Of a stretch of 64,000 nt of DNA, positions 1 to 64,000 are shown piece after piece (within the stretch, counting starts at the first letter, position 1; each line of letters opens with the position of its first letter). The position numbers and the translations under genes were made by a program. This stretch comes from Lycium barbarum. Lineage: Eukaryota > Streptophyta > Magnoliopsida > Solanales > Solanaceae. The stretch is from positions 47,096,938 to 47,160,937 of the forward strand of contig NC_083337.1 of the NCBI RefSeq assembly GCF_019175385.1, given 5' to 3'. Below the pieces are notes generated by a model. It saw only the letters and a list, made by a program, of their open reading frames with translations, searched no databases and was not told the DNA's origin.

Positions 1-594
1 GTAAAAGTCCCGTTTTGTAATTCCCGAAACTAATTTCCGAAATTCCAAATTTATCCTCGGCCTTCCCCGATGTCTTAACATTAAAGATTCCATAATCAAC
101 ATAGTCATATTCACTAAAATCAAAATATTTCCTTATAACACACAAGTCGTAATTATTTCTCGATTTCCAATTATACGAAAAACACGGGACATAACAGTAT
201 GTAAGGCTTACCCTTTCTTTCTTTTGGCATGTCCTAGAGCTAAGTAAGCTATGATACGTATCTTGGGGTAACTCTATTCTTGATTCCGAGCTTGTTAATG
301 ATTCTTATTCACTTCTTGATGTGAGTATGCTTAGTATAGTTGAGATTATAATATGATTGAATAACGAGCAAAGCATAAAGAGTTCTTGTTTTTTTTAAAG
401 AGTTCTATAAATATTAATGTCCCTAACTTTCGTAGACAGTCTCGGATTGCTTTAAAACGTTCGTAGAGGTTTCTATAATGAATAACGTTCCTAACTTTCA
501 TATGCTAACTCGGATTGTTTTGGAAACGTAGCGTAACGATATCCATAATGAATCCATTCCTAGATGTAGGATATCCTGAGTTCTTTGACCTCTT

Positions 595-985
595 ATGCCT
601 GAAGGGGCCATCATTATTATTATGCCGGAAGCGGCATGCCCGAAGGGGCCATCATTATTATTATGTCGGAAGCGGCATTCCCGAAGGGGCCATCATTATT
701 ATTATACCGGAAGCGGCATGCCCGAAGGGGCCGTCATCATTATTATTATGCCGGAAGCAGCATGCCCGAAGGGGCCATCATTATTATTATGCCGGAAGCG
801 GCATGCCCGAAGGAGCCATCATTATTATTATGTCGGAAGCGGCATGCCCGAAGGGGCCACCATTATTATTATTATGTCGGAACCGGCATGCCCGAAGGGG
901 CCATCATTATTACTAAGCCGGAAGTGGCAGCCCGAAGGGGCCATCATTATTATTATGCCGGAAGCGGCCGTCCGAAGGGACTATT
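595..985. repeat. Minisatellite, 41-bp period, about 9.5 units
   Basis: Units beginning ATGCCCGAAGGGGCCATC recur at about 595, 636, 677, 718, 762, 803, 844 and 888, then degenerate to about 985. The period is 41 bp, or 44 bp where an extra ATT is present. Because 41 is not a multiple of three and the unit lacks stops, all three plus frames stay open, giving spurious ORFs. It lies about 190 bp upstream of the LTR twin hairpin. Confidence 0.95.
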
Positions 986-1174
986 GTGACACTAAATTTA
1001 TTTTGTGTATTCTAGAATTTGCGTATGCTGTATTTATATTGTGCATGCTAGAATTTGGGTAAAGGCCACAGGACTTGGTTCAGAATGTTGTTTCAGGTTA
1101 CTTACAGTTTGATTTCTAAACTTGTTTACTGCTGCACCTTCCTTGTGCTATGATTCAGTAATTCTTTACATATT

Positions 1175-1211
1175 CAGTACATATTCCGTACTGACCCCCT
1201 TTCTTCAGGGG
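1175..1211 (+). other. Twin hairpin of the LTR
   Basis: CAGTAC (1175-1180) pairs with GTACTG (1188-1193) across a 7-nt loop. CCCC (from 1195) then pairs with GGGG (1208-1211). The same two stems occur in the other A, B and C LTRs that reach this point, with changed but still pairing second-stem bases. Function is unknown; 3' end formation or a role in the R region is possible. Confidence 0.6.
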
Positions 1212-1652
1212 TTGCGTTTCATGCTGCGCAGGTGCATACAGATGAGTAGAGGATATTGCTAGAAGATATTCCAGCTGAATTGGTGAGCTCCATTTCCTTC
1301 CGGAGTGTTGCCGTGTCAGAGTACTTACGTTATCTTATCTCGTCTATATTAGAGACATTGCAGACAACGTCCTGTGGTACGTTTGTCGAGATGTCGACAG
1401 AGTGATGTCAGCTGAACCATTTGTGTACGTTAAAAGAGCATGTATTTTAGATGATTTCAATTGGGTTAAAGTACTTATTTGATTGAAAGTTTTCATAATC
1501 GTTATAAGGATAATGATCTCTATGTGAAAAGTTTCATGTTTTTAAAAAGTTTTTGAAATGACAGGTTTTGATAGAGCGAATGTCTAAGGGTTCGCTCGAC
1601 TCTGATAAGAGTCGGGTGCCCGTCATGCCCTATCAGGACTGGGGTGTGACAG

Positions 1653-3803
1653 GAGGTTCGTAGTTTTCTAGGCTTAGCAGGTTACTACAGGAGATTCGTT
1701 GAAGGTTTTTCTTCTGTTTCTGCACCACTCACAAAGTTGACCCAGAAATCGGCAAAGTTTCAATGGACGGATGCTTGTGAACGTAGCTTCCACGAGTTGA
1801 AAAATAGGTTGACTTCCGCCCCAGTCTTGACACTTCCAGAGGGATTGGAAGGATATGTTGTTTATTGCGATGCTGCTGGGGTTGGGTTAGTCTGTGTATT
1901 GATGCAACATGGTAAAGTGATTGCGTATGCCTCAAGGCAATTGAGGAAACATGAGCGGAATTATCCGACCCATGATCTAGAATTGCCCGCAGTGGTTCAT
2001 GCGTTAAAGATATGGAGACATTATTTATATGGTGTCCATATGGATATTTACACAGATCATAAGAGTCTCCAGTACATCTTCAAGCAGAGAGAGTTGAATT
2101 TGCGGCAACGACGATGGTTGGAACTGCTAAAGGATTATGATGTCGATATTTTGTATCACCCTGGAAAGGCAAATGTTGTAGCTGATGCTCTTAGCCGCAG
2201 ATCCATGGGAAGTTTATGTGATGTACGACCAAAGAGAAGAGAAATGGCTCGCGAGCTCCAGCAATTAGCTAGCCTGGGAGTTCGACTGGTGGACTCAGGC
2301 AGCGGGGGAATTACTATTCAGAATTCAGCGATCTCGTCGCTAGTAGCAGAAGTGAAAGAGCGACAATATGAGGACCCCATGCTAAGGCATTATAGAGATA
2401 CACTCTCTCAGAAAGAAGAGTCATCATTTGAGCTTTCGGGAGACGGCGTTCTTCGATGATGAGGCAGATTGTGTGTTCCCGATGTAGCAGGTCTACGCCA
2501 CCAGATATTGAAAGAAGCTCATTGCTCCCGTTATTCTGTCCACCCCGGAGCGACGAAAATGTATCATGACCTTAAGTCTATATATTGGTGGAATGGAATG
2601 AAGAAAGATATAGCAGAATTCGTAGCTCAATGTCCAAATTGCCAGCAAGTGAAAATCGAGCATCAAAAGCCGGGTGGATTGTTGCAAGCTATAGAAATCC
2701 TAACTTGGAAATAGGAAGTGATTAACATGGACTTCATTTCAGGCTTACCCCGTTCTCGACGTAAGTATGATACCATATGTGTGATTGTACATAGGCTCAC
2801 AAAGGCAGCTCATTTCGTACTGGTCAGAACGACCTATGTGGCAGAAGATTATGCAAAGCTTTATATTAAAGAGATAGTAAGACTCCATGGTGTTCCAGTA
2901 TCTATTATCTCAGACAGAGGGACTTAGTTCACAGCCAACTTTTGGAAGTCTTTCCAAGAGGGTCTAGGGACCCAAGTGAACCTTAGTACGGCATTTCACT
3001 CGCAGACAGATGGACAAGCCGAGCGTACCATTCAGACTCTTGAAGATATGTTGCGGGCATGTATGCTAGATTTTGGAGGAAATTGGGATGATCATTTGCC
3101 CCTCATTGAATTTGCTTACAATAATAGTTACCATTCCAGCATTCAAATGACACCGTATGAAGCTTTATATGGGCGAAAGTGTAGATCCCAAATTGGGTGG
3201 TTTGAAACAGGAGAGACTAAATTGATAGGGCCAGACTTGGTCCAGCAAGCTATAGAGAAAGTTAAGCTCATACAAGATCGGTTATTAGCAGCCCAAAGTC
3301 GTCAAATGTCCTATGCGGATAATCGCCGAAGAGACTTAGAGTTCCAAGTGAAAGATTGGGTATTCTTGAAAGTGTCACCGATGAAAGGTGTAATGAGATT
3401 TGGCAGAAAGGGGAACCTTAGTCCCCGGTACATTGGACCTTATGAGATTGTGCGCAAAGTGGGCAAAGTGGCCTACGAATTAGATCTACCTCCGGATTTG
3501 GAGTCAGTTCACCCAGTTTTTCATGTCTCAATGCTTCGAAAATGTATTGGAGATCCTACTAAGATCATGCCAATAAGTGATGTACATGTGACAGAAAAGT
3601 TATCTTATGAAGAGGTACTCATTGCCATAATAGATAGGCAAGTACGGAGGCTTAGAAACAAAGAAGTGGCCTTAGTTAAGGTTCTATGGAGAAGCAGCAA
3701 ACAAGAGGAAATGACATGGGAAGCGGAAGAAAGTATGCGATCTAGATACCCTCATTTATTTCAACCCTTGGGAGAGATTCAAGATGAAACATCATCGGTA
3801 TGA
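1653..3803 (+). pseudogene. Ty3/gypsy chromovirus pol remnant (RT end, RNase H, integrase, chromodomain-like tail)
   Basis: One continuous frame runs from the RT end ([16 protein letters not shown]) through RNase H to integrase. RNase H shows YCDAAG, DLELPAV and YTDHKSL, carrying its acidic residues. Integrase shows an HHCC zinc region (EAHCSRYSVHPG, CPNCQQVK), the DDE core (MDFISGLP, SDRGT, DGQAERT), then GPYEIVRKVGKVAYELDLPP and a chromodomain-like end (VKVLWRSSKQEEMTWE). It would encode replication and targeted integration of an A element, but stops at about 2457, 2460, 2712 and 2925 break it. There is no frameshift, so decay looks point-mutational. The 5' half of RT, protease and gag are absent, cut off at 1652 by the B LTR. 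Clade assignment (Tekay/Del-like) is from recalled motifs. Confidence 0.9.
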
Positions 3804-4009
3804 GGTATGTATGATTTCCTTTTCATGCTTTTAGTCGTGTGTGGCCATAGATATGTTGATATTGTGACGTAGCCCTGTGAGGCGATGATATTTTGGGTTG
3901 TTGTGACAGGATGGTAGTGCCATATTATAGGGGAGACTCTGGCGAAATTTTTATAGAATCCCCGAAGACTTTAAACATTCGAGGACGAATGTTCTTAAGG
4001 GGGGAAGAA
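3804..4009 (+). other. 3' untranslated region and polypurine tract of an A element
   Basis: Noncoding link between the pol stop and the LTR. It holds an inverted repeat AACATTCG-AGGA-CGAATGTT (about 3973-3992) and the purine tract AAGGGGGGAAGAA (3997-4009) that primes plus-strand DNA synthesis in LTR elements. The word CTCTGGCGAAATTTTTA (about 3937-3953) recurs in other elements of the window. Confidence 0.8.
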
Positions 4010-4227
4010 TGTTACACCTCGGAAAAATCCTCCGTTGTTGTCCAAGTGAATGGACCCACGAGGAGTACGAGTATCCGATGTTTTCATGAGTAAGAAATAA
4101 CATTTGACGACCCTAAGTAAGATTCCGAAGGCAATTGTAATAAGAGATAGGTTATGCTCCATAATGAATAATTATAGGTTTTGGAAATGTGAAAAGTTAC
4201 AGGTTTGCATTCTGGCCAGTTGGTCGT

Positions 4228-4500
4228 AAAGTGAAATACGGACCGTAAAGTGGTATATGGTCCGTAAACTTCCATGTCGTATTTTGGCTTCCAAAACTTC
4301 AACTTTCTGCCAAATGATTAAATGGTTAAATACGACCTGAAATACGGACCGTAAAGTGGTTTACGGCCCGTAAACCGTGATCGTAAATCACCATGTTTCA
4401 GCCTCAGTTTCTGGTTCTGTTATGATTAAACACGACCATGAAAGACGGTCCGTAAACTGGAATACAGACCGTAAACCAAGTTTACGACCACTGTGTTGTT
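4228..4500. repeat. Cluster of palindromic ACGGNCCGT words in an LTR
   Basis: Several copies of tacggaccgtaaa-type words. The best is the perfect 19-mer GGTTTACGGCCCGTAAACC at 4358-4376 (9-bp arms, 1-nt centre). It lies just upstream of the putative core promoter. Other A LTRs have the same cluster with different but symmetric arms. Confidence 0.85.
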
Positions 4501-4522
4501 CATTTAGGATCAGATTTTGAGT

Positions 4523-4600
4523 CATTAAATAAAGGTACCAAGGTTATTTCATTTCACTTCTACTCCACACCCCTTCTCTCTAAAACATCTCTCTACATAT
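4523..4600 (+). promoter_or_regulatory. Putative LTR core promoter
   Basis: A TATA-like CATTAAATAAAGG at about 4523 is followed about 45 bp later by a pyrimidine-rich patch (CCCCTTCTCTCTAAAACATC), a common arrangement near plant transcription starts. The patch is well conserved in other A LTRs (34880, 41565, 63020 on the plus strand), the TATA part less so. Inference only; no transcript evidence. Confidence 0.35.
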
Positions 4601-5645
4601 ATTCCACAAGAATTCAAGGATATTTGGTGATCAACAACATTAAACAAGTGAGTCAAGTGTAAGCAAACCTATTAAAGATTATTCAAGTCAAGAAAATCTC
4701 ATGGAGATAAACTAGGGTTTTTGCTGAAGTGGAGTACTATAAACTAAGGCTTGTTCCTACAACATCTAAGGTAAGATTCATGATATTTCTATGTTGTTTA
4801 AGGTATTTAAGAGTTGAAATACTTGGATTGTAGAAAGGTATGGCAAAATGGGTCATGAATGTGGAATAGTGTCATTTTGAGAAATAGTTTGAATTGAGTT
4901 ATGAGTCTTGATGTATTGTGATGTAAATGTGTTATAAATGATGTTGAGAACATGAGATGAGCAATGTACGTGAATGGAAATAGTTGTGTGTTATAGCCAT
5001 GGATATGAGTAATTGAAAGTAAGTCTAGAAATGTGGATAATGTGGGTGAATAATGATTATTGTTATGGTATTGTGAATGCACTATTGACGTTTGGGAGTT
5101 GATATACGCTATGGAGGGATGTTGTATAAATAAAGGAGATGTTGTTCGGTTTTCTCTAGCTTTAGCCATATGTTCTAGTTGTCGATTCTAACGATAGTAT
5201 GACTTTAATGAAGGTAGAAACGCTAGCATTGGAGGAGAAAGCGTAAGTGGTAAATAGTTGAACGGAAAGGTATGTAAGGCTAACCCTTCTTTCATAAGGC
5301 ATGGTTCTTTGGCCAATCATCTAAATCTTCTACGAGCTTATGATGTTCTCCGAATGCTTCTATCTTCAAAGCTATTAAGCTTATGATTCTCGATATGCTA
5401 CGATTGTACTAAATTTCTCGTATGACGAGTAGGCCTATTAAGGCAAACGTGACGAATGACAATAATAGTGATAAGGATAACGATGACGATAATGATGACG
5501 ATGATGATAATGATGTTAATAGAAATGATGCTTATGAGCTAGTATATGTATGTACCTATGTATGACTATTATGGTACCCCGAGCTTATGAGGCCGGGTAT
5601 GATATGTAAATAAGTACGTATATGATTACGTAACGCGCGCACACC

Positions 5646-5770
5646 TCTGCAGATGGTACGGACAACCCTGACGCCTTGGTAGGGCTAGGTAGATGTAACC
5701 CTGAAGCCTTGGTAGGGCCAGGTATGAGTAACCTTGAGCCTTGGTTGGCCAAGTATGTATGAAACACCGA
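5646..5770. repeat. LTR variable repeat block (about 33-bp units)
   Basis: Direct repeats around AGCCTTGGTAGGGCCAGGTA. The homologous block has different unit numbers in other A LTRs (about 24660-24780, 36600-36725, 58530-58680), as expected for slippage. Confidence 0.75.
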
Positions 5771-6086
5771 TCCTACGTGGTCGGGTATGCTACGTAAATG
5801 CCATGTATATGATATGATTATGTATATGACGTGAATATGAATATGATACGACTATGTATATGAATGTGAATAAGGGCATGTATAAGAATACGAGCACAAA
5901 TATGGTATGGGTACTATTATGGAATACGGATAATCATGTATGTACACAAATACGTATTAGCAATGGAAAGTTCCTATGAAAGACAAGTAAGTGCATATGA
6001 TGATGTTATTGCCATCTCCCATTCTAAGCTATTTCTTATGTTGCTATTTATGCTTCTACATTGATATTGATCATGCCTTACATACT

Positions 6087-6125
6087 CAGTACATTCTTCG
6101 TACTGACGTCCTTTTGTTTGTGGAC
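6087..6125 (+). other. Twin hairpin of the LTR
   Basis: CAGTAC (6087-6092) pairs with GTACTG (6100-6105); GTCC (6108-6111) pairs with GGAC (6122-6125). The second stem uses GTCC/GGAC where the B LTRs use CCCC/GGGG, so pairing is preserved while sequence changed. Confidence 0.6.
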
Positions 6126-6589
6126 GCTGCGTCATGCCCGCAGGTGCACAGGGAGACAGACTTGATCCATAGCTGGCTTCTCAGAGATTACATAGCAGAG
6201 CTCCATTTCGTTCGAAGCCATAGCTTTTGGGTACTTATTCTTTTGTGTACATAATTATTGGCATAGCAGGGTCCTGTCCCGCTTATGTGATATTTTATAC
6301 TCTCCTTAGAGGTTCGTAGACATGTGTATGTGATTAGATGTGTTTGGCCTTGTCGGCCTATATTTTGTACACCATTTTGTTGGCCTCGTCGGCCCGTGTA
6401 CATTGATATGGCATAGATGCCTATGATGATATAAAGGCATTGTTGTCCAAAGGGACCAGCATGATTAATGGGTAGAAATGCATGTTTTACTATGTGGCTC
6501 ACCTAGATGTAAGCATAAGTGTAAGTTAATGGGCGCCCGGGTGGGCTGGCACCGGGTGCTCGTCGCGGCCCTTTAGACGGGTCGTGACA

Positions 6590-7376
6590 CTAGCCCATAA
6601 GCTCACCCTGGAATCTCTGTCAAGTAGACTCATATCACTCTCGAGGACGGGAGCTAGAACTAGTAACAGACTTTGCACTCAAAGTAGAGTACATCAAGAG
6701 TTGCATTAGTAGAAACAACAAGTACTGGTAGGTATCATAGGCTGACAACAATTAGTCATAGGCCGACAACAATTAGTTCACATGAATGAAGAAAGAAATC
6801 AACAAGTAGGCAGATAAGCAGTCGAGCATACTCACAAATGACATTATCATAATAATCAAGGACTTCCGCTCAAACATACATCATACAGAAACTCACTTTC
6901 CAAGTCATAAGCCTAGGTGACGATTCTAAACCACAAGCCTATTGAGTCTCAATAATCTCAAATAGATAATCACAAATCCAAGTTCTGAACCTAGGCAGAG
7001 TCACTAATCGACAATCTGGTCCAGTCTATAATCAGATCTATGCCACAACAATGGTACAAACAAACCTTACCAAATCAGAAATAAAGAGCCATATGATGAT
7101 GCAGGATAAAATTTAATGATATGCAAAGCACTGGCCAAATACCTCAAACTTGTACACACATGCTAAAGGAATTGATCACACAATATTTATGACCTGCAGG
7201 GGACCTATGGTGTCCATGTACCACTAGATCCGGAATAGATCTCGGATCACGAGTCCACTCGCTTCGAAACAGACCTCGGATCATGAGTTCACAAATAGGC
7301 CACATCCTCACCCCCTGTCAAATGTGCCTCATACATATCACAAGATAGGCCACATCCTCACTCCCTGTTAGATGTG

Positions 7377-7422
<46 letters not shown>

Positions 7423-9895
7423 TATAAGATGAGTATTCAAAATATGGTTCAAGTATAGAAAACCCAATTTGGAACATCAACACAGATGTAAGCATGAGGA
7501 ATGAGAATGAATGCATAATACTCAACCATGGAATAAATCGACGAACCAGTTCAATCAGCATAGAGAGTCTATGACACCCTTTACTTCCAAATATAGCAAG
7601 TACCTTGTCACTAAGTGCTCCATTTTCTCATTAATCATCATCAGTAGCCATGCATGATATTATCATCAACAGTAAATAATAATCAAGATTTCAACCGTGT
7701 ATTATCATAATTATACAACACGATTTAGGCCTAATCTCATTATCCTTCCTTTCTCCGATGATATATGACATAACAAGAGAGAAATGAGTGCAACACATAT
7801 CACAACACAACAATTAAGGCAACAAACCTAATCATAATAACAGGGCAACAAGCCACAATCAACAACAACCAACCCAATAGAATTCCATCCCAACTCCATA
7901 CCCAAAGGCCTAGCATGCTTTCCTCGTCAATATCTAATTCCCACATATGTTTCACTAATAGGAGTCTAACCGAAAGGTAAGCCGTAACCTACCTCGCTGT
8001 CGAGCTGGAGCCACGAACAAATCCAGTTGAGCCTTTCCTCTTCAGAGAGCCTCAGAATAATTAATGTCTAGCAAATATGAATTTTACGTTAGAATACGAA
8101 TCTAAGGATATCCATATTGCTATAATTTTATCCAAAATCCAAAAATGGACCCAAAATAGCCAAACCCGAGCCAGAAGGGCAAAACTATAATTTTAATGAT
8201 AAATCAGGCTCAATATAGTCAAAATGGTACCCTACAAGTCTAAATGAGTCCAACAATACCCATATTGCTATACTTTAATTCGAAACCCCAAAACAAACCC
8301 AAAATGGTAACCCCGAGCCCGCAAGGCTAAACTGCAAATTTCTTTCAAAATTATTTTTCCCATAGATTAATTAGTTTAGATCCAGAAAAACCATTCAAAA
8401 AGCCATGATCTTGATCTTCAAAACCATGATTTTCCACTTTTCAACTTTTGGGTTAAAACCCCAATTTTCCCCAATCAAGCTCGGATAAAATCCATAACCA
8501 ATGAAAATAATCATGGGGAAACACCAAAATAATGGTTAGATACTTACCCCCTCGTTGAGACGGGAACAACACCGCAAAAATCACCTCAATATGAGCTCCC
8601 AAACTTGTAAGAAAAGTAACTAAATCTCAAACAAGTGGAGAAAAGAAAATGCAGCAGCTGTTTCGATCCAAATTAGGTTTTAATTGATCCCGAATCTCAT
8701 TTTCGACCAGTCCAATAAACTCCTTGTGAAATTCCACCCCAGATAGCCTTTTGAATCACCCAATTTGGCCATAAAATGAGAGAGATATGATGTTTTCAAG
8801 TTTTGGAAAGAACGTAGAATTTTTAAGGGCGAAGTTGGGGGGCAAAATCGTAATTTTTAGCAAAATTACACCAGAAACCAGTTGTGAATTTCTTTAGTAA
8901 AATGGGCATATCTACCTCATACAATGGAGAAATGCAATGAGTCTTGTTGTTATAGTTTCAAAATTACGGTACAGATCTAACAGTTTAATCGAAACGTAAA
9001 GCAAAGGTTGTTTGCTCATTATGGGACCCTTTTTGCTCAAAACGACATCGAAACCAAAAACAAACACCATCCAACCCAAACACATCCGAAGCTCATCGGA
9101 ATCTAACCAAAATTGTGGACAAGTCCAAAATTATCATACGAACCTGCTCGAATTCTCAAAACATCCAAACGGGACCGTCTTGGCCCGATTTTGACCGTGG
9201 TCAACTCCAAATCATCTCAAAAGTTAGTTTCTCAATCAACCACCTAAATCACACCCGAACCTCTCGGAAACTGAACTAACTACTCAACTAAGTCATAAAT
9301 TACATTTCGGATCTAAAGGAACTGTCGGAATTTAATTACGGGCACATTTATCCAAAAGTCAACTTTTGTTCAACTTCTCAAACTTAAGCCTTTAAAATTC
9401 CAAAACTTAGATTTTCTTCTCTGATTCTCATCCGATCACCTCGAGAATGGAACCACCCATCCCCACAAGCCATAAACATCAAATAAATCTAACAGAAATA
9501 ACAAATCTCGGATCCAGGTCTTATTTCTTTCTGTGATCATCTTTTCACCATAAATAGGCATATTAAATATTAAAACCGACTTAATTGTGAAAAACCAACC
9601 AAACAAACTCTAAAATTAGCTCCGCCAATTTTTAAAGGTCATAAATAATATTCCAAATCTAATGGAATCTTCAGATCGCCAATTAGAGCACGTTTTCCCA
9701 CAATAAATAATTTATCCAAATAATTGAATGCTAAAATTTACAATGTGAAACCTTCTCCAAAGTGTACCAAATGATATCCGTTTGACTTCAAATTTTGCTA
9801 GCAAGTCAAAATGATTATAACTGAGCTTCTGGAATATACGACACGCAAACTAGAGCACTGATTCTCAAAAGGACCGACCGGGTCGTTAGTCCTAA
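6590..9895 (-). mobile_element. Old, degraded antisense LTR-like sequence
   Basis: No coding region is seen in these 3.3 kb. Read on the minus strand it has LTR-like pieces: GAGGTAGGTTACGGCTTACC (about 7976-7995) resembles the GGTATGTAAAGCTTACC word of the other LTRs, two GGCACAT...GATGTGGCCTAT repeats lie at about 7300-7380, and the right end (about 9870-9895) reads ACGACCCGGTCGGTC. The start CTAGCCCA would fit an A element having landed inside such an LTR. Both ends are uncertain, and it may be more than one old element. Confidence 0.4.
7380..7418. repeat. (AT)n microsatellite
   Basis: About 19 AT dinucleotides in a row inside the old LTR-like region. Confidence 0.98.
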
Positions 9896-10203
9896 AAACC
9901 CTTAAAGTCTTGTTCAATTTCGATGTGGGATAAACAGATTTCTAAAGGAATTCTTTTGAATCCGTGTGAAAATATGAAATCCAATAGAAATTGAGCATAA
10001 ACAAACAAAACCCATTAAGAAAACGTCCTTGGCAGACCGTATTCATCAGAAAAAGTAGAAGAGAGGGAGAGTTATATCTCGTTTGCTAGAGATATCGTGG
10101 AAAGAGGGCAAAGCATTAATTGCTTTGCTCAAATTAGTTGAACAACACTGCGATAAAGCAGTTGTACACTGCCATTTTGCCATTTTTGGCTTGCTGACAC
10201 AAT
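9896..10203. other. Unassigned stretch
   Basis: No gene recognised. It holds an inverted repeat GCAAAGCA-ttaat-TGCTTTGC at about 10109-10129. It is the left flank of the solo LTR that follows. Confidence 0.4.
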
Positions 10204-13200
10204 GAGAGTGTTATATCCCGTGTTTTCACACGTTGGGAAAAATTTGGAGATATCCTTGACTTGTAAGAAATAAGGTTATAATTAATTTTTATTTGACATA
10301 GGAGTTGTGTATGAAAGAATATTAATATGGAGGTGTCGAGGAAGGCTAAGGGCAAAACGTGGAATTTCGGAAATTAGCTTCGGGAATTGCAAAAATAAAA
10401 TTTGTAGCCAATTGGGCTTGTAAAATAAGAAGTAAAATGAGGCCCAAAAATTTTGTAGGTGGCCGGCCAAGCCAATGGCCCAAGCCCATGATTTGGTTAA
10501 CACCATGTGACCATTTAATTAAGGGACTATTATATACATATGAAGGTTCAAGAAAAGTTAGAAGAGAAAGAACAAAACAAAGAGAGAGCAAGAGAAAGGG
10601 GTTCGGGTTTGGCCTTGGAAAATCACCATAAAAAATCTCCCTCTAAAAATTAATTTCTTGTTGAATTCCTACTAATTCAAGGTCCCTTTTCAACTTGGTG
10701 TAGTTGGTTTGGAAGAAAGAGGCCTTGGTTCATCAATTTGATCATTTGTCCAAGTGAAGAAGACTAGAGGAAAAGGTAAGAATTTATCCCTTATTCTTGT
10801 GTTATGAAGTTTTGTTTGTGTTGTAGTATGTGGGAATGAGTTGATTGTACAGAAAAATGGAAGTTTACCAAGTGGGTATGTATATAGGCATGTGGTCGTG
10901 TATATATGTATGTGTATAATTATAATGTGTTGAATTTATATCATATTCTAGTTGTGGTTGGGGTGAAATGCATATTGGAAATGAAAGTTGAATGAATTTG
11001 ATAGAAGTTGAAAAATAGTGATGTAGCCGTGGGGTGTCTTTGGTAGAATGAGAATGAATCAATTTTGTTTAGCAAGTTAGTAGTGTTGTTGTGATGTTTG
11101 CAAGGTACATGAAAGTAAAACGATATAAGTTTGTTATGAAATGGAATGTAGAAGTTTATGTCGTTTTAGAATGATTTTACGACATTATGAAAATGAAGTT
11201 ATTAAGTTGCAAATTATGATGAGTATTGATGAAGTTGGAATCTAGAAACATATTATGAATATGTTTGTTAAAGATTAGAAGTTTTGAGTGAATTATGACT
11301 TTGGCGGAAAAGTTGTATATTATGTATATCGTGTGTATAACTTGAGGAAAGGATATGAAATGTTTCTAAATCTATAATGTGATAACCTTGATTGATAATG
11401 AGTGTGAAATCATTGATATTAGTTTGAAAGTTTGGGTTGGAGAGAAGGTTATGGCAAGTGTCGTCAAGTAGAACTAGTTGTGCCATATTATGTTTTTGAT
11501 GTTCGTTGTTGTTGTTTGGGTTGTTGTTGATGATTCTGAGCCGAGTTGAATTCTCGGGAGTGCTATATGTATAGAGGAAGTGCTGCCGAAATTTCGGTAG
11601 ACAAGTATGAGTTGAATTGAATTCGTAACATCTATAACTTACAATTGGTAAATGTAACCATTTGCAGATTTTCGACGAAACGGGGAGTGAGCTTGGATAG
11701 GCTTAAGAAGCTCAAAAGGTATGTAAAGCTATCCCGAGTCTTCTTTTGGCATGTCCTAGAAGTACTAGGATCAGATTTACGCCTCGGAGGATATTCTGCT
11801 CATCGGAACCCGCGTCTGAAATTGTTACATTTTCGTTCAATAGAATTGAACCCTTTTTGTATGCTTTCTTGAAAATTTTGCAAACCTTCCCCAAACTTTA
11901 TGAAAAGTTATAGAATGCCCGTAGAACCTTCGTAGGTGACCCCATAAGCTGAGAATGCATAATTTGAGCCCACCGCCTTGCTTGTTCCGAGGTGGGCCCA
12001 CTATTCTCGGTTTTGCCCTTAATGTACTTAAGTCTTCTTTTCGAGCGGTCTTTGAAAGAAATGTTTTGACTACCATTCTAATTACCTAATAAACGTCGTT
12101 TTAAATATTCCATTAAGTCTGATAAATTGTTTTGATACTCGAAAATCATTTACTATGATTCCTTCCGACTTCATTAGATCGGTTTGTCTTTGATATGCCT
12201 CATCGAGTCTATGGAAACATTCATGATATTTTAATTGCATTAGTCTCTCACTACTCCATTCGTGGATGCCCCAATGTTTCCCACACTGAGCCCGGGCTAG
12301 GATATGTTGTCAAGCGTGATCCCCTGCATTGTTCGCCGTGCCTCGATGTGAGGGGGCAGGTATTTGCGTACATGGGTTTGTGGAGTATAATGTGCCATGT
12401 CCGCTTGTTCTGATATGATTTGCTATGGCCATTTGATATGACATACTATGCTACGGGGTTATGCCCTATTCTGATTCTTCTGTGTTGTGGCACCAGCGTC
12501 AGGAGGGTGGCCACGTTCTATCTGCCGAGTCCCTTGGCAGGGGCCGGATTTGATATGACATATGTTCTGTACACACTCTGCATGTTTTGGAATTATCTAT
12601 CTGATACTTTGGATTTTCCGGTTACTTTCTATATGTTCTGCACCAGTTATGGGTTTGTTTCTGTAATTCAGGCTTTACATATTCAGTACCTATTTCGTAC
12701 TGACCCCCTTTATTCGGGGGCTGCGTTTTCATGCCGCGCAAGTACCGACGACAGGTTTGCTGATCCGTCCGCTTAGGATCTCATTCTGCTATTTTTGGAG
12801 AGCTCTTTTATTCAGAGCCATCTTTTGGTATAGTCTGTCACTTCTATATATGTATATTCTCGTTCATGGGTACGGCGGGGCCCTGTCCCGTCATATGACT
12901 TTGTCGGTCTGTTTAGAGGTCTGTGGACATGGTTGTGGGTTGGGGTCTTTCTGTACAGTTGTGTGCTTATGTTGTGTTTGGGCGATTCCATTCGCCGCGG
13001 CGGCCGGTCCGCATATATTTAAATGTTGCTTTGTTGGCCCTGTGTGGCCTTTGTTGGTATTTTCTGCGTGCAGGGTATATGGGATAGTCCGTAAAACAAA
13101 GGAAACTCTGCCGAAATTTTTCTGGAGATTATCTAAATTGGAAATAAAGCCTTGTCGGCTTCTGCTATATACTAGAATGTGTTTGAGTGCCCAGATCGGA

Positions 13201-13239
13201 CACTAGTCACGGCCTACGGGGTTGGGTCGTGACAGAGAG
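10204..13239 (+). mobile_element. Family B solo LTR with perfect target duplication GAGAG
   Basis: The LTR itself is 10209-13234 (3026 bp), from TGTTATATCCCG to GGGTCGTGACA. It is flanked by GAGAG at 10204-10208 and again at 13235-13239. A complete LTR with duplicated target and no internal region is the standard product of recombination between the two LTRs of one element. It holds a donor-like AAAAGGTAAG (about 10772), GCTGCCGAAATTTCGG (about 11582), GGTATGTAAAGC (about 11719) and the twin hairpin (12684-12720). Near its 3' end (13100-13125) is CTCTGCCGAAATTTTTC, a word that lies before the polypurine tract in A elements. Confidence 0.93.
12684..12720 (+). other. Twin hairpin of the LTR
   Basis: CAGTAC (12684-12689) pairs with GTACTG (12697-12702); CCCCC (12704-12708) pairs with GGGGG (12716-12720) across TTTATTC. 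Confidence 0.6.
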
Positions 13240-13473
13240 AGAAGAGAAAGTGAGGCGGCTCTAGGGTTTCACAATGAAATCCTCATCTCCATAACACACA
13301 AGACCTTTGAGGTTTGTTTGTGTGTAATATATGTGTATATGTTTGGTTGAAGTGTGGTTGGGTCGGGTTTGGTCCAAATTTGGACTGGCCTGGCCATTTT
13401 TATTAGAAGGAAAGAGTTTTGGCCCAACTATATATATACCCATGCGTATACAGAATGTATATGCGCGCGCGCG

Positions 13474-13556
<83 letters not shown>

Positions 13557-14233
13557 GTATATGTATATGAAGGGGAAATTTTGCACAAATGGCTATAAAT
13601 GCAGCTTCAATTTATAAAATGGACATTTCAACTGTAGCCAATTTACAACGTGATCATCAAATACTTTTCAAAATTGACCATAATTAAAGATGTAGTAGCC
13701 GATTAATCATTTTTATTATGACCCCAATTAATCACATAAGATAAACTCAACAATTCCAATTTTCAACGTAATTAAAGTGTAGAAAACAATTGACCTTTTT
13801 AATTATAACTAGGGTTATCATATAAATTGACTTGTTAATTCAATTTTGTGAAGTTAAACAAATTGTAAATTTGAGACGTAATTGGATTATTTATATAATT
13901 AATCAATTTTCTTGATTTAACCGAGTAAAGTATTTATCAATTTTGATATTAACAGTTTAAACAATTAACTGAACAATTTTTTTAACCTATTTTAGGATTA
14001 AAATTCTGACAAGTATTCTTGAAAATTGTAGGAAATATACAAAATACACAAGATGATATACACTAATATATTTGATGATATTTTGCCAAATGAAATGGCA
14101 AAATGTCACCGAAACAATTTTGTAAAATCATTTTTGGCTCGTAAAATATGTATTTCACTCCGTTTGTGATTCCAGAACTCTGAATAATTAAATAAAATTA
14201 TTGGAGGTCAAAAATTGGGTGTCAACAAACATG
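13240..14233. other. AT-rich intergenic DNA, no gene recognised
   Basis: From about 13571 it is AT-rich and without ORFs, with phrases such as TTTTGCACAAATGGCTATAA that remind me of old plant transposon remnants; I cannot name a family. This and the left flank (9896-10203) are the best candidates for pre-insertion DNA around the solo LTR. Confidence 0.4.
13463..13570. repeat. Compound microsatellite (GC)n(AC)n(AT)n(GTATAT)n
   Basis: Four dinucleotide-type runs pass one into the next. All reading frames through it are open, so ORFs of 60-90 residues here are artefacts. Confidence 0.97.
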
Positions 14234-14390
14234 ACTACTAAAAAATAAATGATAACATCCTGAAGTAAGTGGGGCTCATCAGCTAGAAGATATGATGGAG
14301 TCCTAGCGAGCAGATCCATCGTCCTGAAAATCAGCACCTACATCGTGAAATGCAGACCTCGAGCAAAAGGGACGTTAGTTCACTGGAATT
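14234..14390 (-). mobile_element. Fragment of a family D-like LTR, antisense
   Basis: Phrases such as GGGGCTCATCAGCTAGAAGATA, trimmed here to GGGGCTCATCAGC, then CTACATCGTGAAATGCAG and GGGACGTTAG parallel 42186-42300 in the family D solo LTR. Both ends are lost. Confidence 0.55.
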
Positions 14391-14597
14391 GTAACACCGT
14401 GAAATTTATATTTATTTATCAAGGGAATTTAAAAGGTCTTTATTTTTTGGTAAATATTTTATCACTTTTCTTGAAATTAAATTTTTTATTTTTTAGTTTG
14501 AAAAAGAAGAAGAAGAAGAAGAAGAAGAAGAAGAAGATATTAGACTTGTCATATTTTATTGGATCTTGAAGCCCATTAGTTGAACGCATTTGATAAA
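14391..14597. other. Short unassigned stretch with (AAG)n
   Basis: A/T-rich sequence with an (AAG)n microsatellite at about 14504-14537. It ends at the A-family LTR boundary at 14598. Confidence 0.6.
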
Positions 14598-14661
14598 TGT
14601 CACGACCCAACCGGAGGGCCGCGACGGGCGCCCGGTGCTAGCCCACCCGGGCACCTCTTAT
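14598..14661 (-). mobile_element. Family A LTR, minus strand, first piece (split by insertion)
   Basis: Begins TGTCACGACCCAACCGG, the reverse of the A LTR 3' end, and resembles the start of the copy at 57705. After 64 bp it is interrupted by the 9.3 kb gag-only element. The last 5 bp (14657-14661, CTTAT) are the target duplication, and the LTR resumes after 23951. Confidence 0.88.
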
Positions 14662-17600
14662 TGTCACGACCCAAACCCCGTGGGCCGCGACTAGTACCCT
14701 AACTGGGTACCCATACGTACCTACCTGATCGAATTCGAACCATACAGATTTTTTTTTTTTTTTTTTTTTTTAAAACAGAAGTACGGAAGTAGGCCGATAC
14801 AAATACGGCGTGCGCGTAACATACATATATATACATATACCTGAACACACAGACATTTACAGATAAGCCGATAAGGCTAACATACAGACGGAACCCGTAA
14901 CCCACACATCTATCTACAGGCCTCTATAGACATACAGAATCATATGACGGGACAGGGCCCCGCCGTACCCGGAATATACATACATACGGAATACACAGAC
15001 GACAGAAAATATATACCAAAGATATGCTCCGGGTCAAAGGAGCTCTTCAGATAGCAGAGTCGGAAACCTACGCTGGCGGCGTCTCACCTGGTGCGTCTGT
15101 ACCTGCGGGCATGTAGCGCAGCCCCCGAAGAACGGGGGTCAGTACGGAAAATGTACCGAGTATGTAAAGCAGCAACGTAACAGATATAAACATAGTCCGA
15201 ACTAGAGTCACAGTAATATAACGGGCAAAATCATAAGTCAAACTGACAGACAGAGTTATGATCCAGACGGACATACAGAATCGTGTTACACACAAATGGA
15301 CAGAATTATAGTTCGGACAGACAGACGGAATCATAATACAGACCGACGAGCAGAATCTGAATCCATACGGACATACCGAAGCAGAAGCCATACGGACATG
15401 CAGAATTAGTCGTAACACAGACGGACAGACAGACAGTAGCATGACGGACAGAATTATGCATGCAGAGTAGCACAGAGTCATACAAAATCATACAAAGGCG
15501 TGTGCTTTATAAATACAGATGGCACACGCATATATTCATACAGATCCCGGCCCTGTCTGGGGGCGCGGTAACAGAACCCGGCCCTCTTAGTACGGGACGC
15601 GGTGGACAGACAGAATCAAATCGGATCATATGCCATCCTGGCCGCCATCCCCATACACAGATCATACAGACATACAGATCCCGGCCCGTACGCCGAGGGA
15701 CGCGGTGAACAATGCAGAGAAAATATGCACGATAACAGAACCTGGCCCGGGTCGCAGTGAAAGAATGCATTGAGACAGACACGAATTGATAAATGAGAAA
15801 CCACCTACCTACAGACTCAACATACAGACTCGATCAATCGGAAGGGTGCCAAACGGCGAGCCAAAATCAGAATATCCAGATAGTATGCATAGCACGCGCT
15901 CATATCCTAATTAGGAAGGCACGACAGATTATCAGAATGGGATGCTCGGATGTTCAGAAATAATATTGTATAAATTACACAAAAATATCCATAATATTCA
16001 CAAAATAATAGTTCAGAAGTTTTTGGAGAAGATCGGACCAAAACAGAAGTATTTTAAAAATCGTACCGGAAGTATCGGGCCTTGTGGGCCCACCTCGGAC
16101 CAACCCGAGGCTACATACGTAAATTACTGATGATTGACCTTATGAGGTCACCCATACTCATTCGGAAGTGTTCCGACTCCGTTTGGGGAAGTTTTGTACA
16201 AAATCTCACTTTAAGGGCAATTTGCAATAAAATAGTTTCAATTGAATTGAAGGAATTGGAGCGGTTTTCCGTCTCGAATTCCGGGGAACGGAGTCGGACC
16301 TAGGGCTCGCGGCCGAGCCTACCACATCCAGAACATGCCTAGGAGCGTATAGAAGTGCTTCACATACCTCGATGGCGCCTTATGCTCGCTCGGCGTCAAT
16401 CCAAATTTCGTCCAAAATCTGGAAATGGTCAAGTTTACCATTGGGTTAGTTTCATTCTTTCAATACTCTATCTTTACACATAATTGCCTACCGAAATTTC
16501 GGCAGCATTTCCTCTGTATATACGACATCCCCGAGACTTAGCTCGGCTCAATTCCTCAACACAACAGCCCAGAGAAAACATCCAAACAACAACAAACATC
16601 AATAAACACTAATTCATACACTATGGCATTATTAGCCATCTTTCGACACAACGAGTTATTTTTCGTTTTAAACTTGCATTTCCAACCAAACTTATTATTT
16701 TCATATCCATTATCCATCAAAATCATTACGACACACATCGGAGGCATCCATACCATATTCACATAACATTCATAAGTTACTCAAACATTCAACTTCCTAT
16801 CAAATCACTACCTTCCCAATCTTTCCTAACTTCCAACATACAAGTTCATAAACACATTTTCATATTCCAAGTTCGTTATCGTCAATCACAATTTCAAGAC
16901 ATTAGGCTAACGCAACATACTTTCCGACAACGACTTAACAAACAATTCTTCGTTTTGGCTTAACCATTATCCTTCAATCTACTTCACAAAGCCATAACAC
17001 AATTAACATACAACCAAAATCAAATTCACATCCCATATTACACATAGTACCATACGGCCAACATACTATATTTTCCAACTCTCACTAATTCATCCCACTT
17101 TCCTTTCTAATACAATTTCCACCATACTACAACTAACTTACACAAGAATTCAAACCATTACAATCATGCAATACATATATATGCATTCGGCCACCACCCA
17201 TATTTTTTTTCAACATACAAAATTTCCATGTTTTTCCTTCATTCACACATACTACAACATACCTATATCATTTTTAACACAACAAAAGCATGGAATCCTT
17301 ACCTTTCTTCAAGTTCTTCACTTGGGGTTGAAGTTGTTTTCTTGCCAAAATATTTACATCAACTTGTAGATAATCTTGTGCTTAGTAATAATCTCTCAAG
17401 AGAGGAACTTTTTAAACCCAAGAATTGGCTCCAAAAATTTTTCTTTCTTTTCCTTTTCTTTCTCCTCTCACCCGAAACCCTCTCCTTTTGTTCCTTCTTT
17501 CTTGCTTTGTATTTTTTTTTTCTTGAAAGTTCTAAGGATAATGATGGATATATAATGCCACATGGAAAATTTATCCATGGGCTTGGATCATGGTATGGCC

Positions 17601-17840
17601 GGTTGGGCCATCCCATTTGGGCCTAATTTTTTTCCTATCATTTTTGAGCCCAAAATTGTTGTCTAAAGATGGTAATTTATGGAGAAAATTTCCAAAATTC
17701 CCTTGGCCACCTTTCGTAATTCCACACCATTAAATTCATAACCTACACATGCATACAAAGTAAGGTCCAATTGTGGCCTTATTCATCACAAGTCAACCCA
17801 CCTTGAATTTTTCGAATAAACAAAAATGTCGGATGTAACA
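14662..17840 (-). repeat. 3' LTR of the gag-only element
   Basis: 3179 bp, TGTCACGACCC...GGATGTAACA in plus orientation. Contains T23 (about 14749-14771), a twin hairpin (15122-15158), degenerate GACGGACAGACAGAAT-type repeats (15240-15450), GGCCC-rich repeats (15540-15740) and a CCGAAATTTCGG palindrome (about 16492). The 137-residue ORF at 15068-15481 is duplicated with the other LTR and looks like repeat-driven chance. Confidence 0.93.
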
Positions 17841-18186
17841 TCCTCCCCCCCTTTAGAAACATTCGTCCTCGAATGTTAAATTGACCTTATGGGGTGTCAT
17901 ACTACTTCGGGAGGGTCCTCTTTGTGGTTGTCCTTCACCGACTTTCCGACATGGCTTCTTTACCATCATTATGGGGTGAAAATTTTTCATCATTGATTCA
18001 GATGCCTTCATAATATATCTTCTTGCACCCCACGCAATCGCCGAACCATAAGCTATATTCTTGTAACTGACAAACGCTTTCCAGACGTCATAGTCCGTAT
18101 CATTTCTTGTTACCCTCCGGAGATTTCTACCACATCAATATAATCCCACTTCATACCAGACACTTCTTACCAACAGGTTCAGGACT

Positions 18187-18450
18187 GGAACCGGACGCGT
18201 AGAAGCATATCGGACGGATTTGAAATCAGAATCAGACTTACAGAAATGTATCATACAGAGTCGTACTTAGAATCAGACATGCGAAGATGTATCAGACAGA
18301 TGCGTGATCAAAATTAGGCGTACAGAGGCACACCAGACGGATTTATATCCAGAGTCAGACATACAGAGGTGTGTCAGACAGAGTCGTAATCGGAGTTAAT
18401 TGTACAGAGATATGTCAGACAGGAACGTATTCAGAATCAATCATACAAAT
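18187..18450. repeat. Minisatellite, exact 41-bp period, six units
   Basis: Diverged units start at 18187, 18228, 18269, 18310, 18351, 18392 and 18433, built on AGAATCAGACATACAGAG...CAGACAGAGTCGTAATC-type sequence. Unit sequence differs from the other 41-bp arrays in the window. Confidence 0.85.
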
Positions 18451-18799
18451 CGTCTTGGGTGTCGCTTATTGACTTTTTCAAAGATTCTTCTTATTTGCCC
18501 TTTTTATCTCTCTTCTTCCCTGCTATCCATACACTCTTTCCTTTTACAACCATCGCCATACCAGACTAACTTATGATGCAATTAGGCGTTTTCTATCCCC
18601 TGATAACATTCGGGTCGTTGCTGACTGTTATCCAGATTCGCTAAATTTTCCGAGTGGTATCGCACCCTTTGCTTTTTGCCCATTTAATCCGCGTCGGACT
18701 ATGTGGTGTCTGTAAAGGCGCTAATTACTCCATACATTCTCTTTTCCTTTAAATTACCCCAAATTTTCATTTATATCAGTCATACCTGCACTTGTGCAA

Positions 18800-18870
18800 A
18801 ACTTTGCATTACTTCCCAGGGGGTCACCCATCCCAGAATTGCTCTGGCTTGAGCACGCTTAACTCCGAAA
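18800..18870 (-). ncRNA. 5S-rRNA-like Pol III control region (fragment, not a 5S gene)
   Basis: On the minus strand the block reads GAGTTAAGCGTGCT (A-box region of plant 5S rRNA), a 15-20 nt spacer, then GGATGGGTGACCCCCTGGGA (C-box region), in the right order and about the right spacing. The first about 45 nt and the last about 20 nt of a real 5S gene do not match, so it cannot make 5S rRNA. Cassandra elements carry 5S promoter sequence in their LTRs; here it is inside a gag-bearing element, in the sense direction. Confidence 0.7.
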
Positions 18871-19143
18871 CTTTCATGCATTTTGACGCGTTAGGGCTTA
18901 TATAATATCGCCGATTGCCCCTCACGACCTTTGTCATGAAATTTTAGAGTAAATCGGGGTCTTCGCAGATTTTCGGAAAAATTTTGGTAGCGGGTCCCAC
19001 CCCCGGGTAAGTCATACCATTACCATATTGCCTTTCTGAATCTCGGTATCTACCAAATTAACATTTATCTTACTATTTCTAATACCCAGAAGTATGAGAT
19101 CACGTGATTCAACAAAATACAAAATTATCCATACATACATTTC

Positions 19144-20574
19144 TCAAAAAGGATTGGCTGGCGTACCTGGGCGTGCACTCGAAGACGCTCCTGGATCCTG
19201 CCGGCCGGTTAAAGCAAACACGCGGTTCGAAGGACCGCTGTAACCAGAAGCTGCACCTCGTCCTCTGCCACGACCCGCTGGCGCTGGTGCTGGTGCTGGT
19301 GCTCCTCGCCCCGCAGGGCGCATGGCTGCTGAAGGAGAAGATGAGCCTGCAACGGACCCAGCAGGCCGGGCTGAACCCGAACTGCCCTTAAGTGGGCACT
19401 CTCTGACTCGATGGTCTGGGCTCCCACAAAAATAACAAGCGCCCATAGCGCGATAACACTCCCCCGGGTGGGGTCTCCCACAGTAAGAACACGGGGGTAT
19501 GGGTGGCCTCGACTGTCCGGGACCTCTGGAGCTCTGTCCTGCGAACTGTGGGGGCGTACTGTAGGCTGGCTGGGACGAGTACCTGTTACCCTGCCGCTGG
19601 GAAGGCTCGCCCTGGAACCCCTCTGAATACCCAGCCGATCTGGCCCTCTTAGGCCGGCCCCTGTCGTAACTCCTATCAGGCCGACGTTCCCTACGTCGGT
19701 CTTCCATGCCCTGGGCGTGTGCCTGTACCCGGGCTACATGCATCCCTGGCTGAGCAGCCACAGCCAAACAACCATCAATAAGATAAGAGTCCAGTCCCAT
19801 CACATACCTGTGCACCCGGTCGGCCATCTCAGCTACTATGGTTGGTGCATACCTAGCCAGTGAGTCGAACTCTAGGCTGTACTCGCGAACACTTCTACCA
19901 TTCTGTCTCAAATTCAAGAACCGATCAACCCTAGCTCTTCGTAGCTCTGGTGGTAGAAAATGGTCAAGAAAGGCCTTAGTAAATTCGGCCCATACTGCTG
20001 CTGGTGCATCGGCACCCCTGGAGAGCTGCCAAGACTCATACCAATTTGCTGCCACCTCATACAATCGATACGAAGCCAACTCCACAGACTCAGTCGGCGA
20101 AGCCTTAATCAATCGCAGTGTGCTCTCCATCTTTCTAATGAACTCCTGGGGGTCCTCCTCAGATTTTGTCCCGGAGAATTCTGGAGGACTACATGTCAAA
20201 AACTCGCGAGCCCTGGAGCTCTCATACCTGTCCGCACGACCACCCCCAAATCCATGCCTGCGAACCTGCTCCGCCATTAATGTGGTCAATAGCTGAACCG
20301 CATCTCGCATGGCCCCAACCTCCGCCCCTGCCTGTGGAGCTAGAGGCTCGGGCGCTGGAACCTCAGGAGCTTGCGGTGGAGCCGTCTCCCGATTAGCAGC
20401 TCCTGCTGCTCTGATATCCTCTCGCGAGGGGGGTGTAACAGACCCAGACGACGGGGGCACATCCTCGAGTGCAGGCTGTACACTGGCCCTGGTAACCCTC
20501 GGGGCCTGGCTATTCTCTCCTGCTTCAATCCTCGCCTTGCCCTTCTGGGCGGCTGTTGCCTTCCTCGGAGGCAT
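19144..20574 (-). CDS. Gag polyprotein of a Ty3/gypsy chromovirus-type element (intact, 476 aa)
   Basis: Structural capsid-nucleocapsid protein that would form virus-like particles in the cytoplasm. Residues 1-95 are a Pro/Ala-rich tail starting MPPRKATAAQ. Residues about 120-295 match the retrotransposon gag domain (PPEFSGTKSEEDPQEFI, YRLYEVAANWYESW, FTKAFLDHFLP). Then comes a basic Arg-rich stretch and two zinc knuckles: CSYCGRPHPGEC (about 362-373, atypical spacing) and CYFCGSPDHRVREC (about 380-393, CX2CX4HX4C). The ATG at 20574 follows a 200-nt leader. The frame ends at NPF, near where the gag-protease link (RVYALAGRQDLESS) of the pol-bearing copy at 61216-62420 continues into protease. 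The gene is GC-rich compared with its AT-rich surroundings and has no stop or frameshift, consistent with recent activity. Particle enzymes would have to come from another element. Confidence 0.92.
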   Translation of the reverse strand: MPPRKATAAQKGKARIEAGENSQAPRVTRASVQPALEDVPPSSGSVTPPSREDIRAAGAANRETAPPQAPEVPAPEPLAPQAGAEVGAMRDAVQLLTTLMAEQVRRHGFGGGRADRYESSRAREFLTCSPPEFSGTKSEEDPQEFIRKMESTLRLIKASPTESVELASYRLYEVAANWYESWQLSRGADAPAAVWAEFTKAFLDHFLPPELRRARVDRFLNLRQNGRSVREYSLEFDSLARYAPTIVAEMADRVHRYVMGLDSYLIDGCLAVAAQPGMHVARVQAHAQGMEDRRRERRPDRSYDRGRPKRARSAGYSEGFQGEPSQRQGNRYSSQPAYSTPPQFAGQSSRGPGQSRPPIPPCSYCGRPHPGECYRAMGACYFCGSPDHRVRECPLKGSSGSARPAGSVAGSSSPSAAMRPAGRGAPAPAPAPAGRGRGRGAASGYSGPSNRVFALTGRQDPGASSSARPGTPANPF

Positions 20575-20777
20575 CGCTGAAACATAGCAGATCGTTAGGA
20601 GAGGGTCATCCTACTAATACAGTTCTATCGCACGATCTAAGAATCCAAAGAAGGGTAACATCCTAAATGCCCTGTAGCTTCCTGTTTATAGATGTGGTGC
20701 ACAACACATCGATAACCAGAACTCTACTAGACACGGCCTGTAGACATACCGAGGACTAACCGCTCTGATACCACTTT
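20575..20777 (-). other. Leader and tRNA-Met primer binding site of the gag-only element
   Basis: The reverse of GCTCTGATACCA (20762-20773) is TGGTATCAGAGC, complementary to the 3' end of initiator tRNA-Met, 4 nt inside the 5' LTR. A two-part hairpin at 20682-20719 follows in the leader. The leader is recognisably the same as at 37514-37690 and 31700-31873. Confidence 0.9.
20682..20719 (-). other. Leader hairpin with GTGCAC loop
   Basis: Outer stem CTGTTTAT/ATAACCAG (7 of 8 pairs), inner stem GATGTG/CACATC (20691-20696, 20705-20710), 8-nt loop containing the self-complementary hexamer GTGCAC (20697-20702). Such a loop can kiss a second copy, as in retroviral dimerisation sites; that role here is inference. 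Confidence 0.6.
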
Positions 20778-23700
20778 TGTCACGACCCAAACCCCGTGGG
20801 CCGCGACTAGTACCCTAACTGGGTACCCATACGTACCTACCTGATCGAATTCGAACCATACAGATTTTTTTTTTTTTTTTTTAAAACAGAAGTACGGAAG
20901 TAGGCCGATACAAATACGGCGTGTGCGTAACATACATATATATACATATACCTGAACACACAGACATTTACAGATAAGCCGATAAGGCTAACATACAGAC
21001 GGAACCCGTAACCCACACATCTATCTACAGGCCTCTATAGACATACAGAATCATATGACGGGACAGGGCCCCGCCGTACCCGGAATATACATACATACGG
21101 AATACACAGACGACAGAAAATATATACCAAAGATATGCTCCGGGTCAAAAGAGCTCTTCAGATAGCAGAGTCGGAAACCTACGCTGGCGGCGTCTCACCT
21201 GGTGCGTCTGTACCTGCGGGCATGTAGCGCAGCCCCCGAAGAACGGGGGTCAGTACGGAAAATGTACCGAGTATGTAAAGCAGCAACGTAACAGATATAA
21301 ACATAGTCCGAACTAGAGTCACAATAATATAACGGGCAAAATCATAAGTCAAACTGACGGACAGAGTTATGATCCAGACGGACATACAGAATCGTGTTAC
21401 ACACAAATGGACAGAATTATAGTTCGGACAGACAGACGGAATCATAATACAGACCGACGAGCAGAATCTGAATCCATACGGACATACCGAAGCAGAAGCC
21501 ATACGGACATGCAGAATTAGTCGTAACACAGACGGACAGACAGACAGTAGCATGACGGACAGAATTATGCATGCAGAGTAGCACAGAGTCATACAAAATC
21601 ATACAAAGGCGTGTGCTTTATAAATACAGATGGCACACGCATATATTCATACAGATCCCGGCCCTGTCTGAGGGCGCGGTAACAGAACCCGGCCCTCTTA
21701 GTACGGGACGCGGTGGACAGACAGAATCAAATCGGATCATATGCCATCCTGGCCGCCATCCCCATACACAGATCATACAGACATACAGATCCCGACCCGT
21801 ACGCCGAGGGACGCGGTGAACAATGCAGAGAAAATATGCACGATAACAGAACCTGGCCCGGGTCGCAGTGAAAGAATGCATTGAGACAGACACGAATCGA
21901 TAAATGAGAAACCACCTACCTACAGACTCAACATACAGACTCGATCAATCGGAAGGGTGCCAAACGGCGAGCCAAAATCAGAATATCCAGATAGTATGCA
22001 TAGCACGCGCTCATATCCTAATTAGGAAGGCACGACAGATTATCAGAATGGGATGCTCGGATGTTCAGAAATAATATTGTATAAATTACACAAAAATATC
22101 CATAATATTCACAAAATAATAGTTCAGAAGTTTTTGGAGAAGATCGGACCAAAACAGAAGTATTTTAAAAATCGTACCGGAAGTATCGGGCCTTGTGGGC
22201 CCACCTCGGACCAACCCGAGGCTACATACGTAAATTACTGATGATTGACCTTATGAGGTCACCCATACTCATTCGGAAGTGTTCCGACTCCGTTTGGGGA
22301 AGTTTTGTACAAAATCTCACTTTAAGGGCAATTTGCAATAAAATAGTTTCAATTGAATTGAAGGAATTGGAGCGGTTTTCCGTCTCGAATTCCGGGGAAC
22401 GGAGTCGGACCTAGGGCTCGCGGCCGAGCCTACCACATCCAGAACATGCCTAGGAGCGTATAGAAGTGCTTCACATACCTCGATGGCGCCTTATGCTCGC
22501 TCGGCGTCAATCCAAATTTCGTCCAAAATCTGGAAATGGTCAAGTTTACCATTGGGTTAGTTTCATTCTTTCAATACTCTATCTTTACACATAATTGCCT
22601 ACCGAAATTTCGGCAGCATTTCCTCTGTATATACGACATCCCCGAGACTTAGCTCGGCTCAATTCCTCAACACAACAGCCCAGAGAAAACATCCAAACAA
22701 CAACAAACATCAATAAACACTAATTCATACACTATGGCATTATTAGCCATCTTTCGACACAACGAGTTATTTTTCGTTTTAAACTTGCATTTCCAACCAA
22801 ACTTATTATTTTCATATCCATTATCCATCAAAATCATTACGACACACATCGGAGGCATCCATACCATATTCACATAACATTCATAAGTTACTCAAACATT
22901 CAACTTCCTATCAAATCACTACCTTCCCAATCTTTCCTAACTTCCAACATACAAGTTCATAAACACATTTTCATATTCCAAGTTCGTTATCGTCAATCAC
23001 AATTTCAAGACATTAGGCTAACGCAACATACTTTCCGACAACGACTTAACAAACAATTCTTCGTTTTGGCTTAACCATTATCCTTCAATCTACTTCACAA
23101 AGCCATAACACAATTAACATACAACCAAAATCAAATTCACATCCCATATTACACATAGTACCATACGGCCAACATACTATATTTTCCAACTCTCACTAAT
23201 TCATCCCACTTTCCTTTCTAATACAATTTCCACCATACTACAACTAACTTACACAAGAATTCAAACCATTACAATCATGCAATACATATATATGCATTCG
23301 GCCACCACCCATATTTTTTTTCAACATACAAAATTTCCATGTTTTTCCTTCATTCACACATACTACAACATACCTATATCATTTTTAACACAACAAAAGC
23401 ATGGAATCCTTACCTTTCTTCAAGTTCTTCACTTGGGGTTGAAGTTGTTTTCTTGCCAAAATCTTTACATCAACTTGTAGATAATCTTGTGCTTAGTAAT
23501 AATCTCTCAAGAGAGGAACTTTTTAAACCCAAGAATTGGCTCCAAAAATTTTTCTTTCTTTTCCTTTTCTTTCTCCTCTCACCCGAAACCCTCTCCTTTT
23601 GTTCCTTCTTTCTTGCTTTGTATTTTTTTTTTCTTGAAAGTTCTAAGGATAATGATGGATATATAATGCCACATGGAAAATTAATCCATGGGCTTGGATC

Positions 23701-23951
23701 ATGGTATGGCCGGTTGGGCCATCCCATTTGGGCCTAATTTTTTTCCTATCATTTTTTAGCCCAAAATTGTTGTCTAAAGATGGTAATTTATGGAGCAAAT
23801 TTCCAAAATTCCCTTGGCCACCTTTCGTAATTCCACACCATTAAATTCATAACCTACACATGCATACAAAGTAAGGTCCAATTGTGGCCTTATTCATCAC
23901 AAGTCAACCCACCTTGAATTTTTCGAATAAACAAAAATGTCGGATGTAACA
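20778..23951 (-). repeat. 5' LTR of the gag-only element
   Basis: 3174 bp, nearly identical to the LTR at 14662-17840. The one length difference seen is T18 versus T23. It ends GGATGTAACA next to CTTAT. Confidence 0.93.
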
Positions 23952-26428
23952 CTTATCATACCTTTACATTTACATCTAGGTGAGCCACACACTAAATCAT
24001 ACATTTCCATTCATCAATCATACTAGTCCCATTGGACAACAATACCTCTATATCATCATTGGCATCTATGCCCATATCAATGTACATAAGCCAATGATGC
24101 TAACAAAATGAAATCCAAAATATAGACTGACAAGGCTAAACACATCTAACCATATACACATGTCTACGAGCCTCTAAGGAGAGTATGTCATATCATATAG
24201 GCGGGACAGGACCCCGCTATGCCCATAAATATGTGCACAAAATAATAAGTACCAAAAGCTATAGCTCCGAATGAAATGGAGCTCCGCTATATAGTCCCCG
24301 AGAAATGTAGCTATGGATCAAGTCTGTCTCCCTGGGCACCTGCGGGCATGACGCAGCGTCCACAAACAAAAGGACGTCAGTACGAAGAATGTACTGAGTA
24401 TGTAAAGCATGATCAATATCAACATAGAAGCATAATACACAACATAAAAAAGGCATAAGATGGGAGATAATCGTATTATCGTCATAAGCACTTACTTGCT
24501 TCTAATGGGGACCTTCCATTTCTAGCACGTATTTGTGTACATACATCCATATCCGTATCCGTACTCATTTACAGTGCGTCCATAATCGTATTCATATACA
24601 TAGTCTTATTCATATTCGTATCATATTCATATACATAGCATGCCCGACCACGAAGGTTCGGTGTTTCACGTACCCGACCATGGCTAGGCTCGGTTATCAT
24701 ACATACTTGGCCAACCAAGGCTCAAGGTTACACATACCTGGCCCTACCAAGGTTTCAGGGTTATTCTTACCAACTGCAGAGGTGTGCGCGCGCGTTACAT
24801 AAATATATAAATATTCTACCCGGCCTTATAAGCTCGGGGTTCCATAATAGTCATACATAGATACATATACGTAATAACTCATAAGCATCTTTACTATTAT
24901 CATCACTATCATTATCGTCATCGCTATTATCGTCATCGCTATTATCGTCGTTATCGTATCGTTATCACTATCATCGTCGTTCATTACATCTATCCTTATA
25001 GGATTACTCATCGTATAAGGAACTTAGTACAATCGTAACATATCGAGAATCATAAGCTTAATAGCTTTTGAAGATAGAGTCATTTGGAGGACATCATAAA
25101 CACATAAAAGATTTAGAAGATTGGCCAAAGAACCATGCCTTATGAAAGAAGTGTTAGCCTTACATACCTTTCCGTTCAACTATTCTACCACTTGCATGTT
25201 CTCCTTCAACGCTCACGTTTCTATTTTCATTGAAGTTATACTATCATTAGAAATCGATAGCTAGCATACAGGACTAAAGCTAGAGAAAATTGGACAGCAT
25301 CTCCTTTATTTATACAACATTCCTCCATATCGTATATCAACTCCCAAACGTCAATAATACATTCACAATATCATAACAATAGCCTTTATTCATCCACATT
25401 ATCTATATTTCTCAATTCACTTCCAATCACCCATATCCATGGTCATGACACACGTTTACATTCATTCATATACAATGTCTATCTCATGTTCTTAAAATCA
25501 TTTATAACATATCAATATCACAACACATCAAGAATCATGACTCAATTCAAGCTATTACTCAAAATAGCACTATTCCACATTCATGACCCATTTTTCTATA
25601 TCCTTCTACAATCCAAGTATTTCAACTTTCAAATACCTTAAAAAACATGGAAATACCATATATATTACCTTAGATGTTGTAGGAACCTGCTTTGGATGGA
25701 AATACTTCACTTGAGCCAAAACCCTAGTTCATCTCCAATGAGATTTCTTGACTTGGATGATCTTTTAATGGGTTTCTTACACTTGATTCGCTTAGTTTAT
25801 GTTGTTGATCAGTAATACCTCTTGAATTCTTGTGGAATAAATGTAGAGATATGTTTTAGAGAGAAGGGGTGTGCTATGGAAATGAAATGAAATAAGACTT
25901 GGTCCCTCATTAAATACACCAATCTGTTCCCGACAAGTTCTACGGACCAACATACGGTCCGTATAAATTATACTGACCGTATGTCTGGCCGTAGAATTGG
26001 TCCAGAGAATGGTGACAATCTAGGCTTATTGTACGGTCCAACATACGGTCCGTATGTTTTATACGGCCAGTATGTTTGGCCGTATAATCCCCAGTGATCC
26101 GAAATTCGTTCTCGTCGACTCGTTTGATCTCCAATCCTTATGGAACCTTCTTAGTACTTGTTTACCACCTCATTAACAATCTAATGGATGTTATAACTCT
26201 CCTCCAAATCATTATTAAATCCTCGTTACTTGTTACTCGTAATTCCTTTTCCATACCTATCGTATGCCTTGCCTTCTCTTGGCAACTTTCTCCCCCTTTC
26301 TCGAATATCTTTGAAATCTTAATTAGGGTCATCAAATGCCATTCCGTACTTATCGAAATACCGTATACTTCGTGCTCTACATTAGTCTATTCACTGTGCA
26401 TCAACGGAAAATTTTTCGAGGTGTAACA
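23952..26428 (-). mobile_element. Family A LTR, minus strand, main piece
   Basis: Continuation of the LTR cut at 14661 (CTTAT duplicated at 23952). It ends TTTTTCGAGGTGTAACA at 26428, followed by the reversed polypurine tract TTCTCCCCACTTAAG. It includes the twin hairpin (24358-24396), the variable repeat block (about 24660-24780) and a palindrome cluster (25940-26090) with the perfect 19-mer AACATACGGTCCGTATGTT at 26040-26058. Joined length is about 2.54 kb. Confidence 0.9.
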
Positions 26429-26553
26429 TTCTCCCCACTTAAGAACATTCATCCTCGAATGTTAAGTCGTCGGGGATTCTATAAAAATTTCGCCAGAGTT
26501 CCCCTATAATATGGCACTACCATCCTGTCACAACATCCCATAATAACAATGCC

Positions 26554-27579
26554 TCACAGGGCCACAACATAATAGCAATAGAATTTGGTCACACATGACC
26601 CAAAAGCAAAAAAGGAAAACATATATACCTTAGATCTTGATATCTCTTCTTGGATTTCTTCTAAGGGCTGAAATAAATGTGGGTACTTGGATCGCATAAT
26701 TTCTTCCGCTTCCCACATCATTTCTTCTCGTTTACTGCTTCTCCATAAAACCTTCACTGAGGCCACCTCTTTGTTTCTAAGCCTCCGTACTTGCCTATCT
26801 AGTATGGCAATGGGTACCTCTCCATAAGTCAGTTGTTCCGTCACTTGAACATCATTTACTGGCACGATCCTAGTAGCATCTCCAATACATTTACGAAGCA
26901 TCGAGACATGGAAAACTGGGTGAACTGACTCCAAATCAGGAGGTAGATCTAACTCATAGGCCACTTTGCCTATTTTGTGCACAATCTCATACGGCCCAAT
27001 CGGGGAATAAGCTTCCCCTTTTTGCCAAATCTCATTACACCCTTCATTGGTGACACTTTCAAGAATACCCAATCTTTCAGTTGGAACTCTAAGTCCCTTC
27101 GACGATTATCCGCATAGGACTTTTGACGACTTTGGGCTACTAATAACCTATCTTGTATGAGCTTGACTTTATCTATGGCTTGCTGGACCAAGTCTGGCTC
27201 TATCAATTTTGTCTCTCCTGCCTCGAACCGCCCAACTGGGTATCTACACCTTCGCCCATATAAAGCCTCATACGGTGCCATTTGAATGCTAGTATGATAA
27301 CTATTGTTATAAGCAAATTCAATGAGTAGCAAGTGATCATCCCAATTACCCCCAAAATCTATCACACATGCCCGTAACATATTTTCAAGAGTCTGAATAG
27401 TACGTTCATCTTTTCCATCAGTCTGCGGATGAAATGTCGTGCTAAGGCTCACTTGGGTCCTAAACCCTCTTGGAAGGACTTCCAAAAATTAGCTGTAAAC
27501 TGAGTCCCTCTATTAGAGATAATAGATGCTGGGACACCATGGAGTCGCACTATCTCTCTAACATAAAGCTTTGCATAAT
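26554..27579 (-). pseudogene. Integrase core and chromodomain-like end of an A-element pol
   Basis: In sense direction it begins YAKLYVREIVRLHGVP just inside the integrase core, where the plus-strand LTR at 27580 cuts it off. It continues through SNRGTQFTANFW, TTFHPQTDGKDERTIQ, FAYNNSYH, the C-terminal PRYIGPYE-like region, VAYELDLPPDLESVHPVFHVSMLRK and VKVLWRSSKREEMMWEAEE. Frameshifts lie at about 27470 and 27000, and the end reads through the expected stop. The usual catalytic SDRGT is SNRGT here (Asp to Asn), so this integrase would be dead even without the frameshifts. It belongs to the minus-strand element whose LTR ends at 26428. Confidence 0.88.
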
Positions 27580-29626
27580 TGTTACACCTTGGAAAATCCC
27601 CCGTATATGTACAGTGAATAAGCTAACCAAGAGCGTAGCATATGAGATGTTTTGACGAGCAATAAAGAGTATTAGATGACCCTCGACGAGATTCTAAAGG
27701 CATACAATGTAAGGAAAGAAAGTTGCTAAGGAAAATGAATCATACGCGGTGTATCGGATAAGAATAACAAGCAACGATTTGGTGATGGCATAATGAGGTC
27801 TTAGGGATAAGCAATAACGTCCTTTATATGGGTATTGAAGTGTTAAACAAGTGTTAAGAAGGTTCCATAAGGATCGGAGATCAAACGAGTCGACGAAAAC
27901 GGAAGTCGCTTCAGTTGGCATTATACAGCCAAACATACGGTCTGTATAAATTATACTGGCCGTATGTTGGACCGTATAAGTGGAAAAAATGAAGATAACA
28001 TGCTGGACCAAATGTACATCCATACATACGGTCCGTATAAATGGTACGGACCGTATGTTGGTCCGTATAACATGGTCGGGCAGCTTTTAAATTTAAGTGT
28101 AAGGGATCTTTTTCATTCATTTTTCATTTCATCTCCCCTCTCCTCACTTCAAGAAAACTCTAGAACATTCCTTATCCCTCATTCACTAAGAGTCAAAGGG
28201 AATCCATGATCAACCACACCAAGTTCATGAAAACAAGAGTGTGAAACCCAAGTAAAGTTCATCCGCCTCAAAGAAAACCAAAAGAGGTGAGATAGGATTT
28301 TGTTCCTAGAGGAGAAACTCCACTCAAGACTTGTTCAACCATCATCCAAGGTAAGTTTCATGACCATTATATGGTTTTTAAGTTATTGGAAGGTTAAGAT
28401 ACCCGAATTGTAAAAGAACATAGCAAATGGGTCATTCAAGAGTGAATAGTGTCATGAGTGAGTGGTAGTTGAATTGAATCATGAACGTTAGTGTGTTGTG
28501 AGTATGAATATGTTATAAATGAAATGTATACCATGAGATAAGTGTGATACATAGGAAAATACGATAGCGAACCCAAAACCATAAATGTGGGGAAACATGA
28601 AGAGAAATGGTGGATCATGGCCATTGTATATGACTGATAAGTGTGATTTGCTATATTGTGATTGTTATTGTGGGTGATTGGGAGTTGATATGGAATACGG
28701 GAAAAGTAGTATAAACAAAGGAAGTGCTGCCCAATTTTCTCTAGAAATAGTAGTGCGTTCTTATAGTTGGTTAACTAACGATCGTACGAATCCTCTTTTT
28801 GAAGGTAGAGGCGTGACATTGAAGGAGAATAAGCAAACACTAAATTGCTTAAACGACAAAGGTATGTGAGGCTTAACTCTTCTTTGAAAAGGCATGAATC
28901 CATCAAGCTTTCCACAAATCCTTCTATAAGATGAAGCTTAAGAGTCCTTCTATACATTAAATCCCCTATGAGCATGATAGTGATGACAATGAGCTAGAGT
29001 CTAGAGACTCAAGAAATTGTGGCATCATGTTCCTACAATGCTAATGATGTTGTTATTGTTAACACTCTCCTTATGTTTTATTCCCTTCAAGGCGAGGCAT
29101 GATACTCGTAAATGTCCATAATACAATCGGGGGTTCACGACCTTACGTCACCCCGACATAGTATGGTTGTCTTAAAGCCTAATGAATGCTCTTAATGCTA
29201 TTGTATGTTATGAAAATAAAATGATAAGTAATGCTAACTTGTAACACTATGGGATGCATGGAACACTAAGAAATGATAACAGGATGCTATGGATTGAGAT
29301 GTATAATAATGACGTGTTGTGATTGATGTTGTGCTGATAAGATTCCACCGTGCCTAAATGGCCGGGCATGTCACCGCTAATGCGGGCTGCGTATGATTCC
29401 ACCGCGCCTATATGGCCAGGCATGTCACCGCTAATGCGGGCTTCGATGTTTACACCGAGCCGAGAGGGCCGGGCATGATCACCACTAGTGGGAGGCATAT
29501 GAGGGTTACCCGAACGCGGGTAACGATACAGATTACGATGTGATAATGTATATGAGGACGTACGTGATGATGTATGGGATGTGATAACATGTGTACTATG
29601 ATTGTGTTAAATGTGAATTGGACAGG
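27580..29626 (+). mobile_element. Family A 5' LTR, plus strand, 3' end missing
   Basis: Begins TGTTACACCTTGG inside the pol frame of the previous element; the 5 bp before it are ATAAT. It holds a palindrome cluster (27925-28075), AAGGTAAG (about 28348), GGTATGTGAGGC (about 28860) and 54-bp repeats (29337-29500). No GTCGTGACA end is seen: at about 29626 it jumps straight into pol coding sequence, so a deletion removed the LTR end, gag and most of pol. Confidence 0.82.
29337..29500. repeat. LTR repeat block, about 54-bp period, three units
   Basis: Units of GATTCCACCG...GGCCGGGCATGTCACCGCTAATGCGGGC. Each contains small inverted repeats (GCCNNNNNGGC and CCGCTAATGCGG). Confidence 0.8.
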
Positions 29627-29942
29627 TAGCATATGAATTGAAATTGCCTTCGGAGCTTGAATCAATCCATCCAGTCTTTCATGTTTCGATGCTCTGCAAG
29701 TGTGTTGGAGATCCCACAAACATTGTCCCGATAGACGATGTGCTTATGAAGAGGTGCCTATTGCCATCTTGGATAGGCAAGTGCGAAAGCTTCGAAATAA
29801 AGAGGTAGCTTCAGTCAAAGTCCTATGGCAAAACAACAATCGGGAAGAAATGACTTGGGAGGCAGAAGAGAAGATGAGGTCCAAGTATCCACACTTATTC
29901 CAACCCCCAGGAGAGATACAAAATGAAACGCCGACAATATAA
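29627..29942 (+). pseudogene. Chromodomain-like C-terminus of an A-element pol, remnant
   Basis: Starts in VAYELKLPSELESIHP...VFHVSMLCKCVGDP, then a small deletion and frameshift near 29738-29745, then AYEEVPIAILDRQVRKLRNKEVASVKVLWQ and the usual end before a TAA at 29940. It is the only coding piece left between the two LTRs of this element. Confidence 0.88.
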
Positions 29943-30099
29943 GGTATGTATGCTTTATCTTTATATTTTTGGTCGGGTGAGGCCATAGATATGATGCTAT
30001 TGTGATGTAGCCCTGTGAGGCAATGATATTATGGGTTGTTGTGACAGGTTGGTAGTGCCAAGTTACAGGGGAAACTCTGGCAAAATTTTTGTAGAATCT

Positions 30100-30156
30100 C
30101 GAGTGTTTAACATTCGAGGACGAATGTTCCAAAGGGGGGGGGGGGGGGGGGGAGAA
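30100..30156 (+). other. Polypurine tract with a G19 run
   Basis: The inverted repeat ACATTCGAGGACGAATGT (about 30108-30126) is followed by AAA, 19 consecutive G (30134-30152) and AGAA before the LTR. Related tracts in the window have about 4-8 G. Confidence 0.9.
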
Positions 30157-30414
30157 TGTTACACCTTGGAAAATCCCCTGTATATGTACAGTGAATAAGA
30201 TAACCAAGAGCATAGTGTATGCGATGTTTGGACGAGCAATAAGGAGTATTAGATGACCCTCGACGAGATTCTGAAGGCATCCAATGCAAGGAAAGAAAGT
30301 TGCTAAGGAAAATGAATCATACGTGGTGTATCGGATAAGAATAACAAGCAACGATTTGGTGATGGAATAATGAGGTCTTAGGGATAAGCAATAACGTCCT
30401 TTAGATGGGTATTG
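30157..30414 (+). mobile_element. Family A 3' LTR, first 258 bp only
   Basis: Matches 27580-27840 with roughly 8 differences in the first 100 bp, so this is an older element. It stops at 30414 after GGGTATTG, where sequence of another, minus-strand element begins; the rest is deleted. Confidence 0.85.
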
Positions 30415-31239
30415 TCATTCCAGTCATTTCTGGCACTCATTTTGCCTCGTTGCTCATCTTCCTCTAGTTTGGTCTTTCACAATTCCGTCACTTATATTAC
30501 TCGTGCTCTCAGCTATACATGTCATAACCTATTACTGCACTGTCATCTCGCTCGCTGCCTTATTATCTCCCTCTTATAATTACCTCCTTCTTTTCACGTG
30601 CTCGCTTTCATTTCCGTTACCGCATATTCTTTATTTTTAACTTTCCCTATAGAACTTTATAAGTCTTTCTCATTCGTTCTATACCCTGCCTTTCCATTTC
30701 ATGTTTGCCTTTATCCCTTAGTCACATAGATCACATCGTATCTTTTAGTCACTTCCTCACTGGACTTTACTCATTCTCATAACAATCTTCCAAACCACCA
30801 TAAGAAGGGGAACTAGAATCCGACTAGCATCACGAGGCTCCTAATGCCTGATTTACATAGTTTACCTCCAGATTGTTCTTGGGTCGTGAGCGAACCATTT
30901 AGTCCATAAATTACTTACCATATATGCTTCATACTCTTCGAATAAAAGTGAAACTTAACTGCTAAACGTTTTTGCTCTTCAACACGAGCTTTTTCTGAGG
31001 TAAAATGTGGTTGGAAAGTATCCTGGTCCGTTCAAATGATTTCCAAACTTTGCTGCTCATATTTGCTTCTTCGAAATCAAAATTTTCAAATAGGAATGAT
31101 ACCCCTTACAGTTGACATGGGAACACCTTGGTCACTGTTACTCGTAAATACTTGGTTGTCGACCCCTTTAATTTTCGCTCGCCGCTATTAGGTAACAATC
31201 TATAGCAAATGCACATACATAGGAAATTTCAACAAGGTC
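30415..31239 (-). other. Noncoding internal region of a minus-strand B element, truncated
   Basis: Pyrimidine-rich on the plus strand (purine-rich in element sense), no ORF. The 3' LTR expected to its left is missing, so this end was deleted. Confidence 0.6.
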
Positions 31240-31656
31240 TCATATACCTGTAGTCGATCGGTCTCTAGTCCGATCTGGTGATCTATAAGGCGAAGTGTGC
31301 TCCTTGTCATCATCTGCCCGCCATCTATTCATCTGGACCTCATCGGAGTCCAGGGAATGTAGATAACCAGGAAACTCCTGGTTTACCGACGACCAGGATA
31401 GGGGGCTGGAGTAATCTGTAACACTTACCGGGGTAGCCGGTCTAACGTGGTGTCCTGCCATAGGAGCAACTGGTACGGCCTCGGGGACCGCCTCTCTAGA
31501 TACCAAAAACTCTAGAGGAATTGTCGCTGGGTCCTCCGATGGGTCAGTCTCGATAGAATAACTGAGGCTCCTCTTACTCGGTCCTGGAGCCTGGGGTCCT
31601 GAATTTACCCTAGGGGCCTTCTTAGCACCCCCACTATCTGAAGCTGGCCTCTTCAT
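31240..31656 (-). CDS. Small ORF of unknown function in a non-autonomous LTR element (138 aa)
   Basis: An intact ATG frame beginning MKRPASDSGGAKKAPR, located where gag starts in related elements, about 200 nt after the primer site. It is Pro/Ser/Asp-rich with basic patches (MKRP, KKAPR, PSKRS at the N-terminus; RSPDRTRDRS at the C-terminus) and acidic ETDPSEDP and DDDKEH. There is no zinc knuckle, no gag capsid motif and no enzyme motif. It could be a rearranged gag N-terminal tail, a captured fragment, or chance. I do not recognise it; the ATG at 31656 is chosen because the longer frame has only a TTG start. Confidence 0.45.
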   Translation of the reverse strand: MKRPASDSGGAKKAPRVNSGPQAPGPSKRSLSYSIETDPSEDPATIPLEFLVSREAVPEAVPVAPMAGHHVRPATPVSVTDYSSPLSWSSVNQEFPGYLHSLDSDEVQMNRWRADDDKEHTSPYRSPDRTRDRSTTGI

Positions 31657-31873
31657 CTTTCGCAATTCCGCACCTACCTACAGGAAAATGGGTTAGAAAC
31701 AATCTTTTCTAGACTCTGGCTCTATCGCACTATCTAAGACAGAAGGAAAGATAATATCCTAAATGTCCTGTAGCTTCCTGTTTATAGATGTGGTGCACAA
31801 TACACCGATAAACAAGACTCTACTAGACACGGTCTGTAGACACTTCGAGGATGAACTGCTCTGATACCACTTT
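31657..31873 (-). other. Leader and tRNA-Met primer site of the B element
   Basis: The reverse of GCTCTGATACCA (31858-31869) gives TGGTATCAGAGC. The leader matches that of the gag-only element, including CTACAGG.CATTTAGGAT and a hairpin at 31778-31816 with outer stem TGTTTAT/ATAAACA, inner GGTG/CACC and the hexamer GTGCAC (31793-31798). Confidence 0.85.
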
Positions 31874-34174
31874 TATCACGACCCAACCCCGTGGGCCATG
31901 ACTAGTGTCCGAGCTGGACACCCACATGTACCTGTTAGACATAATCAGACTGACACTATAGACAGCATGGGAAACGGTATAGACCCAAAGGTTCTCAACG
32001 TCACATATCAAGATAATATGTCCCCTGCAGAGTCTTAACCAATCACAATGAAATCAAATACACAAGCCGACGAGGCTGCCACTATATATCATTATAATAC
32101 GCAAGCCGACAAGGCTGCCACAACCAACAGAAACATCCACAACAACTGTATAGACACAGCTGATCATAATCTATTTACAACCCACACACATGTCTACAGA
32201 CCTCTAAGAGTACTAACAGTGAAATATGACGGGACAGGGCTCCGTCGTACCCCTGGACAACCATATATAAATACATCAGAAGATCTGTACCAAAGGTCTA
32301 GGCTCCGGAACAACGGAGCTCTCCAAGACAGCTGACTGGAAATCCTAAGCTGGGGGATCACTGAATCGAGAATCTGTACCTGCGGGTATGGAATGCAGCC
32401 CCTCGAAGAAAGGGGGTCAATACGGAATATGTACTGAGTATATAAACCATAAGAACATCAAGTACAGATGAATCATGAAAACCAGTCTCAATAATTGAAT
32501 GCATCTGTGGCTAACATCTGAGAATATCTGCGTAACTCTATATGACTGAAACTGACTCTACGACGTATGTTAGGAATAGATCATAATATAACTGACAGTG
32601 CTATGGAACGTACAGCCTGATCCATATATAATATAATAGTGCCGAGGAACATACGACCCGATCCATATATAATATAATAGTGCCGAGGAACGTACGGCCC
32701 GATTCATATATAATATAATAGTGCCGAGAAACGTACGGCCCGATCCATATATAATATAATATATATAAATGCATGTAAAACTCGGGAAGGGATACTCTGA
32801 ACCCCTCTGGTGACATAAGAAACTAATATGAAAAGTCTGTGGGAGTTATGGACATAAAACATAGGAGGCCAACGGTACAAATATCTCTACACTCTCTAAG
32901 AATAGAGTCTTTAGAACTCGCTTGCTCACTGTGTTCGTTCATATGATAAGGATCATGCCAAAAAGAAAGAAAGGATAACTTTACATACCTGTTATAGGTT
33001 AACCGTAGTCAAGTTCACTTCGCCGCCCCTTTAGCCTATTCGATATGAAAGTAACGCTATCATTAGTAAACTATACTTTCTAGCTTATAAACCTACAATC
33101 AATCACTTATAGGAATCATTCTTTAGTTCACACTTTCTTGATTAGGATTTTCATTAGTTACGAACTTAATGGAAATCGGGCAGCATTTCCCCTATAGGCT
33201 CGCCTAACCCGAACTTCCAATTAACCTCTTGTTATCACAGAAATACTAACAATGACAGTAATAGAGATATGCATATAAAACCCTTACAATTCAGCCCATA
33301 AACAACTCTAACAATCCAACAGCCCTTCCTAATCCTTTTCCAATCCAAATCGTTAACGTTTTAAGATTATACAGCAAACAACCCAACACACGCTTTGTAG
33401 ACGATACGTTATACACTTCTTTCTTCCAAATTTAGAATCCACATCAAGGACAACACGACCACAACATGAATAACAACATACGAACATAAATCATACTTTT
33501 AAACCTTTCAACCCACAATTTCATATAACAACAATTTCATGCAATTTCTTACTTCCAATTTCACCCAATCCAATTTTAATCCTTCCATTACAACACTATT
33601 AATACAATTATACCACAAAATAAGAAAATCTTACCTTAATTTACTCAGAGGAATTTCTACACCTATTTGCTCCAATTTCACAATTTCTTCTTCCTCAATT
33701 CAATATCCAATGTTGCTATCACCTTCTTGAACTTGCAAATCACTTGGGACTTCAAGGCAATGTTTTTTTTTTTTTTTTTAGTTAAACTTTTGTGAAATGA
33801 ATTTAATTTGCTAAGTTGTTCGTCCAACTTTATATATATGGTGTCCCTCAAATGGACACGTGCTACCCCCCTATGACTCATCAGTTTTGATTTCTTGATT
33901 TGTTATTTTTTTTAATTTACGGGTGGGGCGCACAAGCATAATTAAATTAATTAATTTTAATTAATCACTAATCCTTACTTAATAATCTAATAATAATTAA
34001 TTAGTCCCTAATCTCCAACAATATTTCTACACTAAATAAAATTTATAAACAATTTGTGTACTAATTAAAATTTGAGAATTAAAAGTTCCTATTTCATATC
34101 CAAAAATAATCCCGTCTTAACGTAAGTCGATTAGCTTGCGAATAACTCGACGTATAAAATAACGGGATATAACA
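31874..34174 (-). mobile_element. Family B 5' LTR, minus strand (2301 bp)
   Basis: Starts TATCACGACCCAACCCC (the usual TG is TA here) and ends GGGATATAACA, the reverse of TGTTATATCCC. Holds a twin-hairpin region (about 32395-32440), a 41-bp minisatellite (32609-32765), the reverse of GGTATGTAAAG (about 32983-32993) and T-runs at about 33763. Confidence 0.85.
32609..32765. repeat. Minisatellite, exact 41-bp period, four units
   Basis: Units start at 32609, 32650, 32691 and 32732, built on CGTACGGCCCGATCCATATA plus TAATATAATAGTGCCGAGGAA-like sequence. It lies about 180 bp upstream (element sense) of the twin hairpin, as does the array at 595-985. Confidence 0.93.
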
Positions 34175-34340
34175 TTTATTTCCTAAACCCTTCGTTAATC
34201 AATCCTCTTAAATTAAAGTTTATTTACTCATAAGACGTTCTTTCTTCATACGCTCCTTTACTCCCTTCTGTAATTAATCAATCAAATTTGCATTTCATTA
34301 TCACTATTAACTCAATGATATAGGGAACTCTTACCTTGAT
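34175..34340. other. Short unassigned spacer
   Basis: 166 bp of AT-rich sequence between two LTRs, no feature recognised. Its last 5 bp, TTGAT, would be the left target duplication of the element starting at 34341; the right copy is not in the window. Confidence 0.5.
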
Positions 34341-37300
34341 TGTTACACCTCAAAATTTTTTTCGTTCATGCACAGTGAATAGACTGACGAAGGGCGCGAC
34401 GTATACAATGTTTTGATAAATAAGAAATAACATTTGATGATTCTAATTGAGATTTCAAAGACATGCTAAGTAGGAGACGGAAGTTGTTAACGAAGGCAAG
34501 GCATACGTTATGTATCGGAAAGGATTCACGAGTAACGATGTATGATGATTTAATTATGCTTTGGAGTAGAGTTATAACATCCCTTAGACTGTTAATGAAG
34601 TAATAAACAAGTGTTAAGAAGGTTCCATAAGGATTGGAGATCAAACGAGTCGACGAGAACGAAATCGGAATAGCTGGGCATTATACGGCTCAACATACTG
34701 GCCGTATGTTAGGCCGTATATTTGGCCCAGATGGTCAACCTTCTCTGGATCAAATCTACGGCCAGACATACAGTCAGTACAATTTATACGGACCGTATGT
34801 TGGTCCGTAGAAATGGGTCGGGACAGATTTGAGTATTATCAATAAGGGTCCAAGTCTTATTTCATTTCATTTCCCTTCACTCCCCTTCTCTCTAAAACAT
34901 CTCTCTACACTTCTCCCACAAGATTTCAAGGGATATTAGTTATCAACTACATCAAATTAAGTGAATCAAGTGTAAGAAACCCATTAAAGTTCTTCCAAGG
35001 CAAGGAATCCAAGTGAAGGTGGAACTAGGGTTTTACTCAAATGAGGTGTTTCCACCCAAGGTTCATTCCTACACCATCTAAGGTAATATTTATGGTATTT
35101 CCATGTTGTTTAAGGTATTTGAAAGTTGAAACACTTGGATTGTAGAAGAATATAGAAAAATGGGTCATGAATGTGGGAATAGTGTCATTTTGAGTAATAG
35201 CTTGAATTGAGTCATGATTCTGGATGTGTTGTGATATGGTTAGGTTATAAATGATATTAAGGACATGGGATAAGCATTATATGTGAGAAAACTTACTAGT
35301 ATACTATGACCATGATTATGGATGAATTGATGTAGAATTGTGAAATGAGGGTAATGTAGATGAATGACAATTGTTGGTTATGATATTGTGAACGTTATTA
35401 TAAATGTTTGGGAGTTGATATACAATATGGGGAAGGTTGTATAAACAAAGGAAATGCTTTCTCTTGCAAATAAGCACGTTCCTATAATCGAGTAGCTAAT
35501 ATGAATGCGAATTTTCTTGAAGGTAGAAACATGAGCATTAAAGGAGGACAATCAACCGATGGAAATTGTTAAATGAAAGAGGTATGTAAGGCTAATCCCT
35601 TATTTCTAAGGCTTGACTCTTATGGTATGAATCCTCCTATCTTTCCATGATTTCCCTACATATCGGGAATTATGAATCTACGAGTATAAAGAGCTTCATA
35701 CGAGATAAAGAAAAGAGATACGTTACGATCATGACAATACCGATGATGAATCTAAGTCTAGAAATCCTAAAGCTCATGATACGATATTCCTACGAAGCTA
35801 ATGATCCTTATATGTTTCCTATAATATTATTTCCCTAACTCTCCATGACTTTCTTACATTCTGAGAACTATGAGTTAAAGTTGATAAAGAGCTTCTTATG
35901 AGGTAAAGATGAGAGAAATGTCATGAATACGAAAATAATGATGGTAAGTTTAAGCCTAGAGATTCTAAAGCAAGATATGATGTCTATGAAGTTAATGATC
36001 CTATTTACGATCCCTTGATGTTGTTCATGGTGTACACTCACCTTAAAATGTTAGTTCGTTCAAGGTGAGATATGATGAATATGGTCACTTCATAATGTAA
36101 TCGGGGGTCTCGACCTTATGTCACCGCGATAATGTTATAGATTGTCTATAAGCTCTAATGCATGTCCTATGACCAATGTTTCGAAAAATTACGAGTCTAT
36201 GTTCATAGAGGATTTCATATGAGATAAAGGTAAGAGATATGCCATAGATACGATGATGGTAACGATGAGCCTAAGTTAGAGATTATAAAGTCTATCATGC
36301 GATATCTTTACGAAGTTCATACTACGAATATGATACGATTTTCATAGATTGTCTTTAAATTCAAATGCATGCTCTATGAAAAGTTATGATATGTTTATGA
36401 GATATATGTGATGATAATGATGACGATGCTGATAGTGATGATGATAATGATGACGATGATAATAGTGATGACGCTAAAGATATTTATGGGATTTTATGTA
36501 TATGTACCTATGTATGGCTATTATGAAACCTCGAGCTTATATGGCTGGGTAGAATATAAAAATAATAATAATAATTATATATATTCGCGTACACCACTGC
36601 AGTTGGGTACGGATACCACTGAGCCTTGGTAGGTCCGGGTACAGATATCACTGAGCCTTGGTAGGGCCATGCACGGGACAACACTGAGCCTTGATAGGGC
36701 CAGGCACGTATAACACCAGGCATTATTATAGCTGGGTACGTAAGACACCGAACCTATATAGTCGGGTACGATACTACTATGTATTAGAATGTATGAAAAG
36801 CCTGAAGGATATGTATGTGATACTGTCGAGCCACTATGTGGCCGAATACGGATAATGTTTAATGTGTATGAGCAGATACGGTACTATGATATACATATAT
36901 GATACGATGATATATGTGCTATGATGATGCATGTACTATGGTTATATCTGACATAGGCATGAAAGGTATCCATCCTTGAAAGTTAAGCAGATTATATCTT
37001 CATATTATGTCTCATGACTTCTCTATTATGTTAATTTCATTCATGCCTTACATACTCAGTACAATATTCATACTGACGTCCATTTTCTTTGGACGCTGTG
37101 TTCATGCCCACAGGTAGACAGGGAGTCGATCCAGATTTACAGAAGCCGATAAGCAGTCTTTTGAGAGCACTCCATTATTCCGGAGGTGCCATTGATTTAC
37201 TGTTTGTGTACATATATGTTTTGGGCACGACAGGATCCTGTCCCGTCCATATGTCTAGTACTCTAGTAGAGGCTCGTAGATACGTATGTGGGGGTAGCAT

Positions 37301-37513
37301 GGTCTCACGATGTCCTTATTGTATATATTATTTTGATAGACAAAGGGCTTATGCGTATAAAGGTAATTATGTTTCCAAATGAAAAATGATTTTCCTATGA
37401 TTTGAGCATTTGATTAATGAATGAACGCTTGATGTGTACGTTGGGTAACGGTACGAGTGGTGCTCGGTGGTTAGCCCCGCGTACCCGTCATGGCCCCTAG
37501 TCGGGTCGTGACA
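34341..37513 (+). mobile_element. Family A 5' LTR of a noncoding element (3173 bp)
   Basis: TGTTACACCTC to GGTCGTGACA, followed by the primer site. Contains a palindrome cluster (34680-34810), a pyrimidine patch (about 34880-34915), GGTATGTAAGGC (about 35580), a repeat block (36600-36725) and the twin hairpin (37057-37094). The 5' and 3' LTRs differ at roughly 11 sites in the first 160 bp, so it is clearly older than the gag-only element. Confidence 0.92.
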
Positions 37514-37572
37514 AAAGTGGTATCAGAGCAGTTCAGTCCTAGGAAGTGTCTACGAGCCGTGTCTAGTAGAGT

Positions 37573-37611
37573 CTTGTTTATGGTGTATTGTGCGCCATAT
37601 CTATAAACAAG
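37573..37611 (+). other. Leader hairpin after the primer site
   Basis: Outer stem CTTGTTTAT (37573-37581) with ATAAACAAG (37603-37611), nine pairs. An alternative inner stem TATGGTG/CGCCATA allows one G-U pair. The loop has GTGCGC where the other two elements have GTGCAC. Confidence 0.6.
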
Positions 37612-40426
37612 AGGCTACAGGGCATTTAGGATGGTTACTCTTCTTTCATCTCTAAGATCGTGCAATAGAGCTAAGCCATAAGAAATGAGATTCCTTATAC
37701 TAACCGTTGATTGCAGTAGAAGAACGGTATTGACAGAAGAAAGTGATTGATGATGTTGAAGTTACAGAGGTAAGTCACTTCACTGAGACTACGTTATCAG
37801 GGTACATATTCATATGTTAATGGATTGGCTATCATAAAGGTAAGTCAGTGTTCATATGATAGAGGAAATTGATTAAATGTATCTCTTAATGATAAGTTTA
37901 GTTATAAGTTGAGAACAAAGCAAATTGAATGAATCAAGACAAAGGTAAGCGAAGGTACGAAAGATGTGTGTCGAATAAAGTAAGAATATTGAGATATGAT
38001 TGAAATATAAAGCTGAAGGATGAAAGATAAAGTAAATAGGAAGGGATAACAGGGCAGATCATTAAAGGATCAGGTATATCTCGAAGCGTGATATATGAGG
38101 TAAGTTTTGACATCTTTGTGCTTTTACTTGAAAGTAGGAGCCCTGTGTGGCTGAGATATGTCGTATATATATATTGGCCCTATGAGGCATTGCTGGTATT
38201 TGCTGCGTGCAAGTTTTGGATAGCAAGAAATATAGAGGAAGCTCTGCCGAAATTTTCCTAGAATCTGAAGGAGATAAGATTTAGCTTGTGATATGTCCTA
38301 ACGAGAAAAGATGTTATGCAAAAAGGTAATGGCAGGACAAGATTAAGTTAGGAGTATCATTGACAATTATAAGAGACGAGCTAAATATTGTTGAATTCAT
38401 AGTAACGGTAATTATGAGATCAACATTAATATGGTAAAGAGAAATGCTAGAGTAAATTAGGGAGACTAGTAGTGCTAAAACACAGCATAGAAGAGGAATG
38501 GCAACTCCAATAGAGTGTGATATTGAAGCATTGATTGGATGGACAAGTACAAGTAAAATATGACAAGTTTATTGGCGAAATAGAGTAACAACATGATTGA
38601 GACAAGGGTGTGAAGTACAAACGAGTATAACGAACGAAGATACCTTGATAAGATAACTTATGTGGAAAGTGTAATAGGGCTGATCAGAAAAAGTGCTCAT
38701 GCTTACTTCATGAGGTTTATTCTATTTCATAAGCGGGATTGCGAATGAGATCAAGAAGTGTCACTCTATAGATTTGATTATGATCGGGATATAATGAGAA
38801 CCTAACAAGAATTGTAATACAAAGTATAGCAAGGGAACGACTAAAGATGTGACATGTTCTATATTAGTAAAGAGTGAGTGCAGGTGTGAAACCAACAAGC
38901 GAGCTATGGGGCAGTAGATTGAGAAAGCTTATAAGACCTTGTTAGGGGATAGTCTAGCATAAGGGTTCCTCAATGACAGAAATGATAGCAAGCAAAAAGG
39001 GGGAAGTCAACTTGAAAAAGAAATCAGAGAAATGTGATATGGCAGAGTAGTAGTAGTTTGTGATTGGTATGATCAAGAGTATGAGTGATATCTTTAGCTG
39101 GATGTAAAGGACCAAGACTACAGAAAGATGAATAATGAAATAGGACGAGTGTTAGAAAAAGTATGAAAACAATAAGGATGAGAGGGGATGATCAGAATGA
39201 ACAAAATAAGTTTTGGAAGCGAAGAATGGATTGTATAAAGGTAATAAGATAAGTTATGGAGGAAAGAATGTAAAGGAATAAGTACGGGCATAGAAAGAAA
39301 AGGAAATATACGAAGTACGCGTGCTTAAGAAGTAGTCTTGTTATGATTAAGGGACAATGCATCTCCTACGAATATCATGTACCAAGTTAGAACGAGTAAA
39401 GTATATGAAGTAATGAGTTGAAAAGAAAAGGGTGGCCATGAGTTATGAAATTTACCATGTGACGATAAAGCGAGAGAGTAAAGCTATCATCAACGACAAA
39501 TACAATATGATTATGTTTGGTGTTGAAATCAATGTTGAGTGCAACACAAGAGTAAAAAGAGTATGAGGCATAAGGGGTATTAGTTGCGCATGAGACTTAG
39601 GCCCTGAGAAACAAAGATGACGTTACAAGTGAACTTGGAGCACCGAAGAAGAGAGCAAGTGACATTGCATAGATGGTATGGATAACTAGGCATACTAGTA
39701 TTGTGAGCATCCCTATGGGGAAAAAGTTGTTAATTGGAGCCGATTTAGACATTGACTCATAATTACCAGGTGAGCTAAGTAAAATACATCCTTGTTTGGA
39801 TTGCTATGTCGGTTCTATTACTTGATTACGAAACTGCAAGATGAGTATGTTAAGACTTCACACATGAATTATCGTAGCTATAAATTATGGGAAACAACAT
39901 GAATAAGATGTAGTATAGTAAGGGATATATGAATTCAAGATTTGATGGTGAGGCAACGGATTTGAGAATGGTACAAGTAAAACCCTTAAAGGGGGGAAGC
40001 GAGTAAAGGGAATTCAAGTGTAGAGATTTGAAACAATGGACCCTAAGATGTGGCAGATATAGACTCTACAACAAAGAGTGAGAGTTGCGCAGAAATGAGT
40101 CCAATGACTAGTAAATAAACGAACACGAATTGAGCAAGCATCTGAGAATGTACGGGAAATCATTCATGAAGACCTTGAACCACGTGACATTGAGAGCAAA
40201 TAACTCGACGGATATTGTCAAATATCGCGATGCTATACTAGGAGGGAGGCAAAGGCACTGATGCTAGAGTCGTTGTTAATGATATTGCTATTTATAAGTG
40301 ACAATTAAGAAGGGACCTAAGGTTTTCTATAGTAGAACATAAGATATGATAATCAAGGGAGAAATAAAGGAAGGAAGAGAGCATGACGAGATAAGTTACT
40401 ACAGATAGACAAAAGAGTTTAGGTAT

Positions 40427-40620
40427 ATATAATCACCGAGCCTAGCCATGGTCGGGTACGCAAAACATCGAACCTTCATGGTCGGGTATGCTATGTATAT
40501 GAATATGATTATGGATACGATATATAAATGAGTACGATTATGAATACGGATGTGGATACTTGTATATGTATAGATATGTATGTACACGAATCACGCAAGA
40601 ACAATTATGTAACTTGTAGG
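40427..40620 (+). repeat. LTR-like fragment inside the internal region
   Basis: Phrases such as CATGGTCGGGTATGCTATG and ATGAATATGATTATGGATAC parallel 5775-5850 of the A LTR but lie about 400 bp upstream of the 3' LTR. Suggests a template switch or an old LTR piece captured in the internal region. Confidence 0.6.
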
Positions 40621-40998
40621 TATTTATGTGTTACCAATGAAACCAAGTGGGTACTCAAAAGGAGGAGTAAGAGGTAAGCAAGAATAGTGTGGTCATGATA
40701 CTTCGGGTCAGTTGAAGGAAAATATATAGTGAATTAGGTTGAAATGTTGAGTTGGGATTATCGTTAAGGATAAATAGGATAATTACTTGGACTATGACAA
40801 AAGTGCATACTATATGCTTCCAACGTTAGCCCTGGGGGTGCAACAACTTACAAATGCAATAAGATATTGAATGATGAGGGGCACGACGTGATTGACAAGT
40901 CCTAGTTAGAATTGATTCATTATAAGATCATCATAACCAGTATACTTGTACAGGGTCGATTCAACATTCGAGGACGAATGTTCCCAAGGGGGGAAGAA

Positions 40999-41895
40999 TG
41001 TTACACCTCGAAAAATTTTCCGTTCATGTACAGTGAATAGACTGACGAAGGGTGTGACGTATACGACGTTTTGATAAATAAGAAATAACATTTGATGATT
41101 CTAATTGAGATTTCAAAGACATGTGAAGTAGGAGACGGTAGTTGTTAAGGAAGGCAAGGCATACGTTATGTATCGGAAAGGATTTACGAGTAATGATGTA
41201 TGATGATTTAATGATGCTTTGGAGAGAGTTATAACGTCCCTTAGATTGTTAATGAAGTGATAAACAAGTGTTAAGAAGGTTCCATGAGGATTGGAGATCA
41301 AACGAGTCGACGAGAACGAAATCGGAATAGCTGGGCATTATAAGGCCCAACATACTAGCCATATAAATTATACTGGTCGTATGTTAGGCCGTATATTTAG
41401 CCCAGATGGGCAACCTTCTCTGGACCAAATCTACGGCCAGACATACGGTCAGTATAATTTATACGGACCGTATGTTGGTCCGTAGAAATGGGACGGGACA
41501 GATTTGAGTATTATTATAAGGGTCCAAGTCTTATTTCATTTAATTTCCCTTCACTCCCCTTCTCTCTAAAACAACTTTCTACACTTCTCCCACAAGATTT
41601 CAAGGGATATTAGTGATCAACTACATCAAATTAAGTGAATCAAGTGTAAGAAACCCATTAAAGTTCATCCAAGGCAAGGAATCCAAGTGAAGGTAGAACT
41701 AGGGTTTTACTCAAATGAGGTGTTTCCACCCAAGGTTCATTGCTACACCATCTAAGGTAATATTTATGGTATTTCCATGTTTTTTAAGGTATTTTAACGT
41801 TGAAACACTTAGATTGTAGAAGAATATAGAAAAATGGGTCATGAATGTGGGAATAGTGCCATTTTGAGTAATAGCTTGAATTGAGTCGTGATTCT
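40999..41895 (+). mobile_element. Family A 3' LTR of the LARD-like element, piece 1
   Basis: Starts TGTTACACCTCG after the purine tract and matches 34341 onward. Cut at ATTCT (41891-41895). Carries the palindrome cluster (41335-41490). Pieces 2 and 3 follow after later insertions. Confidence 0.9.
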
Positions 41896-43859
41896 TGTCA
41901 CGCCCCGAACCATGTCCTGGGCGTAACACGACACTCGGTGCCTTGCTGCATATAACCGAGCAAACCACATGACTTACTGAGTCTACATAGGACATGAACT
42001 GATACAGAATATAAGATAAACATGCATGAATTGTGAAAACATGGAGTTCAATAATCATAAGTCTGAAAATATTATTTTTATTATATCATGAATGCGGAAT
42101 TATGGTAATGTAGCCATTAAGGCCAACTCAACTGAACATGACAACTGACATAAATAGAATTAAAGACACAACCCCGAATGAGATGGGGCTCACCAAAAGC
42201 TGATACGAGCAATGTCCTAACGAGCAAATCTGCTGTCCTATCAATCAATACCTGCATCGTGAAATGCAGGCCCCCGGGTAATAGAAAGGGGACATCAGCA
42301 ATTTGAATGTACTGGTATGTAAAGCAACTGAATGAAATAACATGGGACATGAAATAATAATGATAGGAACTGAAACTTGGTCATGAACATGAATATATAT
42401 ATATAACCGATCTATGGTCTGGTGCTGCGTCCTGCCAGCAGAACACTCAGTCCTTGCTAGGAAACATGAGATTTAATAAAATATGAAAGGATCCAGTCAT
42501 TATGAGAGATCTTCCGGGACCTGGGTGGAGCGATCCTCATCCTACGGTGGCTATGTAGTTTCAGGCTATCTGAAGCCTTCCTCGGTAATTAAAGCTACCT
42601 CTAAAATCATGAACATGTAAAATAAGTGGCACTTGCAGCCCATGGTTTTCATGAATATTATCTGCTTATACATGGATATCATAAATTATAGCTTGCTTGC
42701 ACGAACTTGTAATGTATAGAATTTTCTTGAAAGTAGCATAATATATCATAAACTAGCATGCATGAACCCATGGAATGAGATATATGGGTTTTTCATAGAT
42801 TACAGATAGATTCTTAATAATCATAAAGAAATATTAAGAACTAAATGATGGAATTATAACAATTCATACATAATATAATCATGGACATGGACCTATGGTT
42901 ATCATGAACATGGTATAGAAACCCTAGTTTTCGTAAAGAATCATAATTTATGGATTATGAGGCGTGGGGAAGAACAATGATGTTCCCACACGTAGATAGT
43001 AACCCTACATACCTTAGTCGCTCCAAAATTTGAATTAAAGACTTGAGCTTTGAAGAAGATTTCCAAAGTCTTGAATTATTGAACCTTGGGATGGGTTTTC
43101 TTGAAAACCCTAGTTTAGGAACAATGATTTCTTGCTTAGATTATTAAAGTATATATTAGAATTGAGTTGGAAGGGTTTACTCAAGTTAGAAAGGGATTAG
43201 GGACTTGAATTCAACCTAGAATCATGATAAAACTTACCTTGGAAGTTTCTTGAGGTTTGGGACTTGTTCTCTATGAATTTAGGGTAATTTTTCGTGAATG
43301 GGGTGTTGGGGGAAATAAACCCCAAATCTTAAATATAACTTAAAACGTGTAAACCCGACTTTTGACCTGAAACCCGACCTTTTATGCATTGGGTCCACGA
43401 CGCAAATGCATTGCGCGACCCCCTGCAGGTCCATATTCACAGAGGGTGTTTTTGTGCGATTTTCCCGCGACGCGGGTCCATCGCACGCGCCTCCACAAGC
43501 GACATGTGTCGGTTCTACACAGTGTTCGGTAAAATAGGCATGAATTCTTGTACATAGCTCTGTTATAGACCCATAATATACCGTTGGAAAGATATTTCAA
43601 AGGTATACAACCTTCATCAAGGAGGTTTTCCCAAATTCCAAAATAATAAAGGGGTTATGGTCGTTGGAAGTAAGACATTCTACAAACTCACTTGAAAACA
43701 TCCCTCGTAGAAAGGCTTCTGACTTTGATTTGTCCAAAGACTATTCTTATGACTTGATTAGTTTTAAAAACACTTCCTATAACCCTCATATTGGTTCCAT
43801 TATATTATTTATTATAATCTTATGAGTCAAACCTTCGCCCGAAGCTACGAGGTGTTACA
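41896..43859 (-). mobile_element. Family D solo LTR with target duplication ATTCT
   Basis: 1964 bp, TGTCACGCCCC...GAGGTGTTACA, flanked by ATTCT at 41891-41895 and 43860-43864. The uninterrupted site is visible in the sister LTR (about 35216, GATTCTGGATG). On the minus strand it has AAGGTAAG (about 43236), AAGGTATGTAGGG (about 43006) and a CCCC/GGGG hairpin (about 42270-42295). GCGACGC-type inverted words lie at 43395-43505. Confidence 0.93.
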
Positions 43860-43998
43860 ATTCTGGATGTGTTGTGATATGGTTAGGTTATAAATGATAT
43901 TAAGGACATGGGATAAGCATTATATGTGAGAAAACATACTAGTAAACTATGACTATGATTATGGATGAATTGAAGTAGAATTGTGAAATGAGGGTAAT
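43860..43998 (+). mobile_element. Family A 3' LTR of the LARD-like element, piece 2
   Basis: Resumes with ATTCTGGATGTGTTG and matches the sister LTR at about 35216-35360. Ends with GTAAT (43994-43998), the target duplication of the next insertion. Confidence 0.92.
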
Positions 43999-44965
43999 TG
44001 ATAACAACAAGGTTCGGGAGATCCCAAACTTACAATTAAAATATAAGAAGTGCGGAAGCAAAGAGAAAAGAATCTAAAAACTAGAAAATAAAAGATATGG
44101 GAAATTCGAAGGAACAATCCACGAATTTCCAAGAACGTAAGTTCTAAAGTCTTGACAAGATCCAAGTAACAACATATAGATTTATAGTAAGAAATCTAAC
44201 GCCTTTACTTGAGATAACAAATAAAAAACAGTAGATTCGGATCCCGACCGCTTTATGAGTAACTTAAGACAACAATTAGTATTTAGAACTAATCGCCTTC
44301 GAAAGAATACGAAAAAGAAATCAAAGATATCAAAGAAGAAATTATCTTACTACCTTGAACTAAGAACTAGTTAGGTTGAAAGATAAATCCTAAAGTAATG
44401 CCACAAAGGTTCAAAAGAACTCTCAATATAATATATTCTTCAAAATCTGATTTACAATGAATGACAATCACCCATTTATATAGTTGTAAGAAGGAGCTAG
44501 TCAAAATAGAAATAAATGGGAATTATCTTCCCTAGAAGCATAGATGACTTCCCACACTTGGACCAAGGCAGTCAACATAGATTAAAACAACCTAGAAGAC
44601 TACCCATACTTGGACCAATGCAGGTCAACACAGATAAAAAAAAACAATTAAATATTTATTCTAGAAACTAATATTTGGCCTAATTTTGGGCTGCTGGAAA
44701 CTTCTTCTTTTGGGGCTGATTTGGGCCTCATTCCATCTCACTTTGGACTTTAATTTGGGCGTCCAAATATGTGTAAGACTTGAGGAAAAAATCTGAATTG
44801 GGCTGGAGCTCTTCTTCCATCACAAGACACTTTTGAATTGTTGATTGCAGCCCATTAAGCTTGTCTTGCAATTTCCTCGTTTGAGATCTTGTCATGGGTC
44901 TTCTTGGAACTTCCAAATCATCATCCACGTCCTTCAATAATTCTGAGCTACCATGGATGCTATCA
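43999..44965 (-). repeat. LTR 1 (3' LTR) of the tandem element
   Basis: TGATAACAACAAGG...GATGCTATCA. By eye it differs from LTR 2 at six bases and a 2-bp indel, all left of about 44520, and shares the A9 run at about 44636-44644 with LTR 2. The pol C-terminus (to 44728) is encoded inside it. Confidence 0.93.
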
Positions 44966-45304
44966 TTCCCCTCTTCTTGAGATGAATTCGTCCTCGAATT
45001 TAAACCTGCATCAAATAAGGAAAGATCAGAAACATTGAAAGTAGCACTAACTTGATACTCACTAGGAAGATCAAGTTTGTAAGCATTGTCTCCAATCCTT
45101 TCAAGGACTTCAAATGGACCATCTCCTCTTGGGTCTAGTTTGGATCTTCTTTTGGCAGGAAACCTTTCCTTCCTGAAATGCACCTATACTTGATCCCCGG
45201 GCTTAAAAATAACAGATTTTCACCCCTTATTTCTCCTTAAGGCAGTCTACTCATTCTTCCGCTCAATTGCAATCTTTGTTTGTTCATGAATCTTCTTCAT
45301 CATT
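44728..45304 (-). pseudogene. Integrase C-terminus of the tandem element, copy 1, extending into the LTR
   Basis: In sense it starts right after the deletion joint in [20 protein letters not shown], has stops within about 45180-45240, then an open frame VHFRKERFPAKRRSKLD, PRGDGPFEVLERIGDNAYKLDLP, SATFNVSDLSLF (integrase GPY/F-type C-terminal domain), SSQEEGNDS across the polypurine tract, and a basic tail PRRPMTRSQTRKLQ. The last 79 or so codons lie in the LTR. In CRM elements this region carries the motif linked to centromere targeting; whether this tail is that motif is unproven. Confidence 0.82.
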
Positions 45305-47701
45305 TCAGCCTTCTTCCGTAATCTTGTTGATAGCTCGACAATCCACGCACATCCTCCAAGATCCATCTTTTTTGGGCACCAATAGAACAGGAACTGAGCA
45401 AGGACTCAGGCTCTCTCGCACAAACCCCTTTTTAAGCAACTCTTCAACCTGCCTCCTTTGTCTCTTCAGGATTACTCCTATAAGCAGGCCTATTTGGAAT
45501 CTGTGCACCAGGCACAAAGTCAATTTGGTGTTCAATTCCACGCAAAGGTGGAAGACCTTTAGGAATATCTTCAGGAAAGATATCATCAAAGTCCTGCAAA
45601 AGAGAAAAAACACTACTTGGCAAAGAAGAAGTTAGTAGCTCAGAATTAATCAAGACTTCTTTGTAAGTAAGTAGTATTATGGGCAGTCCCTTTTTTCTTG
45701 CATTCAAACACTCTTTGGCTTTTATATAGAGACTTTTTTTTTTCTTTCCCTTAGCCTCTTTCCTCTCACCAAAACTTTCTTTTTTTCCACTCAAACCCTC
45801 TTTTACCTCTTTGCTTAAGTTGCTACCCTCTTTCTCTCTCTCTTGGCCATCTTTCATTTCTTTTCCCTCGAGCTCACCTTTTTTCTGTCCCCTTTGTTTT
45901 TCCATTGATTCCCTCAATCTCTTTTGATCTTCAAACACCTGAGAAGGTGTTAAAGGTGCAAGAGTATACTTCTTGCCATTAAGCTCAAGTGAATATCTGT
46001 TCTTCCTTCCATCATGAAAAGTATTCCTATCGAACTGCCATGGACGACCAAGCAAGATATGACAAGCTTGCATAGGAATGACATCACAAAGAGTATCATC
46101 CTCATACCTGCTAACATTGAATGGAATCATGCATTGTTTGTTGACTTTCAGTTCACCACTATCATTCAACCATTGGAGTCTATAGGGCTTAAGGTGTTTC
46201 ATGCATGCAAGCCCTAACGTATCTACCAAGTGTGAACTCACTACATTAGCACAACTACCACTGTCAATAATCATAGAACAAGTTCTCCCCCTTATCCCAC
46301 ACCTAGTATGGAATATATTTTCCCTTTGTTCTTCACTATTGACTCCCAAATTGATAGCCATAATCCTCCTAACTACTGCAACCAAACTATCATTAAAAGG
46401 AAGTTGTACATCATCTTCACTCACACCTCCCTCTTCTTCCTCATTCTCACTTTTTTTACTCTCATTTTCTCCATCAAGAATCTTCCTAGCTACTCCAACA
46501 AAACCACTATTAGGAAACTCTACGTCATCTTCACTCGCACCTCCCTCTTCTTTCTCTAACTCACTTTTTTCACTCTCATACTCTCCATCTTCTTTCATGA
46601 GAATATTTCTTCTATTTGGACATTCATGCATCATATGCCCTCTTCCATGACATTTGTAACATTGAATAGCACTAGAAGGTTTTGGTGATTTAGGATTAAA
46701 AGTTTTACCTCCCTCTTTGTCATCTACTTTGGCCTTCCCTTTGCCTTCTTGTGGCCTAGAAGTCACATCTTGTTTCGGCCATGGCTTCTTTGAATTGGTG
46801 TTTGGCCGACTCCTCCACGAGCTAGCTTGCTGCTTTCTTTTAATTTGCTTTTCTAGTTTTGCAGCCATATCCACTAACTCATCTAAAGTTACATATTGTT
46901 GTATCTCTACTACATCAGCTATTTCTTTATTTAAACCATTAAGAAATCTAGCCATAGTGGCCTCTTCATCTTCCATACAATTAGCTTGGATCATAGCCAT
47001 ATCCATAGCTTTGAAGTATTCATCAATAGTAATGGTTCCTTGCTCCAATCTTCGAAGACGCATTTATAGGTCTCTTTGAAAGTGAGAAGGCACGAACCTC
47101 TTCTTCATGACTCTCTTCATCTCAGCCCAAGTGGCAATGGGTGGTTCTCCATCTTGTTGTCTATCCCTTGTAAGCTTTTTCCACCAAATAGAAGCATAGT
47201 CAGAAAATTCAACAACGGCAAGCTTTACCTTCTTAGCTTCAGAATAGTTGTGACAATAAAAAATGGCTTCAACTTTCCGCTCCCAATCAAGGTACAAGTC
47301 TGGATCTCTTGTCCCCTTGAAAGTTGGCATCTTCATCTTTATGCTATTAATGTTATCATCTCCACTCTTCCTCGTTGTCCCCTCCTATCTCTCCCTACCC
47401 TATCTAGATCATCAACAAAATCATCTATAGGGTTTTCTTGATTTACAATGGGGGCATAGGGCATATTTCTTCTATTTTGAGGCCTAGGATTATTTTGTGG
47501 TTGTACAACATGTTGATCTCCCCTCCTAAGTTCAGCTATTGTCTCATTTTGTTCAGCAATGGCATCCTTGATCTCTTGAAATTGCAAGGTCCATCTTTCG
47601 AATTGTTGGTGCATAGCTTGTAGAGTGAAGTCATTTCTTCCTCGGATTTCAGCTTCTTGACGAGCCCTCCTTTCACCATCACTACCACCTGTATTGGTCA
47701 T
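45305..47701 (-). pseudogene. gag-protease-RT (start) of the tandem element, copy 1
   Basis: Order in sense: gag N-part MTNTGGSDGERRARQEAE (to 47339), a frameshift, then MPTFKGTRDPDLYLDWERKVEAIF with YASIWWKKL, an in-frame stop at about 47064, then EYFKAMDMAMIQANC, the zinc knuckle CYKCHGRGHMMHEC (CX2CX4HX4C), an acidic linker, the protease with CSMIIDSGSCANVVSSHLVD, and the RT N-terminus [20 protein letters not shown]. After another frameshift near 45444 come [23 protein letters not shown] and then the deletion. RT palm (YXDD), RNase H and the integrase core are missing. The long plus-strand ORFs here are antisense shadows. Confidence 0.88.
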
Positions 47702-48070
47702 CTCAAAAAACTATTTATCACTCAAACTTTGGCTTTTTTTTTTCCCCTCAATTGTTCTCACTCACTCTTGCCTTTTTCCGCTAAAAAAACCTTTGGGAAA
47801 AACACTTTATGGATTTATAATTAAACCCACTAGAATCAAGCCCTTAGTAGTAAAACAAAGAATTTTTGGGCACTAAAGAAAATGAAGGACCAATCCTAGA
47901 AAGAATTAGAATTTAGTTGAAACAAGACTCGAACAAAAAGGACCTTTTTTTTTAACAAGATAAAAGGAGTAAGAAAAAAATTGATTGCTTCTTAGCTTTA
48001 AAGACTAGGATCCCCTCTTCTTGTTTTCTATCTTAATCTTTAGAAAACAAATAAATGGAAGAAATTTCTT

Positions 48071-48224
48071 GAAGAGCAAATACTAAACTTTTTTTTTCTT
48101 TTTTTTCGTCACTGTTCACTGCTACAGTACTTTTTAATTTTTTTTTTTTTTTGCTCTTTTTTTTTTCAAGAAATCCCCAAGATTATCAAGAACGGAATCT
48201 TGATAGAACCGCTCTGACACCGCT
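48071..48224 (-). other. Leader of tandem copy 1: A-runs, hairpin and primer site
   Basis: The plus strand shows T-runs around CACTGTTCACTGCTACAGTAC (A-rich in element sense). GCTCTGACACCGCT (48211-48224) reads GGTGTCAGAGC in reverse, a variant tRNA-Met primer site next to LTR 2. The same block recurs at 52299-52452. Confidence 0.75.
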
Positions 48225-49193
48225 TGATAACAACAAGGTTAGGGAGATCCCAAACTTACAATTAAAATATAAGAAGTGCGGAAGCAAATATAGAAAAGAA
48301 TCTAAAAACTAGAAAATAAAAGATATGGGAAATTCGAAGGAACAATCCACGAATTTCCAAGAACGTAAGTTCTAAAGTCTTGACAAGATCCAAGTAACAA
48401 CATATAGATTTATAGTAAGAAATCTAACGCCTTTACTTGAGATAACAAATCAAAAACAGTAGATTCGGATCCCGACCGCTTTATGAGTAACTTAAGACAA
48501 CAATTAGTATTTAGAACTAATCGCCTTCGAAAGAATACCAAAAAGAAATCAAAGATATCAAAGAAGAAATTATCTTACTACCTTGAACTAAGAACTAGTT
48601 AGGTTGAAAGATAAATCCTAAAGTAATGCCACAAAGGTTCAAAAGAACTCTCAATATAATATATTCTTCAAAATTTGATTTACAATGAATGACAATCACC
48701 CCTTTATATAGTTGTAAGAAGGAGCTAGTCAAAATAGAAATAAATGAGAATTATCTTCCCTAGAAGCATAGATGACTTCCCACACTTGGACCAAGGCAGT
48801 CAACATAGATTAAAACAACCTAGAAGACTACCCATACTTGGACCAATGCAGGTCAACACAGATAAAAAAAAACAATTAAATATTTATTCTAGAAACTAAT
48901 ATTTGGCCTAATTTTGGGCTGCTGGAAACTTCTTCTTTTGGGGCTGATTTGGGCCTCATTCCATCTCACTTTGGACTTTAATTTGGGCGTCCAAATATGT
49001 GTAAGACTTGAGGAAAAAATCTGAATTGGGCTGGAGCTCTTCTTCCATCACAAGACACTTTTGAATTGTTGATTGCAGCCCATTAAGCTTGTCTTGCAAT
49101 TTCCTCGTTTGAGATCTTGTCATGGGTCTTCTTGGAACTTCCAAATCATCATCCACGTCCTTCAATAATTCTGAGCTACCATGGATGCTATCA
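48225..49193 (-). repeat. LTR 2 (shared middle LTR) of the tandem element
   Basis: 969 bp. Left part identical by eye to LTR 3; right part agrees with LTR 1 at the A9 run where LTR 3 has A8. It serves both as 5' LTR of copy 1 and 3' LTR of copy 2. Confidence 0.92.
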
Positions 49194-49532
49194 TTCCCCT
49201 CTTCTTGAGATGAATTCGTCCTCGAATTTAAACCTGCATCAAATAAGGAAAGATCAGAAACATTGAAAGTAGCACTAACTTGATACTCACTAGGAAGATC
49301 AAGTTTGTAAGCATTGTCTCCAATCCTTTCAAGGACTTCAAATGGACCATCTCCTCTTGGGTCTAGTTTGGATCTTCTTTTGGCAGGAAACCTTTCCTTC
49401 CTGAAATGCACCTATACTTGATCCCCGGGCTTAAAAATAACAGATTTTCACCCCTTATTTCTCCTTAAGGCAGTCTACTCATTCTTCCGCTCAATTGCAA
49501 TCTTTGTTTGTTCATGAATCTTCTTCATCATT
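48956..49532 (-). pseudogene. Integrase C-terminus, tandem copy 2
   Basis: Same as 44728-45304 at an offset of 4228 bp, with identical breaks; the translated open frame is identical. Confidence 0.82.
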
Positions 49533-51929
49533 TCAGCCTTCTTCCGTAATCTTGTTGATAGCTCGACAATCCACGCACATCCTCCAAGATCCATCTTTTT
49601 TGGGCACCAATAGAACAGGAACTGAGCAAGGACTCAGGCTCTCTCGCACAAACCCTTTTTTAAGCAACTCTTCAACCTGCCTCCTTTGTCTCTTCAGGAT
49701 TACTCCTATAAGCAGGCCTATTTGGAATCTGTGCACCAGGCACAAAGTCAATTTGGTGTTCAATTCCACGCAAAGGTGGAAGACCTTTAGGAATATCTTC
49801 AGGAAAGATATCATCAAAGTCCTGCAAAAGAGAAAAAACACTACTTGGCAAAGAAGAAGTTAGTAGCTCAGAATTAATCAAGACTTCTTTGTAAGTAAGT
49901 AGTATTATGGGCAGTCCCTCTTTTCTTGCATTCAAACACTCTTTGGCTTTTATATAGAGACTTTTTTTTTTCTTTCCCTTAGCCTCTTTCCTCTCACCAA
50001 AACTTTCTTTTTTTCCACTCAAACCCTCTTTTACCTCTTTGCTTAAGTTGCTACCCTCTTTCTCTCTCTCTTGGCCATCTTTCATTTCTTTTCCCTCGAG
50101 CTCACCTTTTTTCTGTCCCCTTTGTTTTTCCATTGATTCCCTCAATCTCTTTTGATCTTCAAACACCTGAGAAGGTGTTAAAGGTGCAAGAGTATACTTC
50201 TTGCCATTAAGCTCAAGTGAATATCTGTTCTTCCTTCCATCATGAAAAGTATTCCTATCGAACTGCCATGGACGACCAAGCAAGATATGACAAGCTTGCA
50301 TAGGAATGACATCACAAAGAGTATCATCCTCATACCTGCTAACATTGAATGGAATCATGCATTGTTTGTTGACTTTCAGTTCACCACTATCATTCAACCA
50401 TTGGAGTCTATAGGGCTTAAGGTGTTTCATGCATGCAAGCCCTAACGTATCTACCAAGTGTGAACTCACTACATTAGCACAACTACCACTGTCAATAATC
50501 ATAGAACAAGTTCTCCCCCTTATCCCACACCTAGTATGGAATATATTTTCCCTTTGTTCTTCACTATTGACTCCCAAATTGATAGCCATAATCCTCCTAA
50601 CTACTGCAACCAAACTATCATTAAAAGGAAGTTGTACATCATCTTCACTCACACCTCCCTCTTCTTCCTCATTCTCACTTTTTTTACTCTCATTTTCTCC
50701 ATCAAGAATCTTCCTAGCTACTCCAACAAAACCACTATTAGGAAACTCTACGTCATCTTCACTCGCACCTCCCTCTTCTTTCTCTAACTCACTTTTTTCA
50801 CTCTCATACTCTCCATCTTCTTTCATGAGAATATTTCTTCTATTTGGACATTCATGCATCATATGCCCTCTTCCATGACATTTGTAACATTGAATAGCAC
50901 TAGAAGGTTTTGGTGATTTAGGATTAAAAGTTTTACCTCCCTCTTTGTCATCTACTTTGGCCTTCCCTTTGCCTTCTTGTGGCCTAGAAGTCACATCTTG
51001 TTTCGGCCATGGCTTCTTTGAATTGGTGTTTGGCCGACTCCTCCACGAGCTAGCTTGCTGCTTTCTTTTAATTTGCTTTTCTAGTTTTGCAGCCATATCC
51101 ACTAACTCATCTAAAGTTACATATTGTTGTATCTCTACTACATCAGCTATTTCTTTATTTAAACCATTAAGAAATCTAGCCATAGTGGCCTCTTCATCTT
51201 CCATACAATTAGCTTGGATCATAGCCATATCCATAGCTTTGAAGTATTCATCAATAGTAATGGTTCCTTGCTCCAATCTTCGAAGACGCATTTATAGGTC
51301 TCTTTGAAAGTGAGAAGGCACGAACCTCTTCTTCATGACTCTCTTCATCTCAGCCCAAGTGGCAATGGGTGGTTCTCCATCTTGTTGTCTATCCCTTGTA
51401 AGCTTTTTCCACCAAATAGAAGCATAGTCAGAAAATTCAACAACGGCAAGCTTTACCTTCTTAGCTTCAGAATAGTTGTGACAATAAAAAATGGCTTCAA
51501 CTTTCCGCTCCCAATCAAGGTACAAGTCTGGATCTCTTGTCCCCTTGAAAGTTGGCATCTTCATCTTTATGCTATTAATGTTATCATCTCCACTCTTCCT
51601 CGTTGTCCCCTCCTATCTCTCCCTACCCTATCTAGATCATCAACAAAATCATCTATAGGGTTTTCTTGATTTACAATGGGGGCATAGGGCATATTTCTTC
51701 TATTTTGAGGCCTAGGATTATTTTGTGGTTGTACAACATGTTGATCTCCCCTCCTAAGTTCAGCTATTGTCTCATTTTGTTCAGCAATGGCATCCTTGAT
51801 CTCTTGAAATTGCAAGGTCCATCTTTCGAATTGTTGGTGCATAGCTTGTAGAGTGAAGTCATTTCTTCCTCGGATTTCAGCTTCTTGACGAGCCCTCCTT
51901 TCACCATCACTACCACCTGTATTGGTCAT
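49533..51929 (-). pseudogene. gag-protease-RT (start), tandem copy 2
   Basis: Same as 45305-47701 at an offset of 4228 bp, with the same frameshifts, stop and RT deletion. Differences seen: one Lys/Glu change (ARKKGL versus ARKEGL) and one C/T in a run near 49656. The breaks therefore predate the duplication. Confidence 0.88.
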
Positions 51930-52452
51930 CTCAAAAAACTATTTATCACTCAAACTTTGGCTTTTTTTTTTCCCCTCAATTGTTCTCACTCACTCTTGCC
52001 TTTTTCCGCTAAAAAAACCTTTGGGAAAAACACTTTATGGATTTATAATTAAACCCACTAGAATCAAGCCCTTAGTAGTAAAACAAAGAATTTTTGGGCA
52101 CTAAAGAAAATGAAGGACCAATCCTAGAAAGAATTAGAATTTAGTTGAAACAAGACTCGAACAAAAAGGACCTTTTTTTTTAACAAGATAAAAGGAGTAA
52201 GAAAAAAATTGATTGCTTCTTAGCTTTAAAGACTAGGATCCCCTCTTCTTGTTTTCTATCTTAATCTTTAGAAAACAAATAAATGGAAGAAATTTCTTGA
52301 AGAGCAAATACTAAACTTTTTTTTTCTTTTTTTTCGTCACTGTTCACTGCTACAGTACTTTTTAATTTTTTTTTTTTTTTGCTCTTTTTTTTTTCAAGAA
52401 ATCCCCAAGATTATCAAGAACGGAATCTTGATAGAACCGCTCTGACACCGCT

Positions 52453-53420
52453 TGATAACAACAAGGTTAGGGAGATCCCAAACTTACAATTAAAATATAA
52501 GAAGTGCGGAAGCAAATATAGAAAAGAATCTAAAAACTAGAAAATAAAAGATATGGGAAATTCGAAGGAACAATCCACGAATTTCCAAGAACGTAAGTTC
52601 TAAAGTCTTGACAAGATCCAAGTAACAACATATAGATTTATAGTAAGAAATCTAACGCCTTTACTTGAGATAACAAATCAAAAACAGTAGATTCGGATCC
52701 CGACCGCTTTATGAGTAACTTAAGACAACAATTAGTATTTAGAACTAATCGCCTTCGAAAGAATACCAAAAAGAAATCAAAGATATCAAAGAAGAAATTA
52801 TCTTACTACCTTGAACTAAGAACTAGTTAGGTTGAAAGATAAATCCTAAAGTAATGCCACAAAGGTTCAAAAGAACTCTCAATATAATATATTCTTCAAA
52901 ATTTGATTTACAATGAATGACAATCACCCCTTTATATAGTTGTAAGAAGGAGCTAGTCAAAATAGAAATAAATGAGAATTATCTTCCCTAGAAGCATAGA
53001 TGACTTCCCACACTTGGACCAAGGCAGTCAACATAGATTAAAACAACCTAGAAGACTACCCATACTTGGACCAATGCAGGTCAACACAGATAAAAAAAAC
53101 AATTAAATATTTATTCTAGAAACTAATATTTGGCCTAATTTTGGGCTGCTGGAAACTTCTTCTTTTGGGGCTGATTTGGGCCTCATTCCATCTCACTTTG
53201 GACTTTAATTTGGGCGTCCAAATATGTGTAAGACTTGAGGAAAAAATCTGAATTGGGCTGGAGCTCTTCTTCCATCACAAGACACTTTTGAATTGTTGAT
53301 TGCAGCCCATTAAGCTTGTCTTGCAATTTCCTCGTTTGAGATCTTGTCATGGGTCTTCTTGGAACTTCCAAATCATCATCCACGTCCTTCAATAATTCTG
53401 AGCTACCATGGATGCTATCA
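52453..53420 (-). repeat. LTR 3 (5' LTR) of the tandem element
   Basis: 968 bp, ends GATGCTATCA against GTAAT. It includes the antisense-duplicated pol tail (ORF remnant 53183-53392). A8 run at about 53092 versus A9 in LTRs 1 and 2. Confidence 0.92.
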
Positions 53421-53815
53421 GTAATGTAGATGAATGACGATTGTTGGTTATGATATTTTGAACGTTATTATAAATGTTTGGGAGTTGATATACAATATGG
53501 GGAAGGTCGTATAAACAAAGGAAATGCTGCCCAATTTTCTCTAGCTTTAATAAGCACATTCATATAATCGAGTAGCTAATATGAATGCGAATTCTCTTGA
53601 AGGTAGAAACGTGAGCATTAAAGGAGGATAATAAAGCGATGGAAATTGTTAAACGAAAGAGGTATGTAAGGCTAGTCCCTTCTTTCTAAGGCATGACTCT
53701 TATGGTATGAATCCTCCTATCTTTCCATGATTTCCCTACATATCGGGAATTATGAATCTACAAGTATAAAGAGCTTCATACGAGATAAAGAATAGAGATA
53801 CATTACGAGCATGAC
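53421..53815 (+). mobile_element. Family A 3' LTR of the LARD-like element, piece 3
   Basis: GTAATGTAGATGAATGAC continues the LTR interrupted at 43998 and matches the sister LTR at about 35352-35735. It is cut at 53815 (ATGAC) by a B LTR, and the rest of this LTR is not found. Confidence 0.9.
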
Positions 53816-55936
53816 TGTTATATCCCGTGTTTTTACATTCGGATATTTCAAGATAATTGCGAGAAGTTAAGGGCAAGGCTATATTTTGATGTTGTTTAAT
53901 ACACAAGTTGTTTATGAAAACTATTGATGTGGAAATATTAAGAAAGGCTAGGGGTAAAAAAGGAAATTCACAAGGTGGCTCATGGAAATATTAAGGGAAG
54001 TTTGGGGTTAAAAGTGAATTATGGGAACTTAAAATTCTTGAACAAAAAAAAAAAAGGGGCCAAGTGGCCGTGTAAGGTTGGGGTGGGCCTTGGCCCACAT
54101 GGATGAATTATAGATGTGTATATTAGATGACTAATTAGTCATATTTTCATCTTCATCTTTAGAAACTTGAAGAAGCTTGGAGAGAAAGAGCAAAAGAGAA
54201 GCCATTCGGCCATACATAGCCGAACAAGAACCTTGGAAAAGATTTGATCAAAAATTATTTTCTTCTAGCATTTTCACCAATTGGAAGGTCCTCTTTAACG
54301 TGAAGTAGTTGTTGGAGCAAGCAAAACACTTATTTGTGCACTTTACCACCCTAGCCAAGTTGAAAAGTGTAGTGAAGAAAGGTAAGGTTTAATCTTCTTT
54401 TTATATGTTATGGATGGTTTGTGTATGTTGTAGTATGTAGAAATGGATGAAATTCATGAAAATATGGATGTTATGTTGTAGCCGTGTAGGTGTTGGTGTT
54501 GGCCGTATATATGTTGTGTTGTGTATGAATGATGAACTAATTTTACCTAGTATTTTGGTTGTTGTTGTTATGGATTCTATGATGAAAATGAAAGTTTAAT
54601 AATTCTAGTTGAAGTTGTAATTGTCGGGGAGCTGTTTTAGAAGCCAATGTGATTTGAATGTAGTCTTCTTGTATTTATGGAAAATAATGTTGTTAGTGTG
54701 TGAATTATTGGTGTAGTTCATGAATTTGAAAGAAGGAAATGTGTTGTTATTGCTATTGTCGCATTTTGGATGTTTTGTGTGGAGTGGCATATTGGTTAGA
54801 TTATGTTGAATATTGTGCGGATTGTTTGAAGTGTTCTTGAGTTTTGTTGAATGGTTTCAGATTAGTATTTGAGTGTGCGAGCATTGGTGTTAGCTTGATT
54901 GTATGTAGTTGAAGTGAAAGTAAATGGAATGCCGTCGAATTATGTAAAAGAAAGTTGCTAATGTTAGAGTGCGTTTTGAATTAATTGTTGATGTTGTTAA
55001 TATGGTTGTTGGTATTGTTGTTGATGATTTGGCCGAGTTGAATTCTCGGGGTTGTTGTATTTACAGGGGAGATGCTGCCGAAATTTTTATAAACAAAGTA
55101 ATTATTTTAGAATTAGACTCTTAAGATCTATAGCTAATGCTTGATATTCATTGGTATTATTGTAGATTTTGGGGAAACCCGAGGCTTAAGTTCAGGTTAG
55201 CTTAAGGAGTGGACAAGGTATGTAAAGCTTACCCTTTCCTTCTTTTGGCATGTCCTAGTTGCAAGTAAGCTATGAAACGAGCCTCGGGGTAACTCCATTC
55301 ATAAGATCCGAGCATGTCGACGATTCTTATTCATTTCTTGACGTTACCTTCCTAGTATAATCGAACTATGGTCCTTAGATCTTTTGTATCATTGGATAAA
55401 GAGCGTGTATACATAATTTTTATTCTTAAAAGTCTTATGTCGAATAATGTCTCTAACTTTCTTAGACGAGCTCGGATCGCTCCGATACGTTCTTAGGGAG
55501 TTCTAGAGCGAATTATGTTTGTAACTTTCGTAGGCGGGCTCGGATTGGGCTACTACTTGTCCGCGGTCCCCGAGACTTACCTTTGTATAACTCTAACGAC
55601 TTTTGAAAGGATTTCACATAATTGTCGCCTTAACCCTCGAGTGTTGGATAGTTACTTAATTGCTGAGTTTAAACTAATAATGTTTTTAAATTGCATATAG
55701 TTTCTCACTATTTTGCTCGTGCATACTGTATTTACATCTTTCGCCGAGTCCCGGGCCGGTTTTGTTATCGTGCGCACTATATTATATTCGGCAGTATGAT
55801 GTGTTATGGTTCCCCGAGTCCCCCACTAGCGGGCCGGGTACCGCTTATATACGGCGTTATGATGTGTTATGGCGTATGATGTGCTATGATGTTATGATGT
55901 GTTTCGGGGTTGTACGGAGATATAAAAGTTAATGGA
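53816..55936 (+). mobile_element. Family B LTR, 5' part
   Basis: Begins TGTTATATCCCGTG as at 10209. Contains AAGGTAAGG (about 54379), GCTGCCGAAATTTTT (about 55074), GGTATGTAAAGCTTACCC (about 55218) and a repeat block near 55740-55880. It ends abruptly near 55936 before the twin hairpin, joining a minus-strand A LTR fragment, so the junction reflects a deletion. Confidence 0.82.
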
Positions 55937-57104
55937 AATTTGGCGACACTTCCTTTGTCTCGACAAATTCTTCCATGAAATAAGATAACCCTCAAACATC
56001 AATAAGAACACTCATGATAACATAATTAATAGATTCCTTAAGTTAAACATTGTTTACTTCTTAAATCCACCTTCAAGATCATCCATAACCATACCTATAT
56101 TACAACATCATATCATTCTCAAAGAATACTCCTTTAATATCATTTGTATCATTCACCACAAGTTTGTACTCATAACATGTAAGAACTATTATTCAAGTTA
56201 AGTCATCAATCAAGAGTATCACTATTTCCATATTTGTACTCCATATTCTCCTCCCTTCCATAATCCGAGTCTTTTAATCTCTCAATACTCTTAATAACAT
56301 GAATTGAACATAAATCTTACCTTTGATGATGTAGGAATGGATTTTGAATGGAACTACTTTACTTGGAGAAAACCCTACTTCAACAACAAAGAGATTCTTG
56401 GTTTTCACAAACCCTAGAGAGTATCCTTGCACTTTATTCTACTAATTCTTGGTGTTTACTCCTTGATTTCCCTTGGATATATGATGATATGATGAGAGAA
56501 TTTTTGTAGAACCTTCAAGACTTAGAGAGAGAATCAAATCTAAAAAATTTGAGCTCAACTCGTCTATTTATAACTGAAACTGGAAAGTTCCAGAGAAGCG
56601 GTTCGACGAGTGGGTTGACTGTCACGTCGACACGTTGACGATCCATCGACTTGATCCGTAGACCTACTTCTGTAGATTAGAAGTTGCAGAGTGCTATTGA
56701 CGGCGGAGATCAATGGCCCGTCAACGTGTCGACGCTCCATCGACATATCTCGTCGATCTGCTTCTGCAAATCAGAATTTTCAGAACATAGTGATGGTGCA
56801 TATTGACGGTCCGTCGATAATGTCTGATGTCTGCAGACTTCCCTGAGTCTGCTCATCCTGCGTCGGTTCAATCTGTTCAACTTCTAAGCCCGCAAATCAC
56901 TAGGAATACCTGCTGGTACACTGTGTTCAATATTTTCTGCCTTAACTTTCTCCAACAAGCTTTCCTCTTTTTTTCCCCAAATGTCTTTGGAATCTTAATT
57001 AGAATCATTAAGTATCCCTTCTTACTAGTAGGGACATCATATACACCTTATCCTACGTTAGCCTATTCACCGCACAACGACATGAAATTTTTCGAGGTGT
57101 AACA
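55937..57104 (-). mobile_element. Family A LTR fragment, minus strand
   Basis: From about 55937 it resembles 25270-26428 of the other minus-strand A LTR and ends TTTTTCGAGGTGTAACA at 57104 before the reversed polypurine tract. Its palindrome cluster (56580-56820) uses TTGACGG/CCGTCGA arms, with an 11-bp palindrome GACGGTCCGTC at 56805-56815. Confidence 0.8.
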
Positions 57105-57307
57105 GTCTCCCCCCCTTAAGGACATTCATCCTCAAATGTTAAGTTCTCGGGGATTCTACAGAAATTTCACCAGAGTTTCCCCTGTAATATGGCACTACCA
57201 CCCTATCACAACAACCCACAATAATATTGCCTCATAGGGCTACAACACAATGGCAAGAGGATGTGGCCACACACGACCAAAAGCATTAAGAGAAAGCGTT
57301 ACATACC

Positions 57308-57704
57308 TTATGATAATGGCGTCTCATCTTGAATCTCCTCCGGGCTGGAAACAATTACGGGTACTTGGACTCCATGTTTTCCTCTGCTTCCTAAATTATT
57401 TCTTCTGGGTTATTGTTTCTCCATAAGACCTTGAATGAGGCTACCTGTTTGTTCCTAAGCTTTCGCACCTGCCTATTTAGTATGGAAATGGGCACCTCTT
57501 CATTGGCTAACTTCTCAGTAATCTGGACTGATTCAAGCTCTGGAGGTAAATCCAGTTCATAAGCTACTTGGCCCACTTTACGTACAATCTTATAAGGTCC
57601 AACATATCGGGGACTAAGCTTTCCCTTCTTGCCGAATCTCATTACGCCCTTCATCGATGACACTTTAAAGAACACCCAATCATTGATTTGGAATTCCAAG
57701 TCTC
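57308..57704 (-). pseudogene. Integrase C-terminus and chromodomain-like end, remnant
   Basis: In sense: FQINDWVFFKVSSMKGVMRFGKK, PRYVGPYKIVRKVGQVAYEL, PPELESV, then a deletion of about 25 codons removing the HPVFHVSMLRK segment, then QITEKLANEEVPISILNRQ, VASFKVLWRNNNPEE and a stop; the last part is in another frame. It is cut at 57704 by the next LTR (GTCTC before it). Confidence 0.85.
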
Positions 57705-60315
57705 TGTCACGACCCGTCTAGAGGGCCGCGACGAGCGTCCGGTGCTAGCCCACCCGGGCACCCCTTAACTTACACTTAAGCTTACATCTAGGTGAGCCAC
57801 ATAATTAAACACATAATTCTACTCATTCATCATGCTAGTCTCATTAGACGACAATTCCTTTATATCATCATAATTGACACCTATGCCACGTCAACGTACA
57901 TGAGCCAACAAGGCTATCAAAATGACATACAAAATATAGGCCGACAAGGCCAGACATATCTAACCATATACATGTGACTACGAGCCTCTAAGAAGAGTAT
58001 AACATGTCACATAAGCGGGACAGGACCCCGCTATGCCCATAATTATATACACAAAATAATGAGTACCCAAAAGCTATGGCTCCGAATGAAATGGATCTCT
58101 GCTATGTAATCTCTGAGAAAGCAGCTATGGATCGAGCCTGTCTCCCTGTGTATCTACGGGCATGACGCAACGTCCACAAACAAAAAGACCTCAGTACGAA
58201 GAATGTACTGAGTATGTAAAGCATGATCAATATCAACATAGAAGCATAAATAACAACATAAGAAATAGCATAGAATGGGAGATGGAAATATCATCGTCAT
58301 ATGCACTTACTTGTCTTTCTTAGGAACTTTCCATTTCTAATACGTGTTTGTGTACATACATCATTATCCGCATTCATAATAGTACCCGTACCATATTTGT
58401 GCTTGTACTCATATACATGCCCCTTATTCACATTCATATACATAGTCATATCATATTCGTATTCATATCATACACACAATCATATCATATATATAGCATT
58501 TACATAGCAAACCCGACCACGTAGGATCGGTGTTTCATACATACTTGGCCAACCAAGGCTCAAGGTTACTCATACCTGGCCCTACCAAGGCTTCAGGGTT
58601 ACATCTACCTGTCCCTACCAAGGCGTCAGGGTCATATCTTCCTAGCCCTACCAAGGCGTCAGGGTTATCCGTACCATCTGCAGAGGTGTGCGCGCATTAC
58701 GTAATCATATACATACTTATTTACATATCTTACCCGGCCTTATAAGCTCGGGGTTCCATAATAGTCATACATAGATACATATACATAATAGCTCATAAGC
58801 ATCTTTACTATTTACATCATCATCATAATCGTCATCAACATCATTATTACTATTATCGTCATTCATCACATTTACCTTAATAGGCTTACTCGTCATACGA
58901 TGAGTTTAGTGCTATCATAGCGTATCAAGAAGCGTGAGCTTACTAGCTCGGAAGATCAAATCATTTGAAGGATATCATAGCCTCATAGAAGATTTAGATA
59001 TTTGGCCAAAGAACCATGCCTTATGAAAGAAGGGTTAGCCTTACATACCTTTCCGCTCAACTATTCTACACTTGCACTTTCTCCTCCAATGCTAGCATTT
59101 CTACCTTCATTAAAGTCATACTATCATTAGAATCGATAGCTAGTACATATATGACTAAAGCTAGAGAAAATTGGACAGCATCTCCTCTATTTATACGACA
59201 TTCCTCCACAATGTATATCAACTCCCAAACGTCAATAATACATTCACAATACCATAGCAATAGTCATTATTCATCCACAATATCCACATTTCTCAATTTT
59301 CTTTCAATTACTCCTATCCATGGCTATAACACATGACTATGTCCATTCACGTACATTGCTCATCTCATGTTCTCAACATCATTTATAACATTATTATATA
59401 CACAACGTATTAGGAATCATAACTCATTCCAAACATTTACTCAAAAGTGACACTATTGAACATTCATGACCCATTTCTTATATTCTTTTGTACTTCGAGT
59501 GTTTCAACTTCCCAATACTTTAAACAACATGGAAACATCATAAAAATTACCTTAGATGGTGTAGGATTGAACCTTGGGTGAAAATACCTCCCTTGAGCAA
59601 AACCCTAGTTTTCTCTTCACTTGAATTTCTTGCCTTTGATGAACTTTAATGGGTTTTCTTACTTTGATTCACTTGATTTGATGATAATGACCTTTGATTT
59701 CCCTTGGTTTCTTGTGTATGAAATATATGTAATGCTCTAGAGGCTTTAGAGAGAAGTGGAGAAGTGTTGGAAATGAAATAATGAAGTTGGGAACACATTT
59801 AAAGTCTTGGAACATTTCAGTCCATCGGGAGTTCCACGGTCCGTGGAACATGATGCCGTCCGTGAAACTGGTCGTGGTTCACGATCAGCCAGCCATCTTC
59901 TCTGCTGGCCGTTCCACGAACCCATCCACGGTCCGTGGATCAGGGTGCTGTCCGTGGAACCTGGTCGTGGAACTCACAGTTCCACCAAAGTTGATCCCGT
60001 CGTCTCGTTTGATCTCTAATCCTTATGGAACCTTCTTAGCACTTGTTCATCACTTCATTAACAATCTAAGGGGCGTTATAACTCTACCTCAATACATCAT
60101 TTAGTTACCATCAACTTGCTACTCATAAATCCCTTCCGATACTTATCGAATACATGACCCTCTCTTGGCAACTTCCTCGCCTAACATCGAATGTCTTTAA
60201 AACCCTATTTAGAATCATCAAATGCTATTTCTTACTCATGGAAATATCATATATTCTTGCCCCTCACTAGTTCATTTACTTAGTCAACAACGGAGGATTT
60301 TTTCGAGGTGTAGCA
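57705..60315 (-). mobile_element. Family A 3' LTR, minus strand, complete (2611 bp)
   Basis: TGTCACGACCCG...GAGGTGTAGCA (TAGCA instead of the usual TAACA). Holds a twin-hairpin region (about 58165-58215, second stem damaged), a 33-bp repeat block (58530-58680), and a palindrome cluster (59815-59980) with perfect GTTCCACGGTCCGTGGAAC at 59831-59849 and ATCCACGGTCCGTGGAT at 59924-59940. A reversed GGTAAT donor-like site is at about 59549. Confidence 0.9.
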
Positions 60316-60516
60316 TTCTTCCCCCCTTAAGAACATTCTTCCTCGAATGTTAAAGTCTTCGGGGATTCTATAAGAATTTTGCCAGAGTCTCCCTATAGTA
60401 TGGCACTACCGTCCTGTCACAGCATCCCATAATATTGATGCCTCATAGGGCCACAACATAATAACAATATAAATTGGCCACACACGACCAAAACATAAAA
60501 GGAAAACATACGTACC

Positions 60517-61215
60517 TTATGATCTTGATGTCTCATCTTGGATGTCTTCCAAGGGCTGAAATATGTGTGGATATTTGGATCTCATGATTTCTTCCGCTTC
60601 CCATGTCATTTCCACTCGATTGTTGTTTCTCCAAAAAACATTAACTGAGGCCACTTCTTTATTTCTAAGACTCCGTACTTACCTATCTAATATGGAAATG
60701 GGTACTTTTTCATAAGTCAATTTCTCTGTCACTTGCACATCATTTATTGGCACGATCTTAGTATGATCTCCAACACATTTCCGAAGCATCGAGACATGGA
60801 AAACTGGATGGACTGACTCCAAATCCGGAGGTAGATCTAATTCATAGGCTACTTTGCCTATTTCGCACAATCTCATAAGGCCCAATGTACCGAGGACTAA
60901 GCTTCCCCTTTTTGCCAAATCTCATTACACCCATCATTGGTGATACTTTCAAGAATACCCAATCTTTCACTTGAAACTCTAAGTTTCTTCGACGATTATC
61001 CGCATAGGACTTTTGATGACTTTGAGCTGCTAACAACCGATCTTGTATGAGCTTGACTTTCTCGATGGCTTGCTGGACCAATTCCGACCCTATCAATTTA
61101 GTCTCTCCTGTTTCAAACCACCCAATCGGGGATCTACACTTTCGCCCATATAAAGCTTCATACAATGCCATTTGAATGCCAGAATGATACCTGTTATTGT
61201 AAGCAAATTCAATGA
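60517..61215 (-). pseudogene. Integrase C-terminus and chromodomain-like end, minus strand
   Basis: In sense: LIEFAYNNRYHSGIQMALYEALYGRKC, VKDWVFLKVSPMMGVMRF, then a frameshift near 60880, VAYELDLPPDLESVHPVFHVSMLRKCVGD, an in-frame stop at about 60679, then the chromodomain-like tail ending at 60517. Upstream it joins RT sequence directly at about 61216: the RT palm, RNase H and integrase core are deleted. Confidence 0.87.
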
Positions 61216-62420
61216 GTTCTGAAGGCTGTCTTAGGGATATCTTTCTCCCTAACCCTTACTTGGTGATACCCGGACCTCAAATCGATCTTTGAAAATCATC
61301 TGGCACCTTGCAATTGATCAAATAAAATATCTATCCTCGGAAGAGGATATTTATTCTTAATCGTCACCTTATTCAGTTGCCGATAATCAATGCACATTCT
61401 CAAGGACCCATCTTTCTTTCGGACAAACAATACGGGTGCTCCCCACGGGGATGAACTAGGCCTAATAAAGCCTTTCTCAAGCAAGTCTTTCAATCCTTCA
61501 ACTCTTTTAATTCTGCGGGAGCCATTCTATAAGGAGGAATAGATATAGGCTTAGTGCCTGGCAACACATCAATGGCAAAATCAATCTCCCGCTCGGGAGG
61601 AAGGCCTGGAAGCTCTTCCGGGAACACATCCGGAAATTCACTTACTACGGGTACTGACTGAAGAGTCGGCGATTTAGCTTCTACATCTTGAACCCGAACG
61701 AGGTGATAGATACATCCCTTTGTGATCATTTTCCTTGCTTTTAGATAGGAAATAAACCAACCTTTTGATGACGCTGTATTCCCTTTCCACTCTAAAACTG
61801 GTTCTCCCGGAAATTGGAAACAAACCATTTTCATTCTAAAATCGATATTGGCATAACAAGAAGCCAACCAATCCATGCCCATGATAACATCAAAATCCAC
61901 CATTTCTAGCTCATGCAAATCAATCATGGTACGACGATCACAAATCACAATTACACAATTTCTATATACTCGGCTAGCTATTACCGATTCGCCCGCGGGT
62001 GTAGACACCTCAAAAGGTTTGATCGACTCCGGCTCCACTCTAAATTGACCCGCAATATATGGAGTAACATATGACAACGTGGAGCCCGGATCAATCAAAG
62101 CATATATATCATGAGAGAATACCGATAATATACCTGTGACCACGTCAGGGGAAGACTCAAGATCTTGGCGTCCAGCCAAAGCATAAACACGGTGCTGAGG
62201 ACCGCTAGAACTGGGAGCTCTCCCTCTACCTCTACCATGGCCGACTGGCGCATGTGAACCTGGCCCCATAGGGCGTATAGATGCTGAAGATCCGGCTATC
62301 GACCCTGAAGGCTGGGTCCTACCTCTACCATGAACTGAGGGGCAATCACACATGATATGACCTAGACGACCACATGAATAGCAAACATCCGAACCCAATC
62401 GGCATCGACCCCAATGTAAC
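61216..62420 (-). pseudogene. gag zinc knuckle-protease-RT (start), minus strand
   Basis: In sense it starts within gag (cut by the LTR at 62421): CYSCGRLGHIMCDC is a CX2CX4HX4C knuckle. Then GRQDLESSPDVVTG, the protease with YALIDPGSTLSYVTPYIA (aspartic protease active-site region, Asp-Pro-Gly in this group) and VIMGMDWLASCYANIDF. The RT N-terminus follows: FPEELPGLPPEREIDFAIDVLPG, a frameshift near 61490, [27 protein letters not shown], a stop near 61294, then FSKIDLRSGYHQVRV, and the deletion joint. It belongs to the element whose 3' LTR is 57705-60315. The chromovirus (Tekay/Del-like) label rests on motifs. Confidence 0.9.
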
Positions 62421-64000
62421 TGTTACACCTCGGAAAAAATTTCCATTGGTACGTAAGTGAACGAACTAGTGATAAGTATGGGTGTATGATGTCCATGAGC
62501 AAGAAACGACGTTTGATGACCTTAGGCGAGATTTCAAAGGAATCCGACGTAAGACGAGAAAGTTGGCTAAGATAAGGCAAGGTGAGGTAAGCAATGCATG
62601 TGCATGGATATGGGTGATTAAAATGAGAAGTCTAAGAAATATGGAAAGTTGCAGAATTGCAATCTGCCCAGTGGTCGTAAAGTGCAAATACGGATCGTAA
62701 ACTGGTATACAGTCCGTAAACTGCCAGGTCGTAAACTGGCATGCAAGCCTTCAACTTTCTGCCAGTTGAGGAAATGGTAAAATATGATCTGGTTTACGGA
62801 CCCTAAAGTGATTTACGGCCCGTAAACCATGGTCGTAAATCACCATGCCAGCAGCCAAAGTTTCTGGTTTTTGAAAAGGTTAAAGACGACCGCAAGGGAC
62901 GAACCGTAAAATGGAATATGTGGTCGTAAACTCAGTTTACGACCACAGTTCACCGCAACACTGATTTTGCAATTCATTAAATAAAGGGACCAACACTTGT
63001 TTTATTTCATTTCCACATTACACACCTTCTCTCTAAAACCTCTCTCTACATTTATTATCGAAGCTTTCAAGGATCATAAGTCATCAACAACATAAAACAA
63101 AGTGAATCAAGAGTAAGAACATCATCAAAGGTCATCCAAGTCAAGAAATCCAAATGGAGAAAAACTAGGGTTTTGCTCAAGGTGGAGTATTATCAACTAA
63201 AGCTTGTTCCTACAAATTCTAAGGTAAGATTCATGATATTTATATGATGTTTAAGATATTGGAGAGTTGAAATGCATGGATTGTAGAAAATATGGTCAAC
63301 TAGGTCATGAATGATGAATAGTGACATTTTGAGGAATAGTTTGAATTGAATCACGAATGTTGTTGTGTTGTGATATGAATGTGTTATAAATGGTATTAAG
63401 ATCATGAACTAGACACTTTAGATGGATGGACGAAGTTGGGTGTTATACCCTTGAATATGGATGAATTAGAAGCAAGTTGAGAAATCTAGATAATGTGGAT
63501 AATGTGAATGACTAATGGCCATTGTTATGATATTAATGAAGGTAGAAACGCTAACATTGGAAGGGGACGTACAAGTGTATAATAGTCCGACAAAAAGGTA
63601 TGTAAGGCTAACCCTTCTTTCACAAGGTATGGTTCTTTGGCCAAATTCCTAAATCCTCTATACGAGTATGTTGTCTCCAAATGATTGATCTCCGAGCTCA
63701 TAAGCTCACAATCCTCGATATGTACTACGTTTGTACTACGCTCCTCATATAACGAGTAAGCCTATGATATAGATGTAACGATAATGATGATGATAGTCAT
63801 GATAATGATAATAATAATGATGCTAAAGGTGCCTCCGGGCTATTAGATGTATGTGTGCCTATAAAGGGCTATAATGAAACCCCGAGCCTATGGTGCCAGG
63901 TCGAGTATATGTTTATATATATGTATGTGTATGATTACGTAACGCGCGCACACATCTGCAGATGGTACGGATAACCCTGAAGCCTTGGTAGGGCCAGGTA
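62421..64000 (+). mobile_element. Family A LTR, plus strand, 5' part (continues past window)
   Basis: Begins TGTTACACCTCGG within gag of the minus-strand element; GTAAC (62416-62420) precedes it. It parallels 4010-5690: palindrome cluster with TTTACGGCCCGTAAA (about 62812), pyrimidine patch (about 63020), AAGGTAAG (about 63221), GGTATGTAAGGC (about 63597) and the start of the repeat block at the window edge. Confidence 0.9.

What the first reader, a model, noticed from the sequence alone, without database searches (positions are those of the whole stretch)
4228..4500. Palindrome clusters in A LTRs whose arms change symmetrically between subfamilies
At the same place in each A LTR, just upstream of the putative core promoter, there is a cluster of words with a constant centre CGG-N-CCG and arms that differ by copy but stay self-complementary: GGTTTACGGCCCGTAAACC (4358), AACATACGGTCCGTATGTT (26040), GTTCCACGGTCCGTGGAAC (59831), TTGACGGTCCGTCGA (56803, one mismatch). 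Copies within one LTR mostly share one arm type. A symmetric change of both arms is hard to get by drift. It suggests a dimeric protein site that changes specificity, a DNA or RNA hairpin, or a copying mechanism that spreads one palindrome. The D solo LTR may have its own version (GCGACGC words, 43395-43505). I know of no description of this.
Basis: seen in the sequence. Interest (0 to 1): 0.8.

Follow-up and report, generated by a model that had tools for sequence, protein, structure and literature searches.

The report
Palindrome arrays in plant retrotransposon promoters
Upstream of their promoters, many of this plant's retrotransposons carry regularly spaced arrays of short palindromes whose centre hardly changes and whose outer letters are shared within one copy's array but differ between groups, probably protein-binding sites of a kind already reported in a different class of plant retrotransposon.

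Summary
The palindromes are real: ACGGNCCGT occurs 14 times in the window (0.28 expected) and 196,295 times in the genome (5,909 for the reversed word). They sit in U3, 228-471 bp into the LTR. The usual unit is two palindromes 18-19 bp apart, often flanked by outer half-sites, repeated every ~70-120 bp. The claim that both arms change symmetrically holds only in part. Across 196 sampled core sites, 3-bp arms match in 77 (24.3 shuffled); within the A family in only 28 of 78 (19.2 shuffled). Inside an array, palindromic partners match no better than random half-sites of that array (47 against 52.7). The unit is therefore a half-site, CCGT plus an arm shared across the array, not the palindrome. 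Cores are near invariant, arms array-specific, outer spacers free, which fits binding sites better than copying. Arm type follows upstream U3 better than R-U5, so part of the 'change' is probably U3 modules on other LTR bodies. Closest precedent: the CGG-CCG 'RM boxes' of Sireviruses (Bousios 2010); here they occur in Ty3-type elements. Best reading: cis-regulatory arrays for a dimeric host factor family. Fold-back hairpins, strong in one subtype, are the main rival.

The parts
4222..4492 (+). A1 LTR palindrome array, three clusters (exact cores 4238, 4344, 4363, 4445), arm type CCGT-AAA; the LTR starts at 4010
4326..4389 (+). best-formed A1 cluster: outer half-site, palindrome, palindrome 19 bp on, inverted outer half-site; holds GGTTTACGGCCCGTAAACC
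   Evidence: RNA fold z -3.1
25938..26088 (-). A2 LTR array, two clusters, arms ATG/ATA, palindrome spacing 18 bp; each cluster folds back as one long hairpin
   Evidence: (z -8.2 and -5.9)
27920..28072 (+). A5 LTR array, two clusters, arms ATG/ATA
34680..34812 (+). A6 LTR array, arms ATA/ATG, one exact core (34788)
41345..41487 (+). A7 LTR array, arms ATG/ATA, one exact core (41463)
56600..56820 (-). A4 array, arms CAA/CGA, one exact core (56806); its LTR aligns with other A LTRs only over about its first 50 bp
59825..59990 (-). A3 LTR array, arms GGA (7 of 12 half-sites), exact cores 59836 and 59928; does not fold as one hairpin per cluster
62668..62947 (+). A8 LTR array, arms AAA (11 of 14 half-sites), one exact core (62815)
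2928..3803 (+). stop-to-stop ORF upstream of the A1 LTR: SH3_Tf2-1 (E 2e-26) and a chromodomain match below its cut-off (21.7 of 25.1 bits): Ty3-type, probably chromovirus, pol end
43454..43486 (.). palindrome of the D solo LTR with a different core (CGCGACGCG) and outer TGCGA/TCGCA words

Best explanation
The arrays are promoter-proximal cis-regulatory modules: regularly spaced half-sites CCGT-xyz, mostly paired head to head as CGG-N-CCG palindromes, two palindromes 18-19 bp apart, often with outer half-sites about 12-13 bp beyond, the unit repeated up to four times upstream of the transcription start. A dimeric DNA-binding protein family of the host would read the shared CGG/CCG core; members with different preferences would read the outer three or four bases, so each array is tuned as a whole to one or two arm types. 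U3 modules also reassort with R-U5 bodies, as intermolecular strand transfer at R during reverse transcription would produce. Shown here: core, geometry, array-wide arms, free outer spacers, presence in Ty3-type elements; indicated: module reassortment. Inferred: protein binding, enhancer function, identity of the factor.
For: Fixed geometry: spacing 19 bp in 80, 18 in 24 and 20 in 17 pairs of cores with up to one mismatch; 196 exact cores against 0-18 for nine other 9-nt palindromic words in the same DNA. Three tiers across repeats of one LTR: core 0.95, arm 0.64 (position 7: 0.71 against 0.35 between LTRs), outer spacer 0.30, flank 0.30. Arms are array-wide and independent of palindromic partner or orientation. 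Mixed AAA/AAC sites, one base from either pure type, number 213 genome-wide against 18,362 and 6,995 pure sites, about 2% of independence. The same core occurs in DNA with no extended similarity to A: only 23 of 68 sampled loci with a core align to an A LTR over 250 bp or more. In one Ty3-type element (RNase H and integrase in L085) two further arrays lie inside the element, downstream of the integrase domain and ahead of an unidentified open frame (L031: cores 378-676 and 1396-1718, open frame from 1791), which could be an internal promoter. A3 against A2: flanks 75% and 70% identical, array 47%, yet both keep exact cores 91-92 bp apart.
Against: No binding, expression or methylation data and no named factor. 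Within the A family mixed palindromes outnumber symmetric ones, 50 to 28. Mirror symmetry of clusters reaches into the outer spacers (122 of 300 against 89.1 permuted, only in exact register, for 19-bp clusters; but 39 of 85 against 40.2 for 18-bp clusters) and weakly into the flanks (216 of 660 against 174.5), which independent dimer sites do not need. The two bases midway between the palindromes are also partly conserved within LTRs (0.61 against 0.40). An exact outer ACG or CGT at the expected offset is found in only 34 of 60 19-bp clusters on each side, and 15 of 19 18-bp clusters. The identity of the open frames around the internal arrays is not supported by Pfam.
Confidence: 0.58

Rival explanations
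1. Fold-back model: each ~60-nt cluster is selected, or persists, as a hairpin in the retrotransposon RNA or as a DNA cruciform, feeding small RNAs or affecting silencing, as proposed for maize Sireviruses.
For: Of six window clusters folded, the two of A2 give -35.5 and -26.9 kcal/mol (z -8.2, -5.9) and two of A1 z -3.1 and -3.9. With half-sites held fixed and spacers shuffled, real clusters still fold better: mean z -0.84 (sem 0.13, n 60) and -1.00 (sem 0.27, n 15). Mirror complementarity of spacers is in exact register in 19-bp clusters. Published: small RNAs concentrate on palindrome clusters of maize Sireviruses (passages of PMC10760457).
Against: Does not explain the near-invariant CGG-CCG core across unrelated LTRs. 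The two A3 clusters do not form one hairpin each (z -2.8 and -1.8). In 37 oriented A-family clusters mirrored mismatches show no G-U preference (G.T 77, A.C 101). Same-orientation half-sites match about as well as mirror partners. The spacer signal may partly be half-sites longer than assumed.
Confidence: 0.21
2. Mutational model: replication slippage, gene conversion between repeats and quasipalindrome correction (templated repair of imperfect palindromes) homogenise arms without selection.
For: Arrays are tandemly repeated; arms are shared across an array; between arm types the arrays of the window LTRs are only 46-70% identical and mostly heavily gapped, while arrays of one arm type are 74-94% identical.
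Against: Copying should homogenise spacers too, but outer spacers are at 0.30 identity against 0.64 for arms and 0.95 for cores. Quasipalindrome correction should make partners match best; they do not.
Confidence: 0.1
3. Mostly module shuffling: a few arm types arose long ago in separate elements and the apparent switching between A subfamilies is recombination of ready-made U3 modules.
For: On 30 A-like LTRs arm type needs 8 changes on the R/U5 tree (AAA 6, at least 5 forced by well-supported branches) but 5 on the tree of U3 upstream of the array (AAA 3, 1 forced). U3-based modular evolution is published for the Tnt1 superfamily of Solanaceae (PMC1838419, passages).
Against: On the upstream tree L018 (GGA/GAA) groups with AT-type L070 and L078 with good support but a long branch, and A3 and the A8 group sit among AT types without good support, so arms seem to have changed inside U3 lineages too; that tree has 10 open branches and long-branch warnings. 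It explains spread, not origin or function, so it is complementary to the best explanation.
Confidence: 0.11

Closest known systems
Sirevirus RM boxes (Bousios et al. 2010, PMC2829016; sections 9 and 19 and passages read)
   Same: Palindromes with a CGG-CCG core and variable outer symmetric bases, many copies per LTR, starting 200-400 bp after the PPT/LTR junction, upstream of the TATA region, CpG-rich; further copies upstream of the ENV gene.
   Different: There a Sirevirus (Ty1/copia) feature said to be absent from the classic retrotransposons compared; here in Ty3-type elements, with a one-base N centre, a cluster geometry of two palindromes 18-19 bp apart plus outer half-sites, and several arm types in one genome.
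[quoted passage not shown] 2016; not held; known from passages of PMC10760457 and recall)
   Same: Palindromes in the cis-region; strong predicted hairpins.
   Different: Excess small-RNA mapping reported there, untested here; PMC10760457 says maize Ty3 elements generally lack an obvious peak of such structures.
5' plastic CpG island of Del LTRs (Cruz et al. 2014, PMC4029996; passages)
   Same: CpG-enriched, variable block in the 5' part of long LTRs of a Ty3 lineage.
   Different: Not found there in the eudicot group nor in one monocot group; palindromes not mentioned (the word stem is absent from the text).
U3 modular evolution of the Tnt1 superfamily (PMC1838419; passages)
   Same: Subfamilies differ mainly in U3 while the rest stays similar.
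   Different: A different superfamily (Ty1/copia, recalled); palindromes not mentioned (word stem absent).

Membership tests
Sirevirus RM boxes | palindromic repeated motif with CGG-CCG core | tested here: met
Sirevirus RM boxes | copies start 200-400 bp into the LTR and extend over 300-500 bp | tested here: inconclusive
   exact cores start at 228-471 bp, but the window arrays, bounded by eye, span only 133-280 bp
Sirevirus RM boxes | lies upstream of a TATA box and forms a CpG island | tested here: inconclusive
   CpG observed/expected is higher in the array than in the rest of the LTR in 8 of 8 LTRs; no formal island call or TATA model was run
Sirevirus RM boxes | extra copies upstream of an ENV gene | tested here: inconclusive
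   one element has arrays downstream of integrase and ahead of an open frame that matches no Pfam family over the 70 residues held
Sirevirus RM boxes | host element is a Ty1/copia Sirevirus | tested here: not met
   two elements tested: A1 has Tf2-1 SH3 and a weak chromodomain; the AAC element has RNase H before integrase in one ORF, Ty3 order
Del/Tekay chromovirus LTR | chromodomain integrase end | tested here: inconclusive
   PF00385 E 1.9e-4, 21.7 bits, below the 25.1 cut-off
hairpin-derived small-RNA source | small RNAs mapping to the array | not testable with these tools
   no small-RNA data held

The most novel reading that the evidence does not exclude
A half-site code shared by unrelated Ty3-type lineages of one plant: an invariant CCG monomer site plus a three-base tag that each element lineage keeps largely uniform over its array and can exchange as a U3 module, read by a family of paralogous or element-encoded DNA-binding proteins in an arms race like that proposed for VANC proteins and their motifs (recalled).
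Probability: 0.25. Interest if true: 0.75.

Novelty: new variant of a known kind. Interest (0 to 1): 0.5.

Why it matters
It extends a motif class reported as Sirevirus-specific to Ty3-type elements, gives it a precise geometry and a testable half-site rule, and makes the open question of which plant factor reads CGG-CCG boxes directly testable: there are about 196,000 genomic sites and natural arm variants. It also separates two causes of U3 diversity, change of sites and exchange of modules.

Tried and rejected
Palindrome-by-palindrome compensatory change: not supported by the within-array shuffles and pairing comparisons. Copying of whole units: not favoured. RNA-specific constraint: no G-U excess. 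Family of the CGA-type elements: one fetched stretch (L086) gave no Pfam match in six of its eight listed ORFs, so unidentified. The open frames beside the internal arrays of the AAC element (L031) and the one after integrase in L085 gave no Pfam match at a cut-off. A literature search for the core as letters (80 papers hold it, 25 listed) showed no retrotransposon paper by title among those listed; I read only the listing. PMC2829016 came up in the searches; the listings showed me no paper whose title or shown abstract describes such arrays in Ty3 elements. Genome counts for the AAA/ATA mixed site were asked many times and never answered; the CGA count and the arm listings for sites beginning C or G were tried once each without answer and not repeated; GGA, ATG and ATA/ATG counts were planned but not run. 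The D palindrome was not counted genome-wide.

Full report
Observation. The core ACGGNCCGT occurs 14 times in the window against 0.28 expected, and the window lies in a 1.67-Gb genome that holds 196,295 of them against 5,909 for the reversed word. The full words TTTACGGNCCGTAAA, TATACGGNCCGTATA and GTTACGGNCCGTAAC occur 18,362, 31,579 and 6,995 times, with 0, 3 and 0 for their reversed controls. In eight LTRs of the window the exact cores start 228-471 bp after the LTR start; in seven of the eight a TTTCATTTC-like block follows at 519-579.

Sampling. I fetched 20 random 10-kb stretches (L005-L024; 19 exact cores) and 60 short windows around core hits on contig 1. Sites were defined by the nine-base core alone; L001-L004, selected on arms, were left out of the arm counts. 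Twenty of the windows follow the first core hits; forty follow hits, which also required A twelve bases outside the core and no C at the mirror place. This gave 196 core sites in 78 groups of nearby sites, single sites included. The targeted windows lie in the first 9.1 Mb of one contig, so the sample is not a random draw of the genome, and some isolated cores are probably chance.

Geometry. Cores with up to one mismatch are spaced 19 bp apart in 80 cases, 18 in 24 and 20 in 17; other common spacings are 72-121. The cluster is two palindromes, with outer half-sites 12-13 bp beyond: an exact ACG on the left is found there in 34 of 60 19-bp and 15 of 19 18-bp clusters, an exact CGT on the right in 34 of 60 and 15 of 19. 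By the two-palindrome criterion A1 has three clusters, A2 and A5 two each, A8 two and A7 one; A3 and A6 miss the criterion because one partner is degenerate, and their layout was read by eye.

Arms. Across all sites identical 3-bp arms occur in 77 of 196 against 24.3 (sd 4.3) after shuffling, and symmetry exceeds expectation out to about positions 8-10. But in the 27 arrays with three or more sites (123 sites) the observed 47 identical pairs are below the mean of 52.7 obtained by pairing half-sites of the same array at random. In 79 clusters left after removing near-copies (85% identity; 104 before), arms match in 55 of 158 palindromic pairs, 61 of 158 same-orientation pairs, and 37 and 32 of 79 pairs across the cluster dyad, against about 12% between LTRs. 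So the arm is a property of the whole array. Inside the A family alone, 28 of 78 sites are symmetric against 19.2 shuffled, p 0.0105, and mixed sites are common. Between two families the separation is sharp: AAA/AAC mixed sites number 213 where independence predicts about 10,258.

Constraint or copying. In 45 pairs of 19-bp clusters within one LTR (from the arrays kept after near-copy removal, 19 of 30; pairs 80% identical or more and all 18-bp clusters left out) identity is 0.95 in cores, 0.64 in arms, 0.61 in the middle, 0.30 in outer spacers and 0.30 in flanks; between LTRs the values are 0.94, 0.43, 0.40, 0.29 and 0.26. Copying would have carried spacers along. A2 and A3 have 75% and 70% identical flanks but a 47% identical array, while both keep exact cores 91-92 bp apart and differ in arms, ATG/ATA against GGA. 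Shuffled arrays (A1 and A2, ten shuffles) also align at 47%. Within one arm type the arrays are 74-94% identical, about as similar as their flanks; between arm types they are 46-70% identical, mostly with many gaps. The array limits were set automatically and are short for A6 and A7.

Fold-back. Many clusters as wholes are imperfect inverted repeats. I folded six window clusters: the two of A2 form long hairpins (z -8.2 and -5.9), two of A1 weaker ones (-3.1 and -3.9), the two of A3 not as one unit (-2.8 and -1.8). Spacer complementarity across the dyad is in exact register for 19-bp clusters (122 of 300 against 89.1, none of 2000 permutations as high; within arm type, both cluster kinds together, 144 against 122.5, p 0.0065) but absent for 18-bp clusters (39 of 85 against 40.2); flanks show a weaker excess (216 of 660 against 174.5; within arm type p 0.16). 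With half-sites held fixed real spacers still improve folding (mean z -0.84 and -1.00; 13 of 60 and 5 of 15 below -1.64). Mirrored mismatches in 37 oriented A clusters (52 before near-copy removal) show no G-U excess (77 against 101 A-C). I therefore keep the hairpin as a live rival.

Spread. On 30 A-like LTRs the arm type, read from exact cores only, needs 8 changes on the tree of the downstream R/U5 stretch and 5 on the tree of U3 upstream of the array. The upstream tree has long-branch warnings and many open forks, so the contrast is indicative. It fits exchange of U3 against R-U5, as strand transfer at R between co-packaged RNAs would give (established knowledge of LTR replication, not tested here).

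Which elements. Twenty-three of 68 sampled loci with a core align to an A LTR over 250 bp or more. The A element shows the Tf2-1 SH3 domain and a sub-threshold chromodomain. The AAC element at C1:1.5936-1.6067 Mb has RNase H followed by integrase in one ORF, arrays in two places 12.7 kb apart with the same spacing of eight cores, and two further arrays inside, downstream of the integrase piece; a second copy near 3.549-3.562 Mb has a matching layout of AAC hits. A 56-residue open frame before the internal arrays looks to me like the end of pol, and an open frame starts behind them, but neither matches a Pfam family at its cut-off. I suspect an Athila-like element (recall only). CGA-type elements were not identified.

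Known precedents. The RM boxes of Sireviruses match in core, palindromy, LTR position and, loosely, the copies upstream of ENV (PMC2829016, sections 9 and 19 and passages); that paper calls the motif Sirevirus-specific. Hence: works like an RM box, not a member by host element. The idea of a factor with changing specificity was already voiced there in another form: minor variation may confer different binding properties.

Verdict. The binding protein and function are inferred, not shown.

Noticed in passing
window 62919-62947: Perfect 29-nt palindrome TGTGGTCGTAAACTCAGTTTACGACCACA inside the A8 array, formed by two outer half-sites facing each other; the longest odd-centred palindrome in the window.
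   Followed up: partly
L031 (C1:1600400-1602400), cores 378-676 and 1396-1718: Internal palindrome arrays downstream of integrase in a 12.7-kb Ty3-type element; a second copy (about 3.549-3.562 Mb) has a matching layout.
   Followed up: partly
window 43998-53420: Three near-identical blocks 4,228 bp apart (98.97-99.8%), which looks like a tandem LTR-internal-LTR-internal-LTR arrangement.
   Followed up: no
window 30134-30152: Run of 19 G in the polypurine tract next to the truncated A LTR at 30157.
   Followed up: no
window 595-979: Tandem repeat with a period of about 41 bp.
   Followed up: no
window 14653-17840 and 20770-23951: A 3.2-kb direct repeat pair at 99.4% identity, perhaps the LTRs of a young element.
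   Followed up: no
window 43454-43486: D solo LTR palindrome with core CGCGACGCG and outer TGCGA/TCGCA words, resembling the A layout with another core.
   Followed up: partly
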